Of a stretch of DNA of 34,344 nucleotides, positions 1-34,344 are shown piece after piece. Under the pieces are notes generated by a model. The model made no database searches, was not told where the DNA came from, and saw only the letters and a program-made list of their open reading frames with translations. Numbering within the stretch: position 1 is the first letter of the stretch; every line of letters starts with the position of its first letter. The translations under genes were made by a program, and so were the position numbers. This DNA comes from Mesonia hippocampi (GTDB taxonomy: Bacteria > Bacteroidota > Bacteroidia > Flavobacteriales > Flavobacteriaceae), in NCBI RefSeq assembly GCF_014197445.1, contig NZ_JACIFO010000014.1, positions 1 to 34,344 on the forward strand, given 5' to 3'.

Positions 1-97
1 CCTTAGCTATGGATTTTTTTCCTAAATTGTGCAACAGGCACAATGTATAACCGCAATTACGGCAGATTCGACTACGTCCGAATCCACTCGGAATTAC

Positions 98-151
98 TAA
101 CGTCAGTGCTTAACCGAAAATTATTAACTTTAATCCCGTAACTGACGGTTA
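98..151. repeat. Inverted repeat (foldback) upstream of the WG-repeat gene
   Basis: TAACGTCAGT at 98-107 faces ACTGACGGTTA at 141-151, which pairs along its length with one bulged base. Such a foldback directly before a lone accessory gene resembles the flanks of single-gene cassettes in Flavobacteriaceae. No integrase gene is visible in the window, so an attC-like role is inference. Confidence 0.45.
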
Positions 152-160
152 TACGAGCCC

Positions 161-170
161 GTTAGCTGTT
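161..170. repeat. Left arm of terminal inverted repeat, GTTAGCTGTT
   Basis: GTTAGCTGTT here is matched in inverted orientation at 9 of 10 bases by AACAGCTAAT at 1270-1279. The two arms bracket the WG-repeat gene almost exactly: the left arm ends six bases before the ATG and the right arm begins one base after the stop codon. This marks the gene as one mobile or cassette-like unit. Confidence 0.5.
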
Positions 171-176
171 ATTATA

Positions 177-1268
177 ATGAAAGCAGAAATCATATCATTT
201 TTTTTACTTCTAATTGGACAATTCACTTTTGCCCAAAACAATGAAGTATGGACTTCTTTTTGGAATGAAGAAACTGACTTGATGGGGTTTAAAAACTCAA
301 AAGATGAAGTAATGATTGAACCTAAATTTATGGGGCTCACAATTGCAAGAAGATTCGATAATATTATTGCAGTTATGGAAGAAAATAATGGTTTATATGA
401 CACCTATTATTTAACCAAGTCGGGTAGAAAAATAGGTATTGACAGCCTATATTTCTTTGATAACGGTGCGGACTGTGAAAGCGAAGGCTTCATAAGGTTT
501 AAAGATAAAAAGACAGATAAAGTCGGAATGTTTGATAAAAACGGAAATGTTACAATTCCAGCAGTTTATGATGCACTTTCAAGAACACACAATGGATTGA
601 TTTGGGCACTAAAAGGAGCAGAGAAAAAATATTGGAACAAACACAAAGAATCAGGTTGTAATCATTATAGTTGGAAAGGAGGACAGGAAGTTTTGATTGA
701 CACAGCGAACAATGTTCTCATTGAAAATTTCCATTACGAAAATTCGTTAAACTTTTTCACACTTGAAAAGACCAAAGAACCATATTCAGACAATATAAGA
801 AAATCATTCCTGGCTGTTGATGGTAGCTTCTATTCGTTTGTTGAATTTGAAAAGGAATTTAGACAATGGGTAACTAAAGAATTACTTGATAGCTTAACTC
901 TTGAGAGATTAATTGCAGTTTCACACGATACAATAACTTGGAAATCAAAAAATGGTTGGACAAAATCAAATAAAAACGAACTCATAGCCGAAAATTTTAC
1001 AATTTTGAAAAACGGATTGTTAGAAATATTGCAACCAGAATCGGATTACTTCATTTCAAATGACGGACTGAACCCTTTTATGTATGAAGGTACAGAGTTT
1101 AATAAATACTATAATAATTGCGGAGAGTCAAAAGATTGGATTTATCCAACAATGTCAATAATAATTAATCATAAAAATGAATTCACTCAAAATCATTACG
1201 AATTTCTAAAAACAGACGAAGGATATAAACTGATTAGTGTAGTAATTAGAGATAAAAAAATGAAATAA
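177..1268 (+). CDS. Secreted WG-repeat-containing protein
   Basis: A 363-residue protein with an N-terminal signal peptide (hydrophobic stretch at about 5-17, ending FTFAQ near residue 20). It carries WG/KWG-type beta repeats. Two are recognisable: one around 37-51 (GFKNSKDEVMIEPKF) and one around 118-132 (GMFDKNGNVTIPAVYD). The C-terminal half has no motif I recognise. WG-repeat proteins of Bacteroidota are usually exported and of unknown function, with a propeller-like or solenoid beta fold. The gene stands alone, with no neighbour on its strand until 4632. It is bracketed by inverted repeats and followed by a group II intron fragment, so it looks acquired. The ATG at 177 is chosen because the signal peptide begins there. 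The identification as a WG-repeat protein is fairly sure; its role is unknown. Confidence 0.75.
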   Translation: MKAEIISFFLLLIGQFTFAQNNEVWTSFWNEETDLMGFKNSKDEVMIEPKFMGLTIARRFDNIIAVMEENNGLYDTYYLTKSGRKIGIDSLYFFDNGADCESEGFIRFKDKKTDKVGMFDKNGNVTIPAVYDALSRTHNGLIWALKGAEKKYWNKHKESGCNHYSWKGGQEVLIDTANNVLIENFHYENSLNFFTLEKTKEPYSDNIRKSFLAVDGSFYSFVEFEKEFRQWVTKELLDSLTLERLIAVSHDTITWKSKNGWTKSNKNELIAENFTILKNGLLEILQPESDYFISNDGLNPFMYEGTEFNKYYNNCGESKDWIYPTMSIIINHKNEFTQNHYEFLKTDEGYKLISVVIRDKKMK

Positions 1269-1269
1269 C

Positions 1270-1279
1270 AACAGCTAAT
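1270..1279. repeat. Right arm of terminal inverted repeat, AACAGCTAAT
   Basis: Inverted partner of GTTAGCTGTT at 161-170 (9 of 10 bases). It sits at the junction where the intron 3' end (minus strand, ending CTACTCGAT) meets flanking DNA. The intron may therefore have inserted in the cassette boundary itself. Confidence 0.5.
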
Positions 1280-1412
1280 CGAGTAGACGGCTCCGCACCC
1301 AAATAGGCACGGAGTTCGCCTCTCAAATATTTATATTCATGAAGTCCTATAATAAAAATAACAACGCACTGAGTACACCACCGTACGTACGGGTCTCGTA
1401 TACGGCGGTTCA
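1278..1412 (-). mobile_element. Group II intron 3' remnant (domains V and VI)
   Basis: On the minus strand, bases 1412-1376 fold as a group II intron domain V. The 9-bp lower helix is ACCGCCGTA with TACGGTGGT, and the upper helix is TACG with CGTA. The characteristic two-base bulge CG lies on the 3' side, giving about 33 nt in total. Bases 1324-1278 form a domain-VI-like hairpin (CTCCGTGCC with GGGTGCGGAG) whose 3' side continues into CTACTCGAT, a typical 3' intron end (AY). About 47 bases separate the two domains where a few are usual, so the fragment looks interrupted. No reverse transcriptase or 5' intron domains are present upstream on the minus strand. It is a dead or truncated copy. Confidence 0.7.
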
Positions 1413-1466
1413 ATAATGATAAAGTTTTATTCTCTCTATCAAAACTCACTAAAATAGTTATATAAG

Positions 1467-1488
1467 AAACAGCTGATGGCTGTTTTTA
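1467..1488 (+). terminator. Possible weak terminator hairpin
   Basis: AAACAGC at 1467-1473 pairs with GCTGTTT at 1479-1485, with a 5-nt loop, and is followed by a short T-run on the plus strand. It lies 200 bp past the WG-repeat stop codon, so its assignment is uncertain. Confidence 0.35.
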
Positions 1489-1566
1489 GTACTAAGAAAA
1501 GTGACTAAAAATGGTTAATACCGATTAGAAACTGGATATAATTTTAAACCAATTTTCAACTATATT

Positions 1567-1600
1567 AAAAAAAGGGTTCAACTTTAATTATGTCAAACCC
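1567..1600 (-). terminator. Intrinsic terminator of the prmC-ligA operon
   Basis: On the minus strand GGGTTTGAC (1600-1592) pairs with GTTGAACCC (1582-1574) over nine base pairs including two G-T pairs. Seven T residues follow (1573-1567). It lies about 65 bp beyond the ligA stop codon. Confidence 0.8.
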
Positions 1601-1664
1601 TCAATAAATAAATTTACACATTTTACGGGATAGTGTCTTTATTTCATAACAAGTATTAATAAAT

Positions 1665-3659
1665 TCAATTTAATAGGGCTAAAAAAGCTTCTTCCGAAAG
1701 CATTTTTGTTCCTAATTTTTCTGCTTTTGCCAATTTACTAGGTCCCATATTTTCTCCTGCAACCAGATAATCTGTTTTAGCAGAAATAGAACTGGTTACT
1801 TTTCCGCCATTTTTCTCTATCAATGTTTTAATTTCTTTTCTAGAAACTTGTGTAAATACACCCGAAATAACAAAAGTACTTCCGCTAAGTTTATCTGTTA
1901 ATCCTTCCAACAGCTCTTTAGCTATAGAAAACTGCAAACCATAGCGTTCCAAACGTTCTATAAAAGCAATATTCGTCGGATTTCCAAAAAACTCGATAAT
2001 ACTATCGGCTATTTTTTCTCCTATTTCATCTACGCTCACCAAATCATTTTTAGTTGCATTGCGCAATGTTGTTATATTTTTATAGTGTAAGGCTAATTTT
2101 TTAGCTACCGTTTCTCCTACATGCCTAATCCCTAAGGCATACAAAACCCTTTCAAAAGGAATATTTTTTGAAGCCTCAATACCCTGCAATAAATTATCTG
2201 CCGATTTTTCCGCCATACGTTCCAATGGGAGCAATTGTTCTTTTTTAAGTTCATACAAATCTGCATAACTTTCAATCAGTTTTTCCTTTACCAATAATGC
2301 CACGGTTTCCCCTCCTAAACCTTCTACATCCATGGCTTTACGCGAAATAAAATGTTGTATTCTCCCTATTATTTGTGGAGGACAACTTTTTGCATTTGGA
2401 CAATAATGTTGCGCTTCGCCTTCTTCTCTTTTTAAGGGCGTATTACACTCTGGACAAGTAGTAATATAAGTAAATTCGGTTAAGCTTTCAGCGCGTTTTG
2501 TAAAATCTACTGCTACTATTTTAGGGATAATCTCTCCTCCTTTCTCTACAAATACCCAATCACCCTCACGCACATCTAGTTTCTCTATTTGATCTGCATT
2601 ATGTAACGAAGCACGTTTTACTATAGTACCTGCAAGTTGCACAGGAGTAAGATTTGCTACTGGGGTAATGGCACCTGTTCTACCTACTTGAAAACTAATA
2701 TGCTCTAATTGCGTATGGGCTTGTTCTGCTTTAAACTTATATGCCATTGCCCAGCGTGGGGCTTTAGCCGTATAGCCTAATTCCTCTTGTTGTTGTATAT
2801 TATTTACTTTTACAACCACTCCATCGGTTTCATAAGGTAAATCATGTCGGCGTTCATTCCAATAAGCTAAATAAGCCAGAACTTCTGTAATATCTTTTAC
2901 TTCTTGAGCTTGCGGAGGAACTTTAAATCCCCATTGACGAGCTTTTTCTAAACTCTCGTAATGCGATAAAAATGGTAGTTTCTCTCCCACCACGCCATAT
3001 AATAAACAATCTAACGGACGTTGTGCTACTTCGGCACTATCCTGAAGTTTTAAACTCCCCGAAGCTGTATTTCTAGGATTTGCATAAGGCTCTTCGCCTT
3101 GTGCAATTCGCTTTTGATTAAGCTGGGTAAACCCTTTATACGGAAGAATAATTTCGCCCCTAATTTCTAATTTATCTGGAAAATCTTCTTTTAATTTTAA
3201 AGGCACTGAACGTATTGTTTTAACATTGGCCGTTACATCGTCTCCCTGAAAACCATCGCCACGAGTTACTGCTTTTACCAACAATCCTTTTTCATAATGA
3301 ATGCTAATAGAAACACCATCGTATTTTAGCTCACAAGTATAGGTAATGTTGTTTCCTATTAATTTATGTAATCGAGCTTCCCAGTCTTCTAAATCTTCTT
3401 TCGAATAAGAGTTCGCTAAAGAGTACATTCTGTACTCGTGTGTTACGGTATTAAAATTTTTAGTTACCTCTCCTCCTACTCGTTGTGTAGGCGAATTGGC
3501 GTCAAAAAATTCAGGATGCTTCGTTTCTAAAGCTTGAAGTTCTTCTAGTTTTTTATCAAATTCAAAATCGGTAATTACAGGTTTATCAAGCACATAATAA
3601 TTATAGTTATGCGTACGTAATTCCTCTCGTAAATTTTCTATTTTCTCTTTGATATTCAT
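1665..3659 (-). CDS. ligA: NAD+-dependent DNA ligase LigA
   Basis: Seals nicks in duplex DNA using NAD+, joining Okazaki fragments and finishing repair in the cytoplasm. The 664 residues match the family's usual length. In order: the NAD+-binding Ia domain (YNYYVLDKP at 19-27), the adenylation domain with nucleophile Lys112 in KYDG (112-115), the OB fold, a zinc finger with Cys402, Cys405, Cys420 and Cys426, helix-hairpin-helix repeats (about 440-580), and a C-terminal BRCT domain (about 590-664). All key residues are present, so it should be active. The ATG at 3659 lies 34 bases after the prmC stop, and both genes are read from the minus strand as an apparent operon. An intrinsic terminator follows at 1567-1600. 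Confidence 0.97.
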   Translation of the reverse strand: MNIKEKIENLREELRTHNYNYYVLDKPVITDFEFDKKLEELQALETKHPEFFDANSPTQRVGGEVTKNFNTVTHEYRMYSLANSYSKEDLEDWEARLHKLIGNNITYTCELKYDGVSISIHYEKGLLVKAVTRGDGFQGDDVTANVKTIRSVPLKLKEDFPDKLEIRGEIILPYKGFTQLNQKRIAQGEEPYANPRNTASGSLKLQDSAEVAQRPLDCLLYGVVGEKLPFLSHYESLEKARQWGFKVPPQAQEVKDITEVLAYLAYWNERRHDLPYETDGVVVKVNNIQQQEELGYTAKAPRWAMAYKFKAEQAHTQLEHISFQVGRTGAITPVANLTPVQLAGTIVKRASLHNADQIEKLDVREGDWVFVEKGGEIIPKIVAVDFTKRAESLTEFTYITTCPECNTPLKREEGEAQHYCPNAKSCPPQIIGRIQHFISRKAMDVEGLGGETVALLVKEKLIESYADLYELKKEQLLPLERMAEKSADNLLQGIEASKNIPFERVLYALGIRHVGETVAKKLALHYKNITTLRNATKNDLVSVDEIGEKIADSIIEFFGNPTNIAFIERLERYGLQFSIAKELLEGLTDKLSGSTFVISGVFTQVSRKEIKTLIEKNGGKVTSSISAKTDYLVAGENMGPSKLAKAEKLGTKMLSEEAFLALLN

Positions 3660-3693
3660 ATATAAAATGGGCTTAGCAATGCCTTAAAATTAG

Positions 3694-4548
3694 TTATTTT
3701 TGTGTTTTTATCATTCGGTTTCTTCCAAAAATATCTTTCTTCACTTCAGTAGTTTTAAAACCTATTTCCTCAAACAATTCTGCTGTTTCTGTAGCTAAAA
3801 ACTCGTTTATCTCTACATACAAAAGCCCATTATCGAGTAAGTTTTTATAAGCAAGCTCTCCTATTTTCTTATAAAACAGTAAAGGATTCTTGTCTGTAAC
3901 ATACAAAGCGGTTTGGGGTTCATGGTTTAAAACATTAGCTTGCATCTGTTTTTTTTCTGAATTACGAACGTAAGGTGGGTTTGAAACAATTACATCGTAC
4001 TGTTTAGTCAATTTATCACAACTAAGAATATCTTGCTCCATAAAGCTTACTTGAACTTTATTTAGGTTTGCGTTTTTTATAGCTGTTTGTATAGCTGCTG
4101 CAGAAATATCTATCGCATCGATTAAAGCACTTGGTAAATTGGCTGCTAAACCAATGGCTATCGCACCACTTCCTGTTCCTATATCTAAAATATGTGTTGT
4201 TTTTCTTTCTTTAGCAAGTTCAATATCGGTTAATATCCAGTTTACCAACTCTTCTGTTTCTGGTCTTGGTATTAACACAGTTGGATTTACATAAAAAGGC
4301 AACCCAAAAAATATTGTTTCGCCAAGTATATATTGTATAGGTTCATTTTGCTGTAAACGTGCTACCACCTTTTTTAAGGCAATATGTACGGTATTGGTAA
4401 TTTCTTTTTCTGGATACAAGGCTGCGTTTAACCTATCTAAACCAAGGTACTTCTCTACGATAAGAGTCCAAAATGCGCTAATCTCGGTTTCTGGATATAC
4501 CTCAGAAAGTTCTTTATAAAAATAGGTTTTAAACGATATAATATTCAT
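3694..4548 (-). CDS. prmC: Peptide chain release factor N5-glutamine methyltransferase PrmC
   Basis: Transfers a methyl group from S-adenosylmethionine to the GGQ glutamine of release factors 1 and 2, which raises termination efficiency. The 284 residues have an all-helical N-terminal domain (about 1-75) and a Rossmann methyltransferase domain. Visible motifs are RPETEEL (95-101), the SAM-binding GTGSG (124-128) and the catalytic NPPY (190-193), which is specific to N5-glutamine methylation. It is first in a two-gene operon with ligA and divergent from ribD, with 83 bp between the start codons. No prfA lies nearby. The ATG at 4548 gives the standard N-terminus. Confidence 0.95.
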   Translation of the reverse strand: MNIISFKTYFYKELSEVYPETEISAFWTLIVEKYLGLDRLNAALYPEKEITNTVHIALKKVVARLQQNEPIQYILGETIFFGLPFYVNPTVLIPRPETEELVNWILTDIELAKERKTTHILDIGTGSGAIAIGLAANLPSALIDAIDISAAAIQTAIKNANLNKVQVSFMEQDILSCDKLTKQYDVIVSNPPYVRNSEKKQMQANVLNHEPQTALYVTDKNPLLFYKKIGELAYKNLLDNGLLYVEINEFLATETAELFEEIGFKTTEVKKDIFGRNRMIKTQK

Positions 4549-4603
4549 ACAACAGACTTTTGATAGACTTTAAAAATGAAGGCCAAATTTTATTTTATCT
4601 TAG

Positions 4604-4611
4604 TACCTTTG
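4604..4611 (+). promoter_or_regulatory. -7 box of the ribD promoter (TACCTTTG)
   Basis: TACCTTTG matches the Bacteroidota -7 consensus TAnnTTTG. The upstream -33 region is only T-rich (TTTTATTTTA), not a clear TTG. Transcription would start about 14 bases before the ribD GTG, giving a very short leader. Confidence 0.5.
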
Positions 4612-4631
4612 GTCATTCTGAATTTTAGGTT

Positions 4632-5669
4632 GTGAAAATACACGAAAAATATATAAACCGCTGCTTAGAACTTGCAAAAAAAGGATTAGGGTATACCTAT
4701 CCCAATCCGCTAGTAGGTAGCGTTATTGTTTATAACGGAAAAATAATTGGTGAAGGCTGGCATCACCAAGCAGGTTTAGCCCACGCAGAAGTAAATGCAA
4801 TTAACGTAGTAAAAGATACTTCTTTATTAGAAAAAGCCACGCTTTATGTTAATCTTGAACCTTGTAGCCATTACGGAAAAACTCCTCCTTGTAGTGATTT
4901 AATTATCGAAAAAGGGATAAAACATGTAGTTATTGGCACTACAGACCCATTTGCAAAAGTTGCTGGACGCGGCATACAAAAATTGCTTAATGCTGGTTGC
5001 CAAGTAACAGTTGGCGTATTAGAAGAGGCTTGCAACGAAGTAAATAAGCGCTTTTTTACCTTCCATAAACATAAACGTCCTTATATAATTTTAAAATGGG
5101 CCGAAACAAACGATGGATTTATTGCCCCTGAGCATCAAGAAATCGGAAAGCCTTTTTGGATAACATCAGCAGCAGCAAAGCAATTAGTACACCAATGGAG
5201 AAGTCAAGAAGCAGGTATTCTTATCGGAACAAATACCGCCCTAAAAGATAATCCAAAATTAGATACGCGATTATGGTACGGAAAATCGCCTGTTAAAATA
5301 ATATTAGACCAAACACTCAAAGTCCCCAAACAGGCCAACGTATTTACAGGAGAAAAAACCCTCTGTATAATAGGTAACAAAACTACCCCGCCTACCAATG
5401 CCAATCATCATGCTATAGATTTCTCTAAAAACCTTGCAACGCAAGTATGTAAAATTGCCTATACTGAAGAGATTCAATCGATAATTATTGAAGGAGGCAA
5501 ACAAACCCTACAAACATTTATCGATGAAAACTTATGGGACGAAGCAAGAGTTTTTACCGGAAAAACCATGTTGCACAAAGGCATTAAAGCACCCATATTA
5601 CAATCGGTAGCAGCATATAAAACTAACCTAAGCACCGACGAATTAACCTTCTATAAAAACAAGTATTAA
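4632..5669 (+). CDS. ribD: Bifunctional riboflavin biosynthesis deaminase/reductase RibD
   Basis: Catalyses two consecutive steps of riboflavin synthesis: deamination of the pyrimidine intermediate, then NADPH-dependent reduction of its ribosyl side chain. The N-terminal deaminase domain (1-145) has the zinc ligands His51 (in HAE), Cys78 and Cys87 (in PCSHYGKTPPC), with Glu53 as proton shuttle. The reductase domain (about 150-345) has the expected TNDGFIA segment and a late GGKQTLQTF motif. Both halves are complete at 345 residues. The start is GTG at 4632; no in-frame ATG fits, and the residues after it match the family N-terminus. A -7 box lies just upstream. The yigZ-like gene begins two bases after its stop codon, so the two are probably cotranscribed. 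Confidence 0.94.
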   Translation: MKIHEKYINRCLELAKKGLGYTYPNPLVGSVIVYNGKIIGEGWHHQAGLAHAEVNAINVVKDTSLLEKATLYVNLEPCSHYGKTPPCSDLIIEKGIKHVVIGTTDPFAKVAGRGIQKLLNAGCQVTVGVLEEACNEVNKRFFTFHKHKRPYIILKWAETNDGFIAPEHQEIGKPFWITSAAAKQLVHQWRSQEAGILIGTNTALKDNPKLDTRLWYGKSPVKIILDQTLKVPKQANVFTGEKTLCIIGNKTTPPTNANHHAIDFSKNLATQVCKIAYTEEIQSIIIEGGKQTLQTFIDENLWDEARVFTGKTMLHKGIKAPILQSVAAYKTNLSTDELTFYKNKY

Positions 5670-5670
5670 A

Positions 5671-6288
5671 TTGAGTACTCAAAAAGACACCTATAAAACC
5701 CTAAAAGAACCAGGAGAAGAAACCCTATTTAAAGAAAAAGGAAGTAAATTTTTTGGCTACGCTTTCCCAGTAAGTACAGAGGACGAAATAAAAACAATTT
5801 TAGAAAACATAAAAGCACAACATCACCAAGCTAGGCATTGGTGCTATGCATGGCAATTAGGTAGTAGGTACGAAAACCATCGCGCAAACGATGATGGCGA
5901 ACCGTCTAATACCGCAGGAATGCCAATTTATGGGCAATTACAATCTTTTGAACTCACCAATACCTTAATTATCGTAGTACGTTACTTTGGTGGAACAAAA
6001 CTTGGTGTTGGCGGATTAATCACAGCCTACAAAACAAGTGCTAAATTAGCAATAGAAGCCTCCAATATTGTAGAAAAAACCATCGACGAGGTTTTTAAAA
6101 TAAAGTTTGATTACCCCTTAATGAATAAAGTTATGCGGATTGTAAAAGATAACGAAGCTCAAATTCTTAAACAAGACATGACACTTAATTGTATTTTCAC
6201 CATAAGCATCCGAGAAAAAAATGCTAAAAAATTAAAACAAATTTTTAAGGATTTTTATGGCGTAGAGCTTCTTAAAAAAAACGTTTAG
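5671..6288 (+). CDS. YigZ/IMPACT family protein (UPF0029)
   Basis: A 205-residue protein of the YigZ/IMPACT family. The N-terminal UPF0029 domain is clear: HHQARHWCYAWQLG around 50-63, NDDGEPSNTAGMPI around 70-83, and RYFGGTKLGVGGLI around 105-118. The last third is the smaller domain with an EF-G-like fold. The biochemical role in bacteria is not settled; IMPACT in eukaryotes regulates translation through GCN1. The start appears to be TTG at 5671, one base after the ribD stop; no in-frame ATG precedes the conserved region. It converges on the thioesterase gene with three bases between the stop codons, and no terminator is visible between them. Confidence 0.88.
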   Translation: MSTQKDTYKTLKEPGEETLFKEKGSKFFGYAFPVSTEDEIKTILENIKAQHHQARHWCYAWQLGSRYENHRANDDGEPSNTAGMPIYGQLQSFELTNTLIIVVRYFGGTKLGVGGLITAYKTSAKLAIEASNIVEKTIDEVFKIKFDYPLMNKVMRIVKDNEAQILKQDMTLNCIFTISIREKNAKKLKQIFKDFYGVELLKKNV

Positions 6289-6291
6289 CAA

Positions 6292-6690
6292 TTACCCCAT
6301 AATAATATCAAAAATAGGTTTAGGACAACGTATTGGTTTACGTGTTTTTGCATCTACAAAAATTAAGGTTGTAGCAGCTTTTGTTAACAATTCATCATGC
6401 TGATTATACAATTTGTAATCAAAAATTATCTTAACCCCAGGAGCTTCTCGCAGGCTTACTTTTACGGTAATTATATCATCAAAAAAAGCAGGTTTCACAT
6501 AAGTAAGTTGCAAATCATAAACGGGTAGCATAACCCCATCTTGCTCTAATTTTTTATAGGAAATTCCTAAATTGTCTAACCATGTTATACGCGCAGACTC
6601 TAAGTATACTGGGTAATTAGCATGATGCACTACCCCCATTTGGTCTGTTTCTGCATACCTTACTCTAAAAGAAGAATCAATATTTTTCAT
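6292..6690 (-). CDS. YbgC-type acyl-CoA thioesterase (4HBT hotdog fold)
   Basis: A 132-residue single-domain hotdog thioesterase that hydrolyses an acyl-CoA. The family signature YAETDQMGVVHHANY occupies 12-26, with the catalytic Asp16 and the HHANY histidines. This places it with YbgC and 4-hydroxybenzoyl-CoA thioesterases. The substrate cannot be read from the sequence. It is monocistronic, converges on the yigZ-like gene and diverges from dnaA across about 205 bp of AT-rich DNA. The ATG at 6690 gives a full-length N-terminus. Confidence 0.9.
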   Translation of the reverse strand: MKNIDSSFRVRYAETDQMGVVHHANYPVYLESARITWLDNLGISYKKLEQDGVMLPVYDLQLTYVKPAFFDDIITVKVSLREAPGVKIIFDYKLYNQHDELLTKAATTLIFVDAKTRKPIRCPKPIFDIIMG

Positions 6691-6895
6691 AAAAAAACAA
6701 TTTGCATTTGTTTATTAGTAGATAATTTTAATTATGCGAAAAAAAAAAGAAATATTCAACCCTAAATAAGTTTTTTTATTAGCTAATTTGTTCACATCTT
6801 TGTTATCCTTAAATAAGAAGTAGTTCTACAAACTAAATCCCTTCTATTTAGGTAACTTTATACTAATCTATTAAACTTTAAATTTAGCTTATACT

Positions 6896-8323
6896 ATGGC
6901 TAGAACTGCAAAATCGGTTTGGGAAAATTGCCTGTCTTTTATTGAGGATAACATCTCTCCTCAAGCATACAAAACTTGGTTTGAACCTATAATAGCAGTT
7001 AAGCTAGCAGATAATTCACTAAGTATCCAAGTGCCGTCTAAGTTTTTTTATGAATGGCTAGAGGAACATTATGTGAAATTACTAAAAGTTGCCTTAACAA
7101 AAGAGCTTGGTGAAAAAGCAAAACTGATTTACAGTATAAAAATGGAAAACACGTATGGTAATAAACAACCTTACACTGAAAAAATTCCTAGCTCTCAACG
7201 TTCCAATGTAAGTGCACAAGAAGTTAATGTACAGCTTAAAAATAAAAGTCCAGAATTAAAAAACCCTTTTGTTTTTCCAGGAATTCGTAATGTTAAGATA
7301 GATTCTCAGTTGAATCCTAATTATAGTTTCGATAATTTCCTTGAAGGCGATTCTAACCGTTTAGCAAGATCGGCAGGGATGGCTGTAGCCAACAAACCTG
7401 GAGGAACATCTTTCAACCCTCTATTAGTATTTGGAGGTGTAGGACTTGGAAAAACGCATTTAGCTCACGCCATTGGGGTAGAAATAAAAGACAAATACCC
7501 AGAAAAAACTGTCCTTTATATTTCTGCTGAAAAATTTACACAACAATTCATAGAGTCGGTAAAGAAAAATACACGAAATGATTTTATCCATTTCTATCAA
7601 CTTATCGATGTTTTAATTGTAGATGATATTCAACTACTATCAGGAAAAGCAGGAACACAAGATGTATTTTTTCATATTTTCAACCATTTACACCAAAACG
7701 GAAAACAAGTAATTCTAACAAGTGACAAAGCTCCTGTAGATATACAAGATATCGAGCAACGCTTATTATCTAGGTTTAAATGGGGGCTTTCTGCAGAGTT
7801 ACAACAACCCGATTACGAAACACGTATTTCTATCATCAAAAATAAATTATACCGTGATGGTGTAGAAATGCCTGAAGATATTATAGAATACCTTGCCAAC
7901 AATATAAAAACCAACATTAGGGAATTAGAAGGGGCAATTATCTCATTAATCGCTCACTCTTCATTCAATAAAAAAGACATTACCCTTAGTCTTGCTAAAA
8001 AAATTGTAGAAAACTACGTTAAGAATACCAAACGAGAAGTATCTATAGATTATATCCAAAAAGTAGTAAGCGATTACTTCCAGATGGATATAGAAGTTTT
8101 ACAATCTAAAACCCGAAAAAGACACATTGTACAAGCAAGACAACTAGCTATGTACTTTTCAAAAAAATTAACCAAAGCATCACTAGCAAGTATTGGCTCA
8201 CAAATAGGTAAACGCGACCATGCAACCGTTTTACACGCTTGTAAAACTGTAAACAACCTATCTGCAACAGATAAACAATTTAAAAAATACGTAGAGGATT
8301 TAAATAAAAAACTTAACTCTTAA
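6896..8323 (+). CDS. dnaA: Chromosomal replication initiator protein DnaA
   Basis: An AAA+ ATPase that binds DnaA boxes and opens the replication origin. At 475 residues it has all four domains: interaction domain I (1-80), a linker rich in polar residues (about 85-125), the AAA+ core with Walker A GGVGLGKT (180-187) and Walker B LIVDDIQ (240-246), and the helix-turn-helix domain IV with signature RDHATVLHACKT near the C-terminus. Its stop codon overlaps the next gene's start (TAATG), so dnaA, the phosphatase and the methyltransferase form one operon. The 205-bp upstream region has a degenerate -7-like CATCTTTG but no exact TAnnTTTG. No DnaA-box cluster is visible around the gene, so oriC is probably elsewhere, as is common in Bacteroidota. 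Confidence 0.97.
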   Translation: MARTAKSVWENCLSFIEDNISPQAYKTWFEPIIAVKLADNSLSIQVPSKFFYEWLEEHYVKLLKVALTKELGEKAKLIYSIKMENTYGNKQPYTEKIPSSQRSNVSAQEVNVQLKNKSPELKNPFVFPGIRNVKIDSQLNPNYSFDNFLEGDSNRLARSAGMAVANKPGGTSFNPLLVFGGVGLGKTHLAHAIGVEIKDKYPEKTVLYISAEKFTQQFIESVKKNTRNDFIHFYQLIDVLIVDDIQLLSGKAGTQDVFFHIFNHLHQNGKQVILTSDKAPVDIQDIEQRLLSRFKWGLSAELQQPDYETRISIIKNKLYRDGVEMPEDIIEYLANNIKTNIRELEGAIISLIAHSSFNKKDITLSLAKKIVENYVKNTKREVSIDYIQKVVSDYFQMDIEVLQSKTRKRHIVQARQLAMYFSKKLTKASLASIGSQIGKRDHATVLHACKTVNNLSATDKQFKKYVEDLNKKLNS

Positions 8324-8787
8324 TGGAAACTAAGGTTCTTATGGTATGTTTAGGTAATATTTGCCGATCTCCTTTAGCAGAAGGTTTACTTAAAGAAAAA
8401 GTAAATCCTGAAAAAATAAAAGTAGACTCTGCAGGTACTTCTAACCATCACCAAGGAGAAAAGCCTGACGTTCGTTCTATCGATGTTGCTCAAAAAAATG
8501 GCATTAACATTAAAAACCAACGTGCAAGGCAATTTACCACTAAAGATTTTGATACGTTCGACTATATTTTTGTTATGGATAATAGCAATTATCAAAATGT
8601 TACAAAATTAGCGCAAACACCTGCACAAAAAGAAAAAGTGCATCTTATCCTTAATTGGTTGTCTGAAGAAAAACTAAACCTAGAGGTTCCCGATCCTTAT
8701 TTTGGAGGCGCAAAAGGCTTTGATAATGTTTACCGTATGCTAGATACAGCAACAACAAATATTGCCCATTATTTAGAAACAGTATGA
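8323..8787 (+). CDS. Low-molecular-weight protein-tyrosine-phosphatase
   Basis: A 154-residue cytoplasmic phosphatase of the arsenate-reductase/LMW-PTP fold. The phosphate loop CLGNICRS starts at nucleophile Cys9 with Arg15 closing the loop, and the general acid Asp124 lies in VPDPYFGG (122-129). Substrates are phosphotyrosine proteins or small phosphoesters; no kinase partner is nearby. It overlaps dnaA by one base at its start and the methyltransferase by four bases at its end (ATGA), so translational coupling in the dnaA operon is likely. Full length, with no unusual features. Confidence 0.93.
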   Translation: METKVLMVCLGNICRSPLAEGLLKEKVNPEKIKVDSAGTSNHHQGEKPDVRSIDVAQKNGINIKNQRARQFTTKDFDTFDYIFVMDNSNYQNVTKLAQTPAQKEKVHLILNWLSEEKLNLEVPDPYFGGAKGFDNVYRMLDTATTNIAHYLETV

Positions 8788-9491
8788 AAACCGGAAAATT
8801 ATTTCTAATCCCTACAACTTTAGGAGATAATCAAGCCTTAGTTAGCTTACCTACTTCGGTTTATGAAAAAGTTGCTGTACTTGATTTTTATATTGCCGAA
8901 AATGAAAAAACTGCCAGAAAGTTTATAAAACAACTGGCGCCAGAAAAAAAACAAGCAGAATTAAGTTTTAATATCCTCAACAAACATACCGACCCTTTAG
9001 AGCTTCAGCATTTTCTAGACAAAGCAGAAGAAGGTTTTGATATAGGTCTACTTAGTGAAGCCGGTTGTCCCGGTATTGCAGACCCAGGAGCCGAAATTGT
9101 TAAACTAGCTCACCAAAAAGATATTAAAGTGATTCCTTTAGTAGGGCCATCGTCTATACTATTAACGATGATGGCTAGTGGATTAAACGGACAAAATTTT
9201 ACCTTTCATGGCTATTTACCGATACAAAAACAAGAACGAAAGCAGTTTATTAAAAAACTAGAAGGTTTATCGGTAGAAAACCAACAAGCTCAAATTTTTA
9301 TAGAAACTCCGTACCGAAACGAAAAGCTTTTTGCAGATTTACTTAGTTTTTTACACCCTTCTACTCAGCTTTGTATTGGTTGTGATGTAACATTAACCAC
9401 CGAATACATCAAAACAAAACCTATTCATGAGTGGAAAAACATAAAAATAGATATTCATAAGCGTCCTGCTATATTTATTATTCAAAAATAA
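8784..9491 (+). CDS. SAM-dependent methyltransferase, RsmI/tetrapyrrole methylase family
   Basis: A 235-residue tetrapyrrole-methylase-fold enzyme closest in motif to RsmI, which 2'-O-methylates C1402 of 16S rRNA. Visible signatures are GLLSEAGCPGIADPGAEIV (about 92-110), PLVGPSSILLTMMASG (about 118-133) and FIETPYRNEKL (about 172-182). It is shorter than typical RsmI (about 280-290) and lacks the usual N-terminal start of the family, so it may be a second paralogue with a different target. It starts inside the phosphatase stop codon (ATGA) and ends the dnaA operon just before a strong bidirectional terminator. Confidence 0.82.
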   Translation: MKTGKLFLIPTTLGDNQALVSLPTSVYEKVAVLDFYIAENEKTARKFIKQLAPEKKQAELSFNILNKHTDPLELQHFLDKAEEGFDIGLLSEAGCPGIADPGAEIVKLAHQKDIKVIPLVGPSSILLTMMASGLNGQNFTFHGYLPIQKQERKQFIKKLEGLSVENQQAQIFIETPYRNEKLFADLLSFLHPSTQLCIGCDVTLTTEYIKTKPIHEWKNIKIDIHKRPAIFIIQK

Positions 9492-9525
9492 AGTTAATAA
9501 GATTTGCGGCTTAACAGCTATCAAC

Positions 9526-9558
9526 AAAAAACCACACTGCTTACAGTGTGGTTTTTTT
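9526..9558. terminator. Bidirectional intrinsic terminator
   Basis: CCACACTG pairs with CAGTGTGG around a CTTA loop (9540-9543), flanked by A5 on the left and T7 on the right. It gives a perfect stem plus T-run on both strands. It serves the dnaA operon (plus) and the convergent secreted protein gene (minus). Confidence 0.9.
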
Positions 9559-9588
9559 ATAAATCTTAATCTAATTACTTATTATAGA

Positions 9589-10224
9589 TTACTTATTTAC
9601 TTTAGCTGTTCTATCTGGAGTAACTATAGAGGTGTCATACCCCTTAAATCTTTTTAAGTAGCTTCTAACACTGGTTCCGTAGGCATCTTTAAATCCATGA
9701 TAGCCATTACTTCGTAAATATTTTTTTACACTTCCTGGCCCCGCTAAATGGGCTGCTGCCAAAATACCAGATTCGGTAATTTCGACACCTTTCATCTCTT
9801 TTCCGACATATTTTTTAATCTCTCTCCTTAAAATCCACTTATTTCTAGAAGCATTTGCATAAAATGCCGCCTCTTGTAAAGCTGGAGAGTTAAGAAATTC
9901 TGTCGTGTTTTTAATTCCGATTAAAGCTAAAGTTCCACGTCCAAATTGATATTTCCCCATATAACCATAAGTATTAATCGCCTTATAATTACCTTGAGAT
10001 TCTTTAAAACCTACAGCTTCTTTAAAACCTGTATAATCTTTTTGGAGAATTGGGTAAGCAACATGCTGTGCTGCATTGGGAACAATGTGTGGTTTACTTA
10101 CCACATTGTAGGTTGGTAAAGCTGGTAAAGCTTCTTCTGAATGGGTGTTTTCTGAAAAACCAAAAAACATAAAGGTTCCTGCTATTACAGGAAACAAAGA
10201 TACTCTTAGTACTTTTTTCTTCAA
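9589..10224 (-). CDS. Secreted lysozyme-like/transglycosylase-fold protein
   Basis: A 211-residue exported protein: the N-terminal signal segment covers about 4-24 and a linker runs to about 60. The domain at about 65-190 resembles the lytic transglycosylase superfamily. Its KESQGNYKAINTYG at 74-87 fits an ESxG-type motif with Glu75 as the likely catalytic acid, followed by GYMGKYQFG (87-95). Related flavobacterial proteins are often named peptidoglycan-binding or LysM-like, but no LysM repeat is seen here. It probably cleaves or binds peptidoglycan in the periplasm. It is monocistronic, with its own promoter at 10290-10322 and a shared terminator downstream. The next gene upstream (divergent) is murQ, which fits a cell-wall theme. 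Confidence 0.72.
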   Translation of the reverse strand: MKKKVLRVSLFPVIAGTFMFFGFSENTHSEEALPALPTYNVVSKPHIVPNAAQHVAYPILQKDYTGFKEAVGFKESQGNYKAINTYGYMGKYQFGRGTLALIGIKNTTEFLNSPALQEAAFYANASRNKWILRREIKKYVGKEMKGVEITESGILAAAHLAGPGSVKKYLRSNGYHGFKDAYGTSVRSYLKRFKGYDTSIVTPDRTAKVNK

Positions 10225-10289
10225 AGGTTTTGTTTTCGAAAGGACTTATATACACTGTTAAAACAAACTGCCTTCCTATTTCAAGGGAA

Positions 10290-10322
10290 CAAATGTACGT
10301 TGTTTAATTTTTCAATCCAAAA
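10290..10322 (-). promoter_or_regulatory. Promoter of the lysozyme-like gene
   Basis: On the minus strand TTTTGG (10322-10317) lies 19 bases before TACATTTG (10297-10290). This matches the Bacteroidota -33 TTG / -7 TAnnTTTG pair. The leader to the ATG at 10224 is about 60 nt. Confidence 0.65.
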
Positions 10323-10466
10323 TTTATTAACAATTTAGAAACATTTAAAAAAAAGCTAAAAAACTGAACTTCAACAGAAAACACACAAAAACACTAGCTT
10401 TAAACAATTTACTAAAAAAGAATATATTTTAAAATTTAACATTCCTTAACCTCTAAGAAGTTATAA

Positions 10467-10495
10467 TTGTAAATCATCAGAATGATGTATCTTTG
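10467..10495 (+). promoter_or_regulatory. Promoter of murQ
   Basis: TTG at 10467-10469 and TATCTTTG at 10488-10495, spaced by 18 bases, match the Bacteroidota promoter consensus. The predicted start lies about 12 bases before the murQ ATG. Confidence 0.7.
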
Positions 10496-10513
10496 TAAAG
10501 ATTAGACTTTCTT

Positions 10514-11341
10514 ATGGATACATTCATCAAAACCACCGAAACCGACTCACTATACAACAATATAGAACAAAAATCGGTTACCGAAATTCTTTCTAATATC
10601 AATAATGAAGATAAAAAAGTTGCGCTTGCAGTAGAAAAATCTATTCCGCAGATAGAAACGCTCACCCATAAAATTATCGCTCAACTTAAAAAAGGGGGAA
10701 GACTTTTTTATATAGGTGCTGGCACAAGTGGTAGACTAGGAATTTTAGATGCCAGTGAGTGCCCTCCTACCTTTGGAGTTGATAAAAATAAAGTAATTGG
10801 ACTTATAGCAGGAGGAGATACTGCAATTAGAACTGCCGTAGAAAACGCAGAAGACAACCCAAACCAAGCTTGGAAAGACCTCTTACAACACCAAATAAAC
10901 ACCAACGATATCGTGGTAGGCATTGCAGCATCGGGAACTACTCCCTATGTAATTGGCGGCTTACAAGCTTGCAATGAAAATAAAATTCCTACGGGTTGCA
11001 TTACTTGCAATCAAAACAGTCCATTGGCTAAAACAGCCAACTTCCCAATAGAAATTGTGGTTGGTCCAGAATTTCTTACAGGAAGCTCACGCATGAAAGC
11101 AGGAACAGCACAAAAAATGGTGCTTAATATGCTTACCACAACCTGTATGATTAAATTAGGTAAAGTAAAAGGAAATAAAATGGTTGACATGCAACTGAAT
11201 AACAATAAACTTTTTTTAAGAGGTGTATCTATCATTCAGCAAGAAACCAACTGTACAAAGGCAGAAGCAGAAAGCCTGTTATCTCAGTATAAAAATGTCC
11301 GAATAGCCATAAAAAATTACCATGACAAAAAGAACCAATAA
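10514..11341 (+). CDS. murQ: N-acetylmuramic acid 6-phosphate etherase MurQ
   Basis: Cleaves the lactyl ether of MurNAc-6-phosphate to give GlcNAc-6-phosphate and lactate, a step in peptidoglycan recycling. The SIS sugar-isomerase domain is complete: IGAGTSGRLGILDASECPPTFG runs from 67 to 88 and includes the conserved Glu82. Further on are the AASGTTPYV and GSSRMKAGTAQK loops (about 138-146 and 191-202). At 275 residues it is slightly short of the 290-300 typical for the family, mainly at the C-terminus. It has its own promoter, and its last 20 bases overlap the DUF6095 gene. The divergent neighbour is a secreted lysozyme-like protein. Confidence 0.94.
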   Translation: MDTFIKTTETDSLYNNIEQKSVTEILSNINNEDKKVALAVEKSIPQIETLTHKIIAQLKKGGRLFYIGAGTSGRLGILDASECPPTFGVDKNKVIGLIAGGDTAIRTAVENAEDNPNQAWKDLLQHQINTNDIVVGIAASGTTPYVIGGLQACNENKIPTGCITCNQNSPLAKTANFPIEIVVGPEFLTGSSRMKAGTAQKMVLNMLTTTCMIKLGKVKGNKMVDMQLNNNKLFLRGVSIIQQETNCTKAEAESLLSQYKNVRIAIKNYHDKKNQ

Positions 11342-11549
11342 AGAAGTCCTTGCCAAAGGCATAAAATTTCTATCGGGCTCATTACCACTAGTATTTATAG
11401 GCCCTAGTGTTTTATTTAGCGCCTTTAATAATCGGGAACATCCATTATATATTCTTGTACTTAGCATAGGTGCTTTATTTTGCTTAGGCGCTATGTTCTG
11501 TATTTTTTATGGACTAAAACTATTAACAAAAGCTCTATTTGACGAATAA
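11322..11549 (+). CDS. Small two-helix membrane protein, DUF6095 family
   Basis: A 75-residue protein with two hydrophobic segments (about 13-33 and 41-70) and basic N-terminal residues, fitting the DUF6095 family of small flavobacterial inner-membrane proteins. No function is known. It starts 20 bases inside murQ in another frame, which implies translational coupling to it. A role connected with cell-wall recycling is possible but rests only on the overlap. Confidence 0.75.
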   Translation: MTKRTNKEVLAKGIKFLSGSLPLVFIGPSVLFSAFNNREHPLYILVLSIGALFCLGAMFCIFYGLKLLTKALFDE

Positions 11550-11586
11550 AGCTTATCGACTATACATCTCGGCGTTTTTATTAAAT

Positions 11587-11594
11587 TATATTTG
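11587..11594 (+). promoter_or_regulatory. -7 box of the mvaD promoter (TATATTTG)
   Basis: TATATTTG matches TAnnTTTG. No clear TTG is found at -33. The ATG of the diphosphomevalonate decarboxylase gene follows 18 bases later. Confidence 0.5.
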
Positions 11595-11612
11595 CAAAAA
11601 TTTTAGGCAAAA

Positions 11613-12707
11613 ATGACAGAAAAAGATTTTTTAGGAAAAACCTACCAACAAACATTACCCGCTGGAGTATTCTCATGGCAAGCACCTAGTAATATTGCAC
11701 TGGTAAAATATTGGGGGAAGTATGGAGAACAACTTCCTAAAAACACCTCTATTAGTTTTACATTAACAAACTGCAATACCCAAACCCATTTGCACTTTGA
11801 ACCGGTAACTGAAAAATCTGACGAAATTGTTTTTGATGTTTTTCTCGATAACCAACCCGCTCCCGATTTTAAGCCTAAAATTGCTAAATTTTTAGCTAGA
11901 ATTAAACCTTACCTAAGCTTTTTACCTAGCTACAAGTACAAAATAGAAACCACCAACTCGTTTCCTCACAGTAGCGGAATTGCTTCTTCTGCAAGCGGAA
12001 TGGCAGCATTATCACTGTGTTTTATGCAACTAGAAAAAACCTTAAATCCTTCTATGAAGGAAGACTTTTTCTATCAAAAAGCCAGTTTTTTAGCACGATT
12101 AGGTTCTGGTAGTGCAGCAAGAAGTCTAAAAGGGAAGCTTGTTGCTTGGGGAGAGCACCCCTCTATACCAAACAGTAGTAACCTTTACGGGGTAGAACTT
12201 AAAGAAAACATCCACCCTATATTTCACACTTACCAAGATACTATTTTACTTATAGATAAAGGCGAAAAAACAGTAAGCAGCACCTTAGGGCATCAATTAA
12301 TGAACAATCACCCTTTTGCTCAACAACGTTTTGTTCAGGCAAATGAGAACATTAACACCTTAAACGCTATCCTAAAAAAAGGAGACACCGATGCTTTTAT
12401 AGCCCTGGTAGAATCTGAAGCATTAACACTGCATGCAATGATGATGACCAGCAACCCGTATTTTATCTTAATGAAACCCAATACGGTAGAAGTTATCCAT
12501 AAAATATGGCAATACCGAGCATTAACCAAATCTAAACTATGCTTTACGCTAGATGCAGGAGCAAACGTACACCTACTCTATCCTGAAAATGAAAAAGAGG
12601 AAATTTTACATTTCATTAATAAAGAACTAGTTGGATATTGCCAAAATGGGCATTATATTTGTGATGCTGTAGGCGAAGGAGCAATTAAACTAAATTTGCC
12701 TACTTAA
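11613..12707 (+). CDS. mvaD: Diphosphomevalonate decarboxylase
   Basis: Converts mevalonate diphosphate to isopentenyl diphosphate with ATP use, the last step of the classical mevalonate pathway. The 364 residues show the family N-terminus PSNIALVKYWGK (about 25-36), the TSISFTLTNC segment that follows it, the ATP-binding SSGIASSASGMAAL (about 117-130) and GSGSAARS (about 165-172). The genes after it are a mevalonate kinase homologue and a prenyltransferase, so this is an isoprenoid cluster. Flavobacteria use the mevalonate route, so the assignment fits the organism. Confidence 0.93.
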   Translation: MTEKDFLGKTYQQTLPAGVFSWQAPSNIALVKYWGKYGEQLPKNTSISFTLTNCNTQTHLHFEPVTEKSDEIVFDVFLDNQPAPDFKPKIAKFLARIKPYLSFLPSYKYKIETTNSFPHSSGIASSASGMAALSLCFMQLEKTLNPSMKEDFFYQKASFLARLGSGSAARSLKGKLVAWGEHPSIPNSSNLYGVELKENIHPIFHTYQDTILLIDKGEKTVSSTLGHQLMNNHPFAQQRFVQANENINTLNAILKKGDTDAFIALVESEALTLHAMMMTSNPYFILMKPNTVEVIHKIWQYRALTKSKLCFTLDAGANVHLLYPENEKEEILHFINKELVGYCQNGHYICDAVGEGAIKLNLPT

Positions 12708-12722
12708 CAACCATCAGACCCA

Positions 12723-13661
12723 ATGAAAGGACCACTTTTTTACTCAAAAATATTACTCTTCGGAGAATACGGAATTATAAAAGATTCTAAAGGCTTATCT
12801 ATACCCTATAACTTTTATAATGGCGCATTAAAAATATCGGAAAACGAAACAGAAGTTCAAGAAGAATCAAATAAAAACTTACGTAAATACGCAGCATTTC
12901 TGCAAAAATTACAAAAAGAACAACCTACACTGGTAACTTTTGATTTAGATAACTTTATTGCCGATTTAGACAGAGGAATGTATTTTGACAGCAGCATCCC
13001 ACAAGGTTATGGCGTAGGAAGTAGCGGAGCATTAGTGGCAGCAATTTATGATAAATATGCACTTGATAAAATTACCGTATTAGAAAATTTAAGCAGAGAA
13101 AAATTACTTAGCTTAAAAACAATTTTTGCTGAAATGGAGTCTTTTTTCCATGGGAAATCATCAGGTTTAGATCCTTTAAACAGCTACCTAAGCATTCCTA
13201 TTTTAATAAACTCTAAAGACAATATAGAAGCTACTGGCATTCCTGCACAAGAATCTAACGGAAAAGGAGGTGTTTTTTTAATTGATAGTGGTCTGGTTGG
13301 AGAAACCGCTCCAATGGTTCAGATTTTTATGGAAAATATGAAGCAAGAAGGCTTTAGAAAAATGCTGAAAGATAAATTTGTAAAACATACCGATGCCTGT
13401 GTTGATGATTTCCTAAACGGCGATGTAAAATCCTTATTCACCAACATCAAGCAACTTTCTAACGTGGTATTAGACAATTTTAAACCTATGATTCCTAAAC
13501 AGTTCCATCAACTTTGGAAAAAAGGAATTGAGACCAACGCCTATTACTTAAAACTTTGTGGTTCTGGCGGTGGCGGTTATATTCTTGGGTTTACTGAGAA
13601 TTTAGAAAAAGCAAAAGAAGCATTAAAAGACCATAAAATTGAAGTAGTTTATAATTTCTGA
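12723..13661 (+). CDS. GHMP kinase, probable mevalonate kinase
   Basis: A 312-residue GHMP-family kinase that probably phosphorylates mevalonate. Visible motifs are YSKILLFGEYGI (about 7-18), the glycine-rich phosphate loop PQGYGVGSSGALVAA (about 97-111), GKSSGLDPL (about 147-155) and the third GHMP motif CGSGGGGYILGF (about 279-290). Substrate choice is inferred from the gene's place 16 bp after mvaD and before the prenyltransferase gene; phosphomevalonate kinase activity is not excluded. The ATG at 12723 is the first in frame and gives the usual N-terminus. Confidence 0.85.
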   Translation: MKGPLFYSKILLFGEYGIIKDSKGLSIPYNFYNGALKISENETEVQEESNKNLRKYAAFLQKLQKEQPTLVTFDLDNFIADLDRGMYFDSSIPQGYGVGSSGALVAAIYDKYALDKITVLENLSREKLLSLKTIFAEMESFFHGKSSGLDPLNSYLSIPILINSKDNIEATGIPAQESNGKGGVFLIDSGLVGETAPMVQIFMENMKQEGFRKMLKDKFVKHTDACVDDFLNGDVKSLFTNIKQLSNVVLDNFKPMIPKQFHQLWKKGIETNAYYLKLCGSGGGGYILGFTENLEKAKEALKDHKIEVVYNF

Positions 13662-13677
13662 TAAAACCTTACCCCCT

Positions 13678-14613
13678 ATGCTTTCTAGAAAGAACAAACT
13701 CTTATTGCTAAAGTTAGCGAGTTTGTTCTCTGTGGTGAGAGGTTATAATATTTGGGTTATTGCTTTAGCACAATACCTTACGTCTATCTATATTTTAGCT
13801 CCAGAAAAAGCTTTTTCGGACGTTATTCTTGATCCAAATTTGTTTATTATTGTTTTAGCCTCTACCTTATCTATCGCATCTGGTTACCTTATTAATAATT
13901 TTTACGATAGTGAAAAAGATTTAATAAACCGGCCTACAAAAACATTTATAGACAATTATGTGAGTCAGAAAACCAAATTAAGTGTCTATTTTATCCTTAA
14001 TTTTTTAGCCGTAATCTTAGCCAGTTACATATCCTTTAGGGCAGTACTCTTTTTTTCTGTATATATTTTCATGCTTTGGTTCTACTCGCACAAGCTTAAA
14101 AAATATCCTTTTATAGGTAATCTAACAGCTTCTGTACTAGCCATTACTCCTTTTTTTGCGGTTTTTGTTTACTATAAAAACTTCGACTGGGTTATTTTTA
14201 TTCATGCAAGTTTTCTATTTCTAATTCTTTCGTTACGAGAATTGGTAAAAGATCTTGAAAACCTAAAAGGAGATTTCTCTCATAATTACCAAACCATTCC
14301 TGTGGTTTACGGTATTGCTTACAGCAAGCGTTTAGCAACTTTATTGGTGTTACTTACAGCTATTCCTGTATTGCTCCTTATTTTTTATCATTTCCCTTTA
14401 GGATACATGTATTATTACTTTATTATAAGTTTTATTCTACTACTCATTTTTTTGTTTTTTTTATGGAAAGCACAAAAAAGAAGTGAGTACTTACGTCTGC
14501 ATAACCTATTAAAAGCCATATTGGTAATAGGTGTTTTTAGTATTTTCTTTATCAATATAGATTTAATTATCGATAGACTTTCTTTTCTTGAAGAACTCTT
14601 CTTTGGGAAGTAA
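13678..14613 (+). CDS. UbiA-family prenyltransferase (geranylgeranylglycerol-phosphate geranylgeranyltransferase-like)
   Basis: An integral membrane prenyltransferase of 311 residues with about eight or nine transmembrane helices. The first Asp-rich motif is NNFYDSEKD (73-81) and the second is KDLENLKGD (191-199); both bind Mg2+-prenyl diphosphate. Related Bacteroidota proteins are commonly named geranylgeranylglycerol-phosphate geranylgeranyltransferase from similarity to archaeal lipid enzymes. The true acceptor (a quinone precursor, a lipid headgroup or other) cannot be read here. It follows the mevalonate genes, so isoprenoid supply and use are encoded together. It starts 16 bp after the kinase stop. 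Confidence 0.82.
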   Translation: MLSRKNKLLLLKLASLFSVVRGYNIWVIALAQYLTSIYILAPEKAFSDVILDPNLFIIVLASTLSIASGYLINNFYDSEKDLINRPTKTFIDNYVSQKTKLSVYFILNFLAVILASYISFRAVLFFSVYIFMLWFYSHKLKKYPFIGNLTASVLAITPFFAVFVYYKNFDWVIFIHASFLFLILSLRELVKDLENLKGDFSHNYQTIPVVYGIAYSKRLATLLVLLTAIPVLLLIFYHFPLGYMYYYFIISFILLLIFLFFLWKAQKRSEYLRLHNLLKAILVIGVFSIFFINIDLIIDRLSFLEELFFGK

Positions 14614-14633
14614 AAAATCTTATTTAAATTCTA

Positions 14634-14641
14634 TACCTTTG
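14634..14641 (+). promoter_or_regulatory. -7 box of the rluB promoter (TACCTTTG)
   Basis: TACCTTTG lies 15 bases before the ATG at 14657 and inside the longer reading frame that opens at 14588. It therefore supports 14657 as the true start. The -33 element is not evident. Confidence 0.55.
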
Positions 14642-14656
14642 CAAAAAAAATTAATA

Positions 14657-15493
14657 ATGGCAAAAATACCTAATAAAGGAAACAGAAAAGGAAGTGGAAA
14701 GAAAGCAGGAAAACCTTTTAGTAAAAAAAACAATACTGCCGCAACAGCAAAAGCAAAAGTAGATCAGCATATTAAAAACCCAGAAGCGGGTATGCGACTA
14801 AACAAATATATTGCTAACTCAGGCATTTGCAGCCGTCGTGATGCCGATATTTATATCTCATCAGGAAATGTAACCGTAAACGGTGATGTAATTACCGAAA
14901 TGGGTTATAAAGTAAAACCTACCGATGAAGTAAAATTTGACGGAAGAAAAATAAACCCAGAACCAAAAGAATACGTTTTATTAAACAAGCCCAAAGGCTT
15001 CTACGTAACTGGAAGCTTAGAAAAAAACAACCGTACTGTTTTAGATTTAATTGCCAAAGCCTCACGTGCTAAATTGGATCCTGTAGGGAAATTAGACACC
15101 AGCACCATGGGGTTATTGCTTTTTACTAACGATGGTACAATGGCAAAAAACCTAGGAAGCTCTAAGAAACTTATTCGTCAAATCTACCACGTAGAACTCG
15201 ATAAGCAACTAGACATGATGCATTTACTCCAAATTAGAGAAGGAGTTGCCCTAGAAGACGGTAAAGTAATTGTAGATGAGGTAAGCTATGTAGAAAATCA
15301 ACCCAAAAAACATGTTGGTATAGAGCTAAAAAGCTGTAAACCACATATCGTACAGCGTTTATTTAAAAAATTAGACTACAATATTGTAAAATTAGATCGC
15401 GTAGTTTACGGCGGACTAACCAAAAAAGACCTCCCACGCGGACGTTACAGACACCTTACAAAACAAGAAGTAATCAACTTAGGGATGCTTTAA
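14657..15493 (+). CDS. 23S/16S rRNA pseudouridine synthase, RluB/RsuA family
   Basis: Isomerises a uridine in ribosomal RNA to pseudouridine. With the start at 14657 the protein has 278 residues: a Lys/Gly/Ala-rich basic tail (1-40), an S4 RNA-binding domain (about 46-105), and a catalytic domain with Asp147 in GKLDTSTMGLLLFTNDG (144-160). The frame is open back to 14588, overlapping the prenyltransferase gene. A good -7 box sits in that extension, and a typical flavobacterial N-terminus begins at MAKIPNKG, so the shorter form is preferred. An intrinsic terminator follows at 15580. The motif fits RluB (U2605), though RluE/RluF-like specificity cannot be excluded. Confidence 0.88.
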   Translation: MAKIPNKGNRKGSGKKAGKPFSKKNNTAATAKAKVDQHIKNPEAGMRLNKYIANSGICSRRDADIYISSGNVTVNGDVITEMGYKVKPTDEVKFDGRKINPEPKEYVLLNKPKGFYVTGSLEKNNRTVLDLIAKASRAKLDPVGKLDTSTMGLLLFTNDGTMAKNLGSSKKLIRQIYHVELDKQLDMMHLLQIREGVALEDGKVIVDEVSYVENQPKKHVGIELKSCKPHIVQRLFKKLDYNIVKLDRVVYGGLTKKDLPRGRYRHLTKQEVINLGML

Positions 15494-15793
15494 TAATCTG
15501 TAATTTTAACATTTTATATGTTGATTTGTTTTTAAAAATAGGTTTTATTTGTTCCGTTATATTTTAGCTGAACAAATTGAAACCTGTTTTTAGTTTCGGG
15601 TTTTTGAAGAACATAGAAGTAACTTCAAAAACGGCTTATCGGTTAAGCCTCCGAATTTTAAAGCTCACTTCTAAGGTAACTTATCACTCACTGTACCAGC
15701 GCTTAGCCTTCTCACCTATTAGCGTTAAGAAAATTGTTTGTTAATAGATTAATTAATAAAAAACATTAATTAATTCTATAAAAACAAACTACA
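15494..15793. promoter_or_regulatory. Structured leader upstream of the polyamine operon
   Basis: A gene-free 300 bp. After the rluB terminator come several hairpins. TTTTTGAAG (15601-15609) faces CTTCAAAAA, and GGCTTA faces TAAGCC around 15636-15652. GGTA...TACC and CGCTTA...TAGCG arms lie around 15675-15730. ATTAATTAAT occurs at 15748-15757 and again at 15765-15774, about 20 bp before the speA ATG. No exact TAnnTTTG is found. A regulatory RNA or operator region is likely but not identified. Confidence 0.4.
15580..15606 (+). terminator. Intrinsic terminator after rluB
   Basis: AAACCTG (15580-15586) pairs with CGGGTTT over seven pairs, including one G-T, around a 10-nt loop. A T-run follows. 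Confidence 0.6.
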
Positions 15794-17191
15794 ATGAATA
15801 TAAAATACCTAGATCTTATCGATCAAACCTATTATTTCCCACAAGAAGAATTTGACTTAAAAGAAAACAATTTATTTTTTCACGGAATAGATTTAATGGA
15901 ACTTATCCAAACCTATGGTACTCCATTAAAATTCACCTATTTACCAAAAATATCAGAAAACATACAACGTGCCAAAAGTTGGTTTAACAAAGCTATAGAA
16001 AACCACCAATACAAAGGCACTTACAATTATTGCTATTGCACTAAAAGTTCACACTTCCAACATATTTTAAACGAAGCCTTAAAAAACGACATCCATATAG
16101 AAACCTCCTCTGCTTTTGATATCGATATTGTTGAAAAACTTCAAAAAACAGGAAGAATAAATAAAAACACCTACATTTTATGCAATGGTTTTAAACGAAA
16201 CCAATACGTAAACAATATCGCAAGGCTAATAAATAATGGCCATGAAAACTGTATTCCTATAATAGATAATTATGAAGAAATAGATTTGCTTTGCAAAGCT
16301 ACAACTAAAGAATTTAAAATAGGAATTAGAATTGCTTCGGAAGAAGAGCCTAAATTCGAATTTTATACCTCTAGGCTTGGTATTGGCTACAAAAATATTG
16401 TTCCTTTTTATGAAGATCAGATAAAAAACAACGAGCAAATCGAATTAAAAATGCTTCACTTTTTTATCAATACTGGTATAAAAGACAATGCTTATTATTG
16501 GAACGAGCTTTTAAAATGCTTAAAAGTTTACATCAAATTAAAGCGCATTTGCCCAAGCTTAGACAGCTTAAACATTGGGGGTGGATTTCCTATAAAAAAC
16601 TCACTTCAATTTGATTATGACTATCAATACATGGCAGACGAAATTATAAACCAAATCAATATAGCTTGCCAAGAAGCAAAGGTTCCCGTACCTCATATTT
16701 TTACAGAATTTGGCAGCTTTACCGTAGGAGAAAGCGGAGGAGCCGTTTACGAAGTTTTATACCAAAAACAACAAAACGATCGTGAGAAATGGAACATGAT
16801 AGACTCTTCGTTCATCACTACCCTTCCCGATACTTGGGCCATTAATAAGCGGTTTATAATGCTTGCTATCAACAGGTGGAATGATGAATATGAACGTGTA
16901 CTTTTGGGCGGATTAACCTGCGATAGTGACGATTATTATAATAGCGAACAAAACCTAAACGCCATATACCTACCTAAGTATAAAAAAGATAAACCTTTAT
17001 ACATTGGCTTCTTTAATACAGGAGCTTACCAAGAAAGTATAGGAGGCTTTGGCGGTTTACAGCACTGCCTAATTCCTTCTCCTAAACATATTCTTATCGA
17101 TAAAGACAAAGAAGGTAAACTAACAACTACATTATTTAGAGAACAACAAAACACCAACGAATTTCTTAAAATATTAGGTTATGATAAGTAA
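15794..17191 (+). CDS. speA: Arginine decarboxylase (PLP fold-III family)
   Basis: Decarboxylates L-arginine to agmatine, the first step of putrescine synthesis. This is a 465-residue alanine-racemase-fold decarboxylase (Orn/DAP/Arg group 2). The PLP Schiff-base lysine is Lys84 in YCTKSS, phosphate is held by GGGFP (262-266), and the C-terminal catalytic Cys sits in LTCDSDD (about 374-380). It is shorter than the 630-residue biosynthetic SpeA of E. coli and lacks its insertions, but the agmatinase gene overlapping its 3' end makes arginine the likely substrate. It leads a three-gene operon. Upstream is a hairpin-rich 300-bp leader. Confidence 0.85.
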   Translation: MNIKYLDLIDQTYYFPQEEFDLKENNLFFHGIDLMELIQTYGTPLKFTYLPKISENIQRAKSWFNKAIENHQYKGTYNYCYCTKSSHFQHILNEALKNDIHIETSSAFDIDIVEKLQKTGRINKNTYILCNGFKRNQYVNNIARLINNGHENCIPIIDNYEEIDLLCKATTKEFKIGIRIASEEEPKFEFYTSRLGIGYKNIVPFYEDQIKNNEQIELKMLHFFINTGIKDNAYYWNELLKCLKVYIKLKRICPSLDSLNIGGGFPIKNSLQFDYDYQYMADEIINQINIACQEAKVPVPHIFTEFGSFTVGESGGAVYEVLYQKQQNDREKWNMIDSSFITTLPDTWAINKRFIMLAINRWNDEYERVLLGGLTCDSDDYYNSEQNLNAIYLPKYKKDKPLYIGFFNTGAYQESIGGFGGLQHCLIPSPKHILIDKDKEGKLTTTLFREQQNTNEFLKILGYDK

Positions 17192-18056
17192 AAAAAACTA
17201 TGCAGGAATTCCTGATAAATATACCCGCTTAGATACCGCAGAAGTAGTACTAATCCCTGTGCCTTACGACGGTACAAGCACATGGCAAAAAGGTGCAGAT
17301 AAAGGACCAGATGCTTTCTTAGAAGCCTCGGAAAACATGGAGCTTTTTGATATAGAAACCCGTACCGAGGTATATAAAAAAGGAATTTACCTAGCTCCTG
17401 CAGTAACCGAAAATACATCGCCCGAAAAAATGGCAGATGCTGTGCATAAAACAACCAAAAACTACCTAAAACAAGGTAAATTTGTTACATTATTTGGAGG
17501 TGAACACTCCATATCTATCGGAAGCATCAAAGCCTTTCAGGAAACTTTTGAAGACCTTAGCGTGGTACAATTAGATGCCCATGCCGATTTAAGACCATCC
17601 TACGAAGGTTCTACATGCAACCACGCTTGTGCCATGTACGAGGCCAGTAAAAATACCAACTTAATACAAGTAGGTATACGCTCTATGGATGCAGAAGAGC
17701 TTCAATACATGGATGAAAACCAAACTTATTTCGCTCACGAACTTTATGAAGATTGGATGGATGATGCCATAGGACAAATGACCCAAAATGTATTTATTAC
17801 CATAGATTTAGATGCTTTTGATCCTGCTATTCTTCCAGCAACAGGAACACCAGAACCTGGCGGATTATTATGGTACGAAACATTAGATTTTTTAAAACTT
17901 ATCTTTAAAAAGAAAAACGTAGTAGGCTTCGATATTGTAGAGCTATGCCCTATTGAAAATGAAAAATCTTCAAACTTCTTAGCCGCAAAATTATATTACA
18001 AAATGCTTAGTTATAAATTCAAATATCAAAATCATCGCAATAACGATGACAACTAA
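17181..18056 (+). CDS. speB: Agmatinase
   Basis: Hydrolyses agmatine to putrescine and urea with a dinuclear manganese centre. The 291 residues carry the complete ureohydrolase metal set: His109 in GGEHS, Asp132/His134/Asp136 in DAHAD, and Asp209/Asp211 in TIDLDAFDP. It starts 11 bases inside speA (ATG at 17181) and its own end overlaps or abuts the next gene, so the three are translationally coupled. Arginase or another ureohydrolase is the alternative, but the decarboxylase partner favours agmatinase. Confidence 0.92.
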   Translation: MISKKNYAGIPDKYTRLDTAEVVLIPVPYDGTSTWQKGADKGPDAFLEASENMELFDIETRTEVYKKGIYLAPAVTENTSPEKMADAVHKTTKNYLKQGKFVTLFGGEHSISIGSIKAFQETFEDLSVVQLDAHADLRPSYEGSTCNHACAMYEASKNTNLIQVGIRSMDAEELQYMDENQTYFAHELYEDWMDDAIGQMTQNVFITIDLDAFDPAILPATGTPEPGGLLWYETLDFLKLIFKKKNVVGFDIVELCPIENEKSSNFLAAKLYYKMLSYKFKYQNHRNNDDN

Positions 18057-18066
18057 TAATAACATC

Positions 18067-19038
18067 ATGCAAAAAGGAAACATCTCATCATTTATAGAAA
18101 AATATTATTTACACTTCAACGCTGCTAGCGTTGTTGATGCAGCAAAAGCATACGAGCAGCAATTAAATAATAATGCAAAAATGCTTGTATCTTTAGCAGG
18201 AGCTATGAGTACCGCAGAATTAGGGAAAATATTTGCCGAAATAATCCGCCAAGACAAAGTGCATATTATCTCTTGCACAGGAGCTAACCTAGAGGAAGAC
18301 ATCATGAATTTGGTAGCTCATAGCCACTATAAACGTGTTCCTCATTACCGTGATTTAACCCCACAAGATGAGTGGGATTTATTAGAAAAAGGATTAAACC
18401 GAGTAACCGATACTTGTATCCCAGAAGAAGAAGCTTTTAGAAGGTTACAAAAGCATATCTATGCCATTTGGAAAGAAGCCGAAGAAAAAGGAGAGCGTTA
18501 CTTCCCCCATGAGTTTATGTATAAATTATTGTTAAGCGGAGTATTAGAGCAATATTACGAAATTGATATAAAAGATTCTTGGATGTATGCTGCTGCAGAA
18601 AAAAACCTTCCTATTGTTGTTCCTGGATGGGAAGATAGTACCATGGGTAATATTTTTGCCAGCTATGTGATAAAAGGAGAATTAAAAGCAAGTACCATGA
18701 AATCTGGAATAGAATACATGGCTTACCTTGCTGAATGGTATACAAACAATGCTACCAATGGCATAGGATTTTTTCAAATTGGTGGAGGCATTGCCGGAGA
18801 TTTCCCTATCTGTGTGGTACCCATGTTATACCAAGATTTAGAAAAAACAGACACCCCATTTTGGAGCTATTTTTGTCAAATATCAGACTCTACCACAAGC
18901 TATGGCTCTTACTCAGGGGCAATCCCTAACGAAAAAATCACTTGGGGCAAATTAGGGATAGACACCCCTAAGTTTATTATTGAAAGTGATGCAACCATTG
19001 TTGCTCCGTTAGTATTTGCTTACCTTTTAGGCATGTAA
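18067..19038 (+). CDS. Deoxyhypusine-synthase-like enzyme, probable homospermidine synthase
   Basis: A homologue of deoxyhypusine synthase, an NAD+-dependent aminobutyl transferase. The motifs CTGANLEED, TSYGSYSGAIPNEK and TWGKLG are plain; the Lys in TWGKLG (28 residues from the C-terminus) corresponds to the catalytic lysine that carries the aminobutyl imine. Bacteria lack eIF5A, so protein deoxyhypusination is not expected. The gene lies behind speA and speB, which deliver putrescine, and homospermidine is known as a major polyamine of flavobacteria. Conversion of putrescine to homospermidine is thus the likely reaction, by inference. The start is either ATG 18067 (family-like N-terminus MQKGNISSFIEKYY) or ATG 18046, which overlaps speB by 11 bases. 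Confidence 0.82.
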   Translation: MQKGNISSFIEKYYLHFNAASVVDAAKAYEQQLNNNAKMLVSLAGAMSTAELGKIFAEIIRQDKVHIISCTGANLEEDIMNLVAHSHYKRVPHYRDLTPQDEWDLLEKGLNRVTDTCIPEEEAFRRLQKHIYAIWKEAEEKGERYFPHEFMYKLLLSGVLEQYYEIDIKDSWMYAAAEKNLPIVVPGWEDSTMGNIFASYVIKGELKASTMKSGIEYMAYLAEWYTNNATNGIGFFQIGGGIAGDFPICVVPMLYQDLEKTDTPFWSYFCQISDSTTSYGSYSGAIPNEKITWGKLGIDTPKFIIESDATIVAPLVFAYLLGM

Positions 19039-19084
19039 TTGCATTAAAAATCAGTTTATATAGTTTCTAGAAAACTTCTATTCA

Positions 19085-19122
19085 ATAAGGCTATCTTTTT
19101 TGATAGCCTTATCTAGTTTTAT
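19085..19122 (+). terminator. Intrinsic terminator of the polyamine operon
   Basis: ATAAGGCTATC (19085-19095) pairs perfectly with GATAGCCTTAT (19102-19112) around a T6 loop. The T-rich CTAGTTTTATTT follows. Confidence 0.75.
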
Positions 19123-19256
19123 TTCCCGTAAGAAAACTAAAAAAATAGACGCTATAAATTATTACAACAAGCCTTTACAATTGCTAAATCAGGGATTCCT
19201 GGTAATAAAAATGTACCAAAATTAGTCTGAAAATATTTGGTTTTTAACTCAGTTCT

Positions 19257-20288
19257 TTGTTGGGCATAGTTATTTTTTTAGAGTCCAATTCATTATTTCG
19301 TTCAAAGCCTCTTTGTCCATTTTATAAAGTGATGTTCCCGCTTTTGCATTTTTTTCAGTCAGCCAATGATTAAGTCCGTCCATTATTTTTATTTGGATTG
19401 TCGAATTATTAAACGATTCAAGCAATTCGATTTCAGATTTTGGGTTTATAAACTTGTCATTTTCTCCAATAATATATAAGACAGGAATATCTATGTTTCT
19501 GTAAGTTTCCTCGTAGTTTTGTTTAACGTGGTCGATATGTGCAGGACTAATAAATTTGTAAAAGTCTTTTTTAAATCCGTTTTCCTTTGCAACTATCTTG
19601 ACTTTTTGTCTTATAATCTTAATATCATCGTTATTAACAATTATCGGATAAATTAAATTTAATAATTCTACAACTTGTTCTTGGGTTTTTCCTTTAATTC
19701 TATAAAATTCACTTATATTATTAATAGTTTGATATTTAAAAAATGTACCATATTTCTCAACTGGTGTTCCCATTTGAATGAGAAAATCAATATTCGGATT
19801 TTTCTTGTATGCTCCAATTGAAGCAATTCCTCCCAAGCTATGACCTAAAACACCAATTTTATGAGATTTAGTGAAATCTAATTTCCTTAATTCCCAGATT
19901 GCAAATGTCAAGTCATCCGTTAATGAAGTAGCGGAAGTATTAAATTTACCTTCGGATTTTCCAATTCCACGTTCGTCAAATCGGTAAACTGCAATTCCAT
20001 TTTTTAAAAATTCTTCGGCTAAAACAAAATGAGCATATCTTGTATCACGTCCACTTCCTGGAACAATTACAACAATTTTATCGAAATCCGATTTGGGTGT
20101 TATTAAAGTTCCAGAGAGTTTGATATTTTCATCTGTATTTTGAAAATCAATTTCTTGAAAGTTATAATTTTCTTTTTTGCTTATTTCTCGTTCGTATTCA
20201 AAAATATTTTGAGAAAATCCATTAAAAGAGATAGTCAAAAAAATCAGAAATATGATGTGAATACAGATTTTTTTCATAATTGTGGGCA
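19257..20288. repeat. Short direct repeats bracketing the alpha/beta hydrolase gene
   Basis: TTGTTGGGCA at 19257-19266 and ATTGTGGGCA at 20279-20288 lie immediately outside the gene on both sides in the same orientation; they align with one gap. Such GGGCA-type edges resemble single-gene cassette borders in Flavobacteriaceae. The GTTGGGC at the left also fits the integron core GTTRRRY. No integrase is present. Confidence 0.4.
19270..20277 (-). CDS. Secreted alpha/beta hydrolase
   Basis: A 335-residue exported hydrolase: the signal peptide is MKKICIHIIFLIFLTI and continues to about residue 22 (FSQ). The fold is the dienelactone-hydrolase/acyl-aminoacyl-peptidase type. Visible parts are the oxyanion strand IVVIVPGSGRDTRY, the nucleophile elbow GHSLGG (near residue 145), the Asp-bearing GENDKFI and the catalytic His in LNHWL near the C-terminus. 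The substrate is unknown (ester or peptide). A longer frame begins with TTG at 20289, but the ATG at 20277 starts a proper signal peptide. It is a lone gene on the minus strand with cassette-like border repeats. Confidence 0.82.
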   Translation of the reverse strand: MKKICIHIIFLIFLTISFNGFSQNIFEYEREISKKENYNFQEIDFQNTDENIKLSGTLITPKSDFDKIVVIVPGSGRDTRYAHFVLAEEFLKNGIAVYRFDERGIGKSEGKFNTSATSLTDDLTFAIWELRKLDFTKSHKIGVLGHSLGGIASIGAYKKNPNIDFLIQMGTPVEKYGTFFKYQTINNISEFYRIKGKTQEQVVELLNLIYPIIVNNDDIKIIRQKVKIVAKENGFKKDFYKFISPAHIDHVKQNYEETYRNIDIPVLYIIGENDKFINPKSEIELLESFNNSTIQIKIMDGLNHWLTEKNAKAGTSLYKMDKEALNEIMNWTLKK

Positions 20289-20499
20289 ACTTCTATATAT
20301 CCTCAAATATATATAACTTTTTATGTTAAAACAAAAGGGGGTATAAAAGCCTAAGAGGGTTTGGTTAAAATGTGTAAGCAAAAAGCATTATTACATTTAC
20401 TTTTTTTAGTTCACGACCTTTTATTTCCTAATAGTGTTCATGAATTATTTTAAACATTCATTTTTTTTATCGATAAAAAAACGAATCAAAAAAATCTAG

Positions 20500-20670
20500 T
20501 GCCTTTAAAGGAAATTTTTACGAATACATTCGTAAAAACCGCTTATTTGCTTATCGCTACATGCCATTTTCGCCTATGGCGAAAGCACTTTCGCTTGCAA
20601 ATAGCTATTTCTAAAGGCCCAGGAAAAATGTATAAATACATTTTTAAAAAGATTTTCCTTTTTTACAGAC
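20500..20670 (+). repeat. Repeat module A, copy 1
   Basis: Contains four hairpins: TTTTTACGAAT/ATTCGTAAAAA, TTTCGCC/GGCGAAA, GCGAAAG/CTTTCGC and AAAAATGTAT/ATACATTTTT. The outer arms are GCCTTTA and TAAAGGC. Copy 2 is nearly identical. Confidence 0.85.
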
Positions 20671-20695
20671 AATTTTCGTGATGCCGAAAAACCCA

Positions 20696-20890
20696 ACAGT
20701 TTTGCAGAAATAGCTGTAAATCCCAGTGGAAGTGCGTCTTTGCATCGCAAAGACAAAGCATGAAACGCCAGATTTAGCAGCGGTTTTAAAACTTGCTTTT
20801 AAAAATTTCCTTAAAACGGTCTTGACTTTTTGGTTCGTTTTGTGTCAAGACAAAATGAACGGATAATTAACTTTAGTACACTTACTTTTT
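20696..20890 (+). repeat. Repeat module B, copy 1
   Basis: Carries hairpin GTCTTTGC/GCAAAGAC (20736-20754) with a variable loop, and two competing hairpins: GTCTTGAC/GTCAAGAC (20819-20851) and GTTCGTTTTGT/ACAAAATGAAC. The other copies are at 32010, 32437 and 32878. Confidence 0.85.
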
Positions 20891-20893
20891 ACC

Positions 20894-21059
20894 ATTGTCG
20901 TAAAAAGTAACAAAAAAGACTAGGCTACCGAATCTTGTCTTAAATTTATTACTCGGAAGCTAAATTTTAGAGAACTCGTATTGGCAAATCAATACTCAAA
21001 CAGCCTAAAATTTTAACGCTTCTTTCGTGGCAAATTTTACAGACAATTTTCGTGATGCC
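20894..21059 (+). repeat. Repeat module C, copy 1
   Basis: A long foldback: AGGCT near the 5' end faces AGCCT near the 3' end, AAATTTTAG faces CTAAAATTT, and GTATTG faces CAATAC at the tip. The tail reads ACAGACAATTTTCGTGATGC. Confidence 0.85.
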
Positions 21060-21160
21060 AGAAAAAAATGTATTAGTTCACGAATCTTTTATTTGCTAGT
21101 GGTGTTCATGAATCAACAAAGTTGATTTCATCGATAAAAAAACGAATCAAAAAAATCTAG

Positions 21161-21330
21161 TGCCTTTAAAGGAAATTTTTACGAATACATTCGTAAAAGC
21201 CGCTTATTTGCTTATCGCTACATGCCATTTTCGCCTATGACGAAAGCACTTTCGCTTGCAAATAGCTATTTCTAAAGGCCCAGGAAAAATGTATAAATAC
21301 ATTTTAAAAAGGTTTTCCTTTTTTACAGAT
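21161..21330 (+). repeat. Repeat module A, copy 2
   Basis: Nearly identical to the copy at 20500. It ends abruptly at TTTTACAGA without the shared tail, so the left array stops here. Confidence 0.85.
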
Positions 21331-21428
21331 GTTTTTTGTAATTCTATAAATACTTACAAATGTATTTTTTAACACTTTTATGAGATTTAGAAAGAAAACA
21401 GGTCTTTTTTGAGTGAAAAAACAAAAAT

Positions 21429-21470
21429 AATCCCTTAAAGATATGTTTTAATCCCTTAAGTATAAGTTTC
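21429..21470. promoter_or_regulatory. Tandem 21-bp direct repeat, candidate AraC-family operator
   Basis: AATCCCTTAAAGATATGTTTT (21429-21449) is followed at once by a second copy (21450-21470) identical at 17 of 21 positions. Two abutting 21-bp half-sites on the same helix face are what AraC-type dimers commonly bind. The array ends 56 bp before the first gene of the operon that encodes an AraC-type regulator. Autoregulation is inferred. Confidence 0.6.
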
Positions 21471-21526
21471 TAGACCTCGAATGTCAATTTTAACTCCGAA
21501 CTTTACTAATTATAAATACAGGTATT

Positions 21527-21904
21527 ATGGTCGTTAAATATTATCCACATTCTCTAGGGAGTTTTTACTTTAAACAAGAAATTTTATTCTTCAAATATAA
21601 ACCCGCTCAGGATGTTAATCTATCACAAGCTAAAAGTGTAACAAAACTCCGTTTAAGATTACAAAACAACAGGGCTTATCCCCTATTTTGTTTTGCTTCT
21701 AATCTGCTTTATATAGAAAGAGATGCACGTGTTTATTTCGCTAATCAAGGTGTTTTATTAACCAAAGCCGTTTGTTTTTTTACAAAGCATGAAGCAACCA
21801 CAGCCATTTTTCACTTCTTTTCGCTTATTCATAAACCTAGTATTCCTGTATTAATAACCCCTAATAAAGAAAATGGAATAAGCTTTTTAAAAGATTTTAC
21901 CTAA
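21527..21904 (+). CDS. DUF7793-like protein (STAS/SpoIIAA-type fold)
   Basis: A 125-residue cytoplasmic protein. Residues from about 45 resemble small Bacteroidota proteins classed as DUF7793 or STAS-like: NRAYPLFCFASN, then DARVYFANQGVLLTKAV, then a strand and HKPSIPVLI, ending with a helix that contains SFLKDF. Function is unknown, but such proteins often sit beside PAS/AraC regulators, as here; the regulator begins 13 bp later, and an operator-like tandem repeat lies upstream. A partner or ligand-sensing role for the regulator is possible. The family assignment is from memory of the pattern and is moderate. Confidence 0.6.
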   Translation: MVVKYYPHSLGSFYFKQEILFFKYKPAQDVNLSQAKSVTKLRLRLQNNRAYPLFCFASNLLYIERDARVYFANQGVLLTKAVCFFTKHEATTAIFHFFSLIHKPSIPVLITPNKENGISFLKDFT

Positions 21905-21917
21905 AACCTTATTTGAT

Positions 21918-22865
21918 ATGACTTGCCAAAAAGATGATAAACGTATAGCTTTTATCTATAAAATGTTGTTAGCTTGGACTAAGGGCAAGTTTTCTTATCG
22001 TATTCCTAAAACAGGTAAAAATGATAAAACCGAAGCCATTATAAATTTATTAAACTTACTTACCGAAGAAATAAAACATTCTTTTTACTACCATATATAC
22101 ACTGCTGGACAAGCTAAATTTAGACCTAGGTTAATGTGGGGCTTCATTCTAAATTTAGATAACCAAATAAAAGCAACCATAGGTAAACCTCCTACTGTAT
22201 TATCTACTAAGCTAAATAACTTAAGGCCTACAGCTTACTTTAACGATTTACTAACAAATAAATCTAAAGTTATCTGGAGGAAAACGCTTTCCCGATTACA
22301 AAAAAATAAAAACGATACTTCCGTACACCAAGAACTATCATTTAAAACAAAAAATAAATTAACATATACGGTTGACTCAACTATTAATCTTATTAAAAAC
22401 ACCCATACTGGTAAACAACAGCTAATTGTTTTTAACATCGATATTTGTGCTATGCCTCTTCATGCCTATTCTGTATCTACAAATAAAAGTAATTTTCTTT
22501 CGCTACCACATACTAGCAAACGTATTATAGATAAGCATACAGATATTAAAGCATTACACCTAATACATCAACATTTAAAAGAGAACCTAAACTCTCCCTT
22601 CCCCTCTTTAAAGAAACTAACAAAAGATTATGGTATTAATGAATTTAAGTTAAAAATAGGTTTTAAGCAGTTCTTCAATACTACAGTTTCTAAATTTCAT
22701 CAAGAGCAACGTTTAAATAAAGCTCATCAGCTTATACGGTTTACCCATTTATCTATACAAGAGATTGCTTTTGATACAGGTTTTAATAGTATTTCTCACT
22801 TCTCTAAAAGCTTTAAAAAACAATTTGGTTATAATCCCAGCCAGCTTAGAAATCGCTTCAAGTAA
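21918..22865 (+). CDS. PAS-domain AraC-family transcriptional regulator
   Basis: A 315-residue regulator. The N-terminal part (about 15-60) resembles a HAMP-like linker (GKFSYRI, then INLLNLLTEEI), followed by a PAS-like domain (about 60-180). The C-terminal AraC DNA-binding domain (about 215-315) holds two helix-turn-helix units: the first around KKLTKDYGINEFKLKIGFK, the second LSIQEIAFDTGFNSISHFSKSF, closed by FGYNPSQLR. There is no transmembrane segment, so it is cytosolic. It follows the DUF7793-like gene, and the MauE/DUF6520 genes come next on the same strand. The tandem 21-bp repeat upstream is its most likely binding site. Confidence 0.85.
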   Translation: MTCQKDDKRIAFIYKMLLAWTKGKFSYRIPKTGKNDKTEAIINLLNLLTEEIKHSFYYHIYTAGQAKFRPRLMWGFILNLDNQIKATIGKPPTVLSTKLNNLRPTAYFNDLLTNKSKVIWRKTLSRLQKNKNDTSVHQELSFKTKNKLTYTVDSTINLIKNTHTGKQQLIVFNIDICAMPLHAYSVSTNKSNFLSLPHTSKRIIDKHTDIKALHLIHQHLKENLNSPFPSLKKLTKDYGINEFKLKIGFKQFFNTTVSKFHQEQRLNKAHQLIRFTHLSIQEIAFDTGFNSISHFSKSFKKQFGYNPSQLRNRFK

Positions 22866-22966
22866 GCTAACTAAAACGTTTTTATACGTTTACATCAAAT
22901 AAAAATACCTAAAAGACAAAACAGCCTCAATGTTATGGAATAATTTTATTGCTATAAGTTTTCAAT

Positions 22967-24460
22967 ATGTTTAATTATCATGTCCATAATCATAGTCGTA
23001 TAGCAGAATATCTTTGTTATGCATTTGTTTTGTTATTTGTTTATGCCGCTGTAAGTAAATTACTCGACTTTAACAGCTTTCAGAATCAACTAGGGCAATC
23101 ACCTCTATTAAGTGCCTATGCTGTTTGGGTAGCTTGGGCAATCCCTTTATCAGAAATTTTAATCGCCGTTGCCTTGGTGGTTCCGCAATGGAGGTGGTTT
23201 GGTTTACATGCATTTTTTACGATGATGTTTATGTTTACCGTCTATATTGTTATCATATTAAACTTTTCTGATTTTATTCCCTGTTCCTGTGGGGGTGTGT
23301 TAGAAAAATTAGGCTGGACAGAACATTTAATTTTCAATATCATCTTTATTTTACTATCAGGTATTGCAATATTTTTAGTTTCTAATCTCGAGCCCACAAA
23401 AAAGATTCTTCTAAAACTCTTCCTGCTCGCTATTATGGCAATAGCTGTAGTAACTACACTCTTTCTAAGTTCAGAAAAACAAATTAAACGCAACAATGCT
23501 TTTATAAGAAAATATATACCTCATCCGATAACGGAAATCGGTCGATATAATTTAAAATACAACTCCTACTATATTGCTGGTATAGACAACAAAACTATCT
23601 ACCTAGGTAATTACACCGCACCATTATCTATGACAACTTTAAACACCTCTTTTAACCAAATAAATGAATTTCAAGTAGCTATAGACAGTATGCATTTACC
23701 TTACAGAAGGGTAACTATAAAAGTAATTCCGCCTTACTTTTACGTAGCAGATGGTACTGTACCTATTATTTTTAAAGGGGAAACACAAAATTGGAAAGGA
23801 AAGGTAAACGCTTATAAAAAAGCCTACTTTAATCAATTTATAGTAGCTGACTCTACAAGAATTGGTATTTCTAGTATAAGTAGTAAAACACAAGCTAATA
23901 TTTTAGGAATTATTGAAAAGAAAAAAGACTTTATCGATTTTAACCTAAATACAGAAATCCTAAATAAACAAACAGACGGCAAGTTTGGTTCCGATGGTTT
24001 ACTTCTTTGGAACAAACATTTACAGCGCTTTATATACACCTATTTCTATAAAAACAGTTATGAAGTAGCTGATAAGAATTTAACACATCAATTTACAGGA
24101 AAAACAATAGATACCATAAGCAAGCCTATTTTAGATATTGCTCACTATACTGCTACTAACCAATATAAACTAGGAGGAAATGCTGTATTTGTAAACAGGC
24201 AAACCGCAACCTATGCCAATTACCTATACATCTACAGTACCCGATTAGGGAAATATGAAAATAGTATAAAAACAGCCTCTATAATTGATGTTTATAACCT
24301 TACCGATAACACCTACGCCTTTAGTTTTTACCTTTTTCATCAAAAAGATAAAAAGCTAAGTGCTTTTACAATTTATAAAGATTTATTGGTGGCCATAGTA
24401 GATGATACATTATGGCTTTACCAATTAAAGCCGAAGTATTTTAACTCCGGCTTTAAGTAA
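22967..24460 (+). CDS. MauE/DoxX-type redox membrane protein with large C-terminal domain
   Basis: A 497-residue membrane protein. The N-terminal four-helix MauE/DoxX domain (about 14-160) has a CSCGG motif with Cys106 and Cys108 at the end of the third helix, as in MauE, which helps form disulfides of methylamine dehydrogenase. After a further helix (about 146-166) come about 320 residues rich in beta strands, probably periplasmic and possibly propeller-like; I know no name for it. The next gene, 79 bp on, encodes a secreted four-Cys protein, a plausible disulfide substrate. No methylamine dehydrogenase genes are present. The ATG at 22967 follows a 101-bp gap after the regulator. Confidence 0.75.
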   Translation: MFNYHVHNHSRIAEYLCYAFVLLFVYAAVSKLLDFNSFQNQLGQSPLLSAYAVWVAWAIPLSEILIAVALVVPQWRWFGLHAFFTMMFMFTVYIVIILNFSDFIPCSCGGVLEKLGWTEHLIFNIIFILLSGIAIFLVSNLEPTKKILLKLFLLAIMAIAVVTTLFLSSEKQIKRNNAFIRKYIPHPITEIGRYNLKYNSYYIAGIDNKTIYLGNYTAPLSMTTLNTSFNQINEFQVAIDSMHLPYRRVTIKVIPPYFYVADGTVPIIFKGETQNWKGKVNAYKKAYFNQFIVADSTRIGISSISSKTQANILGIIEKKKDFIDFNLNTEILNKQTDGKFGSDGLLLWNKHLQRFIYTYFYKNSYEVADKNLTHQFTGKTIDTISKPILDIAHYTATNQYKLGGNAVFVNRQTATYANYLYIYSTRLGKYENSIKTASIIDVYNLTDNTYAFSFYLFHQKDKKLSAFTIYKDLLVAIVDDTLWLYQLKPKYFNSGFK

Positions 24461-24513
24461 ACATATACTGCGCAGTATCAGGCAGAAGACCGAACGCCTG
24501 TTGAAAGATTCGG
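24426..24513 (+). promoter_or_regulatory. Hairpins and palindrome in front of the DUF6520-type gene
   Basis: In order: hairpin AAAGCCG/CGGCTTT overlapping the end of the redox gene (24426-24455), a perfect 14-bp palindrome ATACTGCGCAGTAT (24465-24478), hairpin CAGGC/GCCTG (24479-24500), and the competing CCGAA (24490-24494) with TTCGG (24509-24513). This could be an RNA processing or stabilising site, or an operator, letting the small gene be expressed more than the redox gene. Confidence 0.5.
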
Positions 24514-24539
24514 TTATCAATTCAATAAAATTTAAAATT

Positions 24540-24809
24540 ATGAAAACTAAATTTTTAAAATTAGGGCTGCCCTTGGCAGTATTTATGTTGGCAATTGTAT
24601 TTGCTTTTGCCTCTAACTCGACCTCCAAGGCTCAAGATACTTCTTTAGCTTTGGTACCTGGTTATATTTTCCAAGATGGAAAATGTCAGCAAGTAGCTAC
24701 TTGTAGTACTGTACCAGGACCTCTTTGTATGGTAGGTACAAAAATTGCTCGCAATAAAATCAATGAGACCCAATGTGGGTTAGAGCAGTTATACCATTGG
24801 AGCAATTAA
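24540..24809 (+). CDS. Small secreted four-cysteine protein, DUF6520-type
   Basis: An 89-residue exported protein that fits the DUF6520 family of Bacteroidota. The signal peptide covers about 1-25 (KTKFLKLGLPLAVFMLAIVF) and probably ends near SKAQ. The mature part is 58 residues with Cys49, Cys55, Cys63 and Cys79, which could make two disulfides. It lies 79 bp after the redox protein gene. The ATG at 24540 is preferred over the longer frame at 24501, because only this start begins with a signal peptide. A strong hairpin terminator follows at 24816. Function is unknown; a peptide substrate, signal or structural secreted factor is possible. Confidence 0.75.
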   Translation: MKTKFLKLGLPLAVFMLAIVFAFASNSTSKAQDTSLALVPGYIFQDGKCQQVATCSTVPGPLCMVGTKIARNKINETQCGLEQLYHWSN

Positions 24810-24815
24810 CAGGGA

Positions 24816-24858
24816 TTACCTCCCCAATAAGTTTTAAAAGATTTATTAGGGAGGTATA
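24816..24858. terminator. Bidirectional terminator between convergent operons
   Basis: TTACCTCCCCAATAA (24816-24830) faces TTATTAGGGAGGTA (24843-24856), a near-perfect stem of about 14 pairs. An AT-rich tract follows on the plus strand. It separates the DUF6520-type gene from the convergent S9 peptidase gene. Confidence 0.7.
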
Positions 24859-27417
24859 TTATTTTAAATAAGTATCAAACCAATTTTTTATACGTTTAGA
24901 TAAATCCTTTTTATTTTTATTTATGCTAAGTGTATGACTTTCACCTGTATAATAAATTAGCTTTGCAGGCTTTCTTAATCTTCTAAGTGCGAGATACCCC
25001 TGAAGGCTTTGGTTAGGGTTCACATTAGTGTCTTCTTTTCCTGCCCAAATCAGGAGCGGAGTATTTACCCCTGCCATATTATGAAGCGGTGAATTTTCCA
25101 TAAATGTCTCCGAATCTTCAAAATATGATTTCTGCATCCTAAACAAGCCATTATTTTCTACCCTTATAATCTCTGAATGTCCTGTCATCTTATAAATATC
25201 AAAATAAAAACTTAAAAGGTTAAAGATTCCGGCACCTGAAACGGCTGCGGCAAATAAATCCGTTTGGGTGACAATGAAAGCTGTTTCGTAACCGCCAAAG
25301 GAATGACCTATCAACCCTATTCTTTTTTTGTCAACAGGGACTGTTTCAAGAACCTTTTTAACTGCTTTTTCAACACATTTTAAAGCAGATATTCCCGGCT
25401 TCCCTTTTTCGTAGTAGATATCAGGGAGCAAAACAAAATAATCATCAAGGGCATAATTCATTGAATTAAAACCATTTTCATTGAACAATGACGGAGGTGT
25501 AAATTTATGTAAGTAGGACGATTGCTCTTCATAAATAGAAACAATCATAGGGTATTTTTTTTCAGGGTTATAATTAACCGGATAGATCAATACCCCTTTT
25601 AAGGAATCGGCTATTTCGGTATCATAATAGATAAGCTCTTTTTTAGGCCAATTGTACTGATTCCATTGGGTATTGCTCAAAAAAACCGTTTTGGAACTCT
25701 TCTTTTTTAGGTTTTTATATACTACAGAAGATGGAATAGTTAAGCTTTGTTCCTTAAAAATAAAACTATCAGTTCCTAGCTGAAAAAGATTAGTCAATCG
25801 CCTGTCTTTAAAAACAATTTCACGGATATTATCAGTATCTTTCCATTGGTAGAACCCTGACCTTAAATTTTTAGTATTTGTAGCACTTAATAAAAGACCA
25901 TCCTTGGAGTCAATCGTGAACGTATCAAATCCGATATAATCATATCGAATTTTTTTATCATTATTACCAGTTACGATTCTAAAAACAGTATTTGACTCCC
26001 TACCTTTTGTTAGTTTTTCCTTTCTAGTGCCATTAACACTAATTTTCCATACATCATATCTATCATATACAAAAACTTCACTATCGTTTTCAGACCACCC
26101 TGCAAGCCCGTATGGTTGTGGATTATTATAATCATACTGCCCCTCTTTATAAAACCCCGCATCTAAATCTTGTGTTAAGTTAATGTGTTTTTTCTCTTTA
26201 AGGTTGTATAGCCACCAATTTTTTTCCTTGAAGTAAACAAAATAATTTCCCGTAGGAGAAAAATGCACATAACCGATTCCGGGATATTGTTTTTTAACAA
26301 TCAGTTCTTTTTCGGCTGTCTCAGTATCCAAAGCATATATATCGATAAACGGATAGTAATGAAATTTCGGTTCGTTGGAAATCACATTAAAATTCAAGGC
26401 ATACTGATAATTTGGATTAAAAACTACTTTTGGAAACTCCTCTGTTCCTAGGGGAATAACTTTATTGCTTTTAGGGCACCAAACATATAACCATGGCCCA
26501 AATTCACCTGTGTTTTCATATTTTTTTCTGGAATGAATCAATGGGTCAGAGGTGTCCCAAACTTCAACACCAGGTGTTGTATTTTTTTTACCTCTTTTAG
26601 GTACTGCATAAAAAAACACTTTATCTCCTAAATCTGATATTGATAATTTACCGTTTGTTATCTCTATTTCATCATTAATCTTTGAAAAAGCATCTGATGT
26701 TAAATGTTCAATAGTTCCTTCTTTCAAATTATAGTATGCCAAATGATGCGCTTTCTTATCCTTTGAATTATACAGTACACCCAATTTTTCTCCTGTAGCG
26801 TTCCATGTTAATCTTTGAAAACTACTATTTTTTCCACTCATTATTTTGTGACCTTTCAATGTATTCAAATCATAAATAAAAAGAGACTCCCTGCCATTCT
26901 TATGCAACACGACCGCCAAAACTTCATTGGTAGGATTTAACGAGTACGTTAGGCTTTTATCGAGTTTGTACGACTGCTTGGTAACAAGGTTTCTCAATTC
27001 CAATGTATCAGATAGGGTTTGTACCAATAAATGATTTGAAGAAGTAGAAAGGTGATAGGATTTAACTCGATTGATCGTATCAACAGATTTCTTAAGTAAA
27101 TCCACCATTAGTAAGGAGTCTGAACCAGAACGGATACAAAACCACTTATCGTTAAAACTTCCCCAATACCCTCCAGAGAAATCTAGGGTTTTCCCCGTTT
27201 CTATATGTTTAATAGAAGTAACTTCATTATCCCCAATAAAATGATGTGTACTATAGTGAATCCATTTATTGTCTTTTGATACACCAAGCAAATATAGATT
27301 TTCCCATAAACTATCCTTTTCTACAGAATATTTTTGCACCTGACCATACAAGGAAATATTACCAAAATATAAAAATAAGCTAAATGTAATTAGTAAGATT
27401 TTGATTTTACATTTCAT
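24859..27417 (-). CDS. Secreted S9 family serine peptidase (prolyl oligopeptidase type)
   Basis: An 852-residue exported peptidase. The signal peptide (about 5-24) is followed by a long beta-propeller-like region (about 30-600) and a C-terminal alpha/beta hydrolase domain. The triad is Ser706 in GHSFGGYE, Asp796 in GKEDTN and His828 in ESHTLS. The family includes dipeptidyl and acylaminoacyl peptidases that act on peptides of limited length. It is the third gene of a minus-strand operon after susC and susD, 18 bp from susD, so it probably processes peptides taken up or captured by the outer-membrane pair. Substrate specificity cannot be read. Confidence 0.88.
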   Translation of the reverse strand: MKCKIKILLITFSLFLYFGNISLYGQVQKYSVEKDSLWENLYLLGVSKDNKWIHYSTHHFIGDNEVTSIKHIETGKTLDFSGGYWGSFNDKWFCIRSGSDSLLMVDLLKKSVDTINRVKSYHLSTSSNHLLVQTLSDTLELRNLVTKQSYKLDKSLTYSLNPTNEVLAVVLHKNGRESLFIYDLNTLKGHKIMSGKNSSFQRLTWNATGEKLGVLYNSKDKKAHHLAYYNLKEGTIEHLTSDAFSKINDEIEITNGKLSISDLGDKVFFYAVPKRGKKNTTPGVEVWDTSDPLIHSRKKYENTGEFGPWLYVWCPKSNKVIPLGTEEFPKVVFNPNYQYALNFNVISNEPKFHYYPFIDIYALDTETAEKELIVKKQYPGIGYVHFSPTGNYFVYFKEKNWWLYNLKEKKHINLTQDLDAGFYKEGQYDYNNPQPYGLAGWSENDSEVFVYDRYDVWKISVNGTRKEKLTKGRESNTVFRIVTGNNDKKIRYDYIGFDTFTIDSKDGLLLSATNTKNLRSGFYQWKDTDNIREIVFKDRRLTNLFQLGTDSFIFKEQSLTIPSSVVYKNLKKKSSKTVFLSNTQWNQYNWPKKELIYYDTEIADSLKGVLIYPVNYNPEKKYPMIVSIYEEQSSYLHKFTPPSLFNENGFNSMNYALDDYFVLLPDIYYEKGKPGISALKCVEKAVKKVLETVPVDKKRIGLIGHSFGGYETAFIVTQTDLFAAAVSGAGIFNLLSFYFDIYKMTGHSEIIRVENNGLFRMQKSYFEDSETFMENSPLHNMAGVNTPLLIWAGKEDTNVNPNQSLQGYLALRRLRKPAKLIYYTGESHTLSINKNKKDLSKRIKNWFDTYLK

Positions 27418-27435
27418 AACTATTCGTTGTTTAAA

Positions 27436-28842
27436 TTAATACCCAGAATTTTGTGGGGCTAAATTGGGGTTAGTCAATAAATCTGCTTCAGGAATGGGCA
27501 ATAAAACATTCGTGGGGCTCCATCCGGGTTTAATCGGCGTTAATACTTCATCTGCAACACCAAACCTACGTATATCAAACCACCTATGCCCGTGCTCTGT
27601 AAATAACTCAAAACGCCTTTCGTTTAAAATGGCTTCCAATAAACTTTCAGTATCAGTAGCAGTGGTGTTTGCCAATCCTGCACGTTGGCGAATACGATTA
27701 AGGTCATCTTGCGCTCCACTAATATTATGCTGTCTAGCACGAGCTTCTGCACGAATTAAGTATTGTTCTGCCAAACGAAACACAATAGAATACTCCATGC
27801 TATTGCCTGTATTGGAGTATTGTTTATACTTATACGGAAAATACCAGGTGCCATTACCATCGGTAACTTCGCCTATCCAATGTGTTTTTCTTAAATCATT
27901 ACCTTCCATCGCTGCAACAAGAGTATTAGTCAATGCTACAAAAGGCGGCGGGGCCGTTACAAAAATAAAAGTGGTTCCTTCTTGACTATTTGCTCCTGTA
28001 TTTTTAGATTTTAGCTGTAAAATAGCAGAAGTACTTTCTTTTAAAAACTCATTATTTATATCGGTTTCCAAATTAAATAATAAGGTATTATCCATAAGTA
28101 AGCTGCTCTCCATTTCTGCCTCTTCCCATCGTTCCATATATAAATAAACCCTTGCTAACAGTGCAGATACCGCCCACTTATTGGCACGAATACGTTCTTC
28201 TGAAATATAGGTATCTCCTAAAAGTGTTTTAGCTTCGGTTAAATCGAGAAGAATATTTTCATAGATTGTCTCCTTTGGCATTCTTAGTACCTCCTTATTC
28301 ATTTCAAAATCTGTGGTTGTGATATAAGGTATTTCACCAAAAAGATTTATAAGGTAAAAATGCGCCAACGACCTAATGAACAAAGATTCGCCTCTCAGTT
28401 GGTTTTTAACTGACACGGATAGGTTTGGTGAAGATTCCAAACCTTCAAGTACGGCATTGCTCATATAGACCAGATTATAGGATTTGCCCCAAATAGATTC
28501 CACCCCTACATCTGATGCTACTATCTGATGATAATAGAAAGTTAGGGAAGGATCCCAGGGATTTCCATAAAATTCTAACTCATCGGTATAAAGCCCCATT
28601 AAAGCCCCCATACCAAAAGATGTCCCTGTTACCAGCACTTCATCCCTTAGTTTTGCATACATTGTAGTAACTGCTGCAGTAGCTGTTGCTTCATCTTCAT
28701 AAACTTCTTGGTGTGGTACTTGGCCAAACGGTTCATCTATTTCCAAAAAGTCTTCACAACCTGATATTAGTAATAAACAAATTAGCAAATAAATGGTTTG
28801 CTTTATTTTTTGAAGTCGGTAATATATTTTTAGTGTTTTCAT
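27436..28842 (-). CDS. SusD/RagB-like nutrient-uptake lipoprotein
   Basis: A 468-residue surface lipoprotein that forms the lid of the SusC transporter. The lipobox is LLISGC with lipidated Cys29, after a hydrophobic helix (18-27). The SusD-type TPR helices follow; FLIRAEARARQHNISGA-like and NLIRQRAGL-like segments in the C-terminal third, with a late WFDIRRFG, are typical. The downstream peptidase suggests peptide rather than glycan binding, although this is inference. Spacing to susC is 18 bp and to the peptidase 18 bp. The gene is complete. Confidence 0.94.
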   Translation of the reverse strand: MKTLKIYYRLQKIKQTIYLLICLLLISGCEDFLEIDEPFGQVPHQEVYEDEATATAAVTTMYAKLRDEVLVTGTSFGMGALMGLYTDELEFYGNPWDPSLTFYYHQIVASDVGVESIWGKSYNLVYMSNAVLEGLESSPNLSVSVKNQLRGESLFIRSLAHFYLINLFGEIPYITTTDFEMNKEVLRMPKETIYENILLDLTEAKTLLGDTYISEERIRANKWAVSALLARVYLYMERWEEAEMESSLLMDNTLLFNLETDINNEFLKESTSAILQLKSKNTGANSQEGTTFIFVTAPPPFVALTNTLVAAMEGNDLRKTHWIGEVTDGNGTWYFPYKYKQYSNTGNSMEYSIVFRLAEQYLIRAEARARQHNISGAQDDLNRIRQRAGLANTTATDTESLLEAILNERRFELFTEHGHRWFDIRRFGVADEVLTPIKPGWSPTNVLLPIPEADLLTNPNLAPQNSGY

Positions 28843-28860
28843 AATCTATATTGTATTGGT

Positions 28861-31836
28861 TTATAAATGTAGCTGCACCCCAAAGGTAATTCTCCTTAAA
28901 GGAGGCAAGAACCCGTTCATTTGTTCAGGATCTCCACCTTTAAATCGTGTAAAAGTCAATAGGTTTTGGCCTTGTACAGAAATTCGGCAAGAAGTATTGT
29001 TAGATTTGTTAAGTGGAAGTGTATAAGATAATGCCAAAGACTTTAATCTAATAAAAGAAGCGTCTGATATAGCAGCGTTACTTTGACTAAATTGTGAGTG
29101 TGCTAAAAAAGCTTCAGAATTTGCTCCCGTTGTAAACCTTTGCATCTCTGCCTGGTCTCCAGGTTTTTGCCAACGACCCAATACCGATACGGGCTGATTG
29201 GTCATAGTTCCAGGAGGTTCACTGGTGCGGTACTGGTTATATCCATCTTTCTTGACAAACTGGAAAAAAACATCCATTGCCCAATTTTTATAGCTCAGGC
29301 TATTTGAGAACCCACCGAAAAATTTTGGGGTTAGGTCGGCAATATATTGCCTATCTTCGGCAGCGGTAATCGTTCCGTCATTGTTGTAGTCTTCAAACTC
29401 AAAAAGACCAGTTTCAGGATTTACCCCTTTCAAATTATATAACTTAGCTATAGATAAAGGTTCCCCGATAACAAAGCGATTGGTATATGTAGAATTCTCA
29501 AGTCCGGGAAATCTCAATAATTCATTCTTAGGCAACGATAGGTTGAAAGAAGCTTTCCAGTCAAAGCTTTCATTTTGAATAATAGCTCCGTTTAATTCAA
29601 TTTCCCATCCTGAATTTTCCACTAAAGCGTCCAAATTAGCTTGGATTGATGTAAACCCTGTAGTACCCGGAAGGGCATAATTGATAAGCTGGTTGGAAGA
29701 ACGGTTCTTATAATAAGCGGTAGAGAATGCCATACGTTGATTAAGAAACCTAAGCTCCAGTGCAATCTCCATTTTTTTATTTTTTTCCCATTTGAAATTA
29801 GGATTATTCAATCGGGCAGGATTCAACCCAATGTTTCCATCGTAGAAATTATCATTAATGGTATAGGTCTGTAAGTATTGATAATCCCCAATTTGGTCGT
29901 TCCCTGTTACCCCATAACTCCCTCTAAGCTTCCCAAAGCTTAACCACGATAAATTAATATCTTCCGAAAAGAGCCAAGCTGCACCTACCGCCCCAAAGTT
30001 CCCATATTTATTCCCTGAACTAAAACGGCTAGAGCCATCACGCCTTCCGGTTAGGTTTACAAAGAGTTTATTTTTGTAGGCATAGTTTAACCGTGTGAAA
30101 AATGATTGAGAATTATACTGTATAATATCTTCGTTTAATACCAAAAGTGTAGTGGCTGCACTTAGGTTATATATAAGCCTGTCTGATGGAAAACCAAGCC
30201 CTGCCAATGTCTGTTTTTCTTGATTTTGTTTTTGAAAGGTACTACCTACCAATATGTTAAACACCCCATTACTTAATGTTCTATTCCAATGTAACTGAGG
30301 CTCAACTATCCAGTAATCCTTATCAGCTCCATTCAGTATAACCGTAGAATTTTCACTATCCAATCCAAAAGCTGGATCATAAACCGTATGTGGTGAAGTA
30401 ATATTATCCTGTAGGTTTGTATAACCATACCCAGAATTTACTTTTAACTCTAAGTTGTCCATCAATTTATAAGAAATCACAGCACTCGAAAACAGGCTTT
30501 TGGTTTTATTTCTATACTTTCCTTCCAATTGTGCCAAAGGGTTTGTCCACGTACTATTTTCCCAGTTTAACGCCCCTTCATCATCGTATAATTCTGGAGC
30601 ATTGGGAGCTAATCTAATAGCACTAAAAGACAAATCTGTTCCGGGTAAAAAATTGTCTTCAAGAGTATAGCCTGTATTTAGTGTTACCTGAAATCGGTCA
30701 CTGGAACTGGTATGCCGGATGTTGGAATTTATAGTAATACGATCATAATTAAAGTCTTCAGGATATACTGTAGTCTCATTTTGGTACATCCCGCTTATCA
30801 AGAACTGCGTACTTTTACTACCTCCCGACACTGAGGCTTGTAACTTACTTGTGTTGGCAGTTTCACCTACAAGTGCTTCTTGCCAATCTGTATACCTATC
30901 TTCATCCCAAGTACCGTTCACATCATAAGCATTGGCAGGATACTCCGTAATCCCATCATTAGCAAAAGCTTCCCTACGCATTTCAAGGTATTGTTCTGTG
31001 TTCATCAAATCCATTTTTCGAGTGATGGAAGCAATACCCGTACTGCTATTTATCGTAAATTTTGTTTTACCTTCTTTACCTTTTCTTGTAGTAATCAAAA
31101 CAACCCCATTTGCCCCACGAGAGCCATAAATTGCCGTAGCATCGGCATCTTTTAGTACTTCAATAGATTCTATAATGCCTGGGTTAATGGCATTTAAGGG
31201 ACTAATGTTTCCTCCTGGGATAATTGCTCCTGAAGAATTACCTGAACCTAATGTACGTGAATCATAAGGTACACCATCTATAATATACAGCGGCTCATTA
31301 CCTGCCATAATACTGTTTTGCCCTCTTATTTTCACTTCAAAACCACCACCGGGAACTCCAGAGTTTTGTACAACCTCTACCCCTGCCATACGCCCTTGCA
31401 TTGCTTCTAAAGGATTGTTTACGGGTTGGTTTTCTATCTCTTTTGCGGTAATCCTACTAATGCTCCCCGTGCGCTCTTTGTCTTTAACGGTATAATAGCC
31501 TGCATTAATAAGTACCGCAGCTAGGGTGTTGGCTTCGGGTGTTAGGTTTATTGTAAAAAATACCTGCTCTCTTACTGCTAGCTCTTGGGTTTTAAACCCT
31601 ATATAGCTAACCACCAAGGTATCGCTAGGCGATGCTTCTAGTTTAAACCTGCCTTCAAAATTGGTGGTTGTTCCTGTTGTTGTGTTTTTAAGCAGTATGT
31701 TTACCCCTGGGATGGGCATATTGCTGCTATCGGTAATTAGCCCAGATACACTTACTTGTGCGTGTATGGGCAGTGCAAAGCTGCTTAGGAGTAAGTATAT
31801 ACTACCCCTAAGGCATTGCCTAAATAAAATTTTCAT
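28861..31836 (-). CDS. SusC/RagA-type TonB-linked outer-membrane transporter
   Basis: A 991-residue outer-membrane receptor driven by TonB. In order: signal peptide (about 8-27), a CarboxypepD-reg-like domain with VSGLITDSSNMPIPGVNILL (about 29-48), the plug (about 120-250) with RGQNSIMAGNEPLYIIDGVP, and a 22-strand barrel to the C-terminus. The last residue is Leu rather than the usual Phe/aromatic. It heads a susC-susD-S9 peptidase operon. Just upstream lies a 15-bp perfect palindrome (31858-31872). No anti-sigma/ECF pair or SusE homologue is present. Confidence 0.94.
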   Translation of the reverse strand: MKILFRQCLRGSIYLLLSSFALPIHAQVSVSGLITDSSNMPIPGVNILLKNTTTGTTTNFEGRFKLEASPSDTLVVSYIGFKTQELAVREQVFFTINLTPEANTLAAVLINAGYYTVKDKERTGSISRITAKEIENQPVNNPLEAMQGRMAGVEVVQNSGVPGGGFEVKIRGQNSIMAGNEPLYIIDGVPYDSRTLGSGNSSGAIIPGGNISPLNAINPGIIESIEVLKDADATAIYGSRGANGVVLITTRKGKEGKTKFTINSSTGIASITRKMDLMNTEQYLEMRREAFANDGITEYPANAYDVNGTWDEDRYTDWQEALVGETANTSKLQASVSGGSKSTQFLISGMYQNETTVYPEDFNYDRITINSNIRHTSSSDRFQVTLNTGYTLEDNFLPGTDLSFSAIRLAPNAPELYDDEGALNWENSTWTNPLAQLEGKYRNKTKSLFSSAVISYKLMDNLELKVNSGYGYTNLQDNITSPHTVYDPAFGLDSENSTVILNGADKDYWIVEPQLHWNRTLSNGVFNILVGSTFQKQNQEKQTLAGLGFPSDRLIYNLSAATTLLVLNEDIIQYNSQSFFTRLNYAYKNKLFVNLTGRRDGSSRFSSGNKYGNFGAVGAAWLFSEDINLSWLSFGKLRGSYGVTGNDQIGDYQYLQTYTINDNFYDGNIGLNPARLNNPNFKWEKNKKMEIALELRFLNQRMAFSTAYYKNRSSNQLINYALPGTTGFTSIQANLDALVENSGWEIELNGAIIQNESFDWKASFNLSLPKNELLRFPGLENSTYTNRFVIGEPLSIAKLYNLKGVNPETGLFEFEDYNNDGTITAAEDRQYIADLTPKFFGGFSNSLSYKNWAMDVFFQFVKKDGYNQYRTSEPPGTMTNQPVSVLGRWQKPGDQAEMQRFTTGANSEAFLAHSQFSQSNAAISDASFIRLKSLALSYTLPLNKSNNTSCRISVQGQNLLTFTRFKGGDPEQMNGFLPPLRRITFGVQLHL

Positions 31837-31857
31837 AGTTTTGTGGTATTAAGTGGT

Positions 31858-31872
31858 GTACCCTATGGGTAC
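31858..31872. promoter_or_regulatory. Perfect palindrome GTACCC TAT GGGTAC upstream of susC
   Basis: A 6-bp perfect inverted repeat with a 3-bp spacer, located 22 bp upstream of the susC ATG. It could be an operator or a short 5' UTR hairpin. It does not resemble the 21-bp repeat near the AraC regulator. Confidence 0.4.
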
Positions 31873-32009
31873 GTTATTGCTTAGTTGCCTTCCTGCGGTT
31901 CGCCAAAACTTTGTGGGAAGGTTTTTTGTTTGTTTTTTACTTAACTTGTGTTTTTCTGTTTATTCGTTTTAGTGTTCATGAATCAAAAAAATTGATTTCA
32001 ACCCAACCG

Positions 32010-32205
32010 ACAGTTTTGCAGAAATAGCTGTAAATCCAGTGGAAGTGCGTCTTTGCTCTACAAAGACAAAGCATGAAACGCCAGATTTAGCAGCGGTTTT
32101 AAAACTTGTTTTTTAAAATTTCCTTAAAACGGTCTTGACTTTTTGGTTCGTTTTGTGTCAAGACAAAATGAACGGATAATTAACTTTAGTATACTTACTT
32201 TTTTT
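32010..32205 (+). repeat. Repeat module B, copy 2
   Basis: Same as copy 1; the hairpin is GTCTTTG/CAAAGAC with loop CTCTA, showing a changed loop with kept stem. Confidence 0.85.
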
Positions 32206-32260
32206 AGTTCACAAACCTTTTATTTGCTAATGGTGTTCATGAATCAACATAGTTGATTTC

Positions 32261-32426
32261 ATTGTCGTAAAAAGTAACAAAAAAGACTAGGCTGCCGAAT
32301 CTTGTCTTAAATTTATTACTCGGAAGCTAAATTTTAGAGAACTCGTATTGGCAAGCCAATACTCAAACAGCCTAAAATTTTAACGCTTCTTTCGTGTCAA
32401 ATTTTACAGACAATTTTCGTGATGCC
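32261..32426 (+). repeat. Repeat module C, copy 2
   Basis: Full-length C with tip hairpin GTATTGGC AA GCCAATAC. It has a longer stem than copy 1. Confidence 0.85.
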
Positions 32427-32436
32427 GAAAAAACCG

Positions 32437-32630
32437 ACAGTTTTGCAGAAATAGCTGTAAATCCAGTGGAAGTGCGTCTTTGCACCGCAAAGACATAGCA
32501 TGAAACGCCAGATTTAGCAGCGGTTTTAAAACTTGCTTTTAAAAATTTCCTTAAAACGGTCTTGACTTTTTGGTTCGTTTTGTGTCAAGACAAAATGAAC
32601 GAATAATAAACTTTAGTATACTTACTTTTT
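32437..32630 (+). repeat. Repeat module B, copy 3
   Basis: Hairpin GTCTTTGC ACC GCAAAGAC. It directly follows the C tail GATGCCGAAAAA. Confidence 0.85.
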
Positions 32631-32713
32631 TAGTTCATAAACCTTTTATCTGCTAATAGTGTTCATGAATCAACATAGTTGATTTCATCGATAAAAAAAC
32701 GAATCAAAAAAAT

Positions 32714-32853
32714 CTAGGCTGCCGAATCTTGTCTTAAATTTATTACTCTAAAGCTAAATTTTAGAGAACTCGTATTGGCGAACCAATACTCAAACAGCCT
32801 AAAATTTTAACGCTTCTTTCGTGGCAAATTTTACAGACAATTTTCGTGATGCC
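32714..32853 (+). repeat. Repeat module C, copy 3 (5'-shortened)
   Basis: Joined to D at CTAG, so the first ~24 bases of C (ATTGTCGTAAAAAGTAAC and a few more) are missing. The tip hairpin is GTATTGG CGAA CCAATAC. Confidence 0.8.
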
Positions 32854-32877
32854 GAAAAAATTGTTTCAACCCAACCG

Positions 32878-33072
32878 ACAGTTTTGCAGAAATAGCTGTA
32901 AATCCAGTGGAAGTGCGTCTTTGCTCAGCAAAGACAAAGCATGAAACGCCAGATTTAGCAGCGGTTTTAAAACTTGTTTTAAAAATTTCCTTAAAACGGT
33001 CTTGACTTTTTGGTTCGTTTTGTGTCAAGACAAAATGAACGGATAATTAACTTTAGTATACTTACTTTTTTT
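32878..33072 (+). repeat. Repeat module B, copy 4
   Basis: Hairpin GTCTTTGC TCA GCAAAGAC, followed by D. Confidence 0.85.
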
Positions 33073-33158
33073 AGTTCACAAACCTTTTATCTGCTAATAG
33101 TGTTCATTAATCAACATAGTTGATTTCATCGATAAAAAAACGAATCAAAAAAATCTAG

Positions 33159-33240
33159 TGCCTTTAAAGGCCCAGGAAAAATGTATAAATACATTTTTAA
33201 AAAGGTCTTCCTTTTTTACAGACAATTTTCGTGATGCCGA
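33159..33240 (+). repeat. Repeat module A, copy 3 with internal deletion
   Basis: Begins TGCCTTTAAAGG and jumps straight to CCCAGGAAAAATG. About 105 bases found in copies 1 and 2 are gone, precisely between two TAAAGG words. Confidence 0.8.
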
Positions 33241-33383
33241 AAAACCAACAGTTTTAGTTTGTTTGGTATTAAAACAAAATGAACAAAAAATAAACAGCGT
33301 ACACTTGTATTAAGTATTAAAAGTTAGGTGTTGTTGCATAGGCGTTTGTGGTATTGTTGGTTAATAATTTAATTAAACGCCAT

Positions 33384-33490
33384 AAAAAAGGCGTGGAACT
33401 CAACTTATCGGACAGAGGTACTGGTATACCGCGCAACAATAAGAGAGCCCACGCCTAGGTCGTGAGCATCTTGCTTATCTTCTCGTTGCT
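33384..33490 (-). ncRNA. Candidate structured RNA with pseudoknot and terminator-like end
   Basis: On the minus strand GCAAC (33489-33485) and ATAAG (33478-33474) pair with CTTAT (33443-33439) and GTTGC (33437-33433). GGCGTGG (33455-33449) in that loop pairs with CCACGCC (33396-33390) downstream, forming a pseudoknot topology, followed by six T residues (33389-33384). This looks like a small RNA ending in a T-run. No exact -7 box lies upstream. I cannot name the family. Confidence 0.4.
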
Positions 33491-33526
33491 AAAAATTACC
33501 AGTTTTCAGATCGATATTAAAAAGTA

Positions 33527-33630
33527 TTACAGTTCATACGAGTATTATATTTATAAAAATAATATACTGTAAACAAATATATTAAAATATTAACAACAAC
33601 AAAATAAAAATTTAATATATTTTTTGTTGT
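33527..33630. promoter_or_regulatory. AT-rich inverted repeats upstream of the XRE regulator gene
   Basis: TTACAGT (33527-33533) faces ACTGTAA (33566-33572), enclosing AGTATTAT/ATAATA. A second pair, ACAACAAAAT near 33596-33605 and ATTTTTTGTTGT ending at 33630, lies closer to the gene. These are possible autoregulatory operators of the XRE protein. Confidence 0.4.
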
Positions 33631-33654
33631 CAATTGTATTATTCTTTTTAACCT

Positions 33655-34131
33655 ATGGAAAACGTCAAACTAAAAAAGCTTTTAGCTACCATAGGAAAAA
33701 CTATAAAACAGCATCGTTTACAACAAGAACTACAACCTGAAGACATTGCTGAAATGACTAATTTAACAGCTGTTACTATTAGAAACATTGAAGCTGGTGA
33801 AGAAACTTACCTCTCCAACTTTTTGGCTGTATGTTTAGCATTAAAAATGGCACCTAAAGATATATTAGATATAGAAATAAAACTAGAACCACTCTATAAA
33901 CTCTCACAACCACGAAAAGAAAAAAGCAGACTTACCCCTAGGATTAATAAAATTTTAGGTTCAGATTTTTTCACTCAAGAGCGTACCGCTAAAGATGTTG
34001 TTAGGGAATTAGGAGCTATTTATAAAATTTCACCTTCTACTGCGGAAGTTTCTGTAATACTTAAACGGAAAGTAAAAGAAGGAAAGCTAAACATAGAAAA
34101 ACAAGGTAGATTAAATATTTATAAAAAATAA
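33655..34131 (+). CDS. XRE-family transcriptional regulator with C-terminal winged-helix-like part
   Basis: A 158-residue DNA-binding protein. Residues about 10-70 form an XRE/Cro-type helix-turn-helix (IGKTIKQHRLQQELQPEDIA, then TNLTAVTIRNIEAG). The second half (about 95-158) is basic with a helix-turn-strand pattern (SPSTAEVSVILKRKVKEG, then RLNIYKK) that looks winged-helix-like. It is a lone gene; AT-rich inverted repeats upstream suggest self-regulation. It could be the antitoxin-like half of a pair, but no toxin gene follows within the 213 bp left in the window. Confidence 0.75.
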   Translation: MENVKLKKLLATIGKTIKQHRLQQELQPEDIAEMTNLTAVTIRNIEAGEETYLSNFLAVCLALKMAPKDILDIEIKLEPLYKLSQPRKEKSRLTPRINKILGSDFFTQERTAKDVVRELGAIYKISPSTAEVSVILKRKVKEGKLNIEKQGRLNIYKK

Positions 34132-34344
34132 TAAGTCAACTTATCCATTGCATATAATGCATAGCGTTTATCTGCCTCTAAATGGTAGGTTATAAAAACA
34201 CCTCTGGTAAAGGTTATATGATATTGGGAGCTTCACCTTGGGTTTCAATCCTAGTTTCTTGGTGGAATGGTTTCGAAGTGTTACTAACGGATTAGCCCGA
34301 AGCGAACAGCAGGCGAGCCAAATTATTAAGTAACAGTGTACCCT
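34132..34344. other. Gene-free right edge
   Basis: 213 bp. Holds the near-palindrome TTGCATATAATGCAT at 34150-34164 and a GC-richer tract (GCCCGAAGCGAACAGCAGGC, around 34295-34314) unlike its neighbours. I see no complete gene or tRNA; short open frames on both strands end quickly. Confidence 0.4.

Follow-up and report, generated by a model that had tools for sequence, protein, structure and literature searches.

The enterobacterial ERIC sequences are dispersed, intergenic and strongly structured elements of more than 100 bp that lie in transcribed spacers and are thought to affect mRNA decay, and the REP sequence at malE-malF is likewise thought to stabilise or uncouple the upstream cistron. 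Pneumococcal BOX elements are modular intergenic repeats, and telomerase RNA and the ENE elements are triple-helix RNAs with a U-rich run. The REP sequence is described as a short palindrome of 20–40 nt with a GT[AG]G foot, and RAYT genes of the Bacteroidetes subclass 2.6 are said to have atypical flanking structures (PMC6006769, PMC3733652). Flavo-1 RNA (RF01705) is presented as a dispersed structured motif of the Flavobacteriaceae (PMC2864571, PMC9723704), and the SAM-V riboswitch as a triple-helix pseudoknot RNA (PMC6061858). Comparative sequence analysis here establishes a dispersed, non-coding, structured element family in the Flavobacteriaceae and other Bacteroidota, and we consider it an even call whether this is a transcribed intercistronic RNA element that works like REP or ERIC, with the upstream cistron stabilised or uncoupled. 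The RNA biology of the Bacteroidota is little explored, and a widespread structured element that follows the mRNA direction within trp, kynurenine and metal-transport operons would, if true, represent a new layer of post-transcriptional control.

The window, which is the whole 34,344-nt stretch of Mesonia hippocampi DNA that was analysed, contains two arrays, at 20395-21332 and 31966-33305, as the initial annotation had reported, and the module orders that it gave were recovered (D-A-B-C-D-A in array 1 and d-B-D-C-B-D-C-B-D-A-b in array 2). Its description of interspersed, modular, palindrome-rich repeats in a flavobacterium is correct, and the arrays are indeed non-coding, with 0 open reading frames inside either of them in a list of frames of at least 80 aa starting at ATG, GTG or TTG. 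The stretch common to A and C, which had been called identical, is found as 27 nt, TACAGACAATTTTCGTGATGCCGAAAA, and is only partly kept in one C copy and in the last A copy. On the sense strand, a closing stem (P1) encloses two arms (P2-P3-P4 and P5) and is followed by a 3' tail. The copies in the window, with their matches to the model R1, are as follows.

20416..20690, minus strand: A copy 1; leader 20664-20690, head and P1 within 20496-20663, tail (D of the initial annotation) 20416-20497; R1 match at 20451-20622 on the minus strand, 102.8 bits
20693..20865, plus strand: B copy 0; R1 match 176.9 bits, part of the R1 training set
20892..21059, minus strand: C copy 1; short tail 20892-20922, head 20920-21038, partial leader to 21059
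21073..21345, minus strand: A copy 2; tail 21073-21158, leader partly kept; R1 match at 21121-21283 on the minus strand, 87 bits
31970..32000, minus strand: tail fragment (d)
32007..32178, plus strand: B copy 1; R1 match 183.4 bits, part of the R1 training set
32204..32431, minus strand: C copy 2; tail 32204-32289, head 32287-32405, leader 32405-32431
32434..32605, plus strand: B copy 2; R1 match 186.6 bits, part of the R1 training set
32561..32600, plus strand: tail of B copy 2; CTTGAC 32561-32566, T-run 32567-32571, hairpin with loop GTCAAG; candidate pseudoknot, possible triple helix
32630..32858, minus strand: C copy 3; tail 32630-32715, head 32710-32832, leader 32832-32858
32875..33045, plus strand: B copy 3; R1 match 183.4 bits
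33071..33243, minus strand: A copy 3, head mostly deleted; tail 33071-33156, remains 33155-33216, leader 33217-33243
33252..33295, plus strand: B-tail fragment (b); repeat family D6, 82%

These are not four independent modules, as had been supposed: A and B belong to one family, C is a further head type and D is a tail. B, about 170-190 nt long, is a structured element whose remaining copies in the window are 96.8-97.9% identical to the reference copy. A model built without A matched eight A copies in the same genome on the opposite strand (E 2.7e-18 to 4.8e-24), which makes A an inverted paralogue of B. Between C and A, the link consists only of a common leader and tail and of a closing stem with two arms in the computed fold; R1 did not detect C as a clear member. 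D, taken earlier for a separate linker, is the tail part of the A and C copies, which are inverted. In array 2, most of the head is missing from the A copy (matches at 33155-33170 and 33165-33216) and b is a fragment.

The element resembles BOX in consisting of modular repeats in intergenic regions, but the proposed mosaic of unrelated boxes is unsupported, since entire related elements serve as modules here, in both orientations and in variable order. Judged by layout, the order boxA-boxB(n)-boxC is absent: the succession of modules is not fixed, and A is B's inverted paralogue. With A and B as opposite whole copies of one family and C sharing leader and tail with A, the arrays lie nearer to a BIME-type alternation. 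REP/BIME sequences are likewise dispersed extragenic palindromes, and orientation alternates within clusters in the genome of the window, but the present element measures about 170-240 nt rather than 20-40 and has a three-way junction and a tail. To ERIC it is similar as a dispersed structured element in spacers, a likeness of place and kind only, and it differs in phylum, sequence and layout, the three-way junction, the candidate pseudoknot and the strong sense bias being points of difference.

The suggestion of a structured RNA gains support from compensatory changes and strand bias. In a covariation alignment of 85 distinct rows, 94.4% of the cells were paired compared to 66.1% in shuffles, both sides had changed in compensation at 44 of the 45 modelled pairs, and the covariation score was 0.369 against 0.090 in shuffled and 0.030-0.069 in slid alignments. 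An 11-sequence alignment made without any model gave double changes in 16 of 33 predicted pairs. The fold of a 149-nt piece of B had a z-score of -3.95 and was equalled in 0 of 200 shuffles. The sense fold had a lower energy than the antisense fold in 104 of 112 cases; proof of RNA could not be drawn from fold z-scores in that set. Paired columns held 189 G-U against 33 A-C (57 against 17 in A5 when one conserved G-U pair is left out), an excess that points to a sense single strand and to which the preference of the model may contribute.

In the tail, pairing is possible between a UUGAN that directly follows P1 and an N'UCAA that sits in the loop of a long hairpin, and the U-rich run that joins the two matches an A-run in the hairpin stem. 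Across relatives, the variable pair of this tail pairing was UA in 51, CG in 11 and AU in 5, the top pair of the hairpin was UA in 45, GC in 17 and CG in 16, and the U-run exceeded the A-run by one in 69 of 76 parsed tails. The tail is consistent with a pseudoknot in which the U-run could form U.A-U triples. With SAM-V, telomerase RNA and ENE it would share a U-rich run parallel to an A-rich stem strand, the triples of the element being inferred, but it differs from them as a dispersed intercistronic repeat without known ligand or partner. For a stabiliser of the U.A-U triple-helix type in bacteria, it is a candidate that can be tested.

The modules neither occur only in the window nor keep one fixed order. 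In the same genome, B has 49 matches at E<=0.001, and further copies lie on contigs C1, C2, C6, C7, C10, C12, C13, C17, C19 and C23, the last of which has single-gene units between arrays, a layout that could suggest integron attC sites. The model of B matched 127 of 249 Flavobacteriaceae genomes, about half of those drawn, and the element is therefore not a local feature of the window. Cultured carriers occur in Algibacter, Olleya, Winogradskyella and Bizionia. Elsewhere in the Bacteroidota matches were also found, mostly weak or to the tail only. Array 2 gave no match in plasmids, the exact tail pattern was absent from viral contigs, and the exact string ACAGACAATTTTCGTGATGCC was absent from a genome contig collection from which the genome of the window itself may be left out.

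In named relatives, the element lay on the sense strand between co-directional genes in 46 of 48 placements, which amounts to 28 sense against 2 antisense (28 of 30) when distinct gene pairs are counted (p 9e-7; the strand test carried an exact-tail filter). With both neighbours within 600 nt, 43 were sense and 1 antisense. The model-found sample gave 51 sense and 23 antisense, 10 of the latter from the genome of the window, where, in spacers of co-directional genes, A and C were sense in 9 of 10 and B antisense in 13 of 14. Clusters in the relatives fetched had mostly a single orientation, and in the genome of the window A/C and B alternate. Tryptophan-synthesis, kynurenine and manganese/zinc ABC-transport operons are recurrent settings in many genera; 68 model-found loci included 7 trp, 4 kynurenine and 1 metal ABC. 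In Algibacter amylolyticus, copies flank a metal ABC transporter's ATPase gene on both sides, and cistron ratios matter at such a place.

These comparisons show the structure and the strand bias directly, whereas the function is one that we infer. The element would act at the RNA level, as part of the spacer in a polycistronic message. There, the junction and pseudoknot (and perhaps U.A-U triples as well) may retard 3'-to-5' decay or define a processing site, and the upstream cistron would be stabilised or uncoupled from the downstream one. Its spread would be non-autonomous and driven by machinery that did not emerge from this analysis, antisense copies would mostly have been lost, with the genome of the window as the exception, and the arrays of that genome look like local amplification. 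A far-reaching version, to which we give little credence, is a phylum-wide mobile element at the RNA level, pseudoknotted and triple-helical, whose constant tail carries interchangeable heads and which spreads sense-wise into spacers, perhaps via an RNA intermediate, and has been repeatedly recruited by the Bacteroidota to tune cistron ratios in operons for tryptophan synthesis and breakdown and for manganese/zinc transport.

The element could also be selfish DNA of a MITE-like or single-stranded type, with hairpins read as DNA by a transposase or recombinase and a sense bias caused by purging of harmful antisense insertions, which we hold to be unlikely, yet the least so of the alternatives. 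Similar dispersed copies with similar ends occur in one genome, arrays and tandem copies exist, and one genome (G143) holds three copies of identical score. Presence and absence between close relatives, as in MITEs, was seen in one spacer of congeneric species, which is filled in G157, G634 and G632, empty in G642, G631 and G640, and retains a tail remnant in G644; the earlier guess of a non-autonomous mobile element is strengthened by this. Filled and empty sites differ in more than the presence of the element, and a clean target duplication was not seen at them. The G-U excess speaks against such an origin, and so does the failure to find a cognate gene: in a search for Y1 transposases only, no transposase was linked to the element and no parent transposon was found, and its own genome had no PF01797 match and no RAYT gene. 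Mobilisation by a RAYT/REP system was rejected, as 0 of 50 Y1 loci of the family (30 strong matches and 20 weaker ones of RAYT-like length, a sample of many more Y1 places) had an element at E<=0.001 and one had a weak match (L093, E 0.01). Sister species supply natural sets of filled, empty and inverted spacers.

Copies in the same trp-operon spacer of different genomes had a median likeness of 0.68 (44 pairs) against 0.67 for other spacers (382 pairs), and plain vertical inheritance inside the trp operon was rejected on these values; nine within-genome copy pairs ranged from 0.30 to 0.96.

Compared to an RNA that stabilises or uncouples the upstream cistron, an intercistronic terminator or attenuator, in which P1 and the U-rich run stop part of the transcripts and grade operon expression, seems improbable. 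P1 is followed by UUGAUUUUUU on the sense strand and the element lies mostly downstream of a gene of the same direction (59 same, 7 opposite and 23 unresolved; n=89), but a simple consensus scan of two regions called no terminator inside elements, the U-run is followed by a strongly conserved second hairpin, and the downstream gene is in many cases an operon partner. Very improbable is a regulatory RNA for the sensing of tryptophan, of a related metabolite or of a metal in the matching operons, as the recurrence in trp, kynurenine and Mn/Zn operons and a Bacteroid-trp leader, seen in 8 of the 36 named loci that were scanned, are opposed by the many other gene pairs that carry the element (71 clusters among 131 flanking proteins), by a position between cistrons and not in a 5' leader, by copies beside hydrolase, SusC and polysaccharide-type genes in the genome of the window, and by a recurrence that may partly reflect common ancestry within one clade.

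That the sequence belonged to no family that could be named is borne out in the loci scanned, where the elements are not covered by any Rfam family: at gathering score, Rfam release 15 (4227 families) gave no match in window positions 19000-34344 and none overlapping an element in 12 + 36 relative loci. Four weak Rfam matches were far below the model cut-offs. Among the open-licence papers listed, none was seen to describe the element; an earlier mention is possible, for example in a 2017 survey of candidate RNAs. Four of the five Flavo-1 matches in 48 loci sit 68-98 nt upstream of an element, but Flavo-1 is a separate sequence with a 76-position model, on the opposite strand and without overlap. 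Arrays sit at several contig ends in the genome of the window and therefore probably break short-read assemblies.

The two modular arrays in which the initial annotation saw repeats with no convincing coding capacity (20395-21332 and 31966-33305) are present as described, and no open reading frame of 80 amino acids or more lies inside either. The four separate modules into which it divided them, A to D, are instead a single family. When aligned, B, reverse-complemented A and copies from relatives have one layout, and D, taken for a linker module of its own, makes up the tail of A and C copies in inverted orientation. A structure model of B (R1), trained on three B copies from the window and seven from relatives with A left out, matched the two fuller A copies of the window on the opposite strand (E 3.1e-22 and 2.7e-18), as well as six more in the rest of the M. 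hippocampi genome (E 1.8e-18 to 4.8e-24). The head of C is of a different type, for which a computed fold gives two arms and a closing stem; its leader and tail are those of A. Among 30 aligned elements of the named genomes, one tail was seen by eye with swapped heads of at least three types. This family of structured intercistronic elements in the Bacteroidota is real and, as far as our searches reach, undescribed; we regard its existence, structure and strand bias as very nearly certain.

Searching 79 loci gave 100 matches, 85 of them distinct, and in these rows, which had been fitted to the model, changes on both sides were found at 44 of 45 modelled pairs and 94.4% of cells were paired; shuffled and slid controls were far lower. 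A model-free alignment of 11 sequences had double changes at 16 of 33 predicted pairs. Paired columns held 189 G-U against 33 A-C combinations (113 rows), and 57 against 17 in one set of aligned rows (A5) without its single conserved G-U pair. The sense strand folded at lower energy than the antisense in 104 of 112 elements (by a mean of 6.6 kcal/mol), while fold z-scores were near equal (-3.79 and -3.56; 38 elements). Outside R1, 30 elements of the named genomes (L216-L295) carry a small 5' hairpin whose variants (TTCCGAC/GTCGGAA, TCAATTC/GAATTGA, TTTCGAC/GTCGAAA) seem, by eye, to change in a compensated manner.

Plain ORF calls were used to class 89 elements in 80 named loci, a sample selected for canonical tails. 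With neighbours required within 600 nt on both sides, which left 31 of the 89 unclassed, the strands of the flanking genes relative to the 58 others were same/same in 43, same/opposite in 9, opposite/same in 5 and opposite/opposite in 1. Between co-directional genes with gaps up to 1400 nt, 46 elements were sense and 2 antisense, or 28 and 2 after orthologous gene pairs were collapsed to one each (p 9e-7). As to spacer type, no significant departure was seen (48 co-directional, 9 convergent and 6 divergent vs 98, 20 and 32; p 0.12). The model-found sample of 112 elements had 51 same/same and 23 opposite/opposite, 10 of the latter from the window's genome. Most likely the element acts at the mRNA level, in the manner of REP or ERIC; for a mechanism through mRNA stability or processing we put the chances at even. 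The tests made place the family in neither REP nor ERIC.

In the tail, UUGAN just 3' of the closing stem P1 can pair with N'UCAA of the hairpin loop, a candidate pseudoknot. The variable pair is UA in 51, CG in 11, AU in 5, UG in 2 and unpaired in 11; the remaining four are near constant and little informative. At the top of the hairpin the pair is UA in 45, GC in 17 and CG in 16. The pyrimidine run joining the pairing partners exceeds the A-run by one in 69 of 76 parsed tails, 82 rows that did not fit the search expression having been dropped; the lengths are 5/4 in 61 (6 of them ambiguous, the opposite T-run counted as five), 6/5 in 7 and 7/6 in 1, and 7 of the 76 depart. Judged from sequence, this rule fits U.A-U triples, without amounting to proof.

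Searched in Flavobacteriaceae genomes, B had DNA matches in 111 of 299 (M. hippocampi included), mostly to its last 70 bases and in few at full length (74-78% identity). At E<=0.001, R1 matched 13 of 16 genomes in the genus, counting M. hippocampi (1-33 matches per positive genome), 127 of 249 of the family and 80 of 345 drawn from the phylum. By row count, 15 of these 80 belong to the family, 7 more to the order and another 15 to the class, the other 43 coming from elsewhere in the phylum; matches outside the family were mostly weak, many covering 50-100 bases only. In a control for specificity at the same threshold, R1 had no match in 168,694 bases of 50 transposase loci, and no transposase was tied to the element there. 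Exact tail matches (80 loci sampled from at least 119 matching stretches) include, among those listed, Winogradskyella, Algibacter, Olleya, Bizionia, Tamlana, Lacinutrix, Chryseobacterium, Dysgonomonas and uncultured Saprospiraceae. Sixteen one-contig genomes, picked for carrying the element, had 1 to 15 matches each.

Certain operons recur. Among 131 same-strand flanking proteins, trpG, D, C, E, F and B clusters hold 35, kynurenine-pathway clusters 17 and an ABC transporter 13, the ATPase cluster possibly containing other ABC ATPases. Matches back the names of single members for TrpG, TrpC and kynureninase; the names deaminase, KMO and trpE, D, F and B were assigned by eye, and the best matches of ABC members, below cut-offs, were a manganese/iron or zinc ABC ATPase and a binding protein. 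The 68 model-found loci gave trp 7, kynurenine 4 and the metal ABC operon 1. Of the 80 named loci 36 were scanned, and a Bacteroid-trp leader occurred in 8. Since the spacer occupied varies between genera and copies from the same spacer are no more alike across genomes, turnover within favoured operons is the simpler explanation; gene conversion could give the same pattern, as could losses from a full ancestral set. REP sequences are known at malE-malF, and a comparable placement is found in Algibacter amylolyticus, where near-identical elements (0.96; L281 5213-5399 and 6279-6465) flank the ATPase gene of a metal ABC transporter.

Distant copies in one relative (G157) have a common block starting near TTCCGAC and ending GAAC (ends by eye); one of nine aligned copies is without head. 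At one spacer in its genus, the element is present in three species (one with an interrupted tail, one with a different head), absent from three and reduced to a tail remnant in one. A Flavo-1 element lies 68-98 nt upstream in four loci (Rfam scan):
L181 4904-4975, opposite strand to the element, Flavo-1
L182 3600-3676, opposite strand to the element, Flavo-1
L247 6774-6860, opposite strand to the element, Flavo-1
L281 5057-5136, opposite strand to the element, Flavo-1
A fifth match (L269) is far from the element, and a Flavo-1-like stretch was seen by eye in the polymorphic spacer too. The two may travel together or be recruited together.

The M. hippocampi genome (2.59 Mb, 26 contigs, the window being C14) contains 49 DNA matches to B, several at contig ends, and 33 to R1 (both E<=0.001). 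Between co-directional genes, counting matches of at least 45 nt, A and C point in the sense direction in 9 of 10 cases, and B lies antisense in 13 of 14. Both window arrays lie upstream of two diverging genes, one between an alpha/beta hydrolase gene and a short ORF preceding an AraC-type regulator, the other between a SusC gene and a small HTH gene. They look like local amplification of tail-to-tail pairs, so an RNA function is less certain in the window than in relatives. In L195 (1-930), trpD is preceded by three sense copies in tandem, joined by a repeated linker; arrays arise in other genera too, there in a single orientation. Between the second window array and the HTH gene lies a G+C-rich hairpin (33385-33500, minus strand; fold z -2.54), an RNA candidate without match in an Rfam scan of 19000-34344. 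Counting M. hippocampi itself, 12 of 16 genomes in the genus have relatives of this hairpin, at 1-3 copies apiece. Between arrays on contig C23 (L032, 900-4200), a BRO-N, a methyltransferase and a GNAT gene each form a single-gene unit flanked by repeated stretches; these three units look like integron cassettes.

Follow-up and report, generated by a model that had tools for sequence, protein, structure and literature searches.

A common head on different hairpin bodies in palindromic repeats of Mesonia hippocampi and other Bacteroidota: a candidate triple-helix pseudoknot and a putative mobile element

Background

What are the two arrays of palindrome-rich modules that lie between ordinary genes in a 34,344-nucleotide contig of the flavobacterium Mesonia hippocampi (NZ_JACIFO010000014.1, hereinafter the window)? 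The initial annotation of this DNA described three modules, A, B and C, and a linker, D, likened their composite layout to pneumococcal BOX elements and offered three options: a non-autonomous mobile element, a structured RNA or a binding-site array. The data presented here speak for an element in which a single strand folds, be it RNA or single-stranded DNA. The interpretation that we prefer, with a probability of about 45%, is that the arrays are copies of a superfamily of multi-copy, non-coding chromosomal repeats that fold as a single strand and spread as non-autonomous elements by means of a trans-acting enzyme. What is new beyond the initial annotation is that A, B and C have one head of about 44 bp in common.

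Layout of the two arrays

Modules A to D are present in both arrays, in the order originally listed: array 1 (20406-21342) reads D1(partial)-X-A-B-C-D1-X-A, and array 2 (31970-33295) reads d-B-D1-C-B-D1-X-C-B-D1-X-A(truncated)-b. This order holds, but the notion that it varies does not, because the modules follow a fixed cycle, B-[D1]-(A or C)-[D1]-B, in which A and C are interchangeable and D1 is optional. Similarly, linker D exists as described but is not a single module; it consists of D1 (58 bp) and X (29 bp), the latter being a piece of the A/C head.

The features below are on the forward strand unless noted otherwise. According to the junction tabulation, array 1 opens with a partial D1 linker (20406-20445), followed by the head of the first A copy on the reverse strand (20454-20501), a weak R1 match (27.8 bits, E 3.7e-4), and by the module A body with the common A/C tail (20500-20691), delimited by junction tabulation and a fold test. 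Module B (20693-20890, junction tabulation) ends in a forward-strand head (20819-20862, 67.6 bits). The reverse-strand head of C (20880-20920), with the hairpin form TTACTTTTTAC...GTAAAAAGTAA, owes its assignment to homology with C elements from other species, its R1 score being only 19.8 bits (E 0.04). The C body, a long imperfect hairpin with the A/C tail (20923-21065), precedes a D1 linker (21073-21130, junction tabulation), X, which comprises the 3' arm and the A-rich linker of the A head (21131-21159), and the second copy of A (21161-21342, junction tabulation).

Array 2 was delimited in the same way, with head matches in addition for its three B modules. It starts with a D1 fragment (31970-32000) and module B (32007-32203, head 32132-32175), after which comparison with the C head at 20883-20911 places a D1 copy (32204-32261) inside the loop of a C head hairpin. 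Then come C (32290-32431), B (32434-32630, head 32559-32602), D1 (32630-32687), X (32688-32716), C (32717-32858), B (32875-33070, head 32999-33042), D1 (33071-33128), X (33129-33157) and a copy of A that lacks its first 112 bp or so (33165-33244). The array closes with a B remnant (33252-33295), in which the start of B is fused to a decayed head (23.1 bits). Both arrays are flanked by divergently oriented ORFs.

The junction points, whose tabulation the initial annotation had proposed, are mostly the same to the base. In the window and 20 further stretches of the host genome, the gap is 1 in 9 of 10 X to A junctions, 0 in 8 of 10 X to C junctions, 0 in 15 of 20 B to D1 junctions and 6 in 8 of 10 D1 to B junctions, and no module is tandemly repeated between two others. 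The identical tail ascribed to A and C is borne out as well (30-31 nt, 97-100% identity across the window copies). The units are about 175-200 bp in size and are indeed rich in palindromes: the folding z-scores, for one copy each, are -3.6 (A), -3.1 (B) and -3.1 (C), and shuffled sequences fold as well in 0, 1 and 0 of 200 cases, respectively. As surmised, they appear to be non-coding, with no ORF of at least 80 amino acids within the window arrays; copies outside the window contain same-strand ORFs of 60-70 amino acids among those listed (at least 60 amino acids).

The common head

The head is inverted in A and C relative to B, such that X together with the 5' flank of C makes up the same motif as the 3' part of B in the opposite orientation. 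It consists of two overlapping inverted repeats, namely an 11-bp stem with the consensus foot GTTC/GAAC and a 6-nt flank complementary to the loop of this stem. Fixed T/A tracts run through the head, and blocks of invariant sequence lie inside the covarying stems. Different bodies carry this one head; in the family tested, that of C, the body is one long imperfect hairpin. When 40 of the 66 head matches, one per locus, were folded on both sides of the head, the body side reached z < -2.5 in 14 loci and the other side in 3 (Wilcoxon p 0.0008), the body side staying above that value in the remaining 26 of 40 loci. Single units carry the head at one end only; inverted heads terminate the composite C-B or A-B pairs and also four pairs in genome G039.

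A unit comprises a constant head of about 44 nt and an exchangeable body and would work as a folded single strand, with the body read first and the head last. In the predicted head, stem S2 (GTTCNTTTTN/NAAAANGAAC) would form with its loop paired to the 5' flank (S1), and a T-run, L1, between S1 and S2 would occupy the major groove of S2 as T•A-T triplets, so that the fold would be an H-type pseudoknot with a triple helix.

Covariation and strand signals

Pairing is strongly conserved in both parts of the unit, as judged from mutually related rows, with shuffles uncorrected for kinship. In the head (59 distinct rows), 98.0% of the cells are paired compared to 84.8% in shuffles (0/500), the covariation score is 0.318 compared to 0.078 (0/500), and 9 pairs are changed on both sides compared to 5.8 (1/500). 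In the C body (20 sequences), 95.8% are paired compared to 82.9% (0/500), with a score of 0.345 compared to 0.112 (0/500); changes on both sides occur in 18 of 37 pairs and are common (97 cells), those on one side being rare. A measure of further pair types in the C body is not above shuffles (285/500).

A single-strand signal comes from the head stem, which on the head strand has 35 G•T and 1 A•C; leaving aside the most frequent G•T column, the counts are 9 and 0. Because the T/A tracts and the G•T pair were built into the patterns and the model used to collect the heads, the conservation of the tracts and the G•T count are in part due to ascertainment. In the C body, the corresponding strand bias hinges on leaving out one boundary column (15 G•T to 2 A•C without it, 15 to 11 with it), and shuffle-corrected folding of the one element tested favours the opposite strand (z -6.2 vs -3.2). 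Of 709 standard pairs in the C body, 11 are G•U, vs 18 of 119 in five distinct tRNAs; such scarcity is more in keeping with a double-stranded palindrome than with a functional RNA.

Evidence for a triple-helix pseudoknot

A grammar without fixed run lengths finds 92 distinct instances of the head in the fetched loci and a single instance in a control generated by resampling one strand per locus. The lengths of the pyrimidine runs in L1 and S2 are correlated (rho 0.45 for all 92 instances, 0.55 over 48 distinct combinations). The correlation of T-run lengths is 0.68 in the 70 instances with L1 of at least 4, a restriction that leaves out 22 of the 92, and 0.79 with one instance per distinct arm (43 instances; 0/5000 permutations, uncorrected for kinship). 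A looser parser, which mixes in unrelated hairpins, gives rho 0.31 (n=163). This test is less exposed to ascertainment, but it draws on the same loci as the head search. Where a tract is asymmetric and contains an internal C, L1 shows it in mirror-image order in 5 of 5 cases, which represent about one or two independent families; two of these also fit the direct order, none fits the direct order only, and one (TCTTTT) may be a coincidence because L1 often begins with C anyway.

The covariation of T-run lengths is what a T•A-T triplex pseudoknot predicts, and from it we infer triplex formation. The order of the tracts on one strand (L1 T-run, S2 T-run, S2' A-run) is that of a class IV intrastrand triplex. 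Against the rule in the relevant passages of the triplex study (stem 6-15 nt, loops 1-6 nt; PMC4666352), an instance from Faecalibacter rhinopitheci (T8/T8/A8) falls within the limits, whereas the common T4 head is too short for the minimal stem of 6, the S2 T-run being 4 in 44 of the 69 heads among those listed with L1 of at least 4. An S1 of six pairs with no linker before S2' looks sterically impossible, so that about three S1 pairs at most can form alongside S2. Among nine heads of the A/C type, none pairs at position 3 or 5, and five pair at position 7.

Distribution in Bacteroidota

The modules are not confined to the window: a B-D-C probe identifies 80 places in the 2.59-Mb host genome by BLAST, compatible with the proposed interspersed, multi-copy family, and the copies lie at sites with largely unrelated flanks. 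A covariance model finds the head in 78 of 296 Bacteroidota genomes and in 41 of the 140 genera sampled. No Rfam family matches the window, in agreement with the original impression of a nameless family; relaxed Rfam scans of the two arrays yield 3 and 4 hits, all far below the gathering scores (best E 0.06), and no paper describing the family is among the matches listed in a literature search of freely available journal articles. Neither phage nor plasmid records contain a match to array 2, on which grounds carriage by such replicons is rejected, and a strict exact pattern has none in viral contigs. Judged by gene context, integron-like gene cassettes are likewise rejected, the units lying between ordinary genes. 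RNA repeats of type III toxin-antitoxin systems were also considered and set aside.

Relationship to known repeats

The likeness to pneumococcal BOX is an analogy only. The passages on BOX (boxA-boxB-boxC) in PMC3049150 describe elements that are composite, interspersed, non-coding, predicted to fold and variable in module number, as the present ones are, and do not describe a common head on different bodies. Compared by description, the present arrays alternate two body types in inverted pairs and have no tandemly amplified middle module, their unifying feature being the head, so that the kinship is unsupported. REP, BIME and REPIN sequences, as described in PMC3733652 and PMC6006769, are likewise extragenic palindromes present in many copies, which often form inverted pairs and clusters. 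REPs are 20-40 bp long, many with a GTAG or CGTC tag, whereas the present units are several times longer, their stem foot is free of such a tag, and no RAYT partner accompanies them in the host. The survey tool RepRanger (2025) scanned Flavobacterium genomes among others for REP-like palindromes, as parts of its description state (PMC12306157), and its output might include pieces of the present repeats. The E. coli BoxC or intrastrand triplex motif, in the passages that treat it (PMC4666352), is a widespread conserved intergenic motif that can fold back twice on one strand, like the head; it is a G/C-rich purine (class II) motif, in contrast to the A/T-rich pyrimidine (class IV) triplex that the head would form within a pseudoknot, with a body attached. 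This assignment of the head follows from its tract order.

The triple-helix pseudoknot of telomerase RNA, in which a U-rich loop 1 lies beside the U-A tract of stem 2, has the same topology as that predicted for the head; the latter is without a third loop of the usual length, and homology is not claimed. Enterobacterial RU-1, also named ERIC, and RU-2 have to our knowledge no head/body modularity, and the present repeats, which do, are set apart from them by description. The pertinent text of PMC2759123 gives them as intergenic repeats of 127-168 bp and calls them MITE-like.

Alternative explanations and the case for mobility

The arrays might instead be a transcribed functional RNA, in which the body hairpin and the triple-helix pseudoknot act as a 3'-end stabiliser or regulator and spread is secondary. 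The strong covariation in head and C body, the preponderance of G•T over A•C on one strand of the head and the covariation of T-run lengths all speak for such an RNA; we nevertheless regard it as rather unlikely given the lack of an Rfam family, the rarity of G•U pairs in the C body and the position of the window arrays between divergently oriented ORFs. Moreover, 218 of the 296 genomes have no head match (E<=0.001, strict filters), so that it is not a universally conserved RNA. The rarity of G•U, together with the abundance of both-side and the paucity of one-side changes in the C body, would also be expected of neutral palindromic repeats in which template switching and gene conversion, rather than selection on the fold, maintain the complementarity of the arms. 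Such repeats do not predict the T-run length covariation outside the stem, the fixed T/A tracts or the pairing between loop and flank, which makes this explanation improbable. Invariant blocks within covarying stems are compatible with arrays of binding sites for a DNA-binding protein, e.g., a nucleoid or regulatory factor, but a duplex site needs no Watson-Crick covariation at the variable stem positions, and we hold this option to be very improbable.

Marginally less credible still are REP/BIME-type repeats moved by a RAYT (TnpA-REP) transposase. An association of this kind is published for RAYT subclass 2.6, which, according to PMC6006769, is found mostly in Bacteroidetes and has atypical structures on its flanks, further copies of which lie elsewhere in the genome. 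In the host, neither PF01797 (E<=0.001) nor a 2.6-like protein (E<=0.01; its type assigned by a YIHxNP-like motif) gives a match. This protein is present in 17 and absent from 18 of 35 head-bearing genomes, and six genomes, G000, G003, G006, G012, G039 (76% complete) and G046, carry the repeat with neither PF01797 nor the 2.6-like protein. The head lies within 1.5 kb at none of 30 Y1 loci (of 67 matches listed; best E 0.22), and inspection by eye of six 2.6-like genes shows other hairpins, or no obvious ones, beside them. RAYT is therefore disfavoured as the mover.

Under the preferred reading of a mobile head-body repeat, a trans-acting enzyme would act on the head fold, possibly on single-stranded DNA at replication forks; recombination at the repeated tails and the D1 copies would generate the arrays and the module swaps, as would nested insertion into hairpin loops and A-runs. 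No target-site duplication is seen by eye in the element alignments examined, and in a search for an orthologous empty site among congeners no match extends over the abhydrolase gene beside array 1. With no empty site, target duplication or mover found, mobility is something that we infer. Absence of SbcD (TIGR00619) as a permissive factor was considered and rejected, because the protein exceeds the cut-off in 8 of the 20 head-rich genomes chosen and in 4 of the 20 head-free ones. A more far-reaching version, about which we are doubtful, holds that the repeat is phylum-wide, that its triple-helix pseudoknot head is exchanged among unrelated hairpin bodies, that it serves as a strand-specific structured RNA or single-stranded DNA substrate of an enzyme, and that it represents a RAYT-independent class of mobile repeats. 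The breadth of genera with a recognisable head and the specific prediction of a tertiary structure lend the repeat its significance; if confirmed, it would be a Bacteroidota counterpart of REP/RAYT with a different chemistry.

Genomic neighborhoods and assembly breaks

In nine of the genus's sixteen genomes, the host among them, the association with polysaccharide loci is only modest. Among the matches listed, 15 of 86 element clusters lie within 20 kb of PF02397, compared to at most 4.1 expected, and 24 within 50 kb, compared to 10.2 expected; of the 15 within 20 kb, G012 accounts for 5 and G007, G008 and G010 for none. At one orthologous locus, beside a sugar-transferase gene, the copy number of the array differs between genomes. 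The repeats are also of practical concern: five host contigs (C2, C13, C17, C19 and C23) start or end in modules or within a few bases of them, suggesting that the modules break short-read assemblies.

Modular repeat arrays in the M. hippocampi genome

BLAST searches with the individual modules against the window and 20 further stretches of the host genome indicate that both arrays are real and were accurately described in the initial annotation. With linker D divided into D1 (58 bp) and X (29 bp), the latter belonging to the head of A or C, the first array reads D1-X-A-B-C-D1-X-A and the second d-B-D1-C-B-D1-X-C-B-D1-X-A-b. These stretches contain 24 copies of D1, 20 of X, 14 of B, 13 of C and 8 of A that cover at least 90% of the module length. 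Across the host genome assembly (2.59 Mb, 26 contigs), where a copy count had been proposed, a B-D-C probe matches 80 places. Five host contigs (C2, C13, C17, C19 and C23) have a module at, or a few bases from, one edge, so that the host copy counts are probably lower bounds. The junctions, suggested as a further check, are base-exact in most cases: within the window and host stretches, the gap is 0 in 15 of 20 B-D1 junctions and 8 of 10 X-C junctions, 1 in 9 of 10 X-A junctions, and 6 in 8 of 10 D1-B junctions. The module orders reported for the arrays are correct but do not vary freely: they follow a cycle that leads from B to either A or C and back to B, with D1 optional at both steps.

A shared head and alternating units

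The 5' ends of A and C bear, on the opposite strand, the motif of the B 3' end. This head (about 44 nt) has the order S1, L1, S2, S1', S2', where S1 is CTTGAN (CTAGAN in A/C), L1 is a T-run followed by G, S2 is GTTCNTTTTN, S2' is NAAAANGAAC, and S1' (NTCAAG) is the loop of S2. Given that the head is inverted in A and C relative to B, the array units alternate in orientation, head to head and tail to tail. D1 occurs both where heads meet and where tails meet. Two D1 copies, at window 32204-32261 and in locus L040, lie inside the hairpin loop of a C head, a call made by setting the D1-free loop at window 20883-20911 against 32204-32261. By eye, D1 takes the place of the hairpin 5' arm in X-type heads, and some copies carry small palindromes at the head loop or A-run.

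The initial annotation proposed searching other genomes, and the head is indeed present both in relatives and across the sampled phylum. A head model (R1) built from 21 instances matches 28 of 40 relatives at E<=0.1 and, with stricter filters, 78 of 296 phylum genomes in 41 of 140 genera at E<=0.001. SusC/SusD genes and named relatives suggest that this phylum is Bacteroidota. Named records that carry the head are Faecalibacter rhinopitheci WQ 117 (loci L059 and L066) and Flavobacterium sp. xlx-214 (L064). The second array has no match among 72,556 plasmid and 50,697 phage records. The superfamily is real, multi-copy and phylum-wide and belongs to a known class, the interspersed palindromic repeats; what is new is the common head, with its specific and testable triplex-pseudoknot prediction.

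Covariation and predicted structure

Among 59 distinct heads (from 66 matches in 48 hand-chosen loci), 98.0% of the cells assigned to pairs are paired (shuffles: 84.8%). The score for covariation is 0.318, which 0 of 500 shuffles reach; theirs is 0.078. The flank-loop link at column 8/35 is UA in 45 heads, CG in 6, AU in 4 and other in 1; the outer S1 columns are nearly invariant and hence little informative. Of nine heads of the CTAGA type, all nine have positions 4, 6 and 8 paired, five have position 7 paired, and none pairs at position 3 or 5. Support is thus better for the inner S1 pairs; the sterics with S2 formed would allow these same pairs.

The tracts L1 T10-13, S2 T20-23 and S2' A34-37 are invariant, or altered or absent in one row of 59, a conservation that is partly ascertainment because the search pattern and the model held those letters; the stem positions adjoining the tracts covary. 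When the fetched loci are scanned with a grammar without fixed run lengths, 92 distinct instances emerge, compared with 1 in a control made by resampling a single strand of every locus. The pyrimidine runs of L1 and S2 correlate in length over all 92 instances (rho 0.45). For the T-runs, the 70 instances whose L1 is 4 or longer give rho 0.68, and counting each distinct arm once gives rho 0.79 (n=43, 0 of 5000 permutations); the L1 run equals or exceeds the S2 run in 66 of the 69 tabulated from these 70. A parallel Hoogsteen strand requires mirror order, and off-centre C tracts show it in L1 in 5 of 5 cases, which are few and related and two of which also contain the direct order. In its predicted topology the head compares with the triple-helix pseudoknot of telomerase RNA. 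A matching class IV intrastrand triplex is defined in PMC4666352.

The body, i.e. the remainder of the unit, differs in sequence beyond the genus. BLAST searches of congeners yielded 111 distinct C elements (32 representatives at 93%), of which 20 were picked by eye for alignment, leaving out copies with D1-type heads, odd ends or insertions and some extra copies of species already included; three of the 20 have head insertions. RNAalifold predicts a single long stem of 37 pairs for the C body, 17 with compensatory changes (18 in a recount on the same structure). Both-side changes occur in 97 cells versus 29.1 in shuffles and 95.8% versus 82.9% of cells are paired, with pairing falling to 27-55% when the partner is shifted by 1-3 columns; the count of further pair types in the C body is not above shuffles. 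Over 40 loci, the mean fold z is -1.96 on the body side and -0.76 on the other (Wilcoxon p 0.0008); in 26 of the 40, the body-side z is -2.5 or higher.

The favoured reading is that the head folds as a single strand, either RNA or single-stranded DNA. Read on the head strand, the S2 cells include 35 G•T versus 1 A•C (9 versus 0 without column 19), and those of the C body on the same strand 15 versus 11 (15 versus 2 without one boundary column). For 19 of the 20 C elements, the folding energy is lower on the head strand, a comparison confounded by base composition, and the single shuffle-corrected strand comparison favours the opposite strand. G•U makes up 1.6% of standard pairs in the C body, compared with 15% in five distinct tRNAs.

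Dispersal and the search for a mover

We infer that the superfamily is mobile. Next to an orthologous sugar transferase gene, unit number differs among the sampled genomes G001, G006 and G012, with a tandem of about 365 bp in G012; the far-side DNA is 94.6% identical over 1634 bp between G001 and G006, the two genomes compared. In the eight other congeners fetched, the neighbouring gene differs. Neither an empty site nor a target duplication was established in the copies compared. Genomes G005 and G010 contain a further family that has the same head architecture but another sequence, with GGACGAG in the loop, GCGTC in the flank, AAAGAAAA as the stem tract and TTTTCTTTT as L1. An alignment of six of its sites shows flanks that are for the most part unrelated.

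RAYT, the Y1 transposase of REP repeats, was considered as the mover, a natural candidate because a RAYT subclass (2.6) found mostly in Bacteroidetes has atypical flanking structures, according to PMC6006769. The host has neither a PF01797 match nor a 2.6-like protein match, and 17 of 35 head-bearing genomes have the latter. None of 30 Y1 loci examined has the head in its flanks, and the 2.6-like genes inspected are flanked by other hairpins or by none obvious. RAYT-like genes of relatives (L147, L148, L150 and L151) lie between simple hairpins, e.g., ACCTACAAGGTC...GACCTTGTAGG or ACCTCACAGGT...ACCTGTGAGGT.

Neighbouring repeats and genes

The window 33374-33455 segment, upstream of ORF 33655-34131, is G/C-rich with paired ends and has no Rfam match; it has the look of a leader or a small structured RNA. 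A different interspersed repeat (window 19157-19280) separates the deoxyhypusine synthase gene from the abhydrolase gene, and its fragments recur in the host and several congeners. A long palindromic repeat, AACGCCCTGACGGATATGG...CTGTCAGGGCGTTG, is located upstream of three isolated C copies (L038, L039). The same small toxin-antitoxin-like gene pair (RelE/ParE-like, from inspection by eye) adjoins C elements in the host (G000), G001 and G012 (L038 3664-4183; L273 about 1800-2326; L282, from G012). In contig C7 of G012 (L263 12240-13500), a transposase gene whose N-terminal sequence looks IS110-like by eye appears to be inserted within another palindromic repeat, module E, adjoining a C element. 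Several A copies (L031 1950-2132 and others) retain a reading frame of 60 aa that starts with GTG (MPLKEIFTN...); it probably persists only because the sequence itself is conserved.
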